Assembly (NCBI RefSeq): GCF_030388245.1
Contig: NZ_CP098363.1
Coordinates: 161,541-225,540, forward strand
DNA from: Paracoccus sp. TOH
GTDB lineage: Bacteria > Pseudomonadota > Alphaproteobacteria > Rhodobacterales > Rhodobacteraceae
DNA length: 64,000 nt
Reading direction: 5' to 3'
Within the stretch, counting starts at the first letter, position 1, and every line of letters begins with the position of its first letter. Under the pieces are notes generated by a model. That model saw only the letters and a program-made list of their open reading frames with translations. It was not told where the DNA came from and did no database searches. The position numbers and the translations under genes were made by a program. Shown piece after piece: positions 1 to 64,000 of the stretch.

Positions 1-2
1 TC

Positions 3-1127
3 CGCGACTGCGAAGCCGCTCAGGCCAGCGCGCTCGGCTTTCGCCTGCAGGAGATCGCGGGCAGGCCGTGGGAGCGGATTTACCCGCCAAGCTCCCTGCG
101 GCAGATCGAATCCTTCTTTGCCGAGCCGCATCGCGGGCCGATCGCAACCCGGCTTCACCTGCTGGATGCCGAAAGCCGGCTGGTCGAGGTGCAGGCCATC
201 GCGGAATTCGTCCGCGACGAGGCGGGTGAATTGCTGCTGCGCCTTTTCAAGTGGATCGAGGCGCCATTTCTGCAGGCGACGCTGCGCCAGGCCGAGGATC
301 TCGCTATCCTGTCGGATTTCGTGGCCAGTTCGGACGATCCGGGCTGGTGCGTGGAGTTCGACGAGCCGGTCGATCTTTCCGCCCCCGACCAGGAGGTGGT
401 GCGTCAGGTTTTTTCCAACCGCTGCAAGCTGCGCTTTTGCAATGCGGCCATGGGACGCTACTACCGGCTTCCCGAAGGCGAGGACATGAACGCCAAGCCG
501 TGGTCGCAGATATTCTCGCGCAATCCCGCCAACGAGCGTTTCATCCGCGAACTCATCCGCTGCAACTTCAACGGCAAGCGCATCATCTCCGTGGACATGC
601 GTTACGACGGCGTCAGCATGACGGTCGAGAACGACATCCGCAGTTTCATCCGCGGCAACCTGCTGTATCGCCTTTGGGGGACGGTCCGCGATGTCACGCA
701 TCACCTGTACAATACCGAAACGCTTCGCAAGCAGGTCTCGAACCTCGAGGATCTGCTGACCGCCATCCCGGATCCGCTGCTGGTGATCGGCGCCTCGGCC
801 ATGGTCATCCATACCAATGCCGCCGCCGAGGATCTGCTCGGACTGCCGGCGGAGCGGATTCTGGACCACCCTTACGATGACCTGATCGGCCCCGAGGCCG
901 GCAGCGCGCTGTTGCAGGAACTGCTTGCCGACAGCGTGACGCAGAGATTGCAGAGCCCGCTCGTCGCACAGATGATCGGGCGGGACGGCCCCCTTTCCGT
1001 CGAGGTAAGCGCCAGTCGCCTGGAGAACGGCGGCAACAGCTGCATCATCGTCAGCCTGCGCAGGATCGCCAGGCGCGGGCGGTGGCGCGACAAGGGCATG
1101 TCCTTGGCATTCCTGCAGGCCGAATAG
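3..1127 (+). CDS. PAS-domain sensory protein, 5' end outside window
   Basis: The frame is open from the left edge, so the true start lies upstream; about 374 residues are visible. A PAS fold is readable at roughly visible residues 250-330 (AIPDPLLVI, then HTNAAAEDLLGLPAE). An earlier stretch around FCNAAMGRYYRLPEGED looks like another PAS domain. No kinase, GGDEF or HTH domain follows, so output would have to be by protein contact. The next gene begins 14 bases downstream and is a PAS plus sigma-54 activator, followed by rpoN. I infer one signalling unit. The ligand cannot be told from sequence. Confidence 0.75.
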   Translation, partial: RDCEAAQASALGFRLQEIAGRPWERIYPPSSLRQIESFFAEPHRGPIATRLHLLDAESRLVEVQAIAEFVRDEAGELLLRLFKWIEAPFLQATLRQAEDLAILSDFVASSDDPGWCVEFDEPVDLSAPDQEVVRQVFSNRCKLRFCNAAMGRYYRLPEGEDMNAKPWSQIFSRNPANERFIRELIRCNFNGKRIISVDMRYDGVSMTVENDIRSFIRGNLLYRLWGTVRDVTHHLYNTETLRKQVSNLEDLLTAIPDPLLVIGASAMVIHTNAAAEDLLGLPAERILDHPYDDLIGPEAGSALLQELLADSVTQRLQSPLVAQMIGRDGPLSVEVSASRLENGGNSCIIVSLRRIARRGRWRDKGMSLAFLQAE

Positions 1128-1141
1128 TGCAAGGACACAGC

Positions 1142-2518
1142 ATGAAGCAGACCGCGCAAGCTAGCAGCCCGCAGGTATCGGCCACGGCATCCGTTCTGCG
1201 CGGCCTGATGGCCTTGCCCGACGGGATCCTCTGCGTCGCCTCCGACCGCCGCGTCATCTTTCTCAACCCGGAGGCGGCGTCGATGCTGGGCGTCCGGGCG
1301 ACCGAGCTGGTCGGACAGGATTTCAGCCATCTGGGACGCCTGGGCGGCTATGACGACTGGTCGCCGGTCCTGGGCGCCGTGGCCGAGCGGATGAACGGCG
1401 AGTTCCTGCTGCGCAGCGGCCTTCGTTCCGCGCTTCTGGTCACGGTGCGGCGCGCGGCGCCCGACAACCAGGCCATGGTGCTGCAACTGCGCGATCTCGA
1501 GGTCTTCGACCATGCGCGCAGACGCGCCTCGGGGGTGCAGATGCCGCGCGAAAGCAGCGGCAGCAACCGCAAGATGCGCCCGGATTTCGCCAAGCAGCGG
1601 CAGATCTCGCGCTATCTCGACACCATCATGTCGCGCGGCGAGCGGGCGCTGCTGCATGGCGCGGGGGTGCTGATCTCGGGCGAAAGCGGCGTCGGCAAGA
1701 CCGAGGTGGCGCGCTATCTGCACGGCTATATCAGCGAGCCGAGCAATCCCTTCGTGGTCGTGAACTGCGCGGCGATCCCCGAAACCCTGTTCGAGACCGA
1801 GCTGTTCGGCTATGAAAAGGGCGCGTTCACCGGCGCGCTCAATACCGGGAAGAAGGGCCTGATCGAACAGGCCGACGGCGGCACCCTGTTCCTGGACGAG
1901 GTGGGCGAGATCCCGCTTCAGCTTCAGGCCAAGCTGCTGTCCTTCCTCGAGGAGCGCACGATCCAGAGGGTCGGGGGCGAACGCCAGAAAGCCGTCAACG
2001 TGCGGCTGATCTCGGCCACCAACCGCGACCTGAAGGCGATGGTCGCCGAAGATCGCTTCCGGCTGGATCTCTATTTCCGCCTCACGGTGGTCGAACTGGC
2101 GATGCAGCCGCTGCGCGAGACGCGCGAACTTATCCCCCATCTCATCGAGCGTTTCACCCAGTTCCTCAACCAGCGCCTGCAGGAGCCGATGCGGATCGGC
2201 CCGCGATTGCTTCAGGTGCTGAACGACTATGATTATCCGGGAAACGTGCGCGAGCTCTACAACATCCTGCAACAGGTGGTCGTGCTGGGCGAGGACGAGG
2301 TGCTGGCGCGGCTCGACGCGCCGCAATCGCGCGGCGGGGCAGGGGATGCCGATGCCGACGCGCCCGAGGTCGCGCGGAGCCTCAAGGAAATGGTCGCGGA
2401 ATACGAGCGCGGCCTGATCGAGCAGGCGATCCGCCGGCACGGCAGCAAGAGACGGGCGGCGGCGGCCCTGAACGTTGACATCGGTACCATCGTCCGCAAG
2501 ACCAGGGTAAGCTCCTGA
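1142..2518 (+). CDS. Sigma-54-dependent transcriptional activator (PAS-AAA+-Fis HTH)
   Basis: Bacterial enhancer-binding protein of 458 residues that would hydrolyse ATP to open sigma-54 promoters. An N-terminal PAS domain (LPDGILCVAS, then NPEAASMLGVRATEL) is followed by the AAA+ domain with Walker A GESGVGKTE at residues 180-188, the sigma-54 contact loop GAFTGA at 227-232 and Walker B FLDEVGE at 250-256. A Fis-type helix-turn-helix ends the chain (KRRAAAALNVDIGTIVRK). There is no receiver domain, so it is not a response regulator. ATG 1142 is preferred to an in-frame GTG at 1082, which lies inside the upstream gene. One base separates its stop from the rpoN start. Confidence 0.9.
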   Translation: MKQTAQASSPQVSATASVLRGLMALPDGILCVASDRRVIFLNPEAASMLGVRATELVGQDFSHLGRLGGYDDWSPVLGAVAERMNGEFLLRSGLRSALLVTVRRAAPDNQAMVLQLRDLEVFDHARRRASGVQMPRESSGSNRKMRPDFAKQRQISRYLDTIMSRGERALLHGAGVLISGESGVGKTEVARYLHGYISEPSNPFVVVNCAAIPETLFETELFGYEKGAFTGALNTGKKGLIEQADGGTLFLDEVGEIPLQLQAKLLSFLEERTIQRVGGERQKAVNVRLISATNRDLKAMVAEDRFRLDLYFRLTVVELAMQPLRETRELIPHLIERFTQFLNQRLQEPMRIGPRLLQVLNDYDYPGNVRELYNILQQVVVLGEDEVLARLDAPQSRGGAGDADADAPEVARSLKEMVAEYERGLIEQAIRRHGSKRRAAAALNVDIGTIVRKTRVSS

Positions 2519-2519
2519 C

Positions 2520-3839
2520 ATGCAGAAGCGCGCGATTCAGGTCGGTTACTCCGTCTCGGCCCAGGTGCGGCCGCTTATCAACATCACCCCGGAGTTGCGG
2601 CAGGCCATCGCGCTGCTTCAGATGGATGCCGGCGAACTTGGGGGATTCCTGGCCGAGCAGGCGGCCCGGAACCCGTTCCTGCGCCTGCGCCTGCCCGGCC
2701 ACGGATCGTCCTCGCATCATGCCCGCACCGATCCGGCCCAGGATTTGCCGGCGGACGGAACCAGCCTCATCGCCCATGTGCTGGACCAGCTTCGCTTCTG
2801 CCGCATCGAGCCGAACGAGCGCCATGCGGCCCAGATCCTGATAGACGCCCTTTCGCCCTCGGGCTGGCTGGAGCGCGGCCTGGACGAACTGGCGCAGGAT
2901 CACGCCGTGCCGTCGGCGCGTCTCGAAACCGTCCTGAAGAAGCTGCAGACGATGGAGCCGACCGGGCTCTTTGCCCGCGACCTGGCCGATTGCCTGCGCC
3001 TGCAGCTGGCCGAGCGCGGCCAGATGGACCCGGCCGCCGCCAGCGTGCTGGCCGCGCTCGGGGTGCTGGCGACCGGCGGCGATCAGGCGCTGGCGGCAGA
3101 GACCGGCCTGCCGCTGTGCGAGGTGCGGCGGGTGCTGGCGCTTTTGCGGCAGCTGGATCCGAAGCCGGGCGGCGGCTTCACCTTCGATCCCCCGCGCCAG
3201 ATCGTGCCCGATCTGATCCTCGAACGCCGGGACGGGAACTGGCATGTTGCGATGAATCGCTCGCTTCTTCCCGATCTGCGCGTCGATGGCTCGCTGTTCG
3301 GAAAGCTTGGCCCCGAGGCGCGGCGGGACATGCGCGCCGCCTATGGCACCGCCCGCTGGATCGTCGAGGCCGTGGAACGGCGCCACCGGACGGTGCTGCG
3401 CATCGGCGCCGCGCTGGTCCATCATCAATCCGGCTATTTCGATCATGGTCCCGCCGGCCTGAGCCCGCTGTCGCAGCGAACCGTGGCCGAAAACCTCGGG
3501 CTGAGCGAAAGCACGGTCAGCCGGGTGGTGAACTCGGTCCATCTTCAGGCGCCGGACCGTATCGTCGCCCTGAAAACCCTGTTCGTGAAGCAGATCGCGC
3601 CCGCCTCGGCCGGCAAGCCTCTTACCACGCTGCAGCTTTGCCAGGAGATTCAGGCGCTGCTTGGACCGGCGGCGCCGGCCGAGCCGCTGACCGATTCCCG
3701 GATTACGCAGATCCTCAATGAACGCGGTTTTTCCATCGCGCGGCGCACGGTGGCGAAATATCGCGCGCTCTGCGGCATTCCCTGCGTCAAGGACCGCCAG
3801 CGGCCGCCATCCGGGAGCCTGTTCCTGGCCGGGACGTGA
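2520..3839 (+). CDS. rpoN: RNA polymerase sigma-54 factor (RpoN), paralogue linked to its activator
   Basis: Sigma-54 of 439 residues, which directs RNA polymerase to -24/-12 promoters. The N-terminal region I carries the expected pattern (LRQAIALLQMDAGELGGFL), the central core-binding domain follows, and the signature RpoN box ARRTVAKYR lies near residues 407-415. A tail of about 20 residues extends past the box. Lab-strain rpoN genes are usually followed by hpf/ptsN and lack a linked activator. Here the gene follows an activator and a PAS sensor, as in alphaproteobacteria with several specialised rpoN copies. I infer a dedicated rather than housekeeping sigma-54. Confidence 0.9.
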   Translation: MQKRAIQVGYSVSAQVRPLINITPELRQAIALLQMDAGELGGFLAEQAARNPFLRLRLPGHGSSSHHARTDPAQDLPADGTSLIAHVLDQLRFCRIEPNERHAAQILIDALSPSGWLERGLDELAQDHAVPSARLETVLKKLQTMEPTGLFARDLADCLRLQLAERGQMDPAAASVLAALGVLATGGDQALAAETGLPLCEVRRVLALLRQLDPKPGGGFTFDPPRQIVPDLILERRDGNWHVAMNRSLLPDLRVDGSLFGKLGPEARRDMRAAYGTARWIVEAVERRHRTVLRIGAALVHHQSGYFDHGPAGLSPLSQRTVAENLGLSESTVSRVVNSVHLQAPDRIVALKTLFVKQIAPASAGKPLTTLQLCQEIQALLGPAAPAEPLTDSRITQILNERGFSIARRTVAKYRALCGIPCVKDRQRPPSGSLFLAGT

Positions 3840-3993
3840 CGCGCCGGCGCAGGCCGCGCCGAGCCACGGGCATGCGTGATGATCGACGGCGCAGAGGCCG
3901 GGCGCTGTTTCCCGCCGGCGGCACAGGTGATCGACGGAGAGTCGCATCCCCGCGGCGTGAAGGGGTCACCCCCCACGCCGCCGCGGCGCCGTC

Positions 3994-4209
3994 TTAACTG
4001 CCTTCGGGCGGGGCGAAGGCCATTACATGGCCGCCCGTATCGGCCGATTGTGCGCCGCCGACATGCACCACGATGAATTGCCTGCCGCTGGCCGGGGAGA
4101 CATAGCTCATCGGGTCTCCGCCGGCGTCCGGCCCCCATGGGTCCAGTCGCCCGGTGCCCGATCCGTCCCGGCGGCACCGCCTTACAAAGCCATCGAGGGC
4201 ATCGCGTAA
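3994..4209 (-). pseudogene. Remnant of PQQ-dependent dehydrogenase C-terminus
   Basis: On the minus strand, from the stop at 3994-3996 back to about 4209, the reading is like the end of membrane quinoprotein (glucose/quinate-type) dehydrogenases: DPMSYVSPASGRQFIVVHVGG, then GGHVMAFAPPEGS and stop. Upstream the frame meets a stop and no further dehydrogenase sequence is recognisable, so only the last blade and tail survive. The rest of 3840-4495 holds no gene I can support. Confidence 0.5.
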
Positions 4210-4495
4210 TCAGCACTCGATCCTGGGCGGCGATGCGGGTGGCCAAGCCCTTCGAGCCATCGGGAACAGCCAGCATGATAGCCATACCCGCATTGCCTGC
4301 GCCACGACAGATTCACATCACCCCTGGCGCTATGAAAAGAGGCAAGGCAGCATGGCCGCCTGGCCTGCGACCGGCCTCCGCAGACGCTGCCATGCCGGGC
4401 CGATACGCTGGCGTCGCTGCTGCCAGAACCGGCAGATTCCGCTTGCGCCGTGCCGGAGTGCGAATTAATCCGCCAAGACCCGCCTCGACGGGCCG

Positions 4496-4583
4496 GGAGG
4501 AGTGGCCGAGTGGTTTAAGGCAGCGGTCTTGAAAACCGCCGATGGGCAACCATCCGTGGGTTCGAATCCCACTTCCTCCGCCA
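4496..4583 (+). tRNA. tRNA-Ser (anticodon UGA)
   Basis: The acceptor stem GGAGGAG (4496-4502) pairs with TTCCTCC, followed by discriminator G and encoded CCA (4581-4583). The anticodon arm reads GCGGTCT-TGA-AAACCGC, giving UGA; the long variable arm and GTTCGAATCC T-loop are typical of tRNA-Ser. The 3' end is the junction with the integrated island, whose recombinase gene runs antisense into the tRNA. Confidence 0.95.
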
Positions 4584-5853
4584 TTTCAGACCGCCTCTGG
4601 GCACGCCAATCGCCGCCGATTGCCGCCCTTGTCCGGCAATAAGCGTCCTTAGCAGTTCCGTCTTCGAGCCCATGAGGCGGATCGCGTCGTCTCCAACCTC
4701 GACACGCTGGGCCAGCGAGCGCAGGTGATCCCGCCGATAGCCGCCCTCCCGGCCTCGGATGCGCTCGCGGGCGCGGCGGGTGAATCCCTCGATCATCGTC
4801 GGGCTGATGGCGCTCTGGCCGGGACTGTCGAGCAGCGCTTGCGCGCGGTCCGCGTCGGCCCGCGCCTGATCGCGGATGACCTTGAGGCCGGCGATGCGCT
4901 CCTTGAGCGACAGGTCGTCCAAATCGGCGACGCCAGCCTCGATGGCGTCGTAGAGGCGCTTGAGGCGCATTTCCGATTCGGTCGCGCGGCGCTGTAGCTC
5001 GGCGATGTGATCGCGGCGGCGTTCCGCCTGATCCGAGCGGCGGCCGAGGACGCTGCCCAGCAAGTCCTCCAGCCGATCGGGATCGAGCAAGCGATCCTCG
5101 ATATGGCTGACAATCATCTTGTCCAGCTTGTCCATGGGGATCGCCCGGCCCTTGCAGCCGGTCTCGCCCTGCCGGGCCTTGATTGAGCAGGCATAGTAGC
5201 GGTAGCGGCCGCCCTTGCCGGTGCGGATCGTCATCGCGCCTCCGCAATTGCCGCAATAGCAGATGCCCGTGAGCAGGGTCGGGCCGATCACGACGCGCGC
5301 GGGAAGCTCGGTCTTCGGATTACGGGCCTGCAAGCGCTGCTGGATGGTCTCGAAGGTCTCGCGGTCGATGATCGGCGGCACCGCGACGATGACGATGTCT
5401 TCGGAGGACTGCGCGTCGTTGTGCTTGCTGCGCTTCCCCCATTCGTGCTCGCCGATATAGGTGCGGCGGGTCAGGATGCGGTGAACCTGCCCGATGCCCC
5501 AGCGCCCGCCGTCGCGGGTGAAGATGCCCTTGGCGTTGAGATATTTGACGATGGCCTTCACGCCCATCTGGCCGCTGTCGCCCTCGCCCTCCAGGGCAAG
5601 GCGGTAGATCAGCCGGATCGTGTCGGCGTGCAGCGGGTCGATTTCGAGCTTCTTCTTGGTCTTCGTTCCGCGCTGCTCGCCCGCGACGACGCGGTAGCCG
5701 ATGGGCGGCAGCGCGCCGTTTCAGAAGCCTTGGCGGACGTTCTCCTTCAAGGCGCGGGTGACATGCTTGCCGTTCTCCTTCGACTGGTATTCGTCGAAGA
5801 GCGCCATGATCCGGCGCATCATGTCGTGGATCGGATCGTCGCCCAGCTCCTGC
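4515..5853 (-). pseudogene. Large serine recombinase of the outer island, C-terminal part
   Basis: C-terminal part of a large serine recombinase: it begins in the linker after the catalytic domain (ELGDDPIHDMMRRIMALFDEY), then the recombinase domain, the zinc-ribbon (CYCGNCGGAM ... YYACSIKARQGETGC) and a coiled coil. An in-frame TGA (plus-strand 5721-5723) replaces the expected Trp in QGF-W-NGALPPIGYR. The catalytic N-terminal part lies 10 kb away at 15984-16335, separated by the nested element. The 3' end runs antisense into tRNA-Ser and uses a TAA inside it (4515-4517), giving the tail KWRRKWDSNPRMVAH. It cannot be functional as it stands. Confidence 0.88.
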
Positions 5854-5870
5854 CAGATGGCACTTCCAGC
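5840..5870. other. Left attachment junction of nested element
   Basis: Host recombinase sequence (GCCCAGCTCCTGC) ends at 5853 and element sequence (CAGATGGCACTTCC) begins. The shared core is TGC. Element arms CAGATGGC here and GCATCTTG at the other end form an imperfect dyad, as serine-integrase attP sites do. A short open frame starting at ATG 5934 (MKWYVAPDPLPYAQMGMV, minus strand) runs into this junction and has no recognisable function. Confidence 0.65.
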
Positions 5871-5934
5871 ATAAATCGATCACCATCCCCATTTGAGCAT
5901 AGGGAAGAGGATCGGGCGCGACATACCACTTCAT

Positions 5935-6736
5935 TCAAGGGTTGCCCATCCAGCGCTGCCCATCTGCTTTGATGGGATAGTGCAGCAGCAGCCGATAACC
6001 GCCGCGCATCATCATGGTAGCGTGGGCGACGAGGCGGCGCGTCTTGTTCTTAAGCGGATCGACTTCCCAATCCTGTTTGTTGCCGCTGAATCCAAGTAGC
6101 GCTTCGGCGATGGTGCGGTAGCTTTCGCCGTGCAGGCGGGCGTCGAGCGCACGCAGGGATAGGACGTGCCATTGGCGGAGTTGGGCGGGCATGACCCGAA
6201 ACTCCGGCCCCGGCCGGCGGCCTTCGATCGAGCGCCAGAACCGCCGGGCAGCATGGGATCGCAGTTCGTAGAAGGCACCCGAAGGCAAAAACGTGCCGTA
6301 GAAGGCTGCGGTATCGGGAGCACCGCGGGGCAGCCACAATTGATGCGCGATGCCATCGGCCCGCCAGATGCCGTGCCAACCATCAGCCGCGCGGCGCAGA
6401 TCGAGACCTTCGAGGTGGGCGAGCTTGATTGTCGGACCACTCGCGTCGGTTATATGCGCCACGGGCAGCAGCATGAAGGCATTCGGATGTACGCGCGGCG
6501 ACCAGAGCGGAGCTTGCCGATCAGCCGCCGTGTCCGGGTCACTCGGGAAACAGCAACCCCCAGCGATGCGCAAACGATTCCAGTTGCTGCGCATCCTGTC
6601 TGCCGGTCAACGCCAATGTCTGGCAGTCATGGCGATATTCGTCGTTGCGGCGCAGATATTCCCAAGCAAAGCCGGAGGCATCAAGCTGCCAAATGTATCC
6701 GTAGGCCGCATTGTGCCACCACTCTATATGCAGCAT
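5935..6736 (-). CDS. FseA-like DUF6499/DUF2285 regulator in two overlapping frames (+1 frameshift)
   Basis: The first frame (ATG 6736) encodes a DUF6499-type domain of 65 residues (IWQLDASGFAWEYLRRN) and stops at TGA 6539-6541 after RWGLLFPE. The second frame, +1 relative to it, continues as SDPDTAADRQAPLW and carries a complete DUF2285 domain (AQLRQWHVLSLRALDARLHG, then GYRTIAEALLG-like text) to the stop at 5935. In homologues the two domains are joined, and the join falls at the shift. In ICEMlSym of Mesorhizobium, FseA is made by programmed +1 frameshifting of two such frames and activates excision. I infer the same role here. A simple mutation is the alternative. Confidence 0.7.
6539..6550 (-). 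other. Candidate +1 ribosomal frameshift site
   Basis: On the minus strand the sequence reads TTT CCC GAG TGA. Pro-tRNA on CCC could re-pair on CCG one base ahead, and the TGA one codon later would give the pause. The +1 frame then reads AGT GAC CCG into the DUF2285 domain. Confidence 0.55.
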
Positions 6737-6763
6737 GGCGTCACCGCTCCATGCTGCAACCTG

Positions 6764-6852
6764 ATTGGATCAGCGACACGAGAGGAATACGCGACCGGGT
6801 ATGGTCGGCATTCCCCATTGATGGTTTACCATCGGTGCTGAATGCCGCCGCT
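6764..6852 (-). pseudogene. Remnant of the 5' end of a LysR-type gene
   Basis: On the minus strand the text QRRHSAP, then GMPT, then (after an indel) SRIPLVSLIQ matches the unusual N-terminal extension of the two LysR genes at 30909-31877 and 35098-36078 (RRHSAPMIDRQRGMPT, GSRIPLVALIQ). Nothing beyond this survives. It lies next to the tetR-doxX pair, suggesting that pair was also once bordered by a LysR gene. Confidence 0.6.
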
Positions 6853-6974
6853 GTCACATCGCTACCCACGCTCGATTGTTCGGCGGTGCTTGACGTGAAG
6901 CCGCTGGATAAAACTGGCGTAGATCATCGTATTTTTCCTTTCCGCTGAATAGCTGCGGCTAAATAACAATCCGA

Positions 6975-7616
6975 CTAACAGGCGCGTTTCCCATACAGCC
7001 GCATAAACAGACAAACGCCACGCTGCGCACGTTCTTCAATTTCATGCGGATTGAGAGGCGGACGAACGCGAAGGTTGATTTCGACACCGACAAAGCCAAG
7101 CCAGAGCCCTCTCAAATCTCCGGCCGCCGCATGTGGGGATTCAATAACCAGTTGCCCGGCTTCCACCGCTTTGCTGATGATCGCCGTCAATTCCGCGTAA
7201 CCTCTGCCGGGACCGGCAAAGAAAAGACGTTGGGCAAGATCGGGGGATATTTCGGACGCCTCCACGATGAGTCTGTCCCAGCCGTAAAGCCGTCTTTCAT
7301 TGATAAAGGTAAGGTATCGGATGCCGAACGCACGCAGCGTCGGCTCCAAAGAAAGATCGCCTCCATCATAGTCAGTCTTGTCTAAATGGATTCGTTCTGC
7401 TTCGCGGGAAAGAACGGCTTCGATCAGCGCCTGCTTGTCCAAAAAATTCGCGTAGAGCGTCGCTTTCGACACGCCTGCCTTTTCGAGCACGCTCTCTGTC
7501 GTGACGCCCATTCCGTGAGCGAGAAGAAGGTCTCTTGTGGCGTCCAGCAAGGCTTCGCGTTTGGCCGGGTCTTTTGGTCGACCGCGCGGTGTTCTGGAAT
7601 TGGCTGGCGGCGGCAT
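6975..7616 (-). CDS. TetR/AcrR-family repressor
   Basis: A 213-residue TetR-type regulator. The N-terminal helix-turn-helix is clear (LEKAGVSKATLYANFLDKQAL near residues 40-60), and the C-terminal ligand domain is variable as usual. It starts 6 bases after the stop of the doxX-like gene, so the two form one transcript. An inverted repeat at 8060-8089 in front of doxX is a likely operator, giving autoregulation of the pair. The inducer is unknown. Confidence 0.88.
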   Translation of the reverse strand: MPPPANSRTPRGRPKDPAKREALLDATRDLLLAHGMGVTTESVLEKAGVSKATLYANFLDKQALIEAVLSREAERIHLDKTDYDGGDLSLEPTLRAFGIRYLTFINERRLYGWDRLIVEASEISPDLAQRLFFAGPGRGYAELTAIISKAVEAGQLVIESPHAAAGDLRGLWLGFVGVEINLRVRPPLNPHEIEERAQRGVCLFMRLYGKRAC

Positions 7617-7622
7617 TGATCG

Positions 7623-8027
7623 TCAACCCTTAGTCAGAAGGATCGCGGCAAGCAGAAGGCCGCCAACTACAGTGATGTGCTCAAGCACGAAATGAAGCTC
7701 TTGCGTTCGGCGCGGCTGAGGAAATTTCCAAAAGGCGTGACCATAAGGAATGGTCAGCAGTGTAAACACGCCGAGCATCCCGGCACCGAACCAGCCCAAG
7801 CCACTGACATTCGTAATCAACAAGACCGATCCAACGAGTTGAAGCAGGATTGTTAGCACAGCGAAAAATTTCGGGAACGGCAATGAAACCCTCTTCATAG
7901 CCTCCACGAAGGCTGGAAAGTTCGTGATCCCTAGAATGACCTCGCTCCAAAACAGTGTCGTGAGGATGACACGCGCCACAACGAAGGTCGCCGGGTGGTC
8001 AAGCAGGGTGGAAATCAGCGGGGGCAT
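7623..8027 (-). CDS. DoxX-family membrane protein
   Basis: Small integral membrane protein of 134 residues with four predicted helices (VVARVILTTLFWSEVILGI, FFAVLTILLQLVGSVLLI, GAGMLGVFTLLTIPYGHAF, and the C-terminal VVGGLLLAAILL). This is the DoxX/DUF6632-like pattern often linked to redox or quinone stress. The start at 8027 is chosen because GGAGT lies just upstream and a longer upstream reading has no family similarity. It is co-transcribed with the TetR gene. Function beyond family membership is not known. Confidence 0.8.
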   Translation of the reverse strand: MPPLISTLLDHPATFVVARVILTTLFWSEVILGITNFPAFVEAMKRVSLPFPKFFAVLTILLQLVGSVLLITNVSGLGWFGAGMLGVFTLLTIPYGHAFWKFPQPRRTQELHFVLEHITVVGGLLLAAILLTKG

Positions 8028-8059
8028 GACAGGACTCCGTGTATGGCAGCATGTCATCC

Positions 8060-8089
8060 TATTTACCATACTAATCGGTCTGGTAAATA
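8060..8089. promoter_or_regulatory. Inverted repeat, likely TetR operator
   Basis: TATTTACCA (8060-8068) and TGGTAAATA (8081-8089) are perfect inverted arms separated by 12 bases, about 30 bases upstream of the doxX start. Position and symmetry suit a TetR dimer. Confidence 0.55.
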
Positions 8090-8131
8090 TAAAACCACGT
8101 GTCATAGGAAAAATCGTGCCAGAAAGCTGTT

Positions 8132-8197
8132 GCGCGGCGTTGCCGCGCGATGGCGGGCGACGCTGCGATATGTGGGGTCTCCGCGTCGCCCGCCATC
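8132..8197. terminator. Two adjacent strong hairpins downstream of traD
   Basis: GCGCGGC-GTT-GCCGCGC (8132-8148) is followed at once by a perfect 15-bp inverted repeat, GATGGCGGGCGACGC (8149-8163) and its complement (8183-8197), around a 19-base loop. They lie just 3' of the traD stop on the minus strand. A transcription stop is likely, though there is no T-run, so another structural role is possible. Confidence 0.5.
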
Positions 8198-8215
8198 GGG
8201 TCTCGTCCGGTCCTG

Positions 8216-8467
8216 CTACGACCGCGACGTGGTGACGTTGGACGTTTCCTGTTCTGCCGCGAACGCCTCTTTCCCCATTCCGGCCCACAGGCTTCGTGCG
8301 CGTTTGCCGTCCTCGCTGTTGAGCTTGTCGGCCATCCACAGCAGCGCGCCGTAGATGGTAGCCCGGTCGTCGCCAGTCAGGTCCACGATACCCGCTTTGA
8401 CGACGAGACCGCCAAGTTCGATCAGGTGCCGCGTGCGCTTGCGGCGTTCAACCTGCCATGTGCGCAT
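8216..8467 (-). CDS. traD: Conjugal transfer protein TraD (Ti-type)
   Basis: An 83-residue accessory transfer protein matching the short TraD of Ti/Sym plasmids and related elements: MRTWQVERRKRTRHLIELGG, then DLTGDDRATIYGALLWMAD. It is thought to act with TraC at the relaxosome. The start is set at MRTWQ because that is where the family begins; the open frame extends further upstream into traC. It directly follows traC. The usual third gene of the cluster, traG, is missing here but present in the outer island at 28764-30770. Confidence 0.85.
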   Translation of the reverse strand: MRTWQVERRKRTRHLIELGGLVVKAGIVDLTGDDRATIYGALLWMADKLNSEDGKRARSLWAGMGKEAFAAEQETSNVTTSRS

Positions 8468-8468
8468 C

Positions 8469-8795
8469 TCATACCGCGCCCGCGCCGCCTGATGCCGGTT
8501 GCGCGCCGCCCGATTGCGTTGCAGCGCCGCCAGCGCCGCGATCAGGCGCTGATGCAGTTCGCCGCGACCTGCCACGAAAGAACTCTGCCCCGCGTTTCGC
8601 CCATGCCTCCCTCGTTCCGGCATCTTTGGTTTCGGCCAGCGCGACGAGCGCACCGGCCAGTTCGTCGGCGGTGAGGCCATCGGCCCCGGTGGCGATCACC
8701 AGTTCGCCGAGTTGTTGCACTTTGCGGGTTTTCAGTTCCCGTGCCTTGTCCTCAAGCGCCTTCAGTTCCGCGTCATAGTCTCTGGGTTTCCGCAT
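8469..8795 (-). CDS. traC: Conjugal transfer protein TraC (Ti-type)
   Basis: A 108-residue small transfer protein, beginning MRKPRDYDAELKALEDKA and continuing as a charged coiled coil (LKTRKVQQLGELVIATGADGL). The start at 8795 agrees with the family's usual N-terminus. It is transcribed away from traA with oriT between, the arrangement known from Ti plasmids, and is probably a relaxosome component that binds oriT or TraA. The C-terminal Arg/Ala/Gly tail is of low complexity. Confidence 0.82.
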   Translation of the reverse strand: MRKPRDYDAELKALEDKARELKTRKVQQLGELVIATGADGLTADELAGALVALAETKDAGTREAWAKRGAEFFRGRSRRTASAPDRGAGGAATQSGGAQPASGGAGAV

Positions 8796-8900
8796 CGTCG
8801 TGTCCTTTCCCGGTCTCAAGTCATTGATGCGGTAAGGATAGTTGCTCATGGCGAGGAACGCAGTATTGTTGCCGGGACAGTCTGGCACGGGCCGGTCCAT

Positions 8901-8938
8901 CTCGAGATTTTTTCGAGGGAGGGCGCGCTTATACGTCG
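8901..8938. other. oriT / nic region (Ti-like)
   Basis: Between divergent traC and traA, GGGCGCGCTTATACGTCG (8921-8938) closely matches the conserved nic region of Ti-type oriTs (GGGCGCAATTATACGTCG). It is preceded by an inverted repeat, CTCGA-GATTTTT-TCGAG (8901-8917), the sort of hairpin found beside relaxase sites. Confidence 0.75.
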
Positions 8939-8976
8939 TTCTGACGTGCGCTTGGCCGTGCCAATGCTGGATCGCG

Positions 8977-11955
8977 ATGGCGATCTATCATCTTCACGTC
9001 AAGGTCATCGGCCGCAAGGCCGGGTCGAGCGCGGTGGCGTCGGCAGCCTACCGTTCGGCCTCGCGGCTGCGCGACGAACGCATCGACCGCGTGCAGGACT
9101 TTTCCGCCAAGCGCGGCGTCGTCCATTCCGAGGTGCTGTTGCCGGAGAACGCACCCGATGTTTGGTCCGACCGCGAACAGCTCTGGAACGATGTCGAGGC
9201 GTTCGAGGTCAGGAGGGATGCCCAGCTTGCCCGCGAGGTGGAGTTCGCCATTCCGCGCGAGATGACGCAGGCGCAAGGCATCGAGCTTGCCCGTGACTTC
9301 GCGCAGGCCGAGTTTGTCGATCAGGGCATGATCGCCGACTTGAATGTGCACTGGAACATAGGCGAGGACGGTATGCCCAAACCGCACGCCCACGTCATGC
9401 TCACCATGCGCGAAGTCGATGAGGTCGGGTTCGGCAAGAAGGTGCGCGACTGGAACCGCACGGAGATGGTGGAGCGTTGGCGCGAACGCTGGGCCGAGCA
9501 TGTCAACGAGCGGCTGGCAGAACTCGACATTGACGCTCGCATCGACCATCGCAGCCTTGAGGCGCAGGGCATCGGGCTTGAGCCACAAAGCCAGATCGGC
9601 GCACCGGCGCAGCGGATCGAGGGCGAAGGGATCGAAGCCGCAGACCGCGCGGACATGCACCGCGAGATCGCGCGAAACAACGGCGCGCGGATCATCGCCG
9701 ATCCATCGGTGGCGCTGGACGCGATCACACAACAGCAATCGACGTTCACGCGCCGCGACATGGCGATGTTTGCGCATCGGCACAGCGACGGCATCGACCA
9801 GTTCAACGAGGTCATGGGCGCGATGCGCGGTTCGCCCGATGTGGTCGAATTGGGCAAGGACGGACGCGGCGACGACAGATTCACGACGCGCGACATGATT
9901 GAGGCCGAGCAGCGCCTTCATCGCGCCGTCGAGATGATGACCGAGAGGGAACGGCACGAGGTCAACGAGAAAGACAGACTCGACGCCCTTGCCCGCGCCG
10001 AGCAGCGCGGTCTTATGCTTTCCGGCGAGCAGGCCGACGCGCTGGCGCATGTCACGGACGGGCGTGATCTTGGCATTGTCGTCGGCTATGCCGGGACGGG
10101 AAAGAGTGCCATGCTTGGCGTAGCGCGGGAGGCATGGGAAGCATCCGGTTACGAGGTTCGCGGCGTTGCCCTGTCCGGCATCGCCGCCGAGAATCTGGAA
10201 AGCGGATCGGGCATTTCTTCGCGCACCATCGCCAGCATGGAACATGGCTGGGCCAATAGCCGCGACATGCTCACGGCGCGCGATGTGCTTGTCATCGACG
10301 AGGCGGGCATGGTGGGCACGCGCCAGTTGGAGCGCGTGCTGTCCCATGCCGCCGAGGCAGGCGCAAAGGTCGTGCTGGTCGGTGATCCGCAGCAGTTGCA
10401 ATCCATCGAGGCGGGAGCGGCCTTCCGTTCGATCCATGAGCGCCACGGTGGCGCGGAGATCGGCGAGGTCCGCCGCCAGCGCGAAGACTGGCAGCGCGAC
10501 GCCACCCGCGATCTGGCGACGGCCAAGACCCGCGATGCGATCCATGCCTATAACCGTCACGACATGGTGCATGAGGCCGCATCCCGCGAGCAGGCGCGCG
10601 GCGATCTGATCGACCGATGGGACCGCGACCGGCAGGCATCCCCCGACAGCAGCCGTATCATCCTCACCCACACCAATGCCGAAGTGCGGGAACTCAACGA
10701 GGCCGCCCGCAACCGGATGCGGGACGCAGGCGATCTTGGCGAGGATGTGCGCGTGACGGTCGAGCGCGGAGAACGCAGCTTCGCCGCCGGAGATCGCGTC
10801 ATGTTCCTGCAAAACGAGCGCGGCCTTGGCGTCAAGAACGGCACGCTCGGCACCATCGAACAGGTCAGCGCCCAGAGCATGACGGTGCAGACAGACGATG
10901 GCCGCTCTATCGCGTTCGACCTGAAAGACTATGACCGCATCGACCACGGCTATGCGGCGACCATCCACAAATCACAGGGCATGACGGTGGATCGGACGCA
11001 TGTGCTGGCGACACCCGGCATGGACGCCCACGGCAGCTATGTCGCCCTGTCGCGCCACCGCGACGGCATGAACCTGCATTATGGCCGCGATGACTTTGCC
11101 AGTCAGGGCACGCTCATCAACACCCTGTCGCGCGACCGGGCGAAGGACATGGCGACGGATTACGTTCCGGCGCAGGATTATGCCGAGCGGCGCGGCATCA
11201 CCTTCCGCGCCCGTGTCGCCGAGATCATGCGCAAGATCGTGCCGGAACGCCTGCGCGATGCCGTTGACGGGATGCTCGACGGGTTGCGCTCCTCCGATAA
11301 CGGCGTGCCTGGCCCCGCCGCCGCGCAGCCGCCGGAAAGGGGAACAGCCGGAAAGGCGGCGGCTGAGAGGCAGGCCGGGGAAGACCCGGAGACAGCGTTG
11401 CGCCGCGCCCGTGGCCGGGCCTTCGTTCGTCATGCCCGCGCTGTGGACGCGATCTTCAAGGCGCAGGCGCAAGACATGGCCGCCACACCGGGACAGGTTC
11501 AGGAACTGCGCGAGGCCCGTGCCGAGTTTGACGAACTCCGGTCCCACGGCTCGCGCGATGCCGAGGCGGTTTACAAGAAGAACCCCGAATTTGCGGGGGC
11601 TGTCGCGTCAGGCGATCCCGACCGCGCCGCCCCTGCCAGACGCGCCCTGCAACACGAAACCGAAATGCGCGCCGATCCGCAGCGCCGCGCGGATCGCTTT
11701 GTGGAACGCTGGCAAAAGCTCGACCAGACCAGCCAGCGCCAGTATCAGGCGGGCGATATGGCCGGCTACCGATCCACGCGGGCCGAGATGGGCAACATGG
11801 CGAAAAGCCTCGAACGCGATCCGCAGATGGAATCCATCCTCGCAGGCCGCAAGAAAGACCTCGGCATCGGGATCGACTCAGGCCGCAGCCTTGGCCAGCA
11901 ACTCGCCTTCAATCACGGCATCGACCTCAGCATGGGTCGGGGTCTTGGACTGTAA
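8977..11955 (+). CDS. traA: Ti-type conjugative relaxase/helicase TraA (MOBQ)
   Basis: A 992-residue bifunctional transfer enzyme. The N-terminal relaxase starts MAIYHLHVKVIGRKAGSSAV and carries the His cluster PHAHVMLTMREV near residues 136-147, for metal-dependent nicking at oriT. The RecD-like helicase follows, with Walker A GYAGTGKS at about 370-377, VLVIDEAGMVG and VGDPQQLQSIEAGAAF; a basic C-terminal domain ends the protein. The ATG at 8977 is used because the family starts at MAIYH. The longer reading would include oriT. The last 95 bases recur at 13001-13095. Confidence 0.93.
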   Translation: MAIYHLHVKVIGRKAGSSAVASAAYRSASRLRDERIDRVQDFSAKRGVVHSEVLLPENAPDVWSDREQLWNDVEAFEVRRDAQLAREVEFAIPREMTQAQGIELARDFAQAEFVDQGMIADLNVHWNIGEDGMPKPHAHVMLTMREVDEVGFGKKVRDWNRTEMVERWRERWAEHVNERLAELDIDARIDHRSLEAQGIGLEPQSQIGAPAQRIEGEGIEAADRADMHREIARNNGARIIADPSVALDAITQQQSTFTRRDMAMFAHRHSDGIDQFNEVMGAMRGSPDVVELGKDGRGDDRFTTRDMIEAEQRLHRAVEMMTERERHEVNEKDRLDALARAEQRGLMLSGEQADALAHVTDGRDLGIVVGYAGTGKSAMLGVAREAWEASGYEVRGVALSGIAAENLESGSGISSRTIASMEHGWANSRDMLTARDVLVIDEAGMVGTRQLERVLSHAAEAGAKVVLVGDPQQLQSIEAGAAFRSIHERHGGAEIGEVRRQREDWQRDATRDLATAKTRDAIHAYNRHDMVHEAASREQARGDLIDRWDRDRQASPDSSRIILTHTNAEVRELNEAARNRMRDAGDLGEDVRVTVERGERSFAAGDRVMFLQNERGLGVKNGTLGTIEQVSAQSMTVQTDDGRSIAFDLKDYDRIDHGYAATIHKSQGMTVDRTHVLATPGMDAHGSYVALSRHRDGMNLHYGRDDFASQGTLINTLSRDRAKDMATDYVPAQDYAERRGITFRARVAEIMRKIVPERLRDAVDGMLDGLRSSDNGVPGPAAAQPPERGTAGKAAAERQAGEDPETALRRARGRAFVRHARAVDAIFKAQAQDMAATPGQVQELREARAEFDELRSHGSRDAEAVYKKNPEFAGAVASGDPDRAAPARRALQHETEMRADPQRRADRFVERWQKLDQTSQRQYQAGDMAGYRSTRAEMGNMAKSLERDPQMESILAGRKKDLGIGIDSGRSLGQQLAFNHGIDLSMGRGLGL
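11861..11955 (+). repeat. Direct repeat copy 1: 3' end of traA
   Basis: Native end of traA, repeated at 13001-13095 with 9 mismatches in 95 bases, of which 7 are synonymous. Confidence 0.85.
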
Positions 11956-12083
11956 GTGGTGTTAGGATGGAAATATGCTGAGAGGACAGGGCTGGTGGAG
12001 CCAACGAGGTTGACATACCAATTTTTGAGCGAAAACCTTCACAAGGTATTACAGGTGTGAATATCAAAGTTGGAGGGGGGATC

Positions 12084-12941
12084 ATGCCAGTACTGGCAGA
12101 ACATAGACTGAAGGTGAAATATGAGGGCGGGTTAGCAGATCAAAATGCTCTCCCCGGTTATGACGGTGCAACATCTATTGATGGCATCACAAGGGCCGTT
12201 CATATAGTCCTGCATGCGTATATGACGGGAGAGGTAATATCTCGTGCAACTGCTCTTAAGAACGCGTCAGTACTGATAAAGCCAGCAAGACAAGGTAGCT
12301 TTATTTTTGAATTGCTAGTGCTGATTGAGGCGTATCCAGCGACTACGGGCATTGGGGCTGCGCTCGGTGCACCAATGTTGTACGATTTCATCAAGACTGC
12401 GTTTAAAAGAGCCACTGGAAGTTTGGACGCTGAACCGGAAACAACGAGCCTTCGTAAGCTATACGAACGGAAGGAACCGCCGCCGTTAAAGCGTCCGCCG
12501 GTGGATTTTGACGAATTATCCGAGGTTCTCGAAGGAAGCCTACAAGACGCGCACCGTCCAATCGGAGTCGACGGTACAGTCGGAAAAATCTCTATTGGCT
12601 CACCTAGACATGAATTGGTTGTTTTTAACGACAACACAAAAGACTGGGTTAATACTCGCGAGGAGGGAGTTGGTTTAGAAGTTGTTAGGGGGAATATCAC
12701 GCGTTACAATTCTCTTTCTCGAAATTCGCGCGTGTTTGTCGATCAATTTGGGCGTGTCGTTCCCATGAGGCCGGACGCTGACTTCTCTGTCGGCGATCTT
12801 TCACTTTTAACGTGGTCGCTTCACGGAAGTAATATCGGCGCGCCGAACAAGCTCGATATGCGTGTCCGGCGCGTCAGTTCTGCTAGCGGAAGGGTGAAAC
12901 GCCTACTCCTGTCCGATTGCCAGCGCGCCCCAATAGATTAA
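12084..12941 (+). CDS. DUF7946-like protein, cargo gene of unknown function
   Basis: A 285-residue protein resembling the uncharacterised DUF7946 group (YEGGLADQNALPGYDGATS, then an N-terminal half ending in YDFIKTAFKRATG). The ATG at 12084 is chosen because a strong GGAGGGGGG ribosome site lies directly before it; an earlier GTG is possible. The C-terminal half looks beta-rich. It is visibly poorer in GC than its neighbours and sits alone between traA and a duplicated traA tail, which marks it as recent cargo. Genes of this kind occur in variable spots of mobile elements; a defence role is only a guess. Confidence 0.6.
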   Translation: MPVLAEHRLKVKYEGGLADQNALPGYDGATSIDGITRAVHIVLHAYMTGEVISRATALKNASVLIKPARQGSFIFELLVLIEAYPATTGIGAALGAPMLYDFIKTAFKRATGSLDAEPETTSLRKLYERKEPPPLKRPPVDFDELSEVLEGSLQDAHRPIGVDGTVGKISIGSPRHELVVFNDNTKDWVNTREEGVGLEVVRGNITRYNSLSRNSRVFVDQFGRVVPMRPDADFSVGDLSLLTWSLHGSNIGAPNKLDMRVRRVSSASGRVKRLLLSDCQRAPID

Positions 12942-13000
12942 CCAACGGCTTTCCTGCATAACGGCGAGGAGGTAGCTCCTCGTCAATCACAAGCGCAAAC

Positions 13001-13095
13001 TCGGCATCGGGATCGACTCAGGCCGCAGCCTCTGCCAGCAACTCGCCTTCAACCACGGCATAGACCTCGGCATGGGTCGGGGGCTCGGACTATAG
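13001..13095 (+). pseudogene. Direct repeat copy 2: detached traA 3' end
   Basis: It reads LGIGIDSGRSLCQQLAFNHG onward to a TAG stop at 13093-13095, matching the traA C-terminus with two amino-acid changes. No start or upstream traA sequence accompanies it. The mostly synonymous differences show it evolved as part of a functional traA in a related element. Confidence 0.85.
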
Positions 13096-13114
13096 ATCCA
13101 TCCTATTTGCCGCC
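13095..13114 (+). promoter_or_regulatory. Shared transfer-module motif, copy upstream of alpA
   Basis: The coding strand reads GATCCATCCTATTTGCCGCC, 112 bases before the AlpA-like gene. The core TCCTATTTGCCG recurs, in the same orientation to the downstream gene, before traG (30851-30872) and trbB (28265-28282). Confidence 0.5.
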
Positions 13115-13225
13115 GTTTGCCGTCGATAGCCCTACTGGGCCTAACCAACTCTTGCACAACGATAAATCGTTGTTCTGTCTGGTCTCTGCAATCGTCAGAA
13201 ACGACCAGCAGGAGGCAGCACGACC

Positions 13226-13444
13226 ATGCGCCAACCAGACCGCATCATCCGCATGAAAACCGTTCAGGCCCGCACCAGCCTGTCCCGGTCCACCATCTAC
13301 CGCAAGATCGCCGAGGGCACGTTTCCGGCCCAACTCAGAATCAGCACCAACGGCGCGGGCTGGCATGAATCCGACATCAATCGCTGGATCGCAAACCCTG
13401 TCGGATGGCGGCCACGCGGCGAGTTCGACTTCGATGACTTCTGA
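13226..13444 (+). CDS. AlpA-family helix-turn-helix regulator / excisionase-like
   Basis: A 72-residue protein of the AlpA/MerR-like phage-regulator fold: ARTSLSRSTIYRKIAEGTFP is the DNA-reading helix pair, then NGAGWHESDINRWI as in the family. An AGGAGG ribosome site precedes the ATG. Such proteins act as recombination directionality factors or integrase activators in integrative elements. Its place three genes before the integrase fits that role, which is inferred. The next gene overlaps its end, so the two are translationally coupled. Confidence 0.82.
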   Translation: MRQPDRIIRMKTVQARTSLSRSTIYRKIAEGTFPAQLRISTNGAGWHESDINRWIANPVGWRPRGEFDFDDF

Positions 13445-13655
13445 TCGCGGCGACGACAAAGGGCAGAGGAGACCGGCGAACGACAATCGCCTACCCGATG
13501 GACAGGATGCCGGGCACGAGGCCGATGCAGCGGAGCGGCTGGACGCGGTGGTGCTGACCATCGCCCGGCTGATCGGCAGGCGCATGGCGCGCGAGGACTT
13601 CGAGAATGCCATGTGCGCCGCCAATGACAATGATGCGCCATCGGAAGAAGAATGA
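13434..13655 (+). CDS. Small hypothetical protein coupled to AlpA-like gene
   Basis: A 73-residue protein starting at ATG 13434 inside the end of the preceding gene. Readable parts are a hydrophilic N-terminus with PANDN and a helical C-terminal half, VVLTIARLIGRRMAREDFE. I do not recognise a characterised family, but this pairing with an AlpA gene and a serine recombinase is common in alphaproteobacterial islands. Function unknown. Confidence 0.6.
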   Translation: MTSDRGDDKGQRRPANDNRLPDGQDAGHEADAAERLDAVVLTIARLIGRRMAREDFENAMCAANDNDAPSEEE

Positions 13656-13708
13656 TCCATGACGCCTCGCGCGCGCTCCCATCGGGGCCGGATGCTGTAT
13701 CTACACTG

Positions 13709-13755
13709 TTGACACCAATCGCGCGGCTCACTACTGTATCGACACCATAGATACA
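13709..13755 (+). promoter_or_regulatory. mazEF promoter and operator
   Basis: TTGACA (13709-13714), a 17-base spacer and TACTGT (13732-13737) form a sigma-70-type promoter. TGTATC (13735-13740) and GATACA (13750-13755) are inverted arms overlapping the -10 region, and a related TGTATCTACAC lies just upstream. Autoregulation by the MazE-MazF complex is likely. Confidence 0.5.
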
Positions 13756-13767
13756 GGAGGCAAGGCC

Positions 13768-14010
13768 ATGCAAGTGAACATCAAAAAATGGGGCAATAGC
13801 GCCTCTGTTCGGATTCCGCATTCGGTGATGACCGCCGCCAACCTGCATGTCGATCAGGCGGTTGAGGTGCGCGAGGAAGATGGCCGGGTCGTCATAGAAC
13901 CCGTCCAGAGCCTTTCCTATGATCTGGACAAGCTGTTGGCCGGCATGACGCCCGACACCTTCCATGACGAGGTGGATTTCGGCGCTCCGGTCGGCAAGGA
14001 AGTCTGGTGA
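13768..14010 (+). CDS. mazE: MazE-type antitoxin (AbrB fold)
   Basis: An 80-residue antitoxin. The N-terminal AbrB-like DNA-binding domain is typical (MQVNIKKWGNSASVRIP, then VEVREEDGRVVIEP). The acidic C-terminal tail would wrap around the toxin (SYDLDKLLAGMTPDTFHDEV). An AGGAGG site lies before the ATG. Its TGA overlaps the ATG of mazF (TGATG), as expected of a coupled pair. It would neutralise MazF and repress the operon with it, stabilising the element. Confidence 0.88.
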   Translation: MQVNIKKWGNSASVRIPHSVMTAANLHVDQAVEVREEDGRVVIEPVQSLSYDLDKLLAGMTPDTFHDEVDFGAPVGKEVW

Positions 14011-14342
14011 TGGCCGCATGGGTGCCTGACAGCGGCGACATCGTGTGGGTGAACTTCGATCCACAGGCCGGGCACGAGCAGGCAGGCCATCGCCCCGCTC
14101 TGGTGCTGTCGCCCGCCCGCTATAACGGGATGCGGGGCATGATGTTGTGCTGCCCGCTGACGACAAAGCTCAAAGGTTATCCCTTCGAGGTCGTCATCAG
14201 CCAGAACCCGCCAAGCGCTATTCTTGCCGATCAGATCAAGAACCTTGATTGGCGCGCTCGCAAGGCCAGACGCAAAGGCGAGGTAACTGCCGCCGTGCTG
14301 GCCGATGTTCGCGCCAAGCTCAAGGCATTGCTTCAAATCTAG
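14010..14342 (+). CDS. mazF: MazF-type endoribonuclease toxin
   Basis: A 110-residue sequence-specific mRNA interferase: VPDSGDIVWVNFDPQAGHEQ, then HRPALVLSPARYN and MLCCPLTTKLKGYPFEV, the usual MazF/PemK beta-barrel. ATG 14010 is used; the GTG one codon earlier is in frame and possible. Ten bases separate its stop from the integrase start, so the module sits at the integrase end of the nested element and could penalise its loss. Confidence 0.88.
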   Translation: MAAWVPDSGDIVWVNFDPQAGHEQAGHRPALVLSPARYNGMRGMMLCCPLTTKLKGYPFEVVISQNPPSAILADQIKNLDWRARKARRKGEVTAAVLADVRAKLKALLQI

Positions 14343-14352
14343 GGAGACCGCC

Positions 14353-15990
14353 ATGCTTCGCATTGCCCTTTACGCCCGCTATTCGTCCGAGAACCAGCGT
14401 GACGCCTCCATCGAGGACCAGTTGCGCCAGTGCCGTGAACGCGCCGAGCGCGAGGGCTGGACCGTGGTGGAGACCTATTCAGACCGGGCCATTTCCGGGT
14501 CGTCCATGTTCCGCTCGGGCATCCGGTCGCTTATGGCCGACGCGCAAGCGGGGCGCTTCGACATGGTGCTGTCCGAGGCGCTGGACCGCATCAGCCGCGA
14601 TCAGGAAGACGTGGCCGCCGTGTTCAAGCGCCTGCGTTTCGCCGGCGTTTCCATCGTCACCCTGTCCGAAGGCGAGATCAACGAGCTTCATGTCGGTCTC
14701 AAGGGCACCATGAACGCCCTGTTCATCAAGGACCTTGCTATCAAGACCCATCGCGGCCAGCGCGGGCGCGTGGAGGCGGGAAAGGCGGGCAGCGGACGCG
14801 CCGCCTATGGCTACCGCACCGTTCACCAGCTCGACGCCAATGGCGAGCCGATCCGGGGCGAGCGTGCGATTGTCGAGGAAGAAGCCGAGATCGTGCGGCG
14901 CATCTTCCGCGAATACGCCAGCGGCAGAAGCCCCAAGGAGATCGCATTCCAGTTGAACCGGGAAGGTGTCCCCGGTCCCAAGAAACGCCCGTGGATCGAC
15001 GCAATGATCCGGGGCAATCCCGTCGCAGCTATCGGCATCCTCAACAACGAGCTTTATGCCGGTGTCCTTGCATGGAACCGGCAGCGGTTCATCAAGAACC
15101 CCGAGACCGGCACACGCGTCTCCCGCGTGAACCCGGAAAGCGAATGGATCAGGACCGAAGTTCCGCATCTGCGGATCGTAGACGATGCACTCTGGCAGGC
15201 AGTGCGGGAGCGTCAGCGCAGCATTTCCGCCATGTTCGGCCCCAACCTCGGTACCACCCGCGAGGCGCGGGCCAAAAGGCTGCATCTGACCAACCGGCCC
15301 GTTACGCTGCTTTCCGGCCTGCTCACCTGCGGGTGCTGCGGCGGCCGCATCAGCATGGTGATGACCGACCGCTACGCCTGCCGCAACCATCTGCGTAAAG
15401 GCATCTGCGACAACGGCCGCACCATCCGCCGGGATGAGATCGAGGTGCGCGTGCTGGCGGGCCTGAAAGAGAAGCTGGTATCGTCCGAGGCGGTAGCGGA
15501 AGCCGTTCGCGCCTATGCCAAGGAAACCAACCGGCTGAACCGTGACAGGCTGGTGCAGGCGGATACGGATCAGAAGGCGCTCGCGAAGATCGAGCGCGCT
15601 ATCGCGGGCATCATGGTGGCTATCGAGGACGGACTATATCAGCCGTCGATGAAGGCGCGGATGGCCGATCTTGAGCGCGATAAGGCCGAGATCGCCGCAC
15701 GCATGGCGCAGGCTCCCGCCGATGTGCCGGACGTGCATCCCAACATCGCCAGTGTCTATCGCCGGAACGTGGAACGGTTCACCGAAGCCCTCAACGATCC
15801 CGATGGCGGCCGCGAGGCAGCCGAGGCGCTGCGCTCGCTCATCGGTGAGATCGTGCTGACCCCCGGCCCGAAGCGCGGCGAGGTCCATGCCGAGCTACGC
15901 GGCGAGCTTATGGGCATCCTCGCCTTCGCCACCGACCACAAGACGAAGCAGACCATCCGTATTATGCCGCCAGTAGCATCTTGTGCGTGA
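14353..15990 (+). CDS. Large serine integrase of the nested element
   Basis: A 545-residue large serine recombinase, complete. The catalytic domain opens LRIALYARYSSENQRDASIE with the nucleophilic Ser in YARYSS, followed by ALDRISRDQEDVAAVFKRL. The recombinase domain contains GKAGSGRAAYGYR. The zinc ribbon (LLTCGCCGGRISM ... YACRNHLRKGICDNG) and a coiled-coil region follow. It would cut and rejoin attP/attB through a 2-base core. The stop (15988-15990) lies just across the right att junction. In an excised circle the frame would run on for 13 more residues, so the C-terminus depends on integration state. Confidence 0.92.
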   Translation: MLRIALYARYSSENQRDASIEDQLRQCRERAEREGWTVVETYSDRAISGSSMFRSGIRSLMADAQAGRFDMVLSEALDRISRDQEDVAAVFKRLRFAGVSIVTLSEGEINELHVGLKGTMNALFIKDLAIKTHRGQRGRVEAGKAGSGRAAYGYRTVHQLDANGEPIRGERAIVEEEAEIVRRIFREYASGRSPKEIAFQLNREGVPGPKKRPWIDAMIRGNPVAAIGILNNELYAGVLAWNRQRFIKNPETGTRVSRVNPESEWIRTEVPHLRIVDDALWQAVRERQRSISAMFGPNLGTTREARAKRLHLTNRPVTLLSGLLTCGCCGGRISMVMTDRYACRNHLRKGICDNGRTIRRDEIEVRVLAGLKEKLVSSEAVAEAVRAYAKETNRLNRDRLVQADTDQKALAKIERAIAGIMVAIEDGLYQPSMKARMADLERDKAEIAARMAQAPADVPDVHPNIASVYRRNVERFTEALNDPDGGREAAEALRSLIGEIVLTPGPKRGEVHAELRGELMGILAFATDHKTKQTIRIMPPVASCA

Positions 15991-16000
15991 TCGAGACCAC
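15970..16000. other. Right attachment junction of nested element
   Basis: Element sequence (CAGTAGCATCTTG) meets TGC (15984-15986) and then host recombinase sequence GTGATCGAGACC. Joining the host side here to the host side at 5853 regenerates an uninterrupted recombinase frame. Confidence 0.7.
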
Positions 16001-16335
16001 GCGCACGCCGTTCTTGGCGAGGCGCCGATAGTAGAACTCCATGTCGAAGGCGTCGCGGAAGAAGCGCGAGAAGCTGTGAACCAGCACGATGTCGAACGGC
16101 GCGGGCTTGGACGTGCCTTCCTCGATCATCCGCTGGAACTCGGGCGGCGGTCGTTGGTCGCGGTGTTGCCGGGCTCCACGAACACGTCGACGAGCTGGTA
16201 GCCGCGCGCCGCGCAATAGGCTTCGCCCTGCTTGCGCTGGTCGGGGATCGACACGTCATGCTCGGCCTGCCGGGCGGTCGAGACGCGCAGGTAAAGGGCG
16301 GCGCGCAAGGCGACGGTGGGAGACTGGACGTTCAT
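15984..16335 (-). pseudogene. Large serine recombinase of the outer island, N-terminal catalytic part
   Basis: It starts MNVQSPTVALRAALYLRVST with the catalytic Ser in YLRVST, then SIPDQRKQGEAYCAARGYQL. A single missing base near 16145 shifts the frame: PGNTATNDRRP runs to a false end, while the true continuation PEFQRMIEEG is in the next frame. Past the shift, VLVHSFSRFFRDAFDMEFYY and GVRVVSIT lead to the nested element junction. The C-terminal part is at 4515-5853. The HTH gene upstream overlaps its start codon (ATGA). Confidence 0.85.
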
Positions 16336-16718
16336 TTGCGGGCTCCTTTCTTGCGGCGCTCGAACAGGGGCAAGGCCAGTTCCACGCGGTCGTAATTGAC
16401 CTTGGGCTCCAGCTTGCGGCTCTTGCCCTTCTCCATGCGGATCAGGCCGTAGCTCTCCATCTTCTTGAGGGTGCGCGAGACGTTGGGCGTCGCGCGTCCG
16501 GTGATCTGCGCCAGTTCCTCCAGCGAGCCGGGCTCCTGTTCGTGGACGACGCGCAATAGCGCGCGATTGCCTGCCGACAGAAGCCGGGCGAACGATTCCG
16601 TCGAGGGGAACCAGATGGTCGGGTCGCCGGGCGCGGATTTTTCCTCGCCCCTCGCGATCCGCATGGTTCTGGCCTTCATTTCATCGGGGTCGGCGATCCC
16701 GACCCTGAGTGTCGCCAT
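16332..16718 (-). CDS. Winged-helix DNA-binding protein upstream of recombinase
   Basis: A 128-residue protein with a MarR/HVO_A0114-like winged helix at its C-terminal half (LEELAQITGRATPNVSRTLKK, MESYGLIRMEKGKSRKLEP). ATG 16718 is used; a GTG at 16730 is an alternative. Its stop overlaps the recombinase start, so it was co-transcribed and probably regulated recombinase expression. Proteins of this type also serve as antitoxins, but no partner toxin is visible beside it. Confidence 0.75.
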   Translation of the reverse strand: MATLRVGIADPDEMKARTMRIARGEEKSAPGDPTIWFPSTESFARLLSAGNRALLRVVHEQEPGSLEELAQITGRATPNVSRTLKKMESYGLIRMEKGKSRKLEPKVNYDRVELALPLFERRKKGARK

Positions 16719-16738
16719 GATGGAACGCACCTCTCAGA

Positions 16739-17041
16739 TCATGGCTTATCCTTATCATCACAAGATAATATTTGCAAGTCTTTTGGCAGATCGACCGAGC
16801 CGAACATCTCGTCGAAAACATCGGCGAACCAGCGCTCGAACACCTGGATTTCCGCCTCGGTGATCGGCACCTTCTCGGGCCAGTCGTCGATGACCGGCAG
16901 CTTCTCCACGTCGAAGACGTGCGGCGGCGGGCTGCGACGCGGTTCAGGTTCGTCGGCGTAGTCGTAAAGGTCGTCGGGAAGCGCGGCCGGGGCCGGCTGT
17001 CGCGCGCGTCCCTTGCGGACGCGACGGCGGTTCGGGCGCAT
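16739..17041 (-). CDS. Hypothetical protein, island start operon
   Basis: A 100-residue protein with a basic N-terminus (MRPNRRRVRKGRARQPAP), a proline-rich middle and an acidic, aromatic C-terminal half (EAEIQVFERWFADVFDEMFG). I do not recognise a family. It lies 20 bases upstream of the winged-helix gene in the same direction and so belongs to the recombinase operon. The 222 bases upstream, to the next gene, show nothing I can name. Confidence 0.55.
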   Translation of the reverse strand: MRPNRRRVRKGRARQPAPAALPDDLYDYADEPEPRRSPPPHVFDVEKLPVIDDWPEKVPITEAEIQVFERWFADVFDEMFGSVDLPKDLQILSCDDKDKP

Positions 17042-17263
17042 GGAATTCTCCGTTTTCGCCAGTGGATTTCGGGGTGCTCGACGCCCCGGATCAGGCGAAA
17101 CATGGAGGGGGAACGGCGGCCTGTAGCGTGCCGCATTCGCGCCCGTGCGCTGGCGGCACCCCTAACTTTCATGGCGATGTTGGGGTAGTATGCGGACTGA
17201 CAGCTTCCAGTAATCTCGGCTAGATAACGGACACTTGTGCGAACGCTGAGAATGGAGCTACGT

Positions 17264-17701
17264 ATGACTATCTCGAAAGACGATGTGGAGCAGTTTTTTC
17301 ATCGATATGCCATGTCCTTCAAGGCCGGCTTGGAGGGATCACTCGATATGGAAGCTCTCCGCTCCCTCTACTCTGCTCAGTTCATTGCCGCGGGGCCTCA
17401 AGGGGTCATGGCAGGCGACAACGATGATGCCTTCGGCGAACGTATGTCGAAAGGGTATGAACAATATCGCCAGATCGGAACAAAGGCGATGACCGTCACC
17501 GCCGTCGAGGTGCATCCAATCGACGAAACGCATTGTCTCGCCCACGTGGGCTGGAATAGCGAGTTCGAGAAGGATGGCAGGCATATCGATGTGCCGTTCA
17601 CCAACACCTATCTCCTTGAGCAGAACGACGGGAAGCTGAAGGTTTTTGGTTGGATAACAGGCGATGAAGTCCAACTGCTGAAGGACAATGGGCTGATGTG
17701 A
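17264..17701 (+). CDS. SnoaL/NTF2-like protein
   Basis: A 145-residue protein. It looks like a cone-fold NTF2-like domain: an N-terminal helix pair (VEQFFHRYAMSFKAG), then FIAAGPQG, and strands such as VHPIDETHCLAHVGW and FTNTYLLEQNDGKLKVFGW. ATG 17264 is preferred because GGAG lies 7 bases upstream. The fold serves many small-molecule or binding functions, so no substrate can be assigned. It is a single gene facing the other way from the trb operon, hence likely cargo. Confidence 0.65.
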   Translation: MTISKDDVEQFFHRYAMSFKAGLEGSLDMEALRSLYSAQFIAAGPQGVMAGDNDDAFGERMSKGYEQYRQIGTKAMTVTAVEVHPIDETHCLAHVGWNSEFEKDGRHIDVPFTNTYLLEQNDGKLKVFGWITGDEVQLLKDNGLM

Positions 17702-17820
17702 CATCTTACCCAGCGCCGACCAGCGCGTCTTCGTCATGTTTTAGAGGCAGTGAATGTCTGCTTCCGGCATCGCCTGCGTTGCTGATGAACGCCTGCAATG
17801 GGGTCGGAAGCAGTCGATCG

Positions 17821-17975
17821 CTAACCGTGCCGAGTTGTCCGCCGGGCCTTCGCAAACCCCCGGTCCGTGGCCATGAACCGCTCCAGCATCGGCACGATCA
17901 GCCTGACGGGATCGGTGATGGGCTGGCCGCTCTCGCGGGCCAAACCTCCGCATAGGCGACCAGATCGCAATGGTG
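17821..17975 (-). pseudogene. Fragment of a DUF2274 gene
   Basis: The minus strand reads LARESGQPITDPVRLIVPML and on to FAKARRTTRHG and a TAG, closely matching the intact DUF2274 gene at 18497-18733. Before LARESG a one-base shift breaks the frame and the N-terminus is gone. With the intact copy it brackets the Imm-5-like gene. Confidence 0.8.
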
Positions 17976-18006
17976 AACACTCGCCAGAACGGCTATTTTC
18001 CGTCGC

Positions 18007-18471
18007 ATGCGAGACAGACGATACATTGCCGAACATCGCGGGGGACTGCTGTCGCAGGCGCATCACAGGTCGCTTATGCGCTGGGCATTGAATTGTGCGG
18101 AACACGTCGTGCCGCTGATGGCCGATGATCTTGACCCACGGCTCCAACACGCACTGGACATCGGCAAAAGATGGCAAGCAGCCGAGGAACCGACAGGTAT
18201 CGCGCAGAAGGCTTCGGCCGCCGCTCATGCCGCCGCGAGAAGCTATGAGCATCCGGTATCAGTTGCCGTAGCTCGCTCGATTGCTCAGGCTGTTGCGACC
18301 GCCCATTTTGCGGACCACTCCCTGGTGGCCGCCAGCTATGCGTTGAGGGCTGTCAAAGCCGCAGGCGGCTCGATCGAAGACGAAACCGCCTGGCAGAATG
18401 GCGAGCTTGGCGACGACATCAGGCACCTTGTTGCGCAAAGCAGGACGCAGCGAGACAATCTGCCATCCTGA
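18007..18471 (+). CDS. Imm-5-like putative immunity protein
   Basis: A 154-residue all-helical protein with the Ala/His-rich pattern of Imm-5-like putative immunity proteins: ALNCAEHVVPLMADD, QHALDIGKRWQAAEEPTG, SAAAHAAARSYEHPV and AVATAHFADHSLVAASYALR. Such proteins are thought to neutralise polymorphic toxins or occur alone in variable loci. No toxin gene adjoins it. It lies on the strand opposite trb, between a broken and an intact DUF2274 gene, which marks it as inserted cargo. The start could be a few codons further upstream. Confidence 0.6.
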   Translation: MRDRRYIAEHRGGLLSQAHHRSLMRWALNCAEHVVPLMADDLDPRLQHALDIGKRWQAAEEPTGIAQKASAAAHAAARSYEHPVSVAVARSIAQAVATAHFADHSLVAASYALRAVKAAGGSIEDETAWQNGELGDDIRHLVAQSRTQRDNLPS

Positions 18472-18496
18472 ACCGTCGCTCGAAGAGGCGAAGCAA

Positions 18497-18733
18497 CTAT
18501 CCCGTCCTCGACGAGTCTGCCGCCCGCCGAGCCTTCGCAAAGCCCCGGTCCGTGGCGATGAAGCGCTCCAGCATCGGCACGATGAGCTTGACGGGATCGG
18601 CGGCGGGCTGGCCGCTCTCGCGGGCCAGGACTTCGGCGTAGGCAACCAGATCGCGGTGGAGCGGCGCGGGCAGCTCCACCGCGACCTTGACGGGCTTGTC
18701 GTCGGGCAGCGGGCCGAGTTTCAGCTTGGTCAT
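18497..18733 (-). CDS. DUF2274 protein, last gene of trb operon
   Basis: A 78-residue protein beginning MTKLKLGPLPDDKPVKVAVE and ending in a basic helical segment. This is the DUF2274 family that regularly follows trbI in Tn4371-like and related elements. The small size and LPAPLHRDLVAYAEVLARES suggest a ribbon-helix-helix-like DNA-binding protein, possibly an operon regulator; this is an inference. The start is 2 bases after the trbI stop. Confidence 0.82.
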   Translation of the reverse strand: MTKLKLGPLPDDKPVKVAVELPAPLHRDLVAYAEVLARESGQPAADPVKLIVPMLERFIATDRGFAKARRAADSSRTG

Positions 18734-18735
18734 GG

Positions 18736-19884
18736 TCAGCCTCCTGCCGGCCCGAACACAAGGTCGCGGGTGACGATGATCCTGACCGGGAAGCCGGGCC
18801 GGATGGTGAGCGTCGGCGCGACCTGCAACTGGCGCTGCACGATCTGCTGGCCGGCCTGATTGACGGTATCCTGCGCGCCGTCGCGGATGGCCCGGATCAG
18901 CCGGTCCTCGTCGCTGGTCGCCAGCTCGGTGCCGACCGCGAGCAGCGTGGACAGCCCTGCGGCCTTCATCAGATCCCACCAATGATAATCGACGCCATCC
19001 TCAAGGCCGGCATAGCCGCTGGCGTCCGCGCCCGGCAGGCGCTCAAGGACGATGGAACGGCCGCCCGGCAGGATCAGGCGGTTCCAGACCAGCAGCACGC
19101 GGCGCTGGCCGAAGGTCACGCCGTCATCATACTGGCCGATGATGCGCGTTCCCTGCGGGATCAGCAGCAGCGAGCCGGTCGGGCTGTCATAGACGTTCTC
19201 GGTCACTTGCGCGGTGATTTGCCCCGGTAGGTCGGAACGGATGCCGGTGATAAGCGCGGCCGGGATCACGGCCCCGGCCTGAAGGATATACGGCGAGGCC
19301 GGCGGCGTGACGCGATCCGGCGCGACGGTGCGCCGATCGACAGGCGCGGTCAGGAAGGCGGTATGCCTGTCCTGCGTGCCCGCGACGCCGGGCTGGCCGG
19401 CCAGGCCGAGACCGGCAAGGCCCGGCGCGGCGGCGCCGGAAGCGGTCGCCGTCCCCGGCGCGGTCTGGAAGAAGACGCGACTGAGGCGCGCGGCTTCTTC
19501 CTCGGCGAGACGCCGCTGTTCCTCCGGATCGACGGCGGGCGTCGTCATGACGGGCGGTGCGACCGGCTGTCCTCGGTTCTGCGCGTCGAGGATCGGCCGG
19601 CCGAGGTCGCCCGGCAGCGGCGGGCCGAGGACAGGGCCGGTATAATCGCGCGGCAGGCCGGCAAGGCCGTCCGCCGTGGGGCGGTTCTCGGTCGAATAAA
19701 GTTCCTCGCCGCCCGTGCCGCCGTCGCGGGTCTGGAGCGCATAGACCAGCGCCCCACCGATGGCGACCAGCGCGACAGCGGACACGCCCGCCAGCATCTT
19801 GCGCGACAGGCGGGTGACGCGCGGCGGCTCGGCGCGCAGCCGCATCGGCGCGGCGGTGTCGGTGGTGGTGACGGTCTCCGTCAT
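18736..19884 (-). CDS. trbI: Conjugal transfer protein TrbI (VirB10-like)
   Basis: A 382-residue inner-membrane-to-outer-membrane channel component. A cytoplasmic N-terminus is followed by one membrane helix (AGVSAVALVAIGGALVYAL, about residues 30-50), a Pro-rich periplasmic linker and the C-terminal VirB10/TrbI beta-barrel domain (VIPAALITGIRSDLPGQ, then GSLLLIPQGTRIIGQYD). The start at 19884 overlaps the trbG stop. Confidence 0.92.
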   Translation of the reverse strand: MTETVTTTDTAAPMRLRAEPPRVTRLSRKMLAGVSAVALVAIGGALVYALQTRDGGTGGEELYSTENRPTADGLAGLPRDYTGPVLGPPLPGDLGRPILDAQNRGQPVAPPVMTTPAVDPEEQRRLAEEEAARLSRVFFQTAPGTATASGAAAPGLAGLGLAGQPGVAGTQDRHTAFLTAPVDRRTVAPDRVTPPASPYILQAGAVIPAALITGIRSDLPGQITAQVTENVYDSPTGSLLLIPQGTRIIGQYDDGVTFGQRRVLLVWNRLILPGGRSIVLERLPGADASGYAGLEDGVDYHWWDLMKAAGLSTLLAVGTELATSDEDRLIRAIRDGAQDTVNQAGQQIVQRQLQVAPTLTIRPGFPVRIIVTRDLVFGPAGG

Positions 19885-20882
19885 GACGATGGCCCTCCCG
19901 TGGTTGCGCCGGCGGGCTGCGAAGCGGCCGCCCGCGTCTGCTCGATGCGGACGATGCGAACCGTCTGCTGGCGGTCGCCGCCGCCAAGGCGCAGCTCGGC
20001 CGCGCCGAACAGGCGGTCCACGATCAGGATGTTCTGGTGGATGCGGCTGTTGACGATCTGCGGCTCGCCGTCCGAGCCGAGCACGAAGATCGGCGGCATC
20101 TCGCCCTGAACGATGCCGCGCGGGAAGACGACATAGACGCGGCGGCCGTCGTCGAAGACGGAGATGGGCCGCCATGGCGGACTGTCGCCGGTCAGGCCGT
20201 AGCGATAGTTGCGCGCTGCCTCGGCCGGGATGACGGGCGCGGCCGGAACGGTCTGGCGCTGGCCGGCCGGCGGCGCGGGATAGGCCCATGCGACAGCGGG
20301 CATGTAGAGCGCGTCGCGGGCGCGCAGCTCGACCATGTAGATGCGCCGGTCGGTGGTGATGACGAGATTGGTGGAGATGTCCGGCCGGGTCGGCTTCACC
20401 AGCACATGCACGCGCCGGGTCGCGCCCGATCCGCTCTCGGTGTCGCCGATGATCCAGCGGGCGGTGTCGCCGGCCGCGATCGGTCCCGCGCCGGTCAGGC
20501 TCTCGCCGGGCTCCAGCGCGATCGTCGTGATCTGCCCGACTGCGGCATAGACCTGATAGAGCGCGCCTTCGCTCCACGGGTAAATCTGGATGGCGTTGTG
20601 GTAGCCTTCGCGGCGCGGCTCGATGCGGGCTGCGGCGTTGGCGTTCTCGACGCGGCCGACCGGCGTGCCTGCGGCCTGTCCGCCGCGCGCCACGTTCCAG
20701 GCCGGCGGAACGTGCAGCGGCCGGGGCCGGTCGTCGGTGACGGCCGCCTGCGTCACCGGCAAGGGCGGCACGTCGGCGTCGTAGCTGAACTGCGGCGGCC
20801 GGTTGGTGGCGCATCCGGCGAGCATGGTCGCCGAGAGAAGCAAAGCCGCGAGTGCGGGCTTGTGGAGGGGCGCATGGGTCAT
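19881..20882 (-). CDS. trbG: Conjugal transfer protein TrbG (VirB9-like)
   Basis: A 333-residue outer-membrane core component. The N-terminus has a lipoprotein-type signal (LLLSATMLAGCAT). The VirB9/TrbG domain follows, with PWSEGALYQVYAAVGQITTI, ALEPGES and the C-terminal IFVLGSDGEPQIVNSRIHQN. ATG 20882 overlaps the trbF stop. A Cys at the signal end suggests lipid anchoring, which in many systems falls to the VirB7 partner. Confidence 0.92.
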   Translation of the reverse strand: MTHAPLHKPALAALLLSATMLAGCATNRPPQFSYDADVPPLPVTQAAVTDDRPRPLHVPPAWNVARGGQAAGTPVGRVENANAAARIEPRREGYHNAIQIYPWSEGALYQVYAAVGQITTIALEPGESLTGAGPIAAGDTARWIIGDTESGSGATRRVHVLVKPTRPDISTNLVITTDRRIYMVELRARDALYMPAVAWAYPAPPAGQRQTVPAAPVIPAEAARNYRYGLTGDSPPWRPISVFDDGRRVYVVFPRGIVQGEMPPIFVLGSDGEPQIVNSRIHQNILIVDRLFGAAELRLGGGDRQQTVRIVRIEQTRAAASQPAGATTGGPSS

Positions 20883-21568
20883 TGGCTCATCTCCCGCGAC
20901 CAGTTGATGGCGTTGACGTAGATGCCGAGCGGATTGACGCGCAGGCGCTCGGTGTCGCGCGGCGTCTGGATCACGATGGTCAGGATCGCGGTCCAGCGCT
21001 CGGTGCGGGAGAGCTGGCCGTTCTCGTAGTGGCGCTCGGTCCAGGCGACGCGGAAGCTGTCGGGCGATGCCCGGATGACGCTGGACACCTCGACGGCGAC
21101 CTGTTGCCGCCCGACCTTCGTGAACGGGTCGTTGGCGCGGGCATGGTCGTTGAGCGCCGCCGCGCCGCGATCCGTGGTCCACTCATAAGCCCTCAACCAG
21201 TTCTGGCGGACGATGATGGCGTCGGACGGGATCGCGCGGACCTGCTCGATGAAGCGGCCGAGATGCCATGCGATCTGCGGGTCGGTCGGGCGATAGTCGG
21301 CGACGGCCGGCGCGACCGCCTGCGCCTGGCCGAGGCGATCGACCTGCACCACCCAGGGCACGACGGTCCCGCGCGCCGACTGCAAGACGAGCGCGGATGC
21401 GAAGCCGGCGGAGAGGATCAGGCTGCCGAAGGCCATGAAGCGCCAGTTGCGGGCCTGCACGCGGGACGAGCCGATGCGCTCGTCCCAGACCTGCGCGGCC
21501 TTCTGATAGGGCGTCTCGGGTTCGGGCGATTTGCCGTAATGGGTTGCGGGTCGTTTGAAGAGGCTCAT
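20879..21568 (-). CDS. trbF: Conjugal transfer protein TrbF (VirB8-like)
   Basis: A 229-residue inner-membrane protein: MSLFKRPATHYGKSPEPETP and PYQKAAQVWDERIGSSRVQA are conserved TrbF text. One membrane helix (FMAFGSLILSAGFASALVL) precedes a periplasmic NTF2-like VirB8 domain. The start at 21568 overlaps the trbL stop (ATGA). It nucleates assembly of the mating channel in this family. Confidence 0.92.
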   Translation of the reverse strand: MSLFKRPATHYGKSPEPETPYQKAAQVWDERIGSSRVQARNWRFMAFGSLILSAGFASALVLQSARGTVVPWVVQVDRLGQAQAVAPAVADYRPTDPQIAWHLGRFIEQVRAIPSDAIIVRQNWLRAYEWTTDRGAAALNDHARANDPFTKVGRQQVAVEVSSVIRASPDSFRVAWTERHYENGQLSRTERWTAILTIVIQTPRDTERLRVNPLGIYVNAINWSREMSQ

Positions 21569-22941
21569 GAGCGGTCGCTTTCTGAAAGGTTGACGGAGGA
21601 GCCGGAGCCATGGCTGTCGCCGGAGCGCACTGCGTGGGCGGCCATGGTGGTGCCGTGGCTGAGGGATCGGGAATGCTGCATCCGCTGCGCCCAGGCGGGC
21701 GGCGTGCCTGCGACCGAGGCGGACGGTGCGGCGGCGGGAGCGGCGCTCGCGCCGCCGACCGTGCCCATTGAGGAGGTGCCGCCACCGGCGGCGAAGCCCG
21801 CGCGTGCGCCGTCGCTGAAGCTGGATTTGACCGATTGGGCGGCGTTTGAGGCGGCGCGCTTGAGGGGCGATATGGCGGCGGAGCCTGCGGAGCGGGCGAC
21901 ACCGCCCAGGCCGGAGGCGACGCCGGCCGCGCCGGACTGGCCGAGCGAGCCGACGCTGTAGGCGGCGCTCGCCGCGCCGGCAGCGGCAGCGCCCCCGCGG
22001 ACGGCCGCGGCTCCGCCCGACAGGGCGGCCGCGCCACCCTTGGCGGCCAGCATCGCGCCGCCGCCAGCGGCAGCACCGCCGGCGAGCACCATGCCGCCTG
22101 CGGCGAGGCCCGTGCCCACGGCCGCGCCTGCGCCGAGCTGCGGCCCGCCGGAGACGATGCCGTTGGCGATGCCGGGGCCGAAGATGCCGAGGCCGAGCAG
22201 CGACAGCGCGGCGAGCACGATGGCCATGGCGTCGTCGATGCTGGGCGTCTGGCCGCCGAAGCCGGCGGTGAACTGGCTGAACAGGGTCGAGCCGATGCCG
22301 ATGATGACGGCGAGCACCAGAACCTTGATGCCGGACGAGATGACGTTGCCAAGCACGCGCTCGGCCATGAACGCCGTCTTGCCGAACAGGCCGAAGGGGA
22401 TCAGCACGAAGCCGGCGAGCGTCGTCAGCTTGAACTCGATCAGCGTCACGAAAAGCTGGATCGCCAGAATGAAGAAGGCCAGCACGACCAGCGCCCAGGC
22501 GAACAGCAGGCAAGCGATCTGGATGAAGTTCTCGAAGAAGGCGATCCAGCCCATCAGGTCGGAAATGGAGTCGAGCAGCGGGCGGCCGGCGTCGAGGCCG
22601 GTCTGCGCGACGCGGCCCGGCCGCATCAGATCCTCGACGGAGAAGCCGGTGCCGGACGCCATCAGGCCGAGGCCGGCGAAGCTCTCGAAGACGATGCGCG
22701 CGAGGTTGTTCCAGTTGGAGATGATGTAGGCGAAGACGCCGACGAACAGGGTCTTCTTGACCAGCCGCGCCATGATGTCGTCGTCGGCGCCCCAACTCCA
22801 GAACAGCGCGGCGAGCGTCACGTCGATCACGATCAACGTCGTGGCGATGAACGCGACCTCGCCGCCGAGCAGGCCGAAGCCTGAGTCGATGTAGCGGGTG
22901 AAGACCCCAAGGAAATTGTCGATGACGCCGGTATTGCCCAT
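21565..22941 (-). CDS. trbL: Conjugal transfer protein TrbL (VirB6-like)
   Basis: A 458-residue polytopic membrane protein. The N-terminal two thirds carry several helices (FIATTLIVIDVTLAALFW, FIQIACLLFAWALVVLAFF, VLVLAVIIGIGSTLF) with the conserved LVKKTLFVGVFAYII. The last 180 residues form an Ala/Gly/Ser-rich tail, a normal TrbL feature. It would be the inner-membrane substrate pore of the mating channel. Confidence 0.92.
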   Translation of the reverse strand: MGNTGVIDNFLGVFTRYIDSGFGLLGGEVAFIATTLIVIDVTLAALFWSWGADDDIMARLVKKTLFVGVFAYIISNWNNLARIVFESFAGLGLMASGTGFSVEDLMRPGRVAQTGLDAGRPLLDSISDLMGWIAFFENFIQIACLLFAWALVVLAFFILAIQLFVTLIEFKLTTLAGFVLIPFGLFGKTAFMAERVLGNVISSGIKVLVLAVIIGIGSTLFSQFTAGFGGQTPSIDDAMAIVLAALSLLGLGIFGPGIANGIVSGGPQLGAGAAVGTGLAAGGMVLAGGAAAGGGAMLAAKGGAAALSGGAAAVRGGAAAAGAASAAYSVGSLGQSGAAGVASGLGGVARSAGSAAISPLKRAASNAAQSVKSSFSDGARAGFAAGGGTSSMGTVGGASAAPAAAPSASVAGTPPAWAQRMQHSRSLSHGTTMAAHAVRSGDSHGSGSSVNLSESDRS

Positions 22942-22945
22942 GTGC

Positions 22946-23233
22946 CTACCGCCCTTCGCTGGACTGCGGCGCGGCGGGCGCGGACGTGCGGCCCAGGAAG
23001 CGGTCGCGGGTCTCGGCCCAGACGCGCAGGCATTCGGCGTCGTTCGCGGCGGCCTCGCCGAGCCGCTGGCAGCGGCGCTGGCCTTCGCGCAGCGGATCGG
23101 GCGGCGGCTGGAGGGCCGGCGCGGCGGGCGGCGCGGAAGGTTCGTCCTTCCGCGCCATGTCGATTGCGGTCGCCGTCACGGCGATGGCGACGAACACCAC
23201 GGCCCCGAGCCGGGCCAGCATCTTGCCGTCCAT
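22946..23233 (-). CDS. trbK: TrbK-like protein (putative entry exclusion, TrbK-alt)
   Basis: A 95-residue protein with an N-terminal membrane helix (LARLGAVVFVAIAVTATAI), a Pro-rich spacer and a C-terminal segment with two Cys (REGQRRCQRLGEAAANDAEC). It stands at the trbK position between trbJ and trbL and matches the alternative TrbK type. TrbK in RP4 blocks redundant mating; that function here is inferred from place and form. Confidence 0.78.
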   Translation of the reverse strand: MDGKMLARLGAVVFVAIAVTATAIDMARKDEPSAPPAAPALQPPPDPLREGQRRCQRLGEAAANDAECLRVWAETRDRFLGRTSAPAAPQSSEGR

Positions 23234-23247
23234 GGCGACCCCTCCCG

Positions 23248-24027
23248 TCAGTTGCTGCCGTTGTTGAACATCCGCGCGTTGCCCGGCTGGTAGCCGGCGC
23301 CCGGCGTCAGGAAGCGGCGGCGCTGCTCGCGCCCCTGCTCGGCCGCCGTGGCGCGCTCCGCCTCGGTCAGCGCGTCGGCGCGGCCGTTCGCCGACATGAG
23401 CGCGATCAGGTCGGAAAGCTGCTGCGACTGGAGGGCGAGAAGCTGGTTGCCGGCCTGGGTGGCTTGCAGCGCGCCGGTCGCACCCTGGCTCTGGCCGACG
23501 AGCGCGGCCATCTCGGCGCGGTTGGTCTCGATGTTGCCGACGACGCCGGCCTGCACGCGCATGGCGTCCTGCAAGCCGCCGACCGTGTTCTCCCAGCGCG
23601 AGCGCGCGTCGGTGACAAGCTGCCGGTCGGTGGCCGAGAGCGAGACGTTGCCGTATTGCTGCTGGAACGCCTGATCGATCTGGCCGACCTCGAAGGCGAT
23701 GTTCTGCGCCTGGCCGAGAAGCTGTTGCGTGCGCTGGACGCTCCGCTGAATCTGCTGGAGCGAGGAATGCGGCAGGCTCGCGAGATTGCGGGCCTGGTTG
23801 ATGAGCATCTGCGCCTCGTTCTGGAGCGAGGTGATCTGGTTGTTGATCTGCTCCAGCGTGCGCGCGGCGGTCAGGACGTTTTGCGCATAGTTGGACGGGT
23901 CGTAAACGATCCGGCCGAAGAACTGGGCGTGGGCCGGCGCTGCCGCCATCGGCGAAAGCGCGACAGGCACGGCGAGGATCGCCGCCGCGACCAGTGCGGC
24001 GCGAGGGGTCGAGGATCGGATAATCAT
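23248..24027 (-). CDS. trbJ: Conjugal transfer protein TrbJ (VirB5-like)
   Basis: A 259-residue periplasmic/pilus-tip type protein. A signal peptide (ALVAAAILAVPVALSPMAAAPAHA is hydrophobic and ends at an AxA site) precedes IVYDPSNYAQNVLTAARTL, text conserved in TrbJ, and long helices rich in Gln (ITSLQNEAQMLINQARNL). The start overlaps the trbE stop. The ending RRRFLTPGAGYQPGNARMFN is also family-like. Confidence 0.9.
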   Translation of the reverse strand: MIIRSSTPRAALVAAAILAVPVALSPMAAAPAHAQFFGRIVYDPSNYAQNVLTAARTLEQINNQITSLQNEAQMLINQARNLASLPHSSLQQIQRSVQRTQQLLGQAQNIAFEVGQIDQAFQQQYGNVSLSATDRQLVTDARSRWENTVGGLQDAMRVQAGVVGNIETNRAEMAALVGQSQGATGALQATQAGNQLLALQSQQLSDLIALMSANGRADALTEAERATAAEQGREQRRRFLTPGAGYQPGNARMFNNGSN

Positions 24028-26525
24028 GGTGTGGTCTCCTTCTCAGGCTGGGGGGTGATGTTGGTGAGGTCGGGGATCAGCTCGGCCGCCCAATCGACGC
24101 CGCGCTCGCGGAGCCACGCGGCAAGGAAGCCGTCGCGGCCGTGCTCGGCGACGAGTTCGGCGATGCGGGTCTGATCGGATTTGGCGGAGGCGGCGCAGAG
24201 CGCGAGGCCGACTTCGGACAGGCCCAGCTCGAACAGCCGGTTGCCGCGCCGCGACTGGCAGTAATAGTCGCGCTTCGGCGTGGCCCTCGCCAAAATCTCG
24301 ATCTGGCGATCGTTCAGGCCGAAGCGGCGATAGATGGCGGTGATCTGTGGTTCGATGGCCCGCTCGTTCGGCAGCAGGAGCCGCGTCGGGCAGCTCTCGA
24401 TGATCGCGGGCGCGATGTTGCTGCCGTCGATGTCGCTCAGGCTTTGCGTGGCGAAGATCACGCTGGCGTTCTTCTTGCGCAGCGTCTTCAGCCATTCGCG
24501 GAGCTGGCCGGCGAACCCCTCGTCGTCGAGCGCAAGCCAGCCCTCGTCGATGATGAGCAGCGTCGGGCGGCCGTCGAGCCGGTCGCCGATGCGGTGGAAC
24601 AGGTAGGCGAGCACGGCCGGAGCCGCGCCGGTGCCGACCAGCCCCTCGATCTCGAACGCCTGCACGTCCGACGTGCCGAGATGTTCGCTCTCGGCGTCGA
24701 GCAGCCGGCCATAGGCCCCGCCGACGCAATAGGGCCGAAGGGCTTGCTTGAGGTCGTTGGATTGCAGGAGGACCGAAAGGCCGGTGATGGTGCGTTCCCC
24801 GACCGGGGCGGAGGCCAGCGAGGTCAGCGCCGTCCAGATGTGCTCCTTTACCTCGGGCGTGATGGCGACGCCCTCGCGCATGAGGATGGCGACGATCCAG
24901 TCGGCCGCCCAGGCGCGCTCGTAGGTGTCGTGGACGCGGGCGAGCGGTTGCAGCGCGACGCCATCGTAGAGCGGGTCGAGCGCGGCCAGCGCCCGCTCGA
25001 TAGGATCCACCGGCGGCGCGGCGGCGCTGTTGCCGCCGAGGTCGTGCCAGTCGCCGCCCATGGCGAGCGCGGCGGCGCGGATCGAGCCGCCGAAGTCGAA
25101 GGCGAAGACCTGCGCGCGCGCATAGCGCCGGAACTGGAGCGCCATGAGCGCCAGCAGCACGGACTTGCCCGCGCCGGTCGGGCCGACGACGAGGGTGTGG
25201 CCGACATCGCCGACATGGAGGGATAACCGGAACGGGGTCGAGCCTTCGGTCTGTGCATAAAGCAGAGGGGGGCTACCGAAATGCTCGTCCCGTTCCGGCC
25301 CCGCCCACACCGCCGAAAGCGGGATCATGTGGGCGAGATTCAAGGTGCTGATGGGCGGCTGGCGGACGTTCGCGTAGGCGTGTCCGGGCAGCGAGCCGAG
25401 CCACGCATCCACCGCGTTGACGCTCTCGGCCATGGCGGTGAAGTCGCGGCCCTGGATGACCTTCTCGACCAGCCGCAGCTTCTCGTCGGCGATGCGCGGG
25501 TCGGCATCCCAGACGGTGACGGTCGCGGTGACATAGGCCATGCCCGCCACGTCCGCGCCGAGTTCCTGCAGGGCCATGTCGGCGTCGAGCGCCTTGTTGG
25601 CGGCGTCGGTGTCCACGAGCGCGGATTGCTCGTTGGTCATCACCTCTTTGAGGATCGCCGCGATCGACTTGCGCTTGGCGAACCATTGCCGCCTGATCTT
25701 GGTGAGCAGCCGGGTCGCGTCCGTCTTGTCGAGCAGGATCGCGCGGGTGCTCCAGCGATACGGGAACGGCAGCCGGTTCATCTCGTCGAGCAGGCCGGGC
25801 GTCGTCGCGGTCGGGAAGCCGACGATGGTCAGCACGCGCAGATGCGCGCCGCCAAGGCGTGGCTCCAGCCCGCCGGTCAGCGGCTGGTCGGCGAGCAGCG
25901 CGTCGAGGTGCATCGGCACTTCGGGCACGCGCACGCGATGCCGGTTCGTTGAAACCGTCGAATGCAGGTAGGTCAGGGTCTCGCCGTCATCGAGCCAGCG
26001 GCATTCGGGCATGAAGCCGTCGAGCAGCGCCAGCACGCGGTCGGTGCGATCGGCGAAGCCGCGCAGGGCTTCCCAGGGATCGACGCCGGATTGCTCGCGG
26101 CCCTCGTAGAGCCAGGTTTCGGCGCGGGCGGCTTCCTCGGCCGGCGGCAGATAGAGGAAGGTCAGGAAGCAGCCCGACACGAAATGCGTGCCGGCTTCCT
26201 CGAACCCGGCCTTGCGCTCGGCATCGACCAGCGCCGACGCGGGATCGGGAAAGGTGCTGTCGGGATAGGTCGCGGCCTCGCTGCGCTGCGCCTCGACGAA
26301 GATGCTCCAGCCCGAGCCCAGACGGCGCACGGCGTTGTTGATGCGGCCGGCGACGGCGACCAGCTCGGCCGCAACGGCGGAATCCAGATCGGGACCGCGA
26401 AACTTCGCCGTCCTCTGGAAAGAGCCGTCCTTGTTCAAGACGACGCCGGAGCCGACCAGCGCGGCCCAGGGCAGATAGTCTGCCAGCCGGGCGGCGGTGC
26501 GGCGGTATTCAGCAAGGTTCATCAT
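24024..26525 (-). CDS. trbE: Conjugal transfer ATPase TrbE (VirB4-like)
   Basis: An 833-residue ATPase that powers pilus assembly and substrate transfer. MMNLAEYRRTAARLADYLPW is the typical start, chosen over longer readings. The CagE/TrbE domain fills the first half. Walker A VVGPTGAGKSVLLAL and Walker B PTLLIIDEGWLALDD are intact, and the Q-loop-like IFATQSLSDIDGSNI follows. It is the largest gene of the operon and begins 14 bases after trbD. Confidence 0.94.
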   Translation of the reverse strand: MMNLAEYRRTAARLADYLPWAALVGSGVVLNKDGSFQRTAKFRGPDLDSAVAAELVAVAGRINNAVRRLGSGWSIFVEAQRSEAATYPDSTFPDPASALVDAERKAGFEEAGTHFVSGCFLTFLYLPPAEEAARAETWLYEGREQSGVDPWEALRGFADRTDRVLALLDGFMPECRWLDDGETLTYLHSTVSTNRHRVRVPEVPMHLDALLADQPLTGGLEPRLGGAHLRVLTIVGFPTATTPGLLDEMNRLPFPYRWSTRAILLDKTDATRLLTKIRRQWFAKRKSIAAILKEVMTNEQSALVDTDAANKALDADMALQELGADVAGMAYVTATVTVWDADPRIADEKLRLVEKVIQGRDFTAMAESVNAVDAWLGSLPGHAYANVRQPPISTLNLAHMIPLSAVWAGPERDEHFGSPPLLYAQTEGSTPFRLSLHVGDVGHTLVVGPTGAGKSVLLALMALQFRRYARAQVFAFDFGGSIRAAALAMGGDWHDLGGNSAAAPPVDPIERALAALDPLYDGVALQPLARVHDTYERAWAADWIVAILMREGVAITPEVKEHIWTALTSLASAPVGERTITGLSVLLQSNDLKQALRPYCVGGAYGRLLDAESEHLGTSDVQAFEIEGLVGTGAAPAVLAYLFHRIGDRLDGRPTLLIIDEGWLALDDEGFAGQLREWLKTLRKKNASVIFATQSLSDIDGSNIAPAIIESCPTRLLLPNERAIEPQITAIYRRFGLNDRQIEILARATPKRDYYCQSRRGNRLFELGLSEVGLALCAASAKSDQTRIAELVAEHGRDGFLAAWLRERGVDWAAELIPDLTNITPQPEKETTP

Positions 26526-26539
26526 GGATGCGTCTCCCC

Positions 26540-26821
26540 TCAGACCGCCAGAAAAGCCGGGATGCGCAGATGCCGCCGCCCGACCTCGACGAAGAGCGGG
26601 TCGCGCTTGGCCGCCCACACGGCCGCGAAATGGCCGATGGCCCAGATGGCGAGGCCGACCAGCCAGAGGCGCAGGCCGAGGCCCACGGCCCCGGCCAGCG
26701 TGCCGTTCATGATGGCGATGGCGCGCGGCGCGCCGCCGAGCAGGATGTGCTCGGTCAGCGCCCGGTGGACCGGCACGGTGAAGCCCGGCACCGCGTCGAG
26801 CTGTTCGAGGCCGACCGCCAT
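26540..26821 (-). CDS. trbD: Conjugal transfer protein TrbD (VirB3-like)
   Basis: A 93-residue inner-membrane protein with PGFTVPVHRALTEHILLGGA and PRAIAIMNGTLAGAVGLGLR as in TrbD/VirB3, two membrane helices and the ending DPLFVEVGRRHLRIPAFL. ATG 26821 overlaps the trbC stop (ATGA). A longer reading into trbC was not used. Confidence 0.92.
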   Translation of the reverse strand: MAVGLEQLDAVPGFTVPVHRALTEHILLGGAPRAIAIMNGTLAGAVGLGLRLWLVGLAIWAIGHFAAVWAAKRDPLFVEVGRRHLRIPAFLAV

Positions 26822-27153
26822 CAAACGAGCGCCCCGCCGCCGAACGAGAAGAACGACAGGAAGAACGAGCTTGCCGCGAAGGCGATGGACAGGCCGAACA
26901 CGATCTGGATCAGGCGACGGAAGCCGCCGCTGGTGTCGCCGAAGGCCAGCGTCAGGCCGGTCACGATGATGATGATGACGGCGATGATCTTGGCGACCGG
27001 CCCTTCGATCGACTGGAGGATTTGCTGAAGCGGCTGCTCCCACGGCATCGACGATCCCGACGCATGGGCGGCCGGGGCGAGCATGAGGCTGATAGCGAGA
27101 GCGGACGTGGCTGTCGCGGCGAAGCGATAGCCGCGCGTAAGGGTGCGGATCAT
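26821..27153 (-). CDS. trbC: Conjugal transfer pilin TrbC (VirB2-like)
   Basis: A 110-residue pro-pilin. The signal segment (ALAISLMLAPAAHASGSSMP) is followed by two hydrophobic helices (VAKIIAVIIIIVTGLTLAF and IQIVFGLSIAFAASSFFLSF), the normal VirB2/TrbC plan, with PWEQPLQQILQSIEGP before the first. The start overlaps the trbB stop by four bases. Confidence 0.92.
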   Translation of the reverse strand: MIRTLTRGYRFAATATSALAISLMLAPAAHASGSSMPWEQPLQQILQSIEGPVAKIIAVIIIIVTGLTLAFGDTSGGFRRLIQIVFGLSIAFAASSFFLSFFSFGGGALV

Positions 27154-28145
27154 TCGGGTTCTCCTGTGCTGGTGGGGATTGCCAATGGGCTGGGATGAGT
27201 GATGCGGTAGTCGCCGTCCGGCCCCAGCCCCTCGACGCGGGCGAGTTCGGCCAGCCGGCGCGCGGAGCCGCGCCCGGACAGGACGGCCACGAGGTCGATG
27301 GTCTCGGCGATCAGCGCGCGCGGGACGGTGACGACAGCCTCTTGAATGAGCTGTTCAAGGCGGCGCAGCGCGCCGATGCCGGAACCGGCATGGATGGTGC
27401 CGATCCCGCCCGGATGCCCGGTGCCCCATGCTTTCAGAAGGTCAAGGGCTTCCGCGCCGCGCACCTCGCCGATGGGAATGCGGTCGGGGCGCAGGCGCAG
27501 CGACGAGCGGACCAGATCGGAGAGCGTCGCCACGCCGTCCTTGGTCCGCATGGCGACAAGGTTGGGCGCGGCGCATTGCAGCTCGCGCGTATCCTCGATG
27601 ATGACGACGCGATCCGCCGTCTTCGCCACCTCGGCGAGCAGCGCGTTGGTCAATGTGGTCTTGCCGGTGCTGGTGCCGCCCGCCACGAGCATGTTTGCGC
27701 GGGAGGAAACGGCCGCGCGTAACGTCGCGGCCTGATCGGTGGACATGATCCCCGCCGCCACATAGTCGTCTAGGCTGAACACGGCGACGGCGGGCTTGCG
27801 GATGGCGAAGGCCGGGGCGGCGACCACGGGCGGCAGCAGGCCCTCGAATCTTTCGCCCGACTCCGGCAGCTCGGCCGAGACGCGCGGGCTGCGGGCATGA
27901 ACCTCCGCGCCGACATGATGCGCGACCAGCCGAACGATACGTTCGCCATCGGCAGCGGACAGGCGCTCGCCCGTGTCGGAAAGCCCTTCGGATAGGCGGT
28001 CGATCCACAACCGCCCGTCCGGGTTCAGCATCACCTCGACCACGGCCGGGTCTTCGAGGAAGCGCGCGATGGCGGGGCCGAGCGCGGTGCGTAGCATGCG
28101 CGCGCCGCGCTGGAGCGCTTCCGGTCTGTGGTGGTTGGCGGTCAT
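27150..28145 (-). CDS. trbB: Conjugal transfer ATPase TrbB (VirB11-like)
   Basis: A 331-residue hexameric traffic ATPase: [15 protein letters not shown] in the N-terminal domain, Walker [30 protein letters not shown] (Asp box), and [20 protein letters not shown] with the His box GTIHAG. It is the first gene of the trbBCDEJKLFGI operon. A shared 12-base motif lies about 120 bases upstream, in the gap after the ribbon-helix-helix gene. Confidence 0.94.
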
Positions 28146-28264
28146 GTCAGCCCCGATTCCTCATGGGGCGCGACAGACGGTCCCCGTAACGGGGTCGATT
28201 AAAAGAGCCCCAAATCGGGCCGGTTCAACAAGTATCTAGCTGCGTGCGGGCATCGGCGGTGATC

Positions 28265-28282
28265 GACGGCAAATAGGACGGG
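28265..28282 (-). promoter_or_regulatory. Shared transfer-module motif, copy upstream of trbB
   Basis: The coding (minus) strand reads CCCGTCCTATTTGCCGTC, in the 146-base gap between the RHH gene and trbB. The core TCCTATTTGCCG is the same as before traG and alpA. Confidence 0.5.
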
Positions 28283-28291
28283 TCTGAAAAC

Positions 28292-28753
28292 CTACGTTTG
28301 ATCGCCGCTGGTCTCGGACTGAACTGTCGAATGACTTTCGGAAAGCGAATCGAAATCGCGCGACAGTTCTTTCAGGAACCTGTCGCCGGTCGCCAGCCGC
28401 TTGCCGAGGGTTTGCAGGAAGCCCTCGAACCGCTCGGTCCCCTTCGTGCGGGCGGCCGATTGCGCGGCTTCCGGCAATGGCGGCGTGATGGTCATCCAGA
28501 ATTGCACGAACAGCGAGAGCGTCTCGCCGAGCACGGCGAGATCTTCGTCGAGCGCGTCGATCTGGCGGCCGAGCTTGTCCAGGCGGCGCGACATGGCCGC
28601 CTCCAGAAGCTCGGCTGAATCATTGGAGAGGAAAGAGGCAACCGCCGCCTCGACGATCCTCGATTGGGCGACCTTGGGGCGCGGGGCCAGCGCCTTCACC
28701 TCGCCGAGCAGTTCGGGGGCCAGATACACATTGACGCGGCTGCGGTTCGTCAT
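28292..28753 (-). CDS. Ribbon-helix-helix (CopG-like) protein between traG and trbB
   Basis: A 153-residue protein. The N-terminal RHH motif (RVNVYLAPELLGEVKALAPR, then QSRIVEAAVASFLS) is followed by a helical region with SRRLDKLGRQIDALDEDLAVL and a hydrophobic stretch. This is the CopG-like gene that regularly lies between traG and trbB in Tn4371-type elements. ATG 28753 gives the family start; it overlies no traG sequence (traG stop 28764). A regulator of the trb operon is likely but not proved. Confidence 0.85.
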   Translation of the reverse strand: MTNRSRVNVYLAPELLGEVKALAPRPKVAQSRIVEAAVASFLSNDSAELLEAAMSRRLDKLGRQIDALDEDLAVLGETLSLFVQFWMTITPPLPEAAQSAARTKGTERFEGFLQTLGKRLATGDRFLKELSRDFDSLSESHSTVQSETSGDQT

Positions 28754-28763
28754 GGGCGTGTCC

Positions 28764-30770
28764 TCACAGTTCGATTCCATCGTCCGGGTTCATGGAGACC
28801 TGCCGCGCCACCATCCGCATGCGCTGCCGCATGGCGCGGGCCTTTGCGGCGTCGATCTCGGGCTCGTTGTCGTCCAGTAACTCGAACTCCTGTTCGGGCG
28901 GCGGCGGCGCGACCACTTCCTCATGCTCGGGCAATTCCGGCTCGCAGCGGATGCCGGCATTGGCGGGATCACCCTCGGCGTCGCTGGCGGTCGCCGTGGC
29001 GGCGCGGCTGGCGGGCGCGGCGATCCGGCTCGACCAGTCGTCGGATGACGGATCGGTGGCAGCACGATCGCCTGCCGGATCGGGCGGCGTCAGGATGCGC
29101 TCGCGAAACCGCGCGTCCTCGTAATAGCGGGCCTTGGCGGCGCGGATCGGCGGAGTCCCCGCCACCATGACGATCTCGTCGGTCGGCGGAAGCTGCATGA
29201 TCTCGCCCGGCGTCATCAACGGCCGCGCGGTCTCCTGCCGCGACACCATGAGATGGCCGAGCCAGGGCGCGAGGCGGTGCCCGGCATAGTTGGTGGAATC
29301 GCGCAGCTCGGTCGCGGTGCCGAGCGCATCACTCACCCGCTTGGCGGTGCGTTCGTCGTTCGTGGCAAAGCTGACGCGGACGTGGCAGTTGTCGAGGATG
29401 GCGTTGTTCGGCCCATAGGCGCGCTCGATCTGATTGAGGCTCTGCGCGATCAGGAAGCCCTTGAGGCCGTAGCCCGCCATGAAGGCCAAGGCGCTTTCGA
29501 AGAAATCGAGCCGGCCCAATGCGGGAAACTCGTCCAGCATCAACAGCAGGCGATGGCGCTTGCCGGACGTGTGCAACTCCTCGGTCAGCCGCCGGCCGAT
29601 CTGGTTGAGGATGAGCCGGATCAGCGGCTTTGTGCGGTTGATGTCGGACGGTGGCACGACGAGGTAGAGCGTGACCGGCTTGCGGCTCCCGACCAGATCG
29701 GCGATGCGCCAGTCGCAGCGCGCCGTCACCCGCGCCACGACGGGATCGCGATAGAGGCCGAGAAACGACATGGCGGTGCTGAGCACGCCCGACCGTTCAT
29801 TCTCGGACTTGTTCAGCAGTTCGCGCGCCGACGAGGCGATGACGGGATGAACGCCGGCTTCGCCCAGGTGCGGCGTGTCCATCATCGCGCGCAACGTCGC
29901 CTCGACCGGCCGGCGCGGATCGGACAGGAAGTTGGCGACGCCCGCCAGCGTCTTGTCCTTCTCGGCATAGAGGACGTGCAGGATCGCGCCGACAAGCAGC
30001 GAATGGCTGGTCTTTTCCCAATGGTTGCGCTTGTCGAGGCTGCCTTCGGGATCGACCAGAATATCCGCGATGTTCTGCACGTCGCGGACTTCCCATTCCC
30101 CTTGCCGCACCTCCAGCAGCGGGTTGTAGGCCGAGGACTTCGCGTTGGTCGGATCGAACAGCAGGACGCGGCCGTGCTTGGCCCGAAAGCCGGCCGTCAG
30201 CGTCCAGTTCTCGCCCTTGATGTCGTGGACGATGCAGCTTCCCGGCCAGGTCAGCAGCGTCGGCACCACAAGGCCGACGCCCTTGCCGCTGCGGGTCGGC
30301 GCGAAGCAAAGGACATGCTCGGGACCATCATGGCGCAGATAGTCCCGGTCGTATCGGCCGAGCACGACGCCATCGGGGCCGAGCAATCCAGCGGCGCGGA
30401 TTTCGCGATCCTCGGCCCATCGCGCCGAACCGTAGGTGGCGACGTTGCGCGCCTCGCGTGCCCGGATGATCGACATGAAGATGGCGGCGACGATGGCGAG
30501 GAAGCCGCCGGACACGGCGATGATGCCGCCTTCGGTAAAGATCGCGGGCGCGTAGGCGTCGAACGAGAACCACCACCAGAAGAAGGCCGGCGGGTGATAG
30601 ACGGGCAATCCCGCCAGCTCGAACCATGGATTGCCAAGCTGGGGCTGGAAGCCGAGGCGGAAGGCGACCCATTGCGTCGCGGCCCAGGTCATCACCAGAA
30701 CGATGGTGAAGACCACGGCGATCTGACCCCAAAGGATTCGGCCTCCGCGCACACGGGCTCCAATCGGCAA
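28764..30770 (-). CDS. traG: Type IV coupling protein TraG (VirD4-like)
   Basis: A 668-residue coupling ATPase linking the relaxosome to the Trb channel. Two N-terminal membrane segments (WGQIAVVFTIVLVMTWAAT and IAVSGGFLAIVAAIFMSII) precede the soluble domain. Walker A is FAPTRSGKGVGLVVP and Walker B LLLMLDEFPALGRLDF; AQSLNQIERAYGPNNAI is also typical. The C-terminal part is acidic and variable. The nested element has traA/C/D without traG, so this gene may serve both elements. Confidence 0.94.
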   Translation of the reverse strand: MPIGARVRGGRILWGQIAVVFTIVLVMTWAATQWVAFRLGFQPQLGNPWFELAGLPVYHPPAFFWWWFSFDAYAPAIFTEGGIIAVSGGFLAIVAAIFMSIIRAREARNVATYGSARWAEDREIRAAGLLGPDGVVLGRYDRDYLRHDGPEHVLCFAPTRSGKGVGLVVPTLLTWPGSCIVHDIKGENWTLTAGFRAKHGRVLLFDPTNAKSSAYNPLLEVRQGEWEVRDVQNIADILVDPEGSLDKRNHWEKTSHSLLVGAILHVLYAEKDKTLAGVANFLSDPRRPVEATLRAMMDTPHLGEAGVHPVIASSARELLNKSENERSGVLSTAMSFLGLYRDPVVARVTARCDWRIADLVGSRKPVTLYLVVPPSDINRTKPLIRLILNQIGRRLTEELHTSGKRHRLLLMLDEFPALGRLDFFESALAFMAGYGLKGFLIAQSLNQIERAYGPNNAILDNCHVRVSFATNDERTAKRVSDALGTATELRDSTNYAGHRLAPWLGHLMVSRQETARPLMTPGEIMQLPPTDEIVMVAGTPPIRAAKARYYEDARFRERILTPPDPAGDRAATDPSSDDWSSRIAAPASRAATATASDAEGDPANAGIRCEPELPEHEEVVAPPPPEQEFELLDDNEPEIDAAKARAMRQRMRMVARQVSMNPDDGIEL

Positions 30771-30850
30771 AAGAGACGGAGCCGATCAGAGAGTAGGCAA
30801 ATTCGCGACAGGCAACAGGAAAGACGGTGCCGGAGGGCTGCCGGATACTA

Positions 30851-30872
30851 TCGGCGGCAAATAGGACGGATC
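30851..30872 (-). promoter_or_regulatory. Shared transfer-module motif, copy upstream of traG
   Basis: The coding strand reads GATCCGTCCTATTTGCCGCC and then GA, 81 bases before traG. The plus strand around it contains CTAT-N9-ATAG, a T-N11-A type dyad of the sort bound by LysR proteins; a LysR gene ends 37 bases away. Confidence 0.5.
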
Positions 30873-30908
30873 GTACCGGGAGCGCGAGGCCGATAACTGC
30901 CGAAGAAT

Positions 30909-31877
30909 TCAGATCGACCGGCCCGACCGACTCATCTGGCCTGCAATGTCGAGAAGGCTTTGGAGAGCCGGACTGCGATTGTGCGGCGACCAGATCGCGG
31001 AGAACGCAAGCGGTTCCGGCTCGTCGAGGATCGGCAGGAACGTCACGCCGGACGTGTGCAGGAGCGTTGTCGACTCTCCGACTATGGTGACGCCATAGCC
31101 CTGCGCGACCATCGACAGCAGCGTGCCGCGCTCAACGTCGAAGCGCAGGATCGAGAGGTTCGGCGCGTTCCCGGCGAGGCGCATGACGATGTGGTCATGC
31201 ACCTGCGGCCCGGTGCCGCCCTGCCGGACAATGAAGGTCTCGTTCGTCAGATCGGCCCAGGTAACGCCCTCGGTATCGCGGAGCGGATGGCACGAGGGGA
31301 GCACGGCGAGAAGCCGTTCGCTCCATATCCGGCGTGAATGACAGTCGGGCAACTCGGGCGATCCCGCCACGAAGGTCACGTCCAGCCTGTTGGCCCGAAC
31401 CTGCATGATGCTCTCGCGGGCGGCGCTTTCGGCAATCTGCACCTCGATGCCCGGATGCTGCTCCCGGTAGCGTTCGATCAGGTTGGCCGGGAAGCTGCCG
31501 GGAATGAGGGCATGGATGCCGACGCGCAACCGGCCATGCTCTCCGCGCGCCACCATGCCGGCGGTCCTGACGGCGTGGTCTAGCTGGTCGATGCCGACCG
31601 CCACCCGCTCGACGAAGTGGCGTCCGGCTTCGGTCAGTCGGACGCCGCGCGCATGGCGCTCGAACAGGAGGACGCCAAGGTCTTCTTCCAGCGCCTTGAC
31701 ACGGGCACTGACGCTCGACTGGCTGATGCCCAGGGCGTTCGCGGCATGGCGGAAGTTCAGATATTCGGCGACGGCGAGCGTCTGGATGAGCGCCACAAGG
31801 GGAATGCGCGACCCCAGCACGGTTGGCATTCCCCGTTGGCGGTCGATCATCGGTGCTGAATGCCGCCGCCGTCGCAT
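30909..31877 (-). CDS. LysR-family regulator, copy 1 (traG-proximal)
   Basis: A 322-residue LysR-type regulator: HTH at about residues 30-60 (YLNFRHAANALGISQSSVSA, RVKALEEDLGVLLFERHARG), then the substrate-binding domain. An Arg-rich N-terminal extension (MRRRRHSAPMIDRQRG) is shared with copy 2 and with the remnant at 6764-6852. A LysR gene beside traG is characteristic of Tn4371-like elements, so control of transfer genes is plausible. The T-N11-A dyad beside traG is a candidate site. The start is 3 bases after the flavin reductase stop. Confidence 0.88.
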   Translation of the reverse strand: MRRRRHSAPMIDRQRGMPTVLGSRIPLVALIQTLAVAEYLNFRHAANALGISQSSVSARVKALEEDLGVLLFERHARGVRLTEAGRHFVERVAVGIDQLDHAVRTAGMVARGEHGRLRVGIHALIPGSFPANLIERYREQHPGIEVQIAESAARESIMQVRANRLDVTFVAGSPELPDCHSRRIWSERLLAVLPSCHPLRDTEGVTWADLTNETFIVRQGGTGPQVHDHIVMRLAGNAPNLSILRFDVERGTLLSMVAQGYGVTIVGESTTLLHTSGVTFLPILDEPEPLAFSAIWSPHNRSPALQSLLDIAGQMSRSGRSI

Positions 31878-31880
31878 GGC

Positions 31881-32501
31881 TCAACGAACCACGGATGGCC
31901 GGAGCATCTCGAATGTCTCCGTTACGACGACATAATCACCACGATAACCCGCGCGGGCAATCGTGCCGGCCTTTGCGATGTCGAATTGCCCCTCGGTGAT
32001 AACATCCTGACGAATGTGGATGCGCGCCGCCTGGCCGATGACGATTTCGGCGTCCACGTCACGGCCGTCGAGATCTACGAGCCGCCTTACGTCGAGAAGC
32101 TTGCATTCCATTGCGGCCGGCGATTTTGCAATACGCGGCGCGGCTACCACCTCGGATGCTACCTTCCCCAGCCCCGCTTTCTGAAACTCATCGACTTCGG
32201 CCGGCCAGTCCGCTGATGTGACATTCATGGCATCAGCGAGGCTGCTCGTCGCGAGGTTGAAAACGAACTCTCCCGCCGCCTCGATGTTGCGGATGGTATC
32301 CTTCCGTCCCTCGCTGCTGAACAGCAGGATCGGCGGCTTCTCCGAGACGATGTTGAAGAAGCTGTAGGGAGCGAGGTTGGCAACGCCGTCCGGGCCGAGC
32401 GTGGAAATCCAGCCGATCGGACGCGGCGCGATGATCGCCTTGATCGGACTGTGAGCCAGCCGGTGTCCTTCGCGCGGATCGTAGCTGTGATAGGTCGTCA
32501 T
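31881..32501 (-). CDS. Flavin reductase-like (FMN-binding split barrel) protein
   Basis: A 206-residue protein of the flavin reductase-like FMN-binding family: MTTYHSYDPREGHRLAHSPI, then IIAPRPIGWISTLGPDGVAN, APYSFFNIVSEKPPILLFSS and DTIRNIEAAGEFVFNLAT. Members reduce flavins or act as flavoenzymes in detoxification. The start at 32501 is taken where the family begins. It lies in a MarR-SMR-deaminase cassette, suggesting a stress-response or xenobiotic role. Confidence 0.85.
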   Translation of the reverse strand: MTTYHSYDPREGHRLAHSPIKAIIAPRPIGWISTLGPDGVANLAPYSFFNIVSEKPPILLFSSEGRKDTIRNIEAAGEFVFNLATSSLADAMNVTSADWPAEVDEFQKAGLGKVASEVVAAPRIAKSPAAMECKLLDVRRLVDLDGRDVDAEIVIGQAARIHIRQDVITEGQFDIAKAGTIARAGYRGDYVVVTETFEMLRPSVVR

Positions 32502-32568
32502 GAGCGCTTTTCCTGGCGATGACGGGATGGGAGGAAACGAACGGTTCCGCCAGCCGGGAAATCCAACT

Positions 32569-32988
32569 CTACGCCGGCTGCGGGACCTTGATGAACCGCG
32601 CCGCCAGCAGGTCCTCGCAGCCATGCTCTTTCAACGCCGCGTCGAGCGCCTTTTCGTAATCCGGCTGCGCGCTTTCGAGACGCTGGCGTCCCTTGTCGGT
32701 CAGGACCGTGTAGACGCCGCGCTTGTCGTCCGGGCAGAGATCGCGAACCGTCAGCCCGCCCCGCTCCAGACGCTCGACCATTCGCGACACCGAGCTTTGG
32801 TTCAGCCTTAGATGAGCAGCCAGCTCCTGCATGCGAAGCTCGGAATCCTGCGAACGCGCCAGCACCTCCAGCGCACGGTATTCCGACAGGCCAAGCCCAT
32901 GTCCCGCTTGCAGGACCTTGCCAAGTTCCGCCTCGATGTTGGCGACGACGTGAATCAGCTTGAGCCATGACGCGCTTCTCTTCGACAT
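32569..32988 (-). CDS. MarR-family regulator
   Basis: A 139-residue winged-helix repressor: YRALEVLARSQDSELRMQEL, AAHLRLNQSSVSRMVERLER and the wing DLCPDDKRGVYTVLTDKGRQ. ATG 32988 (MSKRS) is used. About 50 bases upstream, TGTATGCCCATGCA (33039-33052) resembles two perfect palindromes before the dsbA-like gene, suggesting it controls both itself and the efflux/redox operon. Confidence 0.88.
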   Translation of the reverse strand: MSKRSASWLKLIHVVANIEAELGKVLQAGHGLGLSEYRALEVLARSQDSELRMQELAAHLRLNQSSVSRMVERLERGGLTVRDLCPDDKRGVYTVLTDKGRQRLESAQPDYEKALDAALKEHGCEDLLAARFIKVPQPA

Positions 32989-33038
32989 AATTGGCAGGCT
33001 CCTATTGGACAGGGAATGAGCAGGGCGATAACTCATAT

Positions 33039-33052
33039 GTATGCCCATGCAA
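33039..33052. promoter_or_regulatory. Candidate MarR operator near marR-type gene
   Basis: TGTATGCCCATGCA matches the palindrome TGCATGCGCATGCA (35051-35064) at 12 of 14 positions and lies 51 bases upstream of the MarR start. Confidence 0.45.
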
Positions 33053-33079
33053 GCGCTCTCTCAAGGTGCCACACGCATT

Positions 33080-33565
33080 TCAGGAAACATGTCGGGCGGT
33101 GTGAAACTCGGTGAACGGGCGCAGCGCTTCCGGCACGGCGAGCTTTCCAACGGCCGGAGCGCGCCAAGTCAGGGGATCGTCTGCGAACAAGGCATAGGTT
33201 TCGCGATAGTCGAACCCGTGCGCCGCCGCCTCGTCGCGGTCGGCGGCGAAGAACACCTGCGAGACGCCCGCATAGAGCGCGCTCATGTAGCACATCGCAC
33301 AGGGTTCACCCGACGCCAGCAGCGTTGTGCCATGCAGATAGGGCGTGCGGTGGGTGCGGCACGCATTGCGGATCGCCTCGACCTCCGCATGCGCAGTCGG
33401 GTCGTGATGCTCCCGGACGCGGTTGACGCCGCGCCCGAGGACTTTTCCGGCGGTATCCACGACGAAAGCCGTGAACGGTATGCCTCCGGCATGGACATGC
33501 TCGGTTGAGAAGGAAACCGCCTCGGACATGAGCTGCGTAAGACGGGTGGTGGGATCGACGGTCAT
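33080..33565 (-). CDS. Nucleoside/guanine deaminase-like protein
   Basis: A 161-residue zinc-dependent deaminase of the cytidine deaminase fold. The two signatures are present: HAEVEAIRNAC (zinc His plus catalytic Glu) and SGEPCAMCYMSALYAGV (two zinc Cys). The C-terminal part is like guanine deaminases of the GuaD/TadA group. Substrate is uncertain between guanine and related purines. It follows the two SMR genes in the same direction and is probably in their operon. Confidence 0.85.
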   Translation of the reverse strand: MTVDPTTRLTQLMSEAVSFSTEHVHAGGIPFTAFVVDTAGKVLGRGVNRVREHHDPTAHAEVEAIRNACRTHRTPYLHGTTLLASGEPCAMCYMSALYAGVSQVFFAADRDEAAAHGFDYRETYALFADDPLTWRAPAVGKLAVPEALRPFTEFHTARHVS

Positions 33566-33601
33566 CGGATTCTCCCGGGGGCTTCATCTCTGGCCGAGAG
33601 A

Positions 33602-33976
33602 TCAGCTCAGCTTCGCCTGAATCTTGGCGCTGTCGGCGAGCTTGAGCCAGACGACGCCACCGATGATAACGGCCAGCCAGAAGGCCTGGATCGGGGTGAG
33701 CGGCTGGTCGAGCAGGATGCCGCCGAAGACGGCCGCGCCGACCGCGCCGATGCCGGCCCATACGGCGTAACCGATCCCTACGTCGATGCTGCGCAGGGCG
33801 ACGCTGAGGAAATAGAGCGTGAGCAGGAAGAACACGAGGGCGGAGATCGACCAGCTCAGGACGGTGAAGGCCTGGCTGCCGCCGACGCTGAGCGCGTAGC
33901 CGATCTCGAAGGCGCTGGCGAGCAGCAGCGCGGCCCATGCGCGCCCGCTGCCTTTGGTCTCATCGATATTGGTCAT
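33602..33976 (-). CDS. SMR-family multidrug efflux subunit B
   Basis: A 124-residue four-helix small multidrug resistance protein: WAALLLASAFEIGYALSVGG carries the essential Glu of helix 1, followed by YAVWAGIGAVGAAVFGGILL and the last helix AFWLAVIIGGVVWLKL. The start at 33976 avoids an upstream reading without family similarity. It lies 49 bases after the other SMR gene; the two probably form a heterodimer, as in EbrAB or MdtJI. Confidence 0.85.
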   Translation of the reverse strand: MTNIDETKGSGRAWAALLLASAFEIGYALSVGGSQAFTVLSWSISALVFFLLTLYFLSVALRSIDVGIGYAVWAGIGAVGAAVFGGILLDQPLTPIQAFWLAVIIGGVVWLKLADSAKIQAKLS

Positions 33977-34025
33977 GATGTTCAGGTCTTTCGATTGAGA
34001 GAAGGTGAAGGGATGAAGCGGTAGC

Positions 34026-34346
34026 CTATGCCGCGCCACTGAGGCGCAAGCCGACGACGCCGCCGATCACGAGGACGATGCCCAAGAACTTTTTCCAGTC
34101 GAGACGCTGGCCGAAGAACAGCGCGCCGAGGATGACGATCCCCACGCCCGCGATGGAGGTCCACATCGCATAGCCGACGCCGACGTCGAAGGTGAGCAGC
34201 GCGAGGCTGAGGAAGAAGGTGGCGATGGCGCCGCTAATGAGGGTGGCGGCGGTCCAGCCCGGACGGGTGAAGCCTTTGGCGTTGCCCGCCGAGATCGCGA
34301 CCGCGACCTCGAAGACCACGGCGACGCCCAGATACAACCAGTGCAT
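34026..34346 (-). CDS. SMR-family multidrug efflux subunit A
   Basis: A 106-residue SMR protein: MHWLYLGVAVVFEVAVAISA holds the membrane Glu at residue 13, then ATFFLSLALLTFDVGVGYAM, WTSIAGVGIVILGALFFGQ and the C-terminal helix. It would exchange protons for cationic drugs or guanidinium-type compounds together with its neighbour. The start is 2 bases after the stop of the DsbA-like gene, so it belongs to that operon. Confidence 0.86.
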   Translation of the reverse strand: MHWLYLGVAVVFEVAVAISAGNAKGFTRPGWTAATLISGAIATFFLSLALLTFDVGVGYAMWTSIAGVGIVILGALFFGQRLDWKKFLGIVLVIGGVVGLRLSGAA

Positions 34347-34348
34347 GA

Positions 34349-34984
34349 CTATTCTCCAGTCTTGTTCGGAAGGGAGCGATCATCGGCGGCGGCTTCGCTT
34401 TCGAGCCGATCGATGGCTGCTTTTAATTCGTCTGCGGGCGGCGTTCCCCGGAACACCCGGTCGCCGACAACGATGGTCGGAACCGAGGTGATCGTCATGT
34501 CCTCGCGGGCATGGCGCAGAGCTTCGCGGTGACGTTCGGCATAGGTGCCGTCTTCAAGCACCTGTCGGGCTTCGTCGGGATCGATTCCCGCATCGGCTGC
34601 AAGTGCCACGAGAACGTCTGGATCGCCGATGTCGCGATCCTCCTCGAAGAAGGCGCGCAGGACGCGCATGGAGTAGGAGTGGTCCAGTCCCCTGTCCTGC
34701 GCCAGCGCCAGCAGCTCGAACGCCTTGGCGGTTCGCGGCTGGGGCGAGAGTGACGGCAGCTTGATCGGCACACCCAGCCTCTCCGCGAGGGGATAGACTG
34801 ACTTGCGCCAGACCGCCGGCAGGTAGGGGTCTTCGGGCCGTAGCGTGGGCAACGGGTCAGGTCGAAGCTCGAAAGCCCGCCAGGCAATGCGGATGTCTCG
34901 GTCTCCGATCGCGTCGGAGAGCACCTGCTCTGCGAGCAGGCAGTAGGGGCATACATAGTCGGAATAGACGGTTATCTGGGTCAT
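34349..34984 (-). CDS. DsbA-family oxidoreductase (FrnE-like)
   Basis: A 211-residue thioredoxin-fold protein with active-site YVCPYCLLAEQVL (CPYC) near the N-terminus, DPYLPAVWRKSVYPLAERLG and the cis-Pro region ITSVPTIVVGDRVFRG. There is no signal peptide, so it acts in the cytoplasm like FrnE rather than periplasmic DsbA. It is the first gene of the operon dsbA-like, SMR, SMR, deaminase, and carries two palindromic candidate operators upstream. Confidence 0.87.
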   Translation of the reverse strand: MTQITVYSDYVCPYCLLAEQVLSDAIGDRDIRIAWRAFELRPDPLPTLRPEDPYLPAVWRKSVYPLAERLGVPIKLPSLSPQPRTAKAFELLALAQDRGLDHSYSMRVLRAFFEEDRDIGDPDVLVALAADAGIDPDEARQVLEDGTYAERHREALRHAREDMTITSVPTIVVGDRVFRGTPPADELKAAIDRLESEAAADDRSLPNKTGE

Positions 34985-35007
34985 TTTACCTCGGCCATTT
35001 ATTTGCG

Positions 35008-35064
35008 TGTGCATGCACATTAATGATCCGCCTGGGCAAGTCAATATATTTGCATGCGCATGCA
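35008..35064. promoter_or_regulatory. Two palindromic candidate MarR operators
   Basis: TGTGCATGCACA (35008-35019) and TGCATGCGCATGCA (35051-35064) are perfect palindromes upstream of the DsbA-like gene at 34984, with AT-rich sequence between. A related site precedes the MarR gene. Confidence 0.55.
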
Positions 35065-35097
35065 GTTTATGTTGGGAATTTAACGCTAGGAATGCCG

Positions 35098-36078
35098 CTA
35101 TCGGGCCGATGGGTCAGGAGTCAGGATCAATCGGCCCATTTCGTCAGCCAAGGAGAGCAGGTTTCGCAGTGCTGCGCTGCGGTTGAACGGCGACCAGACG
35201 GCCGAGAACGCCAGCGGTTCCGGCTCGTCGCGGATCGGCAGGAACGTCACGCCGGACGTATGCAGAAGCGTCGTCGACTCTCCGACTATGGTGATGCCGT
35301 AGCCCTGCGCCACCATCGACAGCAGCGTGCCGCGCTCAACGTCGAAGCGGAGGATCGACAGCCCCGGCGCGCTGGCGGCGAGGCGCAGCACGATATGGTC
35401 ATGCACCTGCGGCCCGGTGCCGCCCTGCCGGACGATGAAGGTCTCGCTCGCCAGATCGGCCCAGGTGATGCCCGCTGCCTCGGCGAACGGGTGGCATGAT
35501 GGCAGCACGGCGAGAAGCCGTTCGCTCCATATCCGGCGTGAATGACAGTCGGGAAATTCGGGCGAGCCCGCCACGAAAGCCAAATCGAGCCCGTTGGCGC
35601 GAAGCCGCATGACGCTCTCGCGGGCGGTGCCTTCGGCGATCTCAACCTCGACGCCCGGATGCTGCTCCCGGTAGCGTTCGATCAGGGTGGCGAGGAAGCT
35701 GCCGGGGATCAGCGCGTGGATGCCGACGCGCAGCCGGCCATGCTCTCCCCGCGCCACCATGCCGGCGGTCCTGACTGCATGGTCGAGATGGTCGATGCCG
35801 GTTGCCACCCGTTCGACGAAGTGGCGGCCGGCTTCCGTCAGTCGAACGCCACGGGCATGACGCTCGAACAGGAGGATGCCAAGGTCTTCCTCCAGCGCCT
35901 TCACGCGCGCACTGACGCTGGATTGCGCCACGCCGAGCGCGTTCGCCGCGTGGCGGAAGTTCAGATATTCGGCGACAGCAAGCGTCTGGATCAGCGATGT
36001 CATGGGAATGCGCGACCCCAGTGCGGTCGGCATCCCCCCTTGGCGATCATTCATCGGTGCCGAACGCCGCCGCCGCAT
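35098..36078 (-). CDS. LysR-family regulator, copy 2
   Basis: A 326-residue LysR-type regulator nearly the same as copy 1 at 30909-31877 along its whole length by eye, including the HTH (YLNFRHAANALGVAQSSVSA) and the Arg-rich start (MRRRRSAPMNDRQGGMP). The C-terminus differs (RLILTPDPSAR). Both lie in the same orientation and bracket the efflux/redox cassette. Either may act on the transfer genes; which one does cannot be told. Confidence 0.87.
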   Translation of the reverse strand: MRRRRSAPMNDRQGGMPTALGSRIPMTSLIQTLAVAEYLNFRHAANALGVAQSSVSARVKALEEDLGILLFERHARGVRLTEAGRHFVERVATGIDHLDHAVRTAGMVARGEHGRLRVGIHALIPGSFLATLIERYREQHPGVEVEIAEGTARESVMRLRANGLDLAFVAGSPEFPDCHSRRIWSERLLAVLPSCHPFAEAAGITWADLASETFIVRQGGTGPQVHDHIVLRLAASAPGLSILRFDVERGTLLSMVAQGYGITIVGESTTLLHTSGVTFLPIRDEPEPLAFSAVWSPFNRSAALRNLLSLADEMGRLILTPDPSAR

Positions 36079-36091
36079 CGCTATGCTCGCC

Positions 36092-36559
36092 TCATCGAAT
36101 TTTCTCCGACGAAAGCCGCCGCGCGCTCGACGGGGCGAGGCTCACGAGTCCAAGCACCGCAAGGCCGAACCCAACCCAAAGCGGCGCGGTAAGACCATAA
36201 CCGACATCGATACTCGCGCCGCCGGCCCAGGTGCCGAAAGCGAGTCCGGCCGTGATGACGGAGGCGTGCATGGCATTCACCAGCGGGCCGGGATGAGCGG
36301 CACGCATCACTCGCGCGACCATTGCCGGATTCATCGCCACGCCAAACAGGCCGATCAGGATGAAGGCCGATACGCTGATTGCAGGAATCGCCGCAAAGAG
36401 CGCGAAGACGGCGAGCGCAATGGCAAGGGCTATCAGGCCAATGGCGAGAACCGGAATTGTGAATCGGTCAGCGAACCGCCCGACGACAAGATTTCCCGCT
36501 ACGTTGGCCGCACCATAGGCCGCGAGCAGCAATGGAATGGCCGTCTTGGACAAGCCCAT
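36092..36559 (-). pseudogene. MFS transporter, C-terminal fragment
   Basis: About 155 residues of an AraJ-like sugar/drug MFS exporter: GLSKTAIPLLLAAYGAANVA, GNLVVGRFADRF, then helices to APLWVGFGLAVLGLVSL. The first half of the transporter is missing: upstream the sequence turns into a nuclease gene near 36560. It starts just upstream of LysR copy 2 and is co-oriented. It is not expected to be functional. Confidence 0.75.
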
Positions 36560-36899
36560 TCAGCACCATCCATTCCCCTATATCGATCGATTCGATCCGG
36601 CACACGGCAACGACGCGCTGATAGCGGTCCTGATCGCGTCTTTCACAGGTCAGAACACGGCCGCGTAGAAGCTCGTCGAGGGCAAACGCGGCCTCTCGGC
36701 CGCACCGCCATTCGGAACCGTCAGGGTGCGAGCACCGCTGCCGGGCCTCTGGGGCGTCCATGCCGTGGAGGCGAATGCGCTGGCCGTGCAGCTCGATGGT
36801 GTCGCCGTCGATCACGGAAGCTCGGCCGACCAGGCCGTCACCGGCAATGGCTGCTGTCGCCGTGCTGGCGATGAGGGCGAGGATCAGGATGCTACGCAA
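36560..36899 (-). pseudogene. Thermonuclease (SNase-like) gene, 3' truncated
   Basis: Signal peptide (ILILALIASTATAAIAG), then the SNase core: RASVIDGDTIELHGQRIRLH, GMDAPEARQRC and the Arg/Glu region CGREAAFALDELLRGRVLTC. After IDIGEWMVLNG the expected C-terminal part (usually YRRYS...) is replaced by the MFS fragment, so the end is lost at about 36560-36575. The start lies inside the end of the vapC-like gene. The junction marks the border between island and plasmid-type DNA. Confidence 0.7.
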
Positions 36900-37311
36900 G
36901 GTCCGTCTCCGCTAAATGCTTGCTGGCGTGGAGCAGGGGCATCCCCGAGGATTTGGCACCGGCATAGGCCATGCAGTCGGCCATGGTCAGCTGGGCGGGG
37001 TGCCCAGCGCCCACGCCGTAGATTGCGGCCGTCTCCACGGCAAGACGGCTGATCTTGGTCGTGACCATGATCTCCGCGCATTCGAGCAGCTTCAGGAGTT
37101 CGTCATAGGCATCCGTGGCAAGCTGCACGTCCTCTGGGGCGATGGCGCGGCCTTGGGCGCGATTCTCGGCCATCGTCATGATGACCTGGGGGCGGGTGGT
37201 CGTGGTTGTGACCGGCTTGCGCCGCGAGGCTTGCAGGCGGGAGAGCAGATCGTTCGCGGCAGGATCGGCCATAAGGATCGCCAGAAAGGCAGAGCTGTCG
37301 ATGAACATCAC
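36892..37311 (-). CDS. vapC: VapC-like PIN-domain ribonuclease toxin
   Basis: A 139-residue PIN-domain protein: MMFIDSSAFLAILMADPAAN with the first acidic residue, an acidic middle segment and LTMADCMAYAGAKSSGMPLL with the conserved Asp near the C-terminus. It would cleave RNA with a metal ion. It directly follows the vapB-like gene (4-base overlap), giving a standard VapBC module. Confidence 0.86.
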   Translation of the reverse strand: MMFIDSSAFLAILMADPAANDLLSRLQASRRKPVTTTTTRPQVIMTMAENRAQGRAIAPEDVQLATDAYDELLKLLECAEIMVTTKISRLAVETAAIYGVGAGHPAQLTMADCMAYAGAKSSGMPLLHASKHLAETDLA

Positions 37312-37514
37312 AGGCCCCCCGGTGCGATGAAGCCGTCATCCTTCACCTTGGCCTGCAAGGCCCGGATGCTTTCTGACAGCGATGGCTTCGACTGAATCTG
37401 CTGAAGGTGAAGCGCCAGAGCTTCCTTGACCACAGCAACCTTCGTTTTGCCGGTCGCAGCGACCAGCTGCGCGGCCAGGGTCACAACGTCTTCGTTGTCA
37501 ATGAAAAGTGCCAT
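37308..37514 (-). CDS. vapB: VapB-like antitoxin
   Basis: A 68-residue antitoxin of the Rv0623/PSK-type VapB family: LFIDNEDVVTLAAQLVAATG, KTKVAVVKEALALHLQQIQ, and a short tail. The N-terminal half would bind DNA and the tail VapC. The overlap with vapC shows coupled translation. CATATG repeats upstream (37515-37555) may form the operator. Confidence 0.85.
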   Translation of the reverse strand: MALFIDNEDVVTLAAQLVAATGKTKVAVVKEALALHLQQIQSKPSLSESIRALQAKVKDDGFIAPGGL

Positions 37515-37555
37515 ATGGGTTCCCTCATATGTGACATAGGCGAAAAAACATATGC
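37515..37555. promoter_or_regulatory. CATATG repeats upstream of vapB
   Basis: CCATATGGG, TCATATGTG and ACATATGCC are spaced within about 40 bases in front of vapB. Each holds a CATATG palindrome; binding by VapB dimers is a reasonable guess. Confidence 0.35.
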
Positions 37556-37618
37556 CTTGCAGCTAAACAGGAAGGCGGGCAGAATACAATTCATATTTAG
37601 ATAGAGAAAGGGAAAGTC

Positions 37619-38023
37619 ATGACGGCAAGGCATTCAGATCAGGGCTTCGAGCTGCCCAAGGAATTCACGAGCGCCTGCTACCGGCTCGGATACGGGACGA
37701 TGCACTACCTGCTTGGGTTCTGGGCGCTTCTGATCTTCGGGGGGAGCCTCGTCGGATTCGCGGCGGTGCTTCTGGACGTGGGTAGCGCCGAGCTGGGGGA
37801 TGGCGTTTACAGCAGCTTCGGTTTGGCCGGGGAAAGCGCCTTCGGGGCCATGAATGCAGCGCTGGACAGTTTCTACGCCCAGCACCGGCTGCTGGTCATC
37901 CTCTCGCTAATGTCTGGCGCAGCTCTAGCGTGGACAGTCCATCGCTATGGCCCGGTCTCCCAGCTGATCGCGAGCCTCGGCACGATCTGCTTGCATGTGA
38001 TGATCCTCGGGGCGTTGCTGTGA
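37619..38023 (+). CDS. Hypothetical membrane protein
   Basis: A 134-residue protein with three predicted membrane helices (MHYLLGFWALLIFGGSLVGF, HRLLVILSLMSGAALAWTV and LIASLGTICLHVMILGALL) and a hydrophilic N-terminus. GAAAGGG precedes the ATG. I do not recognise its family. It stands alone between two toxin-antitoxin modules on the plasmid-type side of the junction. Confidence 0.6.
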   Translation: MTARHSDQGFELPKEFTSACYRLGYGTMHYLLGFWALLIFGGSLVGFAAVLLDVGSAELGDGVYSSFGLAGESAFGAMNAALDSFYAQHRLLVILSLMSGAALAWTVHRYGPVSQLIASLGTICLHVMILGALL

Positions 38024-38090
38024 GTGTGGGCGGCAACCACGTCTCAAACCGCCCGGCCACCGAGGCGGAAATGTCACACGCGGGCGGGCA

Positions 38091-38119
38091 TTGAAAAGCG
38101 CCTGTAAGAGTGCTATTTA
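38091..38119 (+). promoter_or_regulatory. Promoter of the relBE-type module
   Basis: TTGAAA (38091-38096), a 17-base spacer and TATTTA (38114-38119) lie about 30 bases before the antitoxin start, which has a clear AAGGAGA ribosome site. Confidence 0.45.
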
Positions 38120-38151
38120 ATGGTCTATAAAAGGCGCGAAGGAGAAGGCCC

Positions 38152-38400
38152 GTGACACATTCCATTCATGCGAGCGTGACTGCCAGCGTTACAGAGTTGA
38201 AGCGCAACCCCATGGGGACCATGGCGGCGGGGAACGGGGCGGCGGTCGCGATCCTGAATCGCAATGAGCCTGCGTTCTATTGCGTTCCGGCCGACGAATA
38301 CGAGGCCATGCTGAACCTGATCGAGGACGCAGAGCTGAACGCCATCGCGGACGCCAGAGCCAACAGCCGCGAAATCCCGGTCAAGCTCGATGACCTATGA
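38152..38400 (+). CDS. Phd/RelB-type antitoxin
   Basis: An 82-residue antitoxin with a GTG start after AAGGAGAAGG. VTASVTELKRNPMGTMAAGN and AVAILNRNEPAFYCVPADEY follow the Phd/YefM pattern of the N-terminal DNA-binding domain; the acidic C-terminal tail would block the toxin. The stop overlaps the toxin gene start by 11 bases. Confidence 0.85.
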   Translation: MTHSIHASVTASVTELKRNPMGTMAAGNGAAVAILNRNEPAFYCVPADEYEAMLNLIEDAELNAIADARANSREIPVKLDDL

Positions 38401-38674
38401 GCTGCGCTTCCGAGAGGAAGCCAAGAAGGAATGGGACGGACTTGGGGCGACGATCCGCGCCCAATTCAAGAAGAAGCTGGCAGAGCGGCTGGAGAACCCG
38501 CATGTGCCAGCTTCAAAGCTCCATGGATCGCACAACCGCTACAAGATCAAGCTGCGATCTGTCGGGTATCGTCTGGTCTATGAGGTCAGGGATGCAGAGC
38601 TTGTCGTGAGTGTGGTGGCGGTCGGGAAGCGCGAACGCAACGCTGTTTATCGGGACGCGGCAAACAGGGTCTAG
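38390..38674 (+). CDS. relE: RelE/ParE-family toxin
   Basis: A 94-residue toxin of the RelE fold: YELRFREEAKKEWDGLGATI, VPASKLHGSHNRYKIKLRS, GYRLVYEVRDAELVVSVVAV and GKRERNAVYRDA. These are the RelE positions for ribosome-dependent mRNA cleavage (R/K-rich core and a C-terminal Tyr). The overlap with the antitoxin shows translational coupling. Confidence 0.88.
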   Translation: MTYELRFREEAKKEWDGLGATIRAQFKKKLAERLENPHVPASKLHGSHNRYKIKLRSVGYRLVYEVRDAELVVSVVAVGKRERNAVYRDAANRV

Positions 38675-38676
38675 TG

Positions 38677-38955
38677 ATGCGCCAGCCTATCGCCCAATGC
38701 CTGAAAGCCGTCATGCTTGAACAGGGTGCCAAGCGGGCGTGGGCTGGTGATCCGAACCTTTGCCATGATGCCTATGAGCGATCTGGCGGAAGCCGGAGGC
38801 ATCTGTTGAACAAGATAAAATCTGTGATTGACGCGGCCCGCCGTTCGCCTGACTTTGTGCAGGTCGGCTATATCCGCGCCTGCGATGCCTCGGGCCGTAG
38901 GGAAATCTTGCACCCGGTGTTTGCCTTGCGCCAAGCGCCAGCATCTGAGCTGTAG
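38677..38955 (+). CDS. Hypothetical protein
   Basis: A 92-residue protein directly after relE (ATG 38677; a GTG 3 bases earlier is possible). Basic and Cys-containing, with DAYERSGGSRRHLLNKIKSV and IRACDASGRREILHPVFAL. No family recognised. It ends 2 bases from the convergent Y-family polymerase gene. Confidence 0.5.
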   Translation: MRQPIAQCLKAVMLEQGAKRAWAGDPNLCHDAYERSGGSRRHLLNKIKSVIDAARRSPDFVQVGYIRACDASGRREILHPVFALRQAPASEL

Positions 38956-38956
38956 T

Positions 38957-40159
38957 CTACCCGCGTTCAAAAAAGCCAGGGTGCGGTTTATTTACACCGA
39001 AATGGATTGAGCCAGCGCCGAACCTTCGATTTATCAGGTCAACTACACCAGAGAGCCTTTCGCCCTGAGTAGGGGTGGCCGGGCTTCTGGGCGCAAACAG
39101 ATCACCCGGCCGATCCGCAAGCATGGATACGTCAGCCAAGTGGACGCCTACCGACATGACCAGTCGGCCGCGCAGCATCGGCCATAGCTGACGCCATAAG
39201 CTGCGGTGCAGATCGAGGAAGTAGGCCGTGTCCTGGCTTGCTTCGCATCGGATCGAGCGTGTGAAGCCGCCATCGGGCATAAGGTGGACGGACAATGTGA
39301 AGCGGCACGATACGCGCCCATCACGGCGAAGACGTGAGGTCGATTTCTCTACCAGCCACCTTCCTACCAGATAGGCTTGCGGCACCGGCCGGTTCTCCGG
39401 CGACAGGATCTTGCTGTTGCCGTAGCCGTTCCTCTCTGTCGGAACCACTGGTATGTCCGCGCCTTGTAAGGCCCTGACAAACCGCTCGCCCTCGACAGAG
39501 CGCCAGATCATGCGGGCGTGGCGCGGGTCCAAGGCATAGAGGGCTGGTATGTCCCATACGCGAGCTGCAAAGAGGCGAGCCTTGATGCCCTTGCTGATGC
39601 CGGGGAGGTCATCGAGCTTCAGATGCGACAGGCGGTCTGGCATGTTTCGCGGGCTTAACCACTGGCACCCATCTGGCTTTTCCAGCTTGCCAGCAATCTT
39701 GCTGAGAAGAGCGTTTGGCCCGATGCCAGCGGAAAACTTGATGCTTGGACCGATCTCGCGCGACACTCGGTCCTTCATGCGCCGCACCAGCTCATAGGCC
39801 CCGGCCTGCTCGGTAGCCTCGCCTGATAGCCTGATCTGGAATTCATCGACAGAGCGGATGCGCTCCACTTCCGCCATCTCGTCCAGGATGCCAGATATGC
39901 GCAGATTGTAACGCACATAGAGCCTATGGCGCGATGGTAGGAAAACGACCTGGGGGCACAGGCGCTTGGCTTCCCAGACGGGCGTTCCTGTCTTGATGCC
40001 GAAGGCTTTGGCCTCGTAGCTGCAAGCCACGCAGGCCCCGCTTTTGTCATCGACAGCCGTGATCGCAACCGGCCGACCACGGAGTCGCGGGTTTTCATGC
40101 TGCTCCACGCTCGCGAAGAAGCCGTTCATGTCGATGTATAGGGTCCGAAACTCTCCCAT
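38957..40159 (-). CDS. Y-family DNA polymerase (DinB/UmuC-like)
   Basis: A 400-residue translesion polymerase. The catalytic palm carries YIDMNGFFASVEQHENPRLR (first metal Asp), VACSYEAKAFGIKTG, and SVDEFQIRLSGEA in place of the canonical S-D/I-D-E. KFSAGIGPNALLSKIAGKLE and the helix-hairpin-helix LDDLPGISKGIKARL follow, then the little finger. SVDEFQ keeps the Asp-Glu pair. Plasmid copies of this group support mutagenic bypass. It is on the strand opposite its neighbours and not in an imuAB cassette. Confidence 0.88.
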   Translation of the reverse strand: MGEFRTLYIDMNGFFASVEQHENPRLRGRPVAITAVDDKSGACVACSYEAKAFGIKTGTPVWEAKRLCPQVVFLPSRHRLYVRYNLRISGILDEMAEVERIRSVDEFQIRLSGEATEQAGAYELVRRMKDRVSREIGPSIKFSAGIGPNALLSKIAGKLEKPDGCQWLSPRNMPDRLSHLKLDDLPGISKGIKARLFAARVWDIPALYALDPRHARMIWRSVEGERFVRALQGADIPVVPTERNGYGNSKILSPENRPVPQAYLVGRWLVEKSTSRLRRDGRVSCRFTLSVHLMPDGGFTRSIRCEASQDTAYFLDLHRSLWRQLWPMLRGRLVMSVGVHLADVSMLADRPGDLFAPRSPATPTQGERLSGVVDLINRRFGAGSIHFGVNKPHPGFFERG

Positions 40160-40234
40160 GGATTACTCTTAAACGTGACTCTGCATCACGCATGTTCTAC
40201 ATATGTTCTTTTTCGGTTTGAAGGGATGAAGAGC

Positions 40235-40549
40235 ATGGAACGCAGGCAGCAGCTGCGAAATGTCGCGTTTGGTGGCGACTGGTCGGAGCAAATACCTATC
40301 CGTGAAGAACTCCGCGCAGCGCTCGATACTTTGGAAATGGCTGTTTTGGCGTCAGCGGATGACGATCCCTGCGAGTGCGAGATTTTGATGGTCGTTGACG
40401 CTTTGTGTAGGGGGGTGGCGAAGGGCGATAGAATGGCCCGCTCATGGCGCGAGGCGAGTGCGATCCACGATCAGGGCTTGCGCTATGCTGCCCTTGATCG
40501 AGTTTTCAAAAACATCCGAAGCGGTGTCGGACTTGCCGCACAGGGCTAA
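40235..40549 (+). CDS. Hypothetical protein
   Basis: A 104-residue helical protein; ATG 40235 is favoured by GAAGGG nine bases upstream. Text such as IREELRAALDTLEMAVLASA and WREASAIHDQGLRYAALDRV shows no known domain. It ends 5 bases from the convergent Lnt-like gene. Function unknown. Confidence 0.45.
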   Translation: MERRQQLRNVAFGGDWSEQIPIREELRAALDTLEMAVLASADDDPCECEILMVVDALCRGVAKGDRMARSWREASAIHDQGLRYAALDRVFKNIRSGVGLAAQG

Positions 40550-40553
40550 TTCA

Positions 40554-41888
40554 TCAAAGGGGGTTCCCCCGCGCATCGAAGGTTGCGGCGGGGTGCTTGT
40601 TTGGAACTCGGACCAGCGGCAAGCCTGCCTCGATAGCCCGAAGCCGGGCTTCCTGTTCGACAAAGCGAGCGCCAACACCAGGCCACCAGGCGTCATTGCT
40701 GATATTGACGATGTATGCCCCAGCAGCGCCCCTATCAGCGCGAGAGACGGCATAGGAGCCTTCATAGCAGATTTGGGCTACGATGGTGCCGGGCAGGCCC
40801 GGAAGGGTTATGAGCGGCGATCCTGCGCCGTGTGCAATCGCATTTGGACTGGCGGCGATGGTGCTCATTCCAAAGAGGCGTTCAAGCTCTTCGGCATAGG
40901 GGATGTATTCACCAAAGGGGAAGAGCTGGCGCTTATCATATCGGGCGACCTCGTTCAGATTAGAATCCAGGATCAGGAAGCTGTTCCAGAAGCGGCCGGG
41001 TTCCGCCTCGATGGGCGTCATGATGCCCAGGGCCAGATATGCGCCTTCGGGCGGCTTTGCTGCGGCCAGCTCGGTCGTCAGCTCGTCATGAAAGAACGGC
41101 ACCGCAACTTCGGGCCAGATCACCAGCTCGGCACCGGCATCAAAGGCTGTGCGGGTGCGGCTGGTCAAATCAGCGATATAGGACGGCATCAGCGCATCGT
41201 TCCAACGCTCGGCTTGCGGGATCGCGGTGCTGATCGAGGCGATACGCGGCATTTCAGGGAGGGGCGCGGGTTTGCTGGCCCATAGGCCGAGAACCGATGC
41301 GCCCACAAAAATTGCGATGCTTGCCAGCGGCCAGCGGCGCTTCGTCATGTCGAAGGCCGCTGTCGCGCAGACCGCGATCAGGAATGTGCCCAGCAGCTCG
41401 ACGGTGATGAATCGTGAGAGCTGGACCATAGGCATCTGGGAGAGGATCGAGGCGATTTGCGCCACGGGGATCGCGGGGAAGACGTAGCTGCGCAGCAGCT
41501 CTGCAAGGCTCCACAAGACCGCAAGCAGGAAGGGTGCATAGACGCCCCGCCCGTAGCGGAACGCCAGTGCGAATGCGACCGGCCACCAGACCGACAACAA
41601 AGCATAGAGAGCGACAACGCCGATCACGGGTTTCAAGCCGGTGATGCCGATGGCGGCATAGCCGGTCAGCAAGAAGGGTAAGGCGGCTGCGAAATAGCAA
41701 AAGCCACCGATCCAGCCCACCAGTGCGGCGCTCTTGGCCGTCTTGGCCTGTGTGAACGCCAGGACGATGCACAGCAAGCCCAAGGGACCATAGGCCCATT
41801 GGCTGGCGCTGTGGACCGCGCCCCCGGCAGCGGTCCCGCCACCCATGGCGATCATGGCGATGGCGAATTGAGCCTGAACAGGCTTCAT
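40554..41888 (-). CDS. Lnt/TraB-like carbon-nitrogen hydrolase membrane protein
   Basis: A 444-residue protein with about six N-terminal membrane helices and a periplasmic nitrilase domain. The catalytic triad is readable: Glu in LVIWPEVAVPFF, Lys in YDKRQLFPFGEYIP and Cys in VAQICYEGSYAVS. Chromosomal apolipoprotein N-acyltransferase has the same plan but is longer. Conjugative Ti-like plasmids carry a shorter relative, TraB, which affects transfer efficiency. The plasmid setting favours the TraB type. The C-terminus may be slightly shortened. Confidence 0.75.
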   Translation of the reverse strand: MKPVQAQFAIAMIAMGGGTAAGGAVHSASQWAYGPLGLLCIVLAFTQAKTAKSAALVGWIGGFCYFAAALPFLLTGYAAIGITGLKPVIGVVALYALLSVWWPVAFALAFRYGRGVYAPFLLAVLWSLAELLRSYVFPAIPVAQIASILSQMPMVQLSRFITVELLGTFLIAVCATAAFDMTKRRWPLASIAIFVGASVLGLWASKPAPLPEMPRIASISTAIPQAERWNDALMPSYIADLTSRTRTAFDAGAELVIWPEVAVPFFHDELTTELAAAKPPEGAYLALGIMTPIEAEPGRFWNSFLILDSNLNEVARYDKRQLFPFGEYIPYAEELERLFGMSTIAASPNAIAHGAGSPLITLPGLPGTIVAQICYEGSYAVSRADRGAAGAYIVNISNDAWWPGVGARFVEQEARLRAIEAGLPLVRVPNKHPAATFDARGNPL

Positions 41889-41907
41889 GGGATTCCCCTT
41901 CGATAAT

Positions 41908-41937
41908 TTGCAAATTGTATTTAGATTGAATTATGCT
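41908..41937 (+). promoter_or_regulatory. Candidate ssb promoter
   Basis: TTGCAA (41908-41913), 18 bases and TATGCT (41932-41937) lie in the AT-rich gap before ssb, divergent from the Lnt-like gene. Confidence 0.35.
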
Positions 41938-41987
41938 TGACCATCGGCTACCGTGCAAGTCGTCAACATAAGCAGGAGTTTCGGGGA

Positions 41988-42485
41988 ATGCTGAACATCA
42001 ATGAGGTCCGGTTGCTCGGCCGACTGGCGGATGATCCGACTTTCGGGCAGACGCCAGCTGGTCGAGACTTCATGCGGGTTCGCGTGATTACATCGCGCAG
42101 CTACCGCGACCAAAACGACCAGTGGCAGGAGGTCACTGTCGGCCACAACGTGGTGACGTTCGACAAATACCGCATCAAGCATGGCCGGGATCGGCTGCGC
42201 AAAGGCATGTTGGTCTATGTCGAGGGCGAGAACAACGAGTCCCGGCGCGAGGTTGACGGCCAGACCTTCTACAATCGCGGTGTCCTCGTTCCCATGGGCG
42301 GCAAGCTGCATTCTCTTGAGCGCGGCGAGGCGAATGACCGCGACGAGTCGCAATCCAATGAAATCGGCCGGGGTGCCGCGAGCGGCGGCAAGGCCAAGGG
42401 CAAGGGCAAGGTGCCGGATGGCCCGCCCATCGATGGCCGCAACCCCATCGATCAGCACGACTATGATGATGAGATCCCGTTCTAG
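41988..42485 (+). CDS. ssb: Single-stranded DNA-binding protein
   Basis: A 165-residue SSB. The OB-fold has NINEVRLLGRLADDPTFGQT and FMRVRVITSRSYRDQNDQWQ; a Gly/Lys-rich linker leads to the acidic protein-docking tip YDDEIPF. Start at ATG 41988 after AGGAG. The OB-fold is somewhat divergent from chromosomal SSB, usual for plasmid copies. It heads a co-directional row with topoisomerase III, SPOR protein, telomere resolvase and NrdH. Confidence 0.88.
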   Translation: MLNINEVRLLGRLADDPTFGQTPAGRDFMRVRVITSRSYRDQNDQWQEVTVGHNVVTFDKYRIKHGRDRLRKGMLVYVEGENNESRREVDGQTFYNRGVLVPMGGKLHSLERGEANDRDESQSNEIGRGAASGGKAKGKGKVPDGPPIDGRNPIDQHDYDDEIPF

Positions 42486-42497
42486 AATAGACGCATG

Positions 42498-42529
42498 GCC
42501 CAAGGCTCCCTTTGAAGGGGGCCTTGGGC
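42498..42529 (+). terminator. Hairpin after ssb
   Basis: GCCCAAGGC (approximately 42498-42506) pairs with GCCTTGGGC (42521-42529), with further pairing of TCCC and GGGG inside. It could end or attenuate transcription between ssb and the topoisomerase gene. Confidence 0.55.
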
Positions 42530-42559
42530 AGGGCGTGAGCGTAGGAGATTGATCCGTCC

Positions 42560-44848
42560 ATGAAATCCATCGTGCTTTGCGAAAAGCCATCCCAAGCCCG
42601 CAATGTCCAAGCGGCGGTCGGCAATCGGTTCGGCCGGGTGATCGGCCTGCGGGGCCACATCATCCGTCTGGCCGATCCCGAAGAGGTCAATCCCGATTGG
42701 GCGAAGTGGAGCTGCGAGTTGCTGCGGCCTGCATCGGGCTTCTATCCCTTTTCCGAAGACAAGTCGGGCGGAAAAGACAAGCTCCTGCGGGAAATCAAGG
42801 CCGAGCTGAAGGACGCGGATCGCGTCATCATCGCGACGGACTGTGACCGCGAGGGGCAGGCCATCGGGGAGAACCTGACGCGCTATCTCAAATTCAAGGG
42901 GCAGGTTTTCCGCGCTATGTTCAATGCGGAGGATGAGAAATCCCTGCAAGAGGCATTCGCCAACCTGCGGCCGAACAGCGAGCATCTGCGGCTCTATCAA
43001 GCCGCTGTCGCTCGTGCCCAGGTCGATCAGATCGCCAACCTTTCCGCGACCCGAGCCGCAACGGTTGCCCTGAAACCGGACGGGATGCGCGGTGCCATGG
43101 GCATGGGCCGTGTCAAAACGCCCACCATGGCTATCGTGTGCAAGCGACAGATCGAGGTCGATGGTTTTACACCGCGTCCCTATTGGGATTTGTGGTTGGA
43201 TGCGCAGCACAACGGTGAAATCGTCAGGCTGAACCACAGGCCGGGCGAGGATGCGCGGATCTTCGACAAGGCCGTAGGTGAGGCGATAGTCGCCGGGCTG
43301 CGGACATGGGCCGGGCCTTTGTCTGTCGTGAAGGAAGAGAAGCGCCAAGGCCCGCCGAAGCTGAACGACCTTCCCACGCTGCAAATCTATGCTTCGCGGT
43401 GGGGCTGGTCAGCCAAGAAGACCTTGGATGTGGCGCAGGCCCTCTATGAAACGCACAAGATCACGACCTATCCCCGTGCAGAAAACCGCTATCTGCCGGA
43501 AGTCGAGATCGGCAATGCACAGGCTATGCTGGACGGGCTGAATGCGCTGGGCAAGCTGGGCGTGAGCTACCAGACTCCGGTGATCCGTAAGGGCAAGGCT
43601 GGTCACTTTTCAGATAAAGCTCTGGAAGGGTCATCGCACCATGCCATCGTGCCCAACATCAAGACCGTCGAGGCTTGGGAGACGATCTACAATCGGTTGA
43701 GCCAGGACGAAGGCAAGCTGTTCGATCATATCGCCCGAACCTATCTGGCCGCTGTCGGGCCGGATCGCATCTATGATCGCACCGAAATATCCATGTCGAG
43801 CGAGAAGCGAAAGTTTTCGGCCGTGGGTGTGGTCGAGAAGATTGCGGGCTGGCGCGAGGCCATGGGAGCCAGCGCCGCCGAGGCCGAAGAGGATGGCGAG
43901 GAATATCCCGCCGTCCCGGCATGGCCGAACGGAGCGCAGGCCACAGCCAAGGACGCTGGTGTGGACGCGAAGATGACCAAACCGCCGTCGCTCTATACGG
44001 AAGGCTCGCTCATCAAGGCTATGCAGGAAGCCTGGCGCTTTGCGGACGATCCGGCGATGGCCGAACGCCTCAATGAGGCCAAGGGGATTGGGACGCCTGC
44101 GACACGCGACAGCATTATCGCCGGGCTTATCAAGCAGGGATATTTCATGGTGGTGAAGGGCAGGCTCAACGCTTCGCCCTTGGCGCTGGAATTCTACCGG
44201 GAGCTGATGAAGGAATGCCCGGAGTGGCTTGATCCTGCCGCGACCGCTGAAATGGAAATGGCGCTCGATGCGATCCTGCGCGGCGAGGCCGATCCTCGGC
44301 ATGTGATCGATGAAATCCTGATGAAGACGCAGCGCTTACTTGAGGCGATGAAGCGCCGATCCGAAGGAGCCGGGGCGCTCAAGGTCGATGTGAAACAGCC
44401 CCCGAGCGCAAAGATGCTGGCCGCTGCGAAGGCAAAGGCCCAGCGTGATGGTGTCAGCCTGCCGCGAGGCGCTGCTTCGGACGCGCGCATCTGCCGCGAG
44501 TTCTTGGGGCCGATGACCGAGGGTGGCGGTCCTAGCGAAAGCCAGCTGGCCTTCGCTCGCAAGATCGCCGGAGCGCTGGGTGTCACTTTGGCCGATGAGG
44601 TTCTGCAAGATCGCAAGCAGCTGTCGGCGTGGATTGATGCACACAAGGATCAGGTGCCGAAAGGTGAAGGCGATGATCGCCCCAGCTCGAAGCAGGTTGA
44701 GCTGGCCGAGAAAATCGCGGGGCAGAAGGGGATCGAGATACCCCCGGAAACCCTCAAATCGAAGTCGTCTCTCTCCAAGTGGATCGACTCGCACGGATCG
44801 AAGTCGGGCAAGGCGGCAACCGGACGGAAGCGCAAGGCTCGCGCATAA
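42560..44848 (+). CDS. topB: DNA topoisomerase III-type (type IA)
   Basis: A 762-residue type IA topoisomerase, which passes single strands and decatenates plasmid DNA. The Toprim domain carries MKSIVLCEKPSQARNVQAAV and ATDCDREGQAIGENLTR (acidic metal site, about residues 92-105). The catalytic Tyr is in TTYPRAENRYLPE near residue 304. No zinc fingers follow; two repeated C-terminal basic modules (KIAGALGVTLADEVLQDRKQ and KIAGQKGIEIPPETLKSK) look like small DNA-binding domains ending in a Lys-rich tail. Plasmid TopB genes near ssb are common. Confidence 0.92.
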   Translation: MKSIVLCEKPSQARNVQAAVGNRFGRVIGLRGHIIRLADPEEVNPDWAKWSCELLRPASGFYPFSEDKSGGKDKLLREIKAELKDADRVIIATDCDREGQAIGENLTRYLKFKGQVFRAMFNAEDEKSLQEAFANLRPNSEHLRLYQAAVARAQVDQIANLSATRAATVALKPDGMRGAMGMGRVKTPTMAIVCKRQIEVDGFTPRPYWDLWLDAQHNGEIVRLNHRPGEDARIFDKAVGEAIVAGLRTWAGPLSVVKEEKRQGPPKLNDLPTLQIYASRWGWSAKKTLDVAQALYETHKITTYPRAENRYLPEVEIGNAQAMLDGLNALGKLGVSYQTPVIRKGKAGHFSDKALEGSSHHAIVPNIKTVEAWETIYNRLSQDEGKLFDHIARTYLAAVGPDRIYDRTEISMSSEKRKFSAVGVVEKIAGWREAMGASAAEAEEDGEEYPAVPAWPNGAQATAKDAGVDAKMTKPPSLYTEGSLIKAMQEAWRFADDPAMAERLNEAKGIGTPATRDSIIAGLIKQGYFMVVKGRLNASPLALEFYRELMKECPEWLDPAATAEMEMALDAILRGEADPRHVIDEILMKTQRLLEAMKRRSEGAGALKVDVKQPPSAKMLAAAKAKAQRDGVSLPRGAASDARICREFLGPMTEGGGPSESQLAFARKIAGALGVTLADEVLQDRKQLSAWIDAHKDQVPKGEGDDRPSSKQVELAEKIAGQKGIEIPPETLKSKSSLSKWIDSHGSKSGKAATGRKRKARA

Positions 44849-44883
44849 GCGCGGACCTTAATCACAAAGGAAAGGATGACGCG

Positions 44884-45267
44884 GTGAGATCGAAGCTGAT
44901 ACTGGCGGTTGCGACTGTTGCGGCCCTGGGGGCCGCTCCGGCCGTGGCGCAGGACATGGAATGGGACACGCTGCCGGAGCCTCGGCACCTTTCACGGGTG
45001 CTGGATGTGCATGTCTTCCTTGGACAGGCCGGGCAGCAGGCTTCGGCCGGTGCCCGCTATGTCCAGGTTGGGGCTTTCCGGCGTCAGGAAAGCGCAGAAG
45101 GGCAGATCGAGCGTATTCGCTCTGTGGGGCTTGAAGCTCGTTTGGGGCGTCAAGGTTCCTGGAACCTCGTCTTGATGCCGGAGACAGAGCGCAACACAGC
45201 TGAAGTGCTTGCGGGATGGGCGCGGCGGTCGGGATACCCAGATGCCTTCATTCGGGTGATTAGGTAA
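44884..45267 (+). CDS. SPOR-domain periplasmic protein
   Basis: A 127-residue exported protein from a GTG start after AAAGGAAAGGA. The signal peptide is ILAVATVAALGAAPAVAQ. The C-terminal part is a SPOR-like fold (ARYVQVGAFRRQESAEGQIE, RIRSVGLEARLGRQGSWNLV). SPOR domains bind denuded septal peptidoglycan. Why one belongs to a replication-type gene row is not clear. The stop is inside an inverted repeat that may end this transcript. Confidence 0.75.
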   Translation: MRSKLILAVATVAALGAAPAVAQDMEWDTLPEPRHLSRVLDVHVFLGQAGQQASAGARYVQVGAFRRQESAEGQIERIRSVGLEARLGRQGSWNLVLMPETERNTAEVLAGWARRSGYPDAFIRVIR

Positions 45268-45355
45268 AAATAATGTTTACCTTGGAAACAGCTTGCCAGC
45301 AGGCTTGCCCTGTTTTATATATACCTAAACAAACCCGACAGGAGTTGAGGTATAT
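45261..45355. promoter_or_regulatory. Control region of the telomere resolvase gene
   Basis: AGGTAAA (45262-45268) and TTTACCT (45276-45282) are inverted around 7 bases. ATATACCT (45319-45326) and AGGTATAT (45348-45355) form a second inverted pair, the last arm covering the start codon. The same AGGTAWA words form the repeat series at 63763-63991, so one plasmid protein may bind both. Confidence 0.5.
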
Positions 45356-46457
45356 GGCTCGCTATCCCCTTACCAAGAAGATCGATGAATTCGCGCACCA
45401 GGTTGCCTTGATGGTCGGCCAGCATGGCTGGCAGGGGCGGCTCACGGCGGCTTGGAATACCAAGCGCGAAGAATTCTCGGATAAGGCCCTTGGGTCGCAA
45501 AAGCTCTACATCGTGAAGTTTCGCGCAGGCATCAAAGAGTGGTTCGAGTCGCTTGACGAGGGCGACGAGCGCCGCGATCTGGAAGGCCGCGTTCTGGCGA
45601 TCATCACCTTTCCCGAGGGTATGATCGAGACGCTGAACCGGGATTACACCAAGGCGGTGAAGTCCCGCGCCGAGAACCTTGTTCTGTGCCCCAACCCGGA
45701 GCAGATGGTTGCGGCATTTGTCGAGTGGCTGGACAGCACTGATGTGCGCCAGAAGGCGTTGGGCGTCATGGGGCTTACCGGGCGGCGCTTTATTGAGGTC
45801 GTGCGTGATGGCGAGTTCACGCCGGTTGTCGAGCAGATCAAGAAAGGGCGCGTTCGTCTGAAATATGTGCTCGAATTCACCGGCCAAGCAAAGACGCGCG
45901 GTGCCGAGGGCACCATGCACGGCGCGACCTATCGCATCCCGGTCATTCCGAACGGGAAGGTGGACACAGTTCCGCTGATCCTCAAGGCGATGGAAGAAAT
46001 CCGGGAATCCAAGCTGGGGCAGCGCTGGCAGGGGTTTGACTACCGTGATCTGAATTCCGGTGAGAGCGGCCGGTTCAACGCGCAGCTGCGCGGTTCCCTT
46101 TCCAATATCGAAGGAATGACAGAAGAGCTGCTGGACAAGCTCTCGGTCAAATGGCTTCGCGCCCTCTATGCCGAGCTGGCATATGCGCGGTTCGGTTCGC
46201 TGCGCCGCACGAAGTCGGCGTTCTTCGCCCAGATCCTCGGGCATGGCGAGGACGATCTGAAAACCTCACTTTCCTACATGGTGCTGGCCCTTGGGAACGA
46301 CCAATCCGAGCACGAGAAGGCCAAAGCCGAGGTTCAACGCCTTCTGGATGCCGTGAAGGCGAGGACCGCCGAAGAGCGGGCTGCGAAGCGAGCCGCTGGT
46401 GTGATGGTGGCCGACGACGACGACGATGTTGTGATTGAAAATGACGACATGGATTGA
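45354..46457 (+). CDS. telA: Telomere resolvase (protelomerase), TelA-like
   Basis: A 367-residue protein clearly related to Agrobacterium TelA, which makes hairpin ends from replicated telomere palindromes. Catalytic residues all match: R144 in GLTGRRFIEV, K180 in FTGQAKTRGAEGT, R269 in KWLRALYAELAY, H297 in FFAQILGHGEDD and nucleophile Y308 in TSLSYMVLAL. The N-terminal part (KKIDEFAHQVALM, then LYIVKFRAGIKEWF) matches TelA's N-terminal module, present once here, so the protein is shorter than TelA (442). The tail is acidic. Start ATG 45354 follows CAGGAG. Substrate site not found in the window. Confidence 0.85.
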   Translation: MARYPLTKKIDEFAHQVALMVGQHGWQGRLTAAWNTKREEFSDKALGSQKLYIVKFRAGIKEWFESLDEGDERRDLEGRVLAIITFPEGMIETLNRDYTKAVKSRAENLVLCPNPEQMVAAFVEWLDSTDVRQKALGVMGLTGRRFIEVVRDGEFTPVVEQIKKGRVRLKYVLEFTGQAKTRGAEGTMHGATYRIPVIPNGKVDTVPLILKAMEEIRESKLGQRWQGFDYRDLNSGESGRFNAQLRGSLSNIEGMTEELLDKLSVKWLRALYAELAYARFGSLRRTKSAFFAQILGHGEDDLKTSLSYMVLALGNDQSEHEKAKAEVQRLLDAVKARTAEERAAKRAAGVMVADDDDDVVIENDDMD

Positions 46458-46467
46458 GGGACATGAA

Positions 46468-46704
46468 ATGACTGTGACAGTTTATACCAAGCCAGGCTGT
46501 GTCCAATGCACGGCCACAACAAAAGCCTTGGATGCAAAGGGCATTCCCTACGAGCTGATTGATCTGGTCGAGGACGCGGAGGCTTATGCCTTTGTGGAGA
46601 CGCTGGGCTATCGGCAAGCCCCGGTGGTGGTTGCCGATGACGAGCATTGGGCGGGCTTCCGGCCGGATCGGATCGGGGCGCTTGCGGTCGATCCGCGAGA
46701 ATAG
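46468..46704 (+). CDS. nrdH: Glutaredoxin-like protein NrdH
   Basis: A 78-residue thioredoxin-fold electron donor: MTVTVYTKPGCVQCTATTKA with the CVQC redox site, GIPYELIDLVEDAEAYAFVE, and YRQAPVVVADDEHWAGFRPD, the NrdH signature end. It normally reduces class Ib ribonucleotide reductase; no nrd genes are nearby, so it may serve the host enzyme or another thiol target. It starts 10 bases after telA in the same direction. Confidence 0.88.
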   Translation: MTVTVYTKPGCVQCTATTKALDAKGIPYELIDLVEDAEAYAFVETLGYRQAPVVVADDEHWAGFRPDRIGALAVDPRE

Positions 46705-46719
46705 CAGCGGGGAAGGGTC

Positions 46720-47025
46720 ATGGCACAGGCTGACAGATGCCCCGAGGCGAGGGTTTTCTTTGACCGGCATATCCTGTCGGTCATGATCGACGGGGAAGCG
46801 CCATTCGGGCGCTGTGAGACGTTCTACAGGCTTCAACACTTCACCACGGAGTGGATGCCGCGAGAGGTTGCCAGAGGCTTCCTGCGCGATCTGACGCAGC
46901 GAGGATACTGCCAATACCGCAATGGCCTATTCACCGAGGATGGCGAAGTCGCCGGATCGGGCTATGGGGTCACGGAACGCGGCGTGGACTATTATCGGGA
47001 AATTTCGGCCCCTTCGGCCATCTGA
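46720..47025 (+). CDS. Hypothetical protein, possibly winged-helix-like
   Basis: A 101-residue protein. HFTTEWMPREVARGFLRDLT, QRGYCQYRNGLFTEDGEVAG and YGVTERGVDYYRE suggest a small winged-helix pattern (helices then a beta wing), but I do not recognise a family. It lies between nrdH and the relaxase-like gene, all co-directional and closely spaced. Confidence 0.55.
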   Translation: MAQADRCPEARVFFDRHILSVMIDGEAPFGRCETFYRLQHFTTEWMPREVARGFLRDLTQRGYCQYRNGLFTEDGEVAGSGYGVTERGVDYYREISAPSAI

Positions 47026-47039
47026 CACAGGAGGGAGCC

Positions 47040-48416
47040 ATGCTGCTTCGCTTTGATGACATTCCGCGTGATGCGGCAAGGGTTGAAGATACCGGGTTCC
47101 TGGATAGACAGAACAACCCGCGCGTAGTCGAGTTGATTGGCCGGTTGCCAGCGGTCGAGGCCGCTTTCAAGAAGACCGGCTCCAAGGCCGTCCAGGCGGC
47201 GATACAGGGCCAGCCTCGCGCTCTGGCCGGTGCTATCGTGTTCGCCGGTCGCGAGCCAGATGATGATGTGTTCCTGCGGCGCATAGCGGAGCGCTGGGAG
47301 GCGGATTTTTTCCCAGATTTTGCGCGGCATGAGCACTATGAGATCGTCTGGCAGCATCTGAATTGGGGGGCGGGACACGAATTGCGGTTCCTGCTGCCTT
47401 TGTGGAACAAGGCCGAGCAGGCAGCTCTGCCCCTGCCAAAGGTGATGATCGACAAGGCAGCGCTCTGGACGCGGGTGCAGGCCCTTACGTTCGATCTGCA
47501 AGACCCGATGCCTCGGCACCGGGCTGGTATCCGACCCAGCTTCCAGCTGGCCGACAGGGGCGCGAACAAAGGGCTGCGCCCGGCGCTGACCACCTTTGTC
47601 GAAGACGCTGTTATGGCGGGCGAGCTGCGTTCGCGGGGCGATGTGATTGCCGACCTGGGGAAGATCGGTTTCGAGCTGGTCAAGGCGGAACCCCAAGCGC
47701 TCACGGTTCGATATGTTGGTGACGACGCCGAGCTTGCGGCGAAAGCGCGACGGCCGGTCGTTCTGACGGGACCGGCATTCAGTGATGGATTCGGCCAGAT
47801 CGATGATCCGAAGATCCTCTTGATCGAGGAAGCGGCCAGACAGGGCGCAAAGCGTGTCAGGGATGAGGTTCAGGCCCAGATCGAGGGTTTGCAGCCCGCG
47901 ATCTCCAAGGCCGTGGAACAGGCGCTTGATGCTCGCGCCAGCGATGCCGTGAAGGCGACGGACAAGCAGATGAACGCGCTCTTGGAGGGCTTTGTAAAGA
48001 AGGCCAGCGATGCAGCTGCGGTTCAGAACGCGGAGCTGGAGTTCGCCTCGGGAGAAACCTCGAAGTCGGTCGAGGCAGCTCGCAGAACCATCAGCGGATT
48101 TCTGACAGATTTTCAGAAGGTGGCTACCGAGACGAAAGACGTGTTGGTGAAGGGTGCCGAACGCGATCTGCATGATACGGTCGAGGTCGTGAAGGTGTTC
48201 ACGCGCGAGGTTGCCGCGTCCAAGGCCCAGTTAGACGATCTGACAGCCCAAAAGGATGCGCAGATCAGGAAGCTGACCTTCGGCCTGGTCGGGGCTGGTG
48301 TTGTCGCTCTCCTGCTCCTGGTGCCCACCCTCTATTTCTCAATCGGTGGCGCTGGGATGGTTGCACAGGTCCGGTCGGCCGCTGCCGAGATCGAAAACGA
48401 AAAGGCCCAGTATCAA
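47040..48416 (+). pseudogene. Relaxase-like membrane protein, 5' part (split by transposon block)
   Basis: About 459 residues from ATG 47040 (after AGGAGGG). Text around RHEHYEIVWQHLNWGAGHEL, WTRVQALTFDLQDPMPRHR and ELRSRGDVIADLGKIGFELV follows MOBP-type relaxases, but the first 70 residues contain no Tyr and the HELHF motif reads HELRF, so nicking is doubtful. A long coiled coil and a membrane helix (FGLVGAGVVALLLLVPTLYF) follow. At TATCAA (48411-48416) the frame is broken by the IS block. The rest lies at 57351-57614 and rejoins in frame. The truncated form would end PTFPK. Confidence 0.6.
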
Positions 48417-49917
48417 CCCACATTTCCCAAGTAAGGCGCTGATTTCGCTGTCCTGACCATTATATTTCCTATATAAAACATGGTGTTGAAGGCTGCGAGG
48501 GGCGCGTTTCATGGATCACCCAGAGGGTGCGGGCTTGCAACGGGCAGATCGGGTGGATTTCGACCCTCGCGTGCGGCTGGAATTTCGCGGCACGCAGCTC
48601 AGTTCCGACGGCGGCCTTCTGGTGATGCGCGAGCTTGATGACGCGCTCGGGTTGTCCGATTTGGCGTCAGCGGCGCTGCGCGATACTCGCTCTGGCAAGA
48701 ACACGGTCCATCGGCTCGACGGCCTGTTCCGGCAATCAGTCTTTGGGCGGCTGGCCGGATACGAGGATGTCAACGACGCCAACCGTCTCGCCTGCGATCC
48801 GGTCATGCGCCAAGTTGTCGGCGGCAGAGCGGTCGATGCACAAGCGGCCTCGGCATCGCAGATGGGACGGTTCGAGACCGAGACGCTGGCTCTGGCCGGG
48901 AACCGTGCCGCGCTGGCCGACCTGAACGGGCAATGGATCGACCGGTTCCATGACCGTAACGGGCTGAAGTACATCGTTCTGGACATGGACAGCTCGGTCA
49001 GCCCGACCCATGGCGACCAGGAAGGGTCCGCCTGGAATGGCCATTTCGACTGTAGCTGCTATCACCCCAACTTTCTGTTCAACCAGTTCGGGATGCTGGA
49101 ACGCTGCGCCCTGCGCCATGGCAACGTCCACAGCGCCGATGGCTGGCGTGATGTTCTCGACCCCGTCATTGCGCGCTACGCGGAGCGCGACCTTGGTGGC
49201 AGGTTCTTCCGGGCCGATGCTGCCTACGCGATCCCGGCGATCTATGAGCGATTGGAAGAAGCGCGGTTCTTCTACGCCATCCGGCTGCCCGCAAACGCGG
49301 TCCTCAAGGACAAGATCGCGCATCGGCTAACGCGCCCTGTCGGGCGGCCGTCACTGACCAAGGTCAAGCGGTTCTTCGAGGAATTCGAGTATCAGGCGGC
49401 GTCCTGGGACAAGGAACGCCGGGTGATCGCCAAGATCGAATGGCATCCGGGCGAACTGTTCCCGCGTGTCGGCTTCATCGTCACCAACCTGCCGATGGAG
49501 CCGGACTGGGTGGTGCGGTTCTACAACCAGCGCGGCACCGCCGAGCAGCACATCAAAGAGGGCAAATACGCCTTTCGCTGGACGCGGCTGTCGTGCCGGA
49601 AGTTCCGCGACAATGAGGTGCGGCTGCAACTGCACGCCCTGGCGTACAACCTGGCCACCTTCTTGCACTGCATCGAGCTGCCCGAGGCCATGGCCGACTG
49701 GTCGTTGACCAGCCTGCAACTGAAGCTGATCAAGATCGGGGCACGTGTGGTCCGTCACGCCCGCACCATCACCTTCCAGCTGGCCGAGGTCGCTGTCACC
49801 GGCACGATGGTACGCGCCATCCTCGCCGCTATCCGCCGATTGCGAGCGCCACCGCTATGCGCATGATCGCGATCCACGCTCAAACTGAACGAAAGCGGCT
49901 GGACAGATCTGTCCGCT
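48417..49917 (+). mobile_element. IS1380-family insertion sequence, copy 1
   Basis: A 1501-base block identical to 54241-55741 in the same orientation. Terminal inverted repeats could not be defined by eye. The right end carries the palindrome GGACAGATCTGTCC. The left end supplies the last codons and stop (PTFPK) now read by the relaxase-like gene. Confidence 0.8.
48511..49866 (+). CDS. IS1380-family transposase, copy 1
   Basis: A 451-residue DDE transposase: LEFRGTQLSSDGGLLVMREL is the typical N-terminus; YIVLDMDSSVSPTHGDQEGS and GRFFRADAAYAIPAIYERLE hold two acidic catalytic residues, and NQRGTAEQHIKEGKYAFRWT the third (Glu in the IS1380/IS4-type Y-x2-R-G-x2-E-like motif). The same protein is encoded at 54335-55690. 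It is full length and probably active. Confidence 0.93.
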   Translation: MDHPEGAGLQRADRVDFDPRVRLEFRGTQLSSDGGLLVMRELDDALGLSDLASAALRDTRSGKNTVHRLDGLFRQSVFGRLAGYEDVNDANRLACDPVMRQVVGGRAVDAQAASASQMGRFETETLALAGNRAALADLNGQWIDRFHDRNGLKYIVLDMDSSVSPTHGDQEGSAWNGHFDCSCYHPNFLFNQFGMLERCALRHGNVHSADGWRDVLDPVIARYAERDLGGRFFRADAAYAIPAIYERLEEARFFYAIRLPANAVLKDKIAHRLTRPVGRPSLTKVKRFFEEFEYQAASWDKERRVIAKIEWHPGELFPRVGFIVTNLPMEPDWVVRFYNQRGTAEQHIKEGKYAFRWTRLSCRKFRDNEVRLQLHALAYNLATFLHCIELPEAMADWSLTSLQLKLIKIGARVVRHARTITFQLAEVAVTGTMVRAILAAIRRLRAPPLCA

Positions 49918-50649
49918 CAGCCAGGTGATCATGCGCGTGGTGAAGCTTTCCAGCCGCGCCAGTTTCAGCGCCTGCCTGTCCTGCACGCGCAGCAGAAGCG
50001 CGCGGCGGGGGGCCAGATCATCGGGCTGTGCGGGCGGCGTCCAGATCAGCATCTGGCCGTCCTGCGGGCCACGCATCATCATCGGGCCGCTGCGCAACAG
50101 ACGCGCCCGCATCTCTTCCGAGCCATGGGTCAGCAGGTGGCGCGCGTAAAGCGGGTCGCAAAAGCGCAGATAGAACCACTCGCCCTGTTCATCGCAGAGC
50201 CGCGTTAGCTTGCGCAGATGGGCGCGCACCTCTTGCAGGGGCAGGGGCGAGCGCAGGAACACCCCCGCCTCGGCATCCCACAGGTCGCGATGCGCATCGC
50301 CCCGGGTGAAAAGGCTGCGGGTGAAGTCATTGCCCTCGGCCAGTTCCACCAGCCAGGGCGCGGTATCGGCCAGATCCTCGGCCGTGGTGCCGTCAAACAG
50401 GCAGGCGTGCGGCAGGCCGGATTGGCGCAGGCGCTCGGGCAGGAAGCGGATGCGGGCGGCGTCGAGCAGCGCAAAGCTGCGCTGAGCCGGATCGCCAAAG
50501 AGCCATGGATGCAGGGCGTCAGGGACCGTCGGGCGGGGCCAGACCCCGATCTGCCGCGCCAGAGGCTGAACCCCTTCAAGGGTGGTTTTCTGCGGCGCGG
50601 ATCGCGGCTGGGGATCGTCAGAGACTGGCAATAACCACGGATCGAACAT
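49918..50649 (-). pseudogene. DUF4123 protein (type VI secretion adaptor), 3' truncated
   Basis: DUF4123 proteins escort type VI secretion effectors onto VgrG. The readable domain has MFDPWLLPV, HPWLFGDPAQRSFALLDAAR, FLPERLRQSGLPHACLFDG and WLVELAEGNDFTRSLFTRG, then FYLRFCDPLYARHLL. IS1380 copy 1 cuts the gene at 49917 after TTRMITWLS; a false extension runs into the IS. No vgrG or effector gene is in the block, so the fragment records where the segment came from. The start could be ATG 50649 or slightly upstream. Confidence 0.72.
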
Positions 50650-50763
50650 AGGCGGCACCGGCTGAAAAACTGGCGTCACTATGGCGTTCAAGCTGTTGAA
50701 TGACCAGCCCGAAGCGATGTGACGCGGGGAAAACTCCGGCACTCGGGAGGCGAGAATTTAGCG

Positions 50764-50788
50764 CCGAGGGGGCGGCTTGCCCCCTCGG
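50764..50788. terminator. Strong hairpin between APC permease and DUF4123 gene
   Basis: CCGAGGGGGC (50764-50773), loop GGCTT, GCCCCCTCGG (50779-50788): a perfect 10-bp stem just downstream of the permease gene on the minus strand. Confidence 0.7.
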
Positions 50789-50807
50789 TCCAGATCAGTT
50801 GCGGGTA

Positions 50808-52274
50808 TCAGTTGCGGGTGGAGTCGCCGTGATGCGCGGCCAGATCCTCGACATTCTCAAGATAGCCCGCCGCATGGCGGTGGCTCGCGCGGTTCCAGAT
50901 CCAGGTCACCACCCACAGCACGACACCGACCGCCAGCAGCCATCCGGCAATGCGGTACTGCTCCATCTGCGCGGCGCTGCGCGCCCAGGGCCCGGCCAGA
51001 AAGGCGCAGGTCAGCGCGCCGATCCAGGGCAGGATGCCGGGGGTGCGGAAATGCTCATGCGAGACCGGCTGACGGCGCAGCACCAGCAGCGCGATGTTCA
51101 CCACCGTGAAGACGCACAGCAACAGCAGCGCGGTCGTGCCACCCAGAAGGCTGATCGCCGGGGTCTCGGAGCGGGTGACCACGAAATAGATCAGCCCGAA
51201 GGCCAGAGCCGTGGTGAAGGCGATCGAGACATAGGGCGTGCGCCGCGTCGGATGCACAAGGCCAAGCCCATGCGGCAGGACCCGCTGCCGCGCCAGCCCG
51301 TAAAGCAACCGGCTGGCCATCAGCATATTGATCAGCGCCGAGTTCGCCACTGCGAACATGCCGATGAAGGGGAAGATCTTGTCGAAGGGGAAGTTCGGTG
51401 CCCCGGCCCGCACCACCTGCGTCAACGCCGATCCTTTGCTCGGGTCCGAGAGATCGCCCACCGGCACCAGCGCCACCGCGCAGATCGAGACCAGCACATA
51501 GATGACCCCGGTGACGCCCAGCCCGGTCAACATGATCTTCGGGAAGATCCGGACGGGGTCCTTGACCTCCTCGGCCATGTTCACCGAATCTTCGAACCCG
51601 ACCATGGCGAAGAAGGCCAGCGCCGTGGCGGCGGTCAGGGCCAGAAAGGCGCCCTTGTCCTCGGAAGATTTGAAGACCATCACCTCGGAGAAATCGGCGC
51701 GGCCCTGGCTCATGGCGTAAAAGCCGATCATGATGATCATCAGAAGGCCCGAAAGCTCGACGCAGGTCAGCACGACGTTGGCCTTGACGCTTTCGCCGAC
51801 GCCCCGGAAGTTGATGATCGCGACCAGCGCCATGAAGCCCAAAGCGATGGTCAGGATGCCGGTGCCGCCCGCCTGAAAGCCCAGGTGGAAGCCGTCGTTC
51901 ACGAAGCCCGCAAAGGCGTTCGACGCGGTCGAGGCTGAGGTGATGCCCGAGCACATGACGGTGAAGGCGACCAGAAAGGTCAGGAAGTGGATGCCGAAGG
52001 CGCGATGCGTGTAAAGCGCAGCGCCTGCGGCCTGTGGGTATTTGGTGACCAGCTCCAGATATGAGAGCGCGGTGATCGTGGCCACCAGAAAGGCGATCAG
52101 GAACGGAGCCCATGCCGCGCCGCCGACCTCGCCCGCGACGGTGCCGGTCAGGGCATAGACCCCGGTTCCCAGAATGTCTCCGATGATGAAAAGCAGAAGT
52201 AGCTTCGGGCCCATGACCCGGTGCAGTTCCGGTTGTGCTGGCACCGATCCGGTTGCCGGCTGCGTTCCCGCCAT
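50808..52274 (-). CDS. APC-family amino acid permease
   Basis: A 488-residue transporter with 12 to 14 membrane helices. Typical APC text: KLLLLFIIGDILGTGVYALT (helix 1 with the unwound GTG), EVGGAAWAPFLIAFLVATIT, SYLELVTKYPQAAGAALYTH and GFEDSVNMAEEVKDPVRIFP. Substrate is most likely a cationic or neutral amino acid, not decidable by eye. It is part of the transposon block and has its own hairpin terminator. Confidence 0.88.
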   Translation of the reverse strand: MAGTQPATGSVPAQPELHRVMGPKLLLLFIIGDILGTGVYALTGTVAGEVGGAAWAPFLIAFLVATITALSYLELVTKYPQAAGAALYTHRAFGIHFLTFLVAFTVMCSGITSASTASNAFAGFVNDGFHLGFQAGGTGILTIALGFMALVAIINFRGVGESVKANVVLTCVELSGLLMIIMIGFYAMSQGRADFSEVMVFKSSEDKGAFLALTAATALAFFAMVGFEDSVNMAEEVKDPVRIFPKIMLTGLGVTGVIYVLVSICAVALVPVGDLSDPSKGSALTQVVRAGAPNFPFDKIFPFIGMFAVANSALINMLMASRLLYGLARQRVLPHGLGLVHPTRRTPYVSIAFTTALAFGLIYFVVTRSETPAISLLGGTTALLLLCVFTVVNIALLVLRRQPVSHEHFRTPGILPWIGALTCAFLAGPWARSAAQMEQYRIAGWLLAVGVVLWVVTWIWNRASHRHAAGYLENVEDLAAHHGDSTRN

Positions 52275-52500
52275 GTCGGTTCCTCCCTCTTGGCGTTCAC
52301 AATGGAGTTATTGTGCGAGCCATGGGGCAATCCGCGCAAGGATCATGGCGCAGCATAGGCAATCACGCGCATGGGGCGGATGCGGGGCCGTTCCGGTGCT
52401 TTGGCATTAAATCTGCCGACTACAGTAGATTATCGGAAAGTTCTCGAAACAACCTGAGGTACGGGCGTCGAGCCGCTGCGGGGCCTCCCGCAGCGGTCGA

Positions 52501-54018
52501 TCACATTCCGGGCTGCTGCGACGAGGCCGAATTGAGCGCCGCGACGGGCTTTCCGCTGCGTTTCCAGACGATCAGCGACGCCGCCAGAAGCATCACGATG
52601 GCGGCGAAAGTCACCCAGACGAAGGCGTGATCGAAGGCGAGCCGTGCGTATTGAAGAAGCTCGGCCGCCTGATCGGCGGGCAGGGTCTCGGCGTGGATCA
52701 TCGCCTCATCCAGACTGTCGCGCGCGGCGGCGCTGAGCGGGACCGAGTCCGGCACATGCAGGAAGAAGGTGTAGAGCGCCGAGAACAGGCTGCCGAGGAT
52801 CGCCACGCCAAGCGCACCCCCCAGCTCATAGGAGACCTCCTCGACCGAGGCGGCCATGCCTGCGCGATCCTCGGGTGCCGACAGCATGATGGCGCTGGAG
52901 GCGGCGGTCATGCAGGCCCCGATGGCGAAGCCCATCACCGCCAGCGCGCCCAGCCAGATCGCGGCCGCGGCTTGATAGCTGAGAAGATAGCCCGCAAGCC
53001 CCAGTCCGGCGACCAGAAGCGTCAGCCAGATCATCCGCTCGGTCCCCAGACGCGACAGCATTAGCCCGGCAATCGGACCGGCAAAGAAGGCCGCCAGCGG
53101 CAGGGGCAGGTTCAACAGCCCCGCGTAAAGCGGCGAATGCCCCAGCACCAGCTGCATGCGTTGGGTAAAGACCAACTCGAACCCGATCAGCGTGCCCGCG
53201 GCGACCAGCGCCGCAATCACCCCCGCCGTGAAGCGCGGAATGGCGAACAGCGAAAAGTCGATCAGGGGATGGGCGCTGGCCAGCTGTCTGCGGACGAACA
53301 GCACCATGGCGATCAGGCCGATGGCGAAGACCAGCGCGGCCTCACCCCAGGCGGGATCGCGTTTGGCGATTTCCTTGATCGCATAGACCAGCCCGACCAG
53401 ACCCACCATCACCTGCAATGAGCCGATGAGGTCCCAGGGCCGGTCCTTCACCCCCTCGCGATAGGGCAGCAGCAGAGGCACCAGCACCAGCGCGACCAGC
53501 ACCACCGGCACGTTGATCAGGAAGACCGAGCCCCACCAGAAATACTCCAGAAGGATGCCGCCGATCACCGGCCCGATGGCCGCGCCGCCCGAGGCGACGG
53601 CCGCCCAGATGCCGATGGCGAAGGCGCGCTCATCCTCATCGGTGAAGGTCAGGCGGATCAGTGACAATGTGGCGGGCATCATCATTGCCGCGCCCACGGC
53701 CATCGCCACCCGCGCGCCGATCAGCGCCTGCGGCGACCAGGCAAAGGCCGCCATGGTCGAGGCCAAGCCGAAGACCGCCAGCCCCAGCATGAACATCCGG
53801 CGGTGGCCGAAGCGGTCGCCCAGCGTGCCCAAGCCCGGCAGCAGGCCCGCGACGACCAGAGGATAGGCGTTCACGATCCACAGCTTCTGGTTCGCCGTCG
53901 CGCCCAGATCATGCGTCAGCCGAGGCAGCGCCGTGTAAAGCACCGTCATGTCGATGACGATGAGGAACAGGGCGCTTGAGATGACGGCAAGGGCCAACCA
54001 GCGGTTGCGAGCGGGCAT
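52501..54018 (-). CDS. MFS drug exporter, DHA2 family (SmvA/QacA-like)
   Basis: A 505-residue 14-helix proton-driven exporter. Motif D1-like VIDMTVLYTALPRLTHDLGA lies in helix 1, motif A GTLGDRFGHRRMFMLGLAVF follows, and motif C is GAAIGPVIGGILLEYFWWG. SmvA and QacA export cationic biocides and dyes. A divergent TetR gene (54102) shares the promoter region but is cut by IS1380 copy 2, so the exporter may be expressed without its repressor. Confidence 0.9.
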   Translation of the reverse strand: MPARNRWLALAVISSALFLIVIDMTVLYTALPRLTHDLGATANQKLWIVNAYPLVVAGLLPGLGTLGDRFGHRRMFMLGLAVFGLASTMAAFAWSPQALIGARVAMAVGAAMMMPATLSLIRLTFTDEDERAFAIGIWAAVASGGAAIGPVIGGILLEYFWWGSVFLINVPVVLVALVLVPLLLPYREGVKDRPWDLIGSLQVMVGLVGLVYAIKEIAKRDPAWGEAALVFAIGLIAMVLFVRRQLASAHPLIDFSLFAIPRFTAGVIAALVAAGTLIGFELVFTQRMQLVLGHSPLYAGLLNLPLPLAAFFAGPIAGLMLSRLGTERMIWLTLLVAGLGLAGYLLSYQAAAAIWLGALAVMGFAIGACMTAASSAIMLSAPEDRAGMAASVEEVSYELGGALGVAILGSLFSALYTFFLHVPDSVPLSAAARDSLDEAMIHAETLPADQAAELLQYARLAFDHAFVWVTFAAIVMLLAASLIVWKRSGKPVAALNSASSQQPGM

Positions 54019-54046
54019 CGGGACCTCATGAAGTGAAGAAGCGGCT

Positions 54047-54086
54047 TTGACAAACTTGCGGAAAGGAATAAATACGCCCGTACTGA
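54047..54086 (+). promoter_or_regulatory. Promoter/operator between exporter and tetR fragment
   Basis: TTGACA (54047-54052), 16 bases and TAAATA (54069-54074) face the TetR gene. The stretch AATACGCCCGTACT just beyond has TACG/CGTA symmetry and is a candidate TetR operator. Confidence 0.4.
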
Positions 54087-54101
54087 AATGGAAGGGTGAA
54101 A

Positions 54102-54240
54102 ATGTCGGGACGTCCCAGAACGATCGACCGCGACAAGGTGCTGGACGCGGCCGAGGCGATTGTCAGCCGTGTCGGAGCCTCGGGTCTGACCTTCGAGGCA
54201 GTGGCGCGCGCCGCCGGGATCACCAAGGGCGGCGTCCAAT
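54102..54240 (+). pseudogene. TetR-family repressor, N-terminal fragment
   Basis: The first 46 residues are a TetR DNA-binding domain: GRPRTIDRDKVLDAAEAIVS, FEAVARAAGITKGGVQ. IS1380 copy 2 begins at 54241 and removes the rest of the HTH and the ligand domain. It is divergent from the DHA2 exporter and probably was its repressor. Confidence 0.8.
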
Positions 54241-55741
54241 CCCACATTTCCCAAGTAAGGCGCTGATTTCGCTGTCCTGACCATTATATTTCCTATATAA
54301 AACATGGTGTTGAAGGCTGCGAGGGGCGCGTTTCATGGATCACCCAGAGGGTGCGGGCTTGCAACGGGCAGATCGGGTGGATTTCGACCCTCGCGTGCGG
54401 CTGGAATTTCGCGGCACGCAGCTCAGTTCCGACGGCGGCCTTCTGGTGATGCGCGAGCTTGATGACGCGCTCGGGTTGTCCGATTTGGCGTCAGCGGCGC
54501 TGCGCGATACTCGCTCTGGCAAGAACACGGTCCATCGGCTCGACGGCCTGTTCCGGCAATCAGTCTTTGGGCGGCTGGCCGGATACGAGGATGTCAACGA
54601 CGCCAACCGTCTCGCCTGCGATCCGGTCATGCGCCAAGTTGTCGGCGGCAGAGCGGTCGATGCACAAGCGGCCTCGGCATCGCAGATGGGACGGTTCGAG
54701 ACCGAGACGCTGGCTCTGGCCGGGAACCGTGCCGCGCTGGCCGACCTGAACGGGCAATGGATCGACCGGTTCCATGACCGTAACGGGCTGAAGTACATCG
54801 TTCTGGACATGGACAGCTCGGTCAGCCCGACCCATGGCGACCAGGAAGGGTCCGCCTGGAATGGCCATTTCGACTGTAGCTGCTATCACCCCAACTTTCT
54901 GTTCAACCAGTTCGGGATGCTGGAACGCTGCGCCCTGCGCCATGGCAACGTCCACAGCGCCGATGGCTGGCGTGATGTTCTCGACCCCGTCATTGCGCGC
55001 TACGCGGAGCGCGACCTTGGTGGCAGGTTCTTCCGGGCCGATGCTGCCTACGCGATCCCGGCGATCTATGAGCGATTGGAAGAAGCGCGGTTCTTCTACG
55101 CCATCCGGCTGCCCGCAAACGCGGTCCTCAAGGACAAGATCGCGCATCGGCTAACGCGCCCTGTCGGGCGGCCGTCACTGACCAAGGTCAAGCGGTTCTT
55201 CGAGGAATTCGAGTATCAGGCGGCGTCCTGGGACAAGGAACGCCGGGTGATCGCCAAGATCGAATGGCATCCGGGCGAACTGTTCCCGCGTGTCGGCTTC
55301 ATCGTCACCAACCTGCCGATGGAGCCGGACTGGGTGGTGCGGTTCTACAACCAGCGCGGCACCGCCGAGCAGCACATCAAAGAGGGCAAATACGCCTTTC
55401 GCTGGACGCGGCTGTCGTGCCGGAAGTTCCGCGACAATGAGGTGCGGCTGCAACTGCACGCCCTGGCGTACAACCTGGCCACCTTCTTGCACTGCATCGA
55501 GCTGCCCGAGGCCATGGCCGACTGGTCGTTGACCAGCCTGCAACTGAAGCTGATCAAGATCGGGGCACGTGTGGTCCGTCACGCCCGCACCATCACCTTC
55601 CAGCTGGCCGAGGTCGCTGTCACCGGCACGATGGTACGCGCCATCCTCGCCGCTATCCGCCGATTGCGAGCGCCACCGCTATGCGCATGATCGCGATCCA
55701 CGCTCAAACTGAACGAAAGCGGCTGGACAGATCTGTCCGCT
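54241..55741 (+). mobile_element. IS1380-family insertion sequence, copy 2
   Basis: Same 1501 bases and orientation as copy 1 (offset 5824). Flanks differ from those of copy 1 (CAAT left, GCGC right) and show no clear target duplication. Confidence 0.8.
54335..55690 (+). CDS. IS1380-family transposase, copy 2
   Basis: A 451-residue transposase with the same protein sequence as copy 1 (48511-49866), including the DDE-type acidic positions. Two identical copies in direct orientation can recombine to delete the exporter genes between them, or move them together. The gene disrupts a tetR reading frame through its IS. Confidence 0.93.
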   Translation: MDHPEGAGLQRADRVDFDPRVRLEFRGTQLSSDGGLLVMRELDDALGLSDLASAALRDTRSGKNTVHRLDGLFRQSVFGRLAGYEDVNDANRLACDPVMRQVVGGRAVDAQAASASQMGRFETETLALAGNRAALADLNGQWIDRFHDRNGLKYIVLDMDSSVSPTHGDQEGSAWNGHFDCSCYHPNFLFNQFGMLERCALRHGNVHSADGWRDVLDPVIARYAERDLGGRFFRADAAYAIPAIYERLEEARFFYAIRLPANAVLKDKIAHRLTRPVGRPSLTKVKRFFEEFEYQAASWDKERRVIAKIEWHPGELFPRVGFIVTNLPMEPDWVVRFYNQRGTAEQHIKEGKYAFRWTRLSCRKFRDNEVRLQLHALAYNLATFLHCIELPEAMADWSLTSLQLKLIKIGARVVRHARTITFQLAEVAVTGTMVRAILAAIRRLRAPPLCA

Positions 55742-55919
55742 GCGCTGAAAAACGCCGCCCCTGGGCAAGGAAACAGCGGCTTCGCGGTCTGATCCGTCCA
55801 GATCCAGCAGTCTGCGCGACCGCAGGTGCCGCTTGCGGCAGAAAATCCTTGTCTAGCGCTCGGATACAGGCGATCTTCACCTCAAACGACACGCCACTTG
55901 GGGAATGCAGGAGAAGATC

Positions 55920-56621
55920 ATGAGCCAGACGCAACCGATCGAAGTCTTCTACTTTCCGACCCCGAACGGGAAGAAGATCACCATCATGCTGGAGGAGCTG
56001 GGCGTTCCCTATCATGTGAACCCGGTTCACATCGGCAGGGGCGACCAGTTCAAGCCGGAATACCTCGAGATCTCGCCCAACAACAAGATCCCCGCCATCC
56101 TCGACCCGGAGGGGCCGGACGGCAAGCCGGTGTCGATTTTCGAATCGGGCGCCATCCTGCAGTATCTTGCCGGGAAGTTCGGCCGCTTCCACGGCAGGGA
56201 CCACCGGGCCCGGATCAAGGTCGATCAGTGGCTGTTCTGGCAGGTGGCGGGGTTCGGCCCGCTGCTGGGGCAGAACTATTTCTTTGCCAAGGATGCGCCG
56301 GAAAAAATTCCCTATGCCATCGAGCGCTACCGCAAGGAAACCCGCCGGCTCTACGGTGTCCTGAACCGGCAGCTGGACGGACGCGACCATATCGCCGACG
56401 AATTCAGCATCGCCGACATCGCCGTGATCGACTGGTCGCTTTACTGGGACGACCTGGGCGTGGACCCGGCCGAGTTCCCCAATGTGGCGGCATGGCAGAA
56501 GCGGATGCAGGCGCGCCCCGGCGTCGCGCGCGGGCTGGCGGTCAAGCTTCCGGACGGCGATGCGCCCGATATCGAGAACGAGGAGGCCCGCAGGATCCTG
56601 TATGGGCAGAGCTCGCGCTGA
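55920..56621 (+). CDS. Glutathione S-transferase (YfcG/GstB-like)
   Basis: A 233-residue GST: the thioredoxin-like N-domain has VFYFPTPNGKKITIMLEELG, VPYHVNPVHIGRGDQFKPEY and NNKIPAILDPEGPDGKPVSI, with the ESGAILQYLAGKF glutathione-binding corner; the helical C-domain ends in DIAVIDWSLYWDDLGVDP and NVAAWQKRMQARPGVARG. The Asn in TPNGKK suggests disulfide-bond reductase activity, as in YfcG. ATG 55920 follows AGGAGA. The 178 bases before it hold no gene. Confidence 0.9.
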   Translation: MSQTQPIEVFYFPTPNGKKITIMLEELGVPYHVNPVHIGRGDQFKPEYLEISPNNKIPAILDPEGPDGKPVSIFESGAILQYLAGKFGRFHGRDHRARIKVDQWLFWQVAGFGPLLGQNYFFAKDAPEKIPYAIERYRKETRRLYGVLNRQLDGRDHIADEFSIADIAVIDWSLYWDDLGVDPAEFPNVAAWQKRMQARPGVARGLAVKLPDGDAPDIENEEARRILYGQSSR

Positions 56622-56691
56622 CGGCAAGGCGAGGGCATGGTGCGGTCGGCCCCGCATGGGCCTCCGCCTCCGGCCCCCGATGCGGCTTCCC

Positions 56692-56707
56692 GCCCGCCCC
56701 GGCGGGC
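56692..56707 (+). terminator. Hairpin after gst
   Basis: GCCCGC-CCCG-GCGGGC in a GC-rich stretch 70 bases past the gst stop. No T-run, so only a possible terminator. Confidence 0.35.
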
Positions 56708-56756
56708 GCGGCGGCGGCTTGCCCCCTCGGCAGGCGCGGTGAGATAAGACCGAAGC

Positions 56757-57065
56757 ATGGACACGCCGCTTGAACCCCTGGGCCTGCTGATCGAACGCCA
56801 GTTCGGCCGGTTCGGCCACGAGACGCCGCTGGACGGCCTGCTGCTGAGCCGGGCCGTGGCGCCGAGCGGCATCATATGTTCGGTGTTCCGCCCCTCGCTG
56901 TGCGTCGTCGTCCAGGGTGCGCAGGTCAGCACCCTGGGCGACCGGCCGTTCCAGCACGATGCGGGCCAGGGCATGCTGGTTTCGATCGACGTTCCGATCA
57001 TCGCACGGATCACCCAGGCCACGGCGGACCGCCCTTACCTGGCATTCAACCTGGAAATGGACCTT
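56757..57065 (+). pseudogene. AraC-family regulator, N-terminal fragment
   Basis: About 103 residues of the AraC_N cupin-like ligand domain (LLLSRAVAPSGIICSVFRPS, LCVVVQGAQVSTLGDRPF, GQGMLVSIDVPIIARITQAT). The two-HTH DNA-binding domain is absent: at about 57066 the sequence becomes IS5-family. It likely regulated the adjacent gst. Confidence 0.7.
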
Positions 57066-57350
57066 AGGCTCCAGACCCATTGATTTCAGACCGTTGACAT
57101 GATTCAGGCTCTGCAAGGAGACCTGATCGATGAGCAATCTTTATTGGCTGACCGACGCCCAGATGGAGCGCCTCAAGCCGTTCTTTCCCAAGAGCCATGG
57201 CAAGCCCCGCGTCGATGACCGTCGCGTTCTGAGCGGTATAATTTTCATCAATCGCAATGGGTTGCGCTGGTGTGACGCGCCGAAGGAATACGGCCCGGCC
57301 AAGACCCTCTACAACCGTTGGAGGCGCTGGAGCGACAATGGCGTATTCGC
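57066..57350 (+). mobile_element. IS5-family element, 5' fragment
   Basis: The transposase starts at ATG 57130: MSNLYWLTDAQMERLKPFFP, VDDRRVLSGIIFINRNGLRW, CDAPKEYGPAKTLYNRWRRW. This is the N-terminal orfA part of IS5-group elements. It breaks off after SDNGVFA at 57350, where TATCAA and the relaxase-like gene resume. No catalytic domain remains. Confidence 0.85.
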
Positions 57351-57614
57351 TATCAAGCCCTCGCGGCCGAGACAGCCGAAGAGCTTGAGCGGCACCGCGC
57401 TGGGCTGTCTCATGCTGTAGACCTTCAGGAACAGGTTCAACAGTCCTTGCAGGGGTTCGCACAGAGTATGTCGTTTCTGGGGGATGCGGTGAAGATCGAA
57501 CAGAAGGCTGATGGCACCAATGCGTTGACGATTTACACCAGGCGCATTCCCTCTGTTCGCAATTGCGACCGCGATCCAGGCTGTGTGGCCCGGATAGACA
57601 CCAGGTCGAACTGA
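57351..57614 (+). pseudogene. Relaxase-like membrane protein, 3' part
   Basis: Reads YQALAAETAEELERHRAGLS, AVDLQEQVQQSLQGFAQSMS, KIEQKADGTNALTIYTRRIP and a Cys-containing end, CDRDPGCVARI, to TGA 57612-57614. The frame joins exactly to 47040-48416 through the duplicated TATCAA. The combined protein would have about 544 residues, with this coiled-coil part after the membrane helix. It has no start of its own that is convincing. Confidence 0.65.
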
Positions 57615-57617
57615 ACC

Positions 57618-58112
57618 ATGCAGCTATGGAGACGGATTGCTTTAGGCTTGCTGCGCGTCCGCGTGACCTTCACTGAGCAAGCTGGCGTGATAAGCTCGCA
57701 GCCCAGCATTGTGATCTGCAATCATCAGAGCCTGTTGGATGGCGTTATATTCGCCTTGGCGGCTCCGGTGAGCATGGATTATGCGGTGACACCAAAATAT
57801 GCGGTTGAGAACGCCACAACACGGCGTCTTCTCAAATTTTTGGAAAGGCGCGGATTGGGGCGGGTTGTTCCGCTTTCAGCTGACCATTCATTGTCCATCC
57901 GGTCTTTGCGCAAGTCCCTCGTTTCTGGTCGCTCGGTGATGATATTCCCCACTGGAAAGATAACACCTGGCGAAGAGCAGCGAGGGTATGAGTGGTTAAG
58001 CGCTAGAACCGGCTGTCCTGTCGTTCGAGCTTCTATATCTGGCGCGGACAGGTCTTTGATTTTTTCTCGGTCAGGTAGCGAAATATGGCCGAGGATCAGT
58101 TTGACGATCTAA
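57618..58112 (+). CDS. PlsC-like acyltransferase, short
   Basis: A 164-residue lysophospholipid acyltransferase-like protein: VICNHQSLLDGVIFALAAPV contains the HX4D catalytic motif, and VMIFPTGKITPGEEQRGYEW stands for the second block (usually FPEGTRS). It is shorter than PlsC (about 240), but the acyltransferase core is present. It starts 3 bases after the relaxase-like stop and ends overlapping a convergent gene. The GC content is lower than the surroundings. A lipid substrate is inferred only. Confidence 0.72.
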   Translation: MQLWRRIALGLLRVRVTFTEQAGVISSQPSIVICNHQSLLDGVIFALAAPVSMDYAVTPKYAVENATTRRLLKFLERRGLGRVVPLSADHSLSIRSLRKSLVSGRSVMIFPTGKITPGEEQRGYEWLSARTGCPVVRASISGADRSLIFSRSGSEIWPRISLTI

Positions 58113-58552
58113 GCGCGAATAGTGCTTGTCGAGCGGGACGGCTGCGAGACAGGTGAAATAATCTCCAAAGCATTATTATATGACGCTCGCAGCCAGTCGC
58201 GGGTGTAAGCGGTGATTTCGCAGGAGCTTATCTCTTTGGAGAGTATAGAAGACCTGGCTGAATCAAAAACATGAATTTCTGATCTGATGCTTGCTTCGGC
58301 ATTGCTGCGGATGGCGAAGCCAAACGAGTATCCTTCAAGCGGGCCGGTGCCGGAGAACATCAGCATGATGTGATCGGAGGGGCCTTCATTGCAACCGTCA
58401 TGGATTGTGGCAGTCGGGTTCCCAAAGGATCGCAGGATTTCTCGCTTTCGGGAAAGGTCGGGCCACAAGTGCCGCTCCACCAGCTGGCGAAATGCGGTCA
58501 GGTTGGTCTTCTTCTCTTGTCGCAGTCGGTCGAGGAACAGGATCTGTGCCAT
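58109..58552 (-). CDS. Hypothetical protein
   Basis: A 147-residue protein convergent with the acyltransferase gene, overlapping it by 4 bases. FLDRLRQEKKTNLTAFRQLV and LRSFGNPTATIHDGCNEGPS can be read, but no known domain. The 187 bases between its start and the RcgA-like gene presumably carry both promoters. Confidence 0.45.
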   Translation of the reverse strand: MAQILFLDRLRQEKKTNLTAFRQLVERHLWPDLSRKREILRSFGNPTATIHDGCNEGPSDHIMLMFSGTGPLEGYSFGFAIRSNAEASIRSEIHVFDSARSSILSKEISSCEITAYTRDWLRASYNNALEIISPVSQPSRSTSTIRA

Positions 58553-58739
58553 GTGTTCGTCCTTCTCGAAGTCGGTCTAGGTAGGGCATCACAACGTCGG
58601 GGGCGCTGCAAGGTTTTGAAAACACGCTGGATACGCCAACCCGCCGGTCAGCCCGCAAAGGTCTATTTGAAGTTGATAGGGTCAGCACGATACGTTACGA
58701 ATTTAGGCGAAACAAAACGAAACAAAGGTGTTCATCTAG

Positions 58740-60329
58740 TTGATAAAGAAGGGGAAATATTTTGTTGCGCCGCACAGTGACGGGAGCACCTTCAAGCAGC
58801 TGTTCAAGAAACTGGCTGCTGCTGGTGCTGGTCGGCCGGTCGGCAGCGACGGATTTCCCTCTGGTCCTTGGACTCCTGACCTGCTTGCAGCGGCGATTTC
58901 CGAGATCGATGGCAACATGGCGGGCATCGATCTGCGGACGGTTCAGCTCTGGTTTCAAGACAACGAGCGAGGGATAAGTGCCGAGAACATTCGGTGGCTT
59001 GCACGGGTCTTTGGATGTGATGATCCCGTAGCGACGGCCGATTGGCAAATTGCCCTGAGCGCGGCTCTAGCGGCGCAGAGAAGGCAGAGACGGCGGAAGC
59101 GCGATGACCCTGAGCCACGCGGCGATCCGCCCGCCGAAGAGACTCTGGTTGCTCCTGTGGATGATGTGCCCGTTCCGGTCATCATCAAGGATCAGCGCAA
59201 GAAGTTCCGCTTGGCGAGATTGTCGGAAGGTTTGTTCAGTCGTGGATCACCACTCGACTTGCCTGCGTCGGCTTTTGCAGGTGCGGTGGCGCTGGGCTTC
59301 CTGTCCTTCATCATCGGCGTTCACAATGCCAGTTATGCGCATGAGGGCATAGAGAAGCAGGTTGGCTATCTTTGGGCACCGAATTGGACTGTCCTGTTCA
59401 TGGTATTCCTGCCGCTCTTCTTGGGCTTGGTGGTCGAGGCGCTGTTGCACTGGAAGCGGGAAGGTAGACAGCTGCTCGACGCACAAATTGTTGGGGATGG
59501 AACCGCTAAGTCCTGGATGCAGAATGTTGAGGCGTCATCGCTTACTTTTTGGGCGTTGTTTCTGATCTGCTCTGTCTTCGCTGGACTGATCCAGTGGGTC
59601 GGGGTGCGGCTAGGGCCTCTGCTTAGTGGGCAGAATGACTATGCGACGGATTGGGGCAGCTTGACTCTGATACGGCCAGAAGTTGTATCTGTGACAGAAT
59701 CCATAGCCTTTACTGCCCTCACTTATCTTTACATGAGTGTGTGCTTCTACGCTCTGTTCGTGGGTCTGATCCTACTCTACACGATAATCTATGACTGCGC
59801 GAAACTGGCAGACAGTCTCAATGTGGATGTTGGGGCAGTGCGATCAGCTGATGGTCGAGTGCTCACGCGGATTATCATTGGAGCCGTTTTCAGGTGCTCC
59901 ATCCTTGTCATTCTCATTGCAACGACAATGAAGTTGCAAAGCCTATACCTCACTTCAGACGCGGAGAATATTATCGTCTGGATGTTGGCAGATATTCATT
60001 CATTCATGAACATCGCGAGCGTGGAAGAATCATATATTGATGTGAGTATGCCAAACCATTTCAGCAGCATGGTTGTGCTGTTGGCGACATGCTTTGTTTT
60101 TATCTATGGTATTGTCAGGTTTCGGCTTCTGTCCACGGATTCAATTCTAGCCGGGAAAATGGTTTTCGTCGTTTCTATTCTATGCGCAGCATATTTCCTG
60201 ATGGGTGCATTTGTTGGGTGGGTTGTGCTGTTGGGCGTCTCAACCCTGATCGGAATTTGCGCCATATTCGATCCAGAGTTTTCGCTGGGAAAAGAGCGGG
60301 GTTTACGAGGGGGTCGCAGTGTTTCTTAG
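58740..60329 (+). CDS. RcgA-like putative transporter with N-terminal helix-turn-helix-like domain
   Basis: A 529-residue protein from a TTG start (a stop lies immediately upstream in frame). Residues 1-100 resemble a DNA-binding-like domain (KYFVAPHSDGSTFKQLFKKL, TVQLWFQDNERGISAENIRW, LARVFGCDDPVATADWQ). After a charged linker come about seven membrane helices (FAGAVALGFLSFIIGVHNA to VGWVVLLGVSTLIGICAIF). It matches plasmid proteins of Rhodobacterales annotated as RcgA-family putative transporters. The next gene overlaps its end. Transport substrate unknown. Confidence 0.65.
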   Translation: MIKKGKYFVAPHSDGSTFKQLFKKLAAAGAGRPVGSDGFPSGPWTPDLLAAAISEIDGNMAGIDLRTVQLWFQDNERGISAENIRWLARVFGCDDPVATADWQIALSAALAAQRRQRRRKRDDPEPRGDPPAEETLVAPVDDVPVPVIIKDQRKKFRLARLSEGLFSRGSPLDLPASAFAGAVALGFLSFIIGVHNASYAHEGIEKQVGYLWAPNWTVLFMVFLPLFLGLVVEALLHWKREGRQLLDAQIVGDGTAKSWMQNVEASSLTFWALFLICSVFAGLIQWVGVRLGPLLSGQNDYATDWGSLTLIRPEVVSVTESIAFTALTYLYMSVCFYALFVGLILLYTIIYDCAKLADSLNVDVGAVRSADGRVLTRIIIGAVFRCSILVILIATTMKLQSLYLTSDAENIIVWMLADIHSFMNIASVEESYIDVSMPNHFSSMVVLLATCFVFIYGIVRFRLLSTDSILAGKMVFVVSILCAAYFLMGAFVGWVVLLGVSTLIGICAIFDPEFSLGKERGLRGGRSVS

Positions 60330-61329
60330 GCTGTTGGACCGTTGGGACGAGGGCCGGGCCGTTCGCGGGGAACAGGTCAAGGCAATCGAAGATTTCGCTC
60401 TTGGAGCGGAGCTTGCTTTTCCGAATGCGGGGCATGGGTTGTCGCTGGATGGGTTATGCGAGTGCGCCGAGAATGCGAAAGCTGATCCCGCCTATTACGC
60501 GCTTCCGGCTGGATATGACCCACAGGTAGAAGATGGGGATGGCTGGCTTCGTTTCCCGTCAGCAGTTCAGTCGAACATTCCGCCAAATGATCGTGTCACG
60601 GCCAAGATCACCCAGAATGGGCCATCCAGACACGCGCTGATTGTTTTTCATCATTGGAACGCATCCTCGCGCCAAGGCGCTCTGGCGGGCTATTTTGCGC
60701 GCCTCGGCTTGGCCGTGGTCGAGATTTCGATGCCCTATCACTTCGAGCGCAGCCGCCCCGGCGCGGCTCATGCGGATTTTATGCTGAGTGCCAATGTCGG
60801 CAGGACGCTGCAATCGATGCGTCAGGCGGTCTTGGATGGGCGAACGGTTGTCCGGTGGCTGCTTGATCGCGGATTTCGGGAGATTTCTGTTCTTGGGATG
60901 AGCTTAGGATCGTGGGTGGCCGGTCTGGTCGCGGCGCACGATCCGGCCGTGTCGAAGGCGTCGTTGTTTCTGACCGCTGACAGCTTGGCTGATATGGTGT
61001 GGACGGGGCGAGCTACCCGCGCCATACGACAGGGCTTGGAACCTACCATGGACCTTTCTCGCTTGCGAAAGGCTTGGGGGCCAGCCGATCTGGGAGGCTA
61101 TGCCCAGCGCCTCGCACGGTCTGATCTGGATTTGCATGTGGTGCTCGCTCGCCGCGACACCGTGGTTCTGCCCGACCTGACCAGAAGGTTCGTGGGGCAG
61201 TTACAGGCGGCTGGCGCCGATCCCGTCATAAAGGAATTGACCTGTGGGCATTACTCCTTGGCGCTACCCCCCTTCGGGCTGATGGCTGGAATGAGCCTGA
61301 AGCATTTCCTCGAAAGCGATAGCGGTTAG
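60319..61329 (+). CDS. RcgR-like alpha/beta hydrolase (putative quorum lactone hydrolase)
   Basis: A 336-residue alpha/beta-hydrolase. The nucleophile elbow is ISVLGMSLGSWVAGLVAAHD (GMSLG), and ALIVFHHWNASSRQGALAGY forms the oxyanion region. The acid is probably in VVLARRDTVVLPDLTRRF and the base is the His of LTCGHYSLALPP. It resembles proteins annotated as RcgR-family putative quorum lactone hydrolases. The start overlaps the RcgA-like gene by 11 bases, so the pair is translationally coupled. Confidence 0.68.
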   Translation: MFLRLLDRWDEGRAVRGEQVKAIEDFALGAELAFPNAGHGLSLDGLCECAENAKADPAYYALPAGYDPQVEDGDGWLRFPSAVQSNIPPNDRVTAKITQNGPSRHALIVFHHWNASSRQGALAGYFARLGLAVVEISMPYHFERSRPGAAHADFMLSANVGRTLQSMRQAVLDGRTVVRWLLDRGFREISVLGMSLGSWVAGLVAAHDPAVSKASLFLTADSLADMVWTGRATRAIRQGLEPTMDLSRLRKAWGPADLGGYAQRLARSDLDLHVVLARRDTVVLPDLTRRFVGQLQAAGADPVIKELTCGHYSLALPPFGLMAGMSLKHFLESDSG

Positions 61330-61337
61330 GAGACTTT

Positions 61338-62498
61338 GTGAAACGTGTGTATTTTCTGGGGGCTGGATTGTTCCTGCTCGGGAGCGGTTCCGTTCTAGCC
61401 GGTGGTATCGAGCGCAGCGGCCAGTTCCTCGGGCCTCTTTTTGAAGAGGGAAACTATCTTGAGTTGAGCTATGGTCATGTGTCGCCCAGCGCATCTGGGC
61501 GTGACCAAACACCGTTCGGTCCCGGTGCGGCAACGGGCAACATCCTTGGCTCATATAACAGCATTGGCTTCGCGTATAAGCAGCAGCTCAATGACCAGTG
61601 GTCAGCTGCCCTGATTGTCGATCAGCCGCTTGGGGCTGATCTGCTTTATCCTGTTGGTGGGTCCGCTATGCTTGGCGGCACGAGCGTTGATGTGAGCAGC
61701 GTGAACGTGACCGGCGTTGTGCGGTATAAGATACCGGATAGCCCCTTCGGGGTTCATGCAGGGATCAGGGCGTCACGGACGGACGGCAGCGTGTCCGTTG
61801 ACGGTGCAGCCTTCGGGCCAGTCAGCGGCTATAGCATGAGCGTTGACCATGATACGGCCTTTGGTTGGCTCGCTGGGGTGTCGTGGGAGAGACCGGAGAT
61901 CGGCGCTCGCGTGAGCCTGACCTATAATTCGCCTATCAACCACGATTTCCGGGCCACAGAGCGGGGGCCTCTTGTAGACCCGGATGGTCCCGGCCCGGCC
62001 CCAGCTCTGCCGCTCCTGGACGGCTCATCGCCTCTTAGGGTGTCAACGCCTGAATCGTGGAACCTCGCATTCCAAACGGGACTGACTCCGAAAACGCTTT
62101 TGTTCGGATCGATCCGCTGGGTGGACTGGTCCAGCTTCCGCATCGATCCAGAAAGGCTGTGGCAGGTTACAGGGCATGGCCTTGTCGAGCTGGACGATTC
62201 CACGACATACACGCTCGGCATTGGCCATGCCTTCAGCGAGCGTTGGTCCGGTGCTGTGAGCTTCAGCTACGAAAAGGCTGGGGATGATATGGTCTCGCCG
62301 CTCGCCCCGACGAACGGCAGCAAGAGCGTCACCTTGGCCGCGATCTACACGCAGGATCAGATGACGGTGACGACAGCTGTCACCTATGCCGCTTTGGGCG
62401 ATGCCAATCCATCAATGGGGACGCCTGCCATGGCGGCTGCGGAGCTGGAAGGCAGCTACGCATGGGGAATTGGTGTCAAGGTTGGCTACAGCTTCTGA
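61338..62498 (+). CDS. FadL-like outer-membrane channel
   Basis: A 386-residue outer-membrane beta-barrel of the OmpP1/FadL family. A signal peptide (FLGAGLFLLGSGSVLAGG), NYLELSYGHVSPSASG, then repeated amphipathic strands such as NSIGFAYKQQLNDQWSAALI and SLTYNSPINHDF, ending in the porin-type Phe (KVGYSF). FadL channels bring long-chain fatty acids and long-chain acyl-homoserine lactones across the outer membrane. It begins 8 bases after the hydrolase stop, in the same operon. Confidence 0.85.
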   Translation: MKRVYFLGAGLFLLGSGSVLAGGIERSGQFLGPLFEEGNYLELSYGHVSPSASGRDQTPFGPGAATGNILGSYNSIGFAYKQQLNDQWSAALIVDQPLGADLLYPVGGSAMLGGTSVDVSSVNVTGVVRYKIPDSPFGVHAGIRASRTDGSVSVDGAAFGPVSGYSMSVDHDTAFGWLAGVSWERPEIGARVSLTYNSPINHDFRATERGPLVDPDGPGPAPALPLLDGSSPLRVSTPESWNLAFQTGLTPKTLLFGSIRWVDWSSFRIDPERLWQVTGHGLVELDDSTTYTLGIGHAFSERWSGAVSFSYEKAGDDMVSPLAPTNGSKSVTLAAIYTQDQMTVTTAVTYAALGDANPSMGTPAMAAAELEGSYAWGIGVKVGYSF

Positions 62499-62504
62499 TC
62501 GGAT

Positions 62505-62531
62505 GGGCAGGGGTGCCCAGCGCCCCTGCCC
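62505..62531. terminator. Bidirectional terminator after fadL-like gene
   Basis: GGGCAGGGG (62505-62513) pairs with CCCCTGCCC (62523-62531), followed by TTGTTATCTT. It lies between convergent genes. Confidence 0.7.
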
Positions 62532-62540
62532 GTTGTTATC

Positions 62541-62912
62541 TTAGGCTTCGCCCTGTAGCAGCTGCATGGCCTTACGCAGGTAGGACAGCGGCACATAGGG
62601 CGGGTTTGCAGAGGATTTGAGATCCTTCATGGCGCTATCAATCAGCGCGATCACCTGGATTAGGACCGGATGTGTCACAGGGACAGTCACGTCCTCGGTC
62701 AGGAATTCCAACTGCTTGCCCGTGGCCTGTTCATAGCGCTCTTCCAGCTCAACAGTCTGGGTAAACTCGGCCGCGCTTCGGCCGATGCTTCTGGCGATTT
62801 CGGCCATGCTGGTCCGCACAGCAGCGCTGCGCTCTTCCTCGGTGTGGTGGAACGAAAGTTCCAGCTCTCCATCCCGAAGGATGAAGAGCGCGTATAGTGC
62901 GATCTGGGTCAT
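62541..62912 (-). CDS. Hypothetical protein
   Basis: A 123-residue protein: MTQIALYALFILRDGELELS, VRTSMAEIARSIGRSAAEFT and NPPYVPLSYLRKAMQLLQ. No domain recognised. It overlaps the preceding minus-strand gene by 4 bases and is the last of a three-gene row (63747 to 62541). Confidence 0.5.
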   Translation of the reverse strand: MTQIALYALFILRDGELELSFHHTEEERSAAVRTSMAEIARSIGRSAAEFTQTVELEERYEQATGKQLEFLTEDVTVPVTHPVLIQVIALIDSAMKDLKSSANPPYVPLSYLRKAMQLLQGEA

Positions 62913-63391
62913 GTGAACAGCTCCGCAAGAGCCTCGCGCAATGGCGTGTAGGGGTGGTTGTCAAAGTCATCCTCGCGAAAATCCTCGGGGTCATCGTAGC
63001 CGGGGATTTCGTCGTGGATTGTCTCGGTCAGCGTCTCCATGAGACGTTGCAGTGTGAGTGGTGCATAGCAGGCGAAGGCGAGGGGCAGATCATCGTCAGA
63101 AACACTGGATAGGACTTCGTTCGCAGCCGCCCAATCCTCTTCGGTGCTGGGTATGATAGGCAGGAAGACTGACAGGCACTCCGAGGTCGCTGAGTTGGTC
63201 GCGAATTGAACCAGACGGTTGCGGAGCAGCAGAGCATCGTTCGATGCAAGGGCGCTCTCGTCGGTGTCGAGGTCGAAGAGTTTCCAGCCGGTGAAGCTGG
63301 GAGCTTCACGCTTATTCAGCATTTCCCGTGAAAAGCGCGAGAAGGTTGGTGCCAAGGCGAGGACGGGTTGATCGGGCATATCGTTCACCAT
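62909..63391 (-). CDS. Hypothetical protein
   Basis: A 160-residue acidic protein (LDTDESALASNDALLLRNRL, LPIIPSTEEDWAAANEVLSS, IPGYDDPEDFREDDFDNH). No family recognised. ATG 63391 overlaps the stop of the gene before it; a second ATG four codons later is possible. The three genes are translationally coupled. Confidence 0.5.
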   Translation of the reverse strand: MVNDMPDQPVLALAPTFSRFSREMLNKREAPSFTGWKLFDLDTDESALASNDALLLRNRLVQFATNSATSECLSVFLPIIPSTEEDWAAANEVLSSVSDDDLPLAFACYAPLTLQRLMETLTETIHDEIPGYDDPEDFREDDFDNHPYTPLREALAELFT

Positions 63392-63747
63392 GCGATTTCA
63401 GGCAGCATCTCGAAGAGGGCTGCATAGGGTTCAGGGATGCAGAGGGTCGTTTCTTCGGGGGAGAAGTCCTTGCCGCAGCAAGGGCACTCGTCGTCTACGG
63501 CGCAGGACCAGTGATCGGTCCAGCTCTGGTTGCAGAGGTCGCAGTGGTAGGAGTTCGCATAGGCCAGCGGCAGGCCGCTGTCATCGAGCGCAAGGGCTGC
63601 GATAGCGGGGATGCAGCACAGATCAGCGCGGGAGCGCAGGGTCTGCGTGATGCCGATCTTGCGGCATTCCGCGTCGATCATCGCGTGGCCGGTGGCCGCG
63701 TCGGCCTCGGTCGCGAAGTGCATGAAGGTCATCGGATCGTTCGTCAT
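63385..63747 (-). CDS. Hypothetical zinc-ribbon protein
   Basis: A 120-residue protein with a Cys4 cluster: YHCDLCNQSWTDHWSCAV and DDECPCCGKDFSPEETTL, probably one zinc ribbon. The N-terminal half (HFATEADAATGHAMIDAECR) matches nothing I know. The start is ATG 63747; the longer reading runs into the repeat series. First gene of the row; an AGGTAAA word lies 16 bases upstream. Confidence 0.55.
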   Translation of the reverse strand: MTNDPMTFMHFATEADAATGHAMIDAECRKIGITQTLRSRADLCCIPAIAALALDDSGLPLAYANSYHCDLCNQSWTDHWSCAVDDECPCCGKDFSPEETTLCIPEPYAALFEMLPEIAW

Positions 63748-63762
63748 GCTGGTTACTCCATT

Positions 63763-63991
63763 TAGGTAAAGATGCAGAACGTGCGGGGCCATATGTGCTT
63801 AGTGCCATATGTGCTTATGTGTGTATGTGCATAATACATGGCGACGTGGTTAGGTAAATATAAAAAATGCAGGACAGAGCAAAGTAAATATGCAACATAG
63901 GGGTGTTGCGCTAGGTATACATGCGGCATAACGGCAACAGCTAGGTATATATGCGGGTTAAGCCAGGTGTGGCGGTTAGGTAACAATGCGG
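63763..63991 (+). repeat. Series of iteron-like repeats TAGGTAWAWATGC
   Basis: Same-strand copies begin near 63763 (TAGGTAAAGATGC), 63851 (TAGGTAAATATAA), 63883 (AGTAAATATGC), 63912 (TAGGTATACATGC), 63942 (TAGGTATATATGC) and 63977 (TAGGTAACAATGC). The last five are 29 to 35 bases apart, close to three helical turns. The series may continue beyond the window. It looks like binding sites for a replication or partition protein; the same word occurs upstream of telA. Confidence 0.6.
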
Positions 63992-64000
63992 AACGGGCGT

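Follow-up and report, generated by a model that had tools for sequence, protein, structure and literature searches.

The Agrobacterium telomere resolvase TelA has an active-site set consisting of R255, K286, Y363, R366, H394 and Y405, in which the Tyr at position 363 is unique to TelA and lies where Lys is common in topoisomerases (PMC3558466, available portion), and its N-terminal domain restrains side reactions (PMC11271964, available portion). An earlier note on the DNA described here listed telomere resolvases as known from Borrelia, Agrobacterium and N15-like phages; the range is wider, as the enzymes are also recorded on cyanobacterial plasmids and on linear plasmids of Rhizobiaceae (PMC13293297, available portion). 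The Rhizobiaceae plasmids, hairpin-ended and reported in 2025, are called the first linear plasmids in Alphaproteobacteria by their authors. According to the available text they encode a telomere resolvase and topoisomerase I, with dot/icm genes in six database-found replicons, and that text mentions no word shared by telomere and promoter (PMC13293297). A linear plasmid of Roseobacter litoralis OCh149 was named earlier, which makes it a linear-plasmid precedent in the Roseobacter group; the available part of that report gives nothing on its ends or on a resolvase (PMC4103551). No Roseobacter record was among the matches of our plasmid search. The open-licence literature searched yielded no report of a telomere resolvase on a plasmid of the Rhodobacterales, nor of a word shared by telomere and promoter.

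We analyzed a 64,000-nucleotide stretch of Paracoccus sp. TOH (the window), which is the right end (positions 161541-225540) of the 225,540-bp contig NZ_CP098363.1, one of five contigs and here called C4. The window encodes a telomere resolvase, telA1, on what appears to be a member of a linear-plasmid family. Its nearest described counterpart is Phaeobacter piscinae pS26_106, deposited as linear, which resembles C4 in its colinear backbone, in a resolvase of the same tree group and in a word found both near its ends and in the resolvase promoter; it differs in that its resolvase is only 36% identical to telA1 and has two N-terminal modules, and in that an inverted repeat lies near both its ends. 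The Rhizobiaceae plasmids share with C4 the telomere resolvase, topoisomerase I and dot/icm genes, whereas they belong to a different bacterial order and resolvase lineage and their hairpin ends were established by long reads, C4 being known from its sequence (PMC13293297, available portion). Linear plasmids with a resolvase, topoisomerase I and dot/icm genes are thus already described, and what would be new is a putative word common to the plasmid end and the resolvase promoter. The N15-like telomere phages phiHAP-1 and VP882 have protelomerases 25.7% and 28.2% identical to telA1 over part of the protein, and phiHAP-1 has an annotated repeat just 5' of its protelomerase gene; unlike these phages, C4 showed no phage structural family among the 48 of its proteins scanned with Pfam.

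The telA1 protein and its relatives

The telA1 gene is a 367-aa open reading frame with its stop at window positions 45354-46457 on the forward strand, encoding one N-terminal module, a catalytic domain and an acidic C-terminal tail. The ATG at 45354 is the likely start, because related proteins open with MARYPL and AGGAG lies, by eye, just 5' of this codon; an alternative 394-aa frame from 45273 would overlap the promoter motif described below. The protein matches the Pfam profile ResT-TelK_cat (PF16684) with an E-value of 9.8e-32 and 110.4 bits against a cut-off of 27, and it has no match to the Phage_integrase profile at E≤1. TelA is its top relative of solved structure by sequence (E 8.7e-31), and in the predicted model residues 1-325 superpose on TelA 125-417, with the N-core and catalytic-domain folds both present. 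The earlier note had read the gene as a TelA-type telomere resolvase in a plasmid-like setting and proposed checks by profile search and structure prediction; profile, fold and tree support this reading, and it holds as well on the catalytic residues. An ordinary tyrosine integrase is ruled out by the Pfam profile, the predicted fold and the tree. A CheZ match in Pfam (E 0.0041, under cut-off) is regarded as spurious.

The TelA active-site residues align with telA1 R145, K180, K266, R269, H297 and Y308, and the set was judged to be present; R145, K180, R269, H297 and Y308 are invariant across the aligned proteins (30 of 30). Four of the five catalytic positions named in the earlier note (K180, R269, H297 and Y308) are therefore correct, and the fifth, R144, gives way to the neighbouring R145 in TGRR. 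Several features set telA1 apart from TelA: it is plasmid-borne, it has a Lys (K266) at the position of Y363, and it has I91 and N95 opposite the hairpin-refolding residues Y201 and R205, in a stretch that is weakly aligned. TelA 1-106 has no counterpart in telA1, the model alignment beginning at TelA 125, which bears out the description of one N-terminal module in place of two. Judged by its sequences, the telA1 clade is without TelA's autoinhibitory N-terminal domain, which would make telA1 a natural counterpart of the TelA versions from which researchers had to remove that domain. Extrapolating from the family, the enzyme would act as a dimer, use Y308 for cleavage and close each strand up as a hairpin; it would thus cut the replicated palindromic telomere junction and rejoin the halves as hairpins, keeping the replicon linear. 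The acidic tail (DDDD..VIENDDMD; window 46391-46454) is kept across the single-module clade and is shorter in the pS26 type. By analogy with SSB, it may serve as a tip for protein contacts.

A protein database search with telA1 returned 29 proteins at E≤0.001, 14 of them 65-92% identical; one of these 14 has an organism name (uncultured Tateyamaria, labelled Roseobacteraceae), and the rest were taken as mostly metagenomic. In a 42-row resolvase tree, telA1 falls within a 23-row group (support 99/99) that also holds the pS26_106 resolvase and whose named members are all Rhodobacterales by NCBI lineage, and within this group it belongs to a 13-row subclade (100/99) of single-module proteins of 354-371 aa. 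The branching next to that subclade is unresolved and involves eight rows of 430-534 aa, which form a group that includes the Phaeobacter pS26_106 and Aliiroseovarius proteins, together with the proteins of Pseudogemmobacter and Neomegalonema. The deep order of the tree is unsure, with long branches to ResT, phiHAP-1 and others. C4 carries a second resolvase gene, telA2, at contig positions 77236-78339, whose product is 76% identical to that of telA1; both frames are open. As telA1 pairs in the tree with P0001 and Tateyamaria and telA2 with P0006 and P0012, the two are not a recent duplication.

The resolvase gene is rare in the group, which fits a mobile element: a survey of the genus found it in one of 125 genomes, namely its own with two copies, and a survey of the family found it in 3 of 394 genomes, its own included. 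Scanning genome contigs with the single telA1 sequence gave no relatives, and scanning with the alignment gave 13 loci from 45 pattern matches. Searches of viral contigs with the single protein or the alignment found no telA1 relative, and no array of the kind described below was found there.

Gene neighbourhood and proposed composite layout of C4

Upstream of telA1 lies a set of genes that recurs with resolvases elsewhere. It begins with an lnt-like gene on the reverse strand (40554-41888; PF20154/PF00795), a conserved resolvase neighbour whose homologue adjoins the protelomerase gene of pS26_106, and continues on the forward strand with ssb (41937-42485; PF00436, 1.9e-15), a type IA topoisomerase (42560-44848; PF01131, 3.1e-80) and, between the topoisomerase and telA1, a gene for a SPOR-domain protein (44785-45267; PF05036, 3.2e-6). 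A topoisomerase homologue is also found 5' of the resolvase at loci L042, L044 and L006/L105, and the SPOR gene is kept beside telA2 and in L042. Directly 3' of telA1 is a NrdH-like glutaredoxin gene (46435-46704, forward; PF00462, 2.4e-15), which has a DNA match to annotated nrdH, followed by a gene for a 527-aa protein with no Pfam match (46851-48434, forward), 57% identical to a copy at C4 79989-81542, 3' of telA2. The two C4 blocks at ~61.8-82.5 kb and 198.2-219.4 kb are colinear, with about 69-78% identity piece by piece, and both hold lnt, ssb, topoisomerase, the SPOR protein and a resolvase. Two separate resolvase matches on one contig also occur in Xanthobacter, Eremiobacterota and FW021.

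The relation to pS26_106 extends well beyond the resolvase loci. Among the 187 C4 genes predicted with a simple gene caller, 46 have matches on pS26_106, six of which are copies of one transposase; apart from that transposase, the matches between 15.7 and 59 kb of C4 are in the same order and on the same strand, and include dot/icm-type genes and a strawberry-notch helicase. Nearer the right end, a dienelactone-hydrolase-like and FadL-like gene pair (60319-62498, forward) is also common with pS26_106 (57% and 40% identity). Close to the contig end, g186 (63385-63792, reverse) encodes a small Cys-rich protein with homologues in relatives. Both pS26_106 and the Aliiroseovarius contig have, on the same strand and ~3 kb short of their right ends, a gene homologous to its middle part, and the Tateyamaria contig has g186 and g184 homologues at its end.

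Other parts of C4 are of different character. A MobA/L relaxase-helicase and a VirB-type transfer region lie in the window (8842-11955 and 19881-30770), distinct from the dot/icm-type genes of the left half of the contig. A 451-aa transposase is present on C4 in five near-identical copies and one diverged sixth, and a 9,087-bp segment that holds such transposases (window 48404-57490) is repeated at C4 91912-100998 with 99.97% identity. Cumulative GC skew runs down from the left end to ~60 kb and then up to the right end, with a small dip at 110-120 kb, although this signal is weak. We read C4, on sequence grounds, as pieced together from two related plasmids of linear type plus other DNA: the left would be a pS26-like backbone with telA2, the middle transposon-rich and VirB-type conjugative DNA, and on the right a second plasmid would contribute its telomeric arm, including telA1. 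The gene set of the proposed linear-plasmid family, present also in Phaeobacter pS26_106, would comprise the resolvase, topoisomerase, ssb, lnt, dot/icm-type transfer genes and strawberry-notch helicase, and the right end of C4 would be the telomere-proximal end of one such plasmid. This points to resolvase-type linear plasmids in the Rhodobacterales, a plasmid-rich group.

The AGGTAwAyAT word in promoters and at ends

The word AGGTAWAYAT occurs five times in the window against 0.04 expected, and none of 100 shuffles gave five or more. Of these matches, two precede telA1 by no more than 95 bp and three belong to an array at the contig end, and over the whole of C4 all six matches are in resolvase promoters or at the right end, the sixth being 5' of telA2. 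Before telA1, two inverted half-sites form a 21-bp dyad (45262-45282), for which the pattern AGGTAWWTATNATAWWTACCT with two mismatches has its one match in the 64 kb (0.00 expected), the pattern having been derived from the telA1 dyad itself and its homologues. A third half-site, AGGTATATAT, was found by motif scan on the reverse strand at 45317-45326, 27 bp before the telA1 start, and the same arrangement of a 21-bp dyad with an extra gene-proximal half-site precedes telA2 and the Tateyamaria resolvase gene. The dyad is disfavoured as a cleavage palindrome: it has an odd centre and its half-sites are 1 bp apart, against the 6-bp core of a resolvase target. No sigma-70 site came out of a scan of 45150-45400 (0.2 expected), which gave a single terminator-like match at 45298.

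The array at the contig end (63760-64000, forward) consists of ~6 direct repeats of kTAGGTAwAyATGCrG in the last 240 bp and is a candidate telomere-proximal element. It stands directly 5' of the reverse-strand g186, with its first repeat just upstream of that gene. A longer, 15-base pattern, TAGGTAWAWATGCRG, has 11 matches genome-wide with up to two mismatches, compared with nine for the reversed control; only the four with no more than one mismatch, all in the array, are meaningful. The two-mismatch matches number seven, one in the telA2 promoter and six elsewhere. A paired-motif pattern has two matches in the 4.5-Mb genome, namely the telA1 promoter and the contig-end array, and its control pattern has none; in Tateyamaria its one match is the resolvase promoter, and it has no match in G022, Pseudogemmobacter or Aliiroseovarius. 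The C4 patterns were drawn from the sites themselves, and their weight comes from where the matches lie and from other plasmids.

On pS26_106, all three matches to AGGTAWACATAT lie near the two ends and ~55 bp before the protelomerase gene, oriented to the end as in C4, and the looser AGGTAWAYAT has one extra match there, inside a gene. The two ends of pS26_106 share a 148-bp inverted repeat at 95%; on the left side, the repeat begins 66 bp from the tip. In Aliiroseovarius, a 101-kb contig holds all three exact AGGTAWACATAT matches of the 3.7 Mb, placed towards its two ends and 5' of the resolvase gene, and among ten one-mismatch matches one is on this contig near the right end and nine are elsewhere; as close kin, pS26_106 and Aliiroseovarius were counted as one lineage. 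The right tip of the Aliiroseovarius contig (L055, L065) has as its outermost 127 bp a chromosomal stretch, which looks like chimeric joining of k-mer length, and the first 133 bp of the left tip match another chromosomal stretch at 98%. Because the tips match the chromosome we took them as assembly artefacts, inside which the inverted repeat begins.

Two other lineages show a comparable placement with words of their own. In Microvirga, the 5.2 Mb hold nine matches to WTTTAATTAAAD at five sites, and every one of them is on the contig with the resolvase, with none for the control pattern: two sites per end, in both terminal repeats, and one before the resolvase gene. In Eremiobacterota, CTTGCAGTA occurs three times in the left 1.5 kb and once in a 20-kb stretch, 5' of what appears by eye to be a two-gene unit ending in the resolvase gene; this case is weaker, as four of 100 shuffles also give one match in 20 kb. 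Among the six relatives tested, Microvirga and Eremiobacterota included, no word shared by end and promoter was found in Xanthobacter, Mesorhizobium or Pseudogemmobacter, and shared words in FW021 were not counted, being GC-rich and recurring in the locus. A shared word was thus found in four of eight lineages: C4 (at one end only), the pS26 type, Microvirga and Eremiobacterota.

We read AGGTAwAyAT as a putative site common to the telomere and the resolvase promoter. One protein would bind it in both the subtelomeric array and the promoter; the resolvase itself is the simplest candidate, and a separate regulator is possible. Through the shared word, synthesis of the resolvase could be tuned to its substrate. 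The word leads to a direct prediction on the way in which telomere resolvases locate their substrate and regulate it, and it may offer a sequence-only route to linear replicons hidden in draft assemblies.

Probable linearity of C4 and the competing readings

The earlier note raised the possibility of a linear replicon with hairpin ends, and this is likely for the right end. There the array and g186, whose homologues lie near relatives' ends, fit a telomere-proximal region, and we read it as such; the left end of C4, by comparison, has no AGGTAwAyAT word and no telomere feature, and the contig begins there inside a reading frame whose first 37 codons have no plasmid match. The first 700 bp are unique in the genome. 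Since the end word recurs in the resolvase promoter and related plasmids have mirror-image or hairpin-like ends, the plasmid is probably linear, with a telomere feature at one of its two ends only, and we assign a probability of about 0.68 to C4 being linear with a hairpin at its right end. The palindrome of about 40-60 bases that had been suggested as a check did not turn up on C4 in a mismatch-scored scan of even centres, which found three GC-rich imperfect palindromes, all more than 2.5 kb away from the resolvase genes and the contig ends; a contig stopping at a hairpin would show none.

In relatives, inverted end repeats were found in four of eight contigs (Xanthobacter, Eremiobacterota, Microvirga and Aliiroseovarius), and perfect palindromes stand at the very start (left end) of the Mesorhizobium contig (86 bp) and of the Eremiobacterota contig (40 bp). 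The latter has the centre TCATGA, the same six bases as in the TelA target (PMC3558466, available portion).

That telA1 is a true resolvase on a replicon that is now circular, a linear plasmid having fused into a circular one through insertion sequences and left the array as a relic, seems unlikely, though it is the likeliest of the alternatives. The C4 ends show no overlap and no inverted repeat with each other or with the ends of C1, C2, C3 and C5. The absence of an inverted repeat between its own ends, the bare left end, the abundance of transposases with the 99.97% duplicate of the 9,087-bp segment, and the VirB-type transfer region with its MobA relaxase would all suit a circle. Against it, the array occupies the last 240 bp of the contig, a placement with parallels on two plasmids whose ends are mirror images, neither resolvase frame has decayed and, weakly, the cumulative GC skew turns at ~60 kb. 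An improbable account has the array as a non-telomeric, multi-site operator of g186 under a regulator that also controls the resolvase; the position of the first repeat agrees with it, but the pS26_106 and Aliiroseovarius plasmids have the word within their inverted repeats close to either end, ~3 kb from the g186 homologue, and the Microvirga word is in both terminal repeats. It is very unlikely that the enzyme is a Cre-like site-specific recombinase or dimer resolver and not a hairpin maker, even though it shares their superfamily, lacks the domain that restrains TelA side reactions (PMC11271964, available portion) and does not conserve TelA Y201 and R205 in the alignment.

A broader model can be offered tentatively, and we consider it less likely to be right than wrong. 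In several linear-plasmid lineages the subtelomeric repeat would be the resolvase operator, with a word that differs per lineage, and free telomeres would titrate the protein and thereby set its own synthesis, in a telomere-counting feedback loop; in addition, the loss in the telA1 clade of the domain that restrains hairpin fusion by TelA could have made it possible for the chimeric C4, with its two resolvases, to arise by fusion of two linear plasmids.

Some deposited records of related plasmids have features of their own. Rhizobium oryzihabitans p5 (NZ_CP048637.1 ~8058; L038:6847) has a 70-bp perfect palindrome with annotated genes mirrored on both sides; ungapped mirror identity is 57% over 100 bp and at chance further out, so the mirror is inexact beyond the palindrome, and the record looks like an assembly run through a hairpin end. 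Shinella p2_Teo12 (L037:6843), deposited as circular and with three protelomerase matches, has an imperfect palindrome with 22-bp arms at the position of the Rhizobium p5 palindrome; the assembler may have closed what is in fact a linear plasmid. Paroceanicella profunda pD4M1D (L035, L040), also deposited as circular, has a resolvase fragment at the start of the record, and 49 bp of its right record end recur exactly, in inverted orientation, 417 bp inward from the left end.
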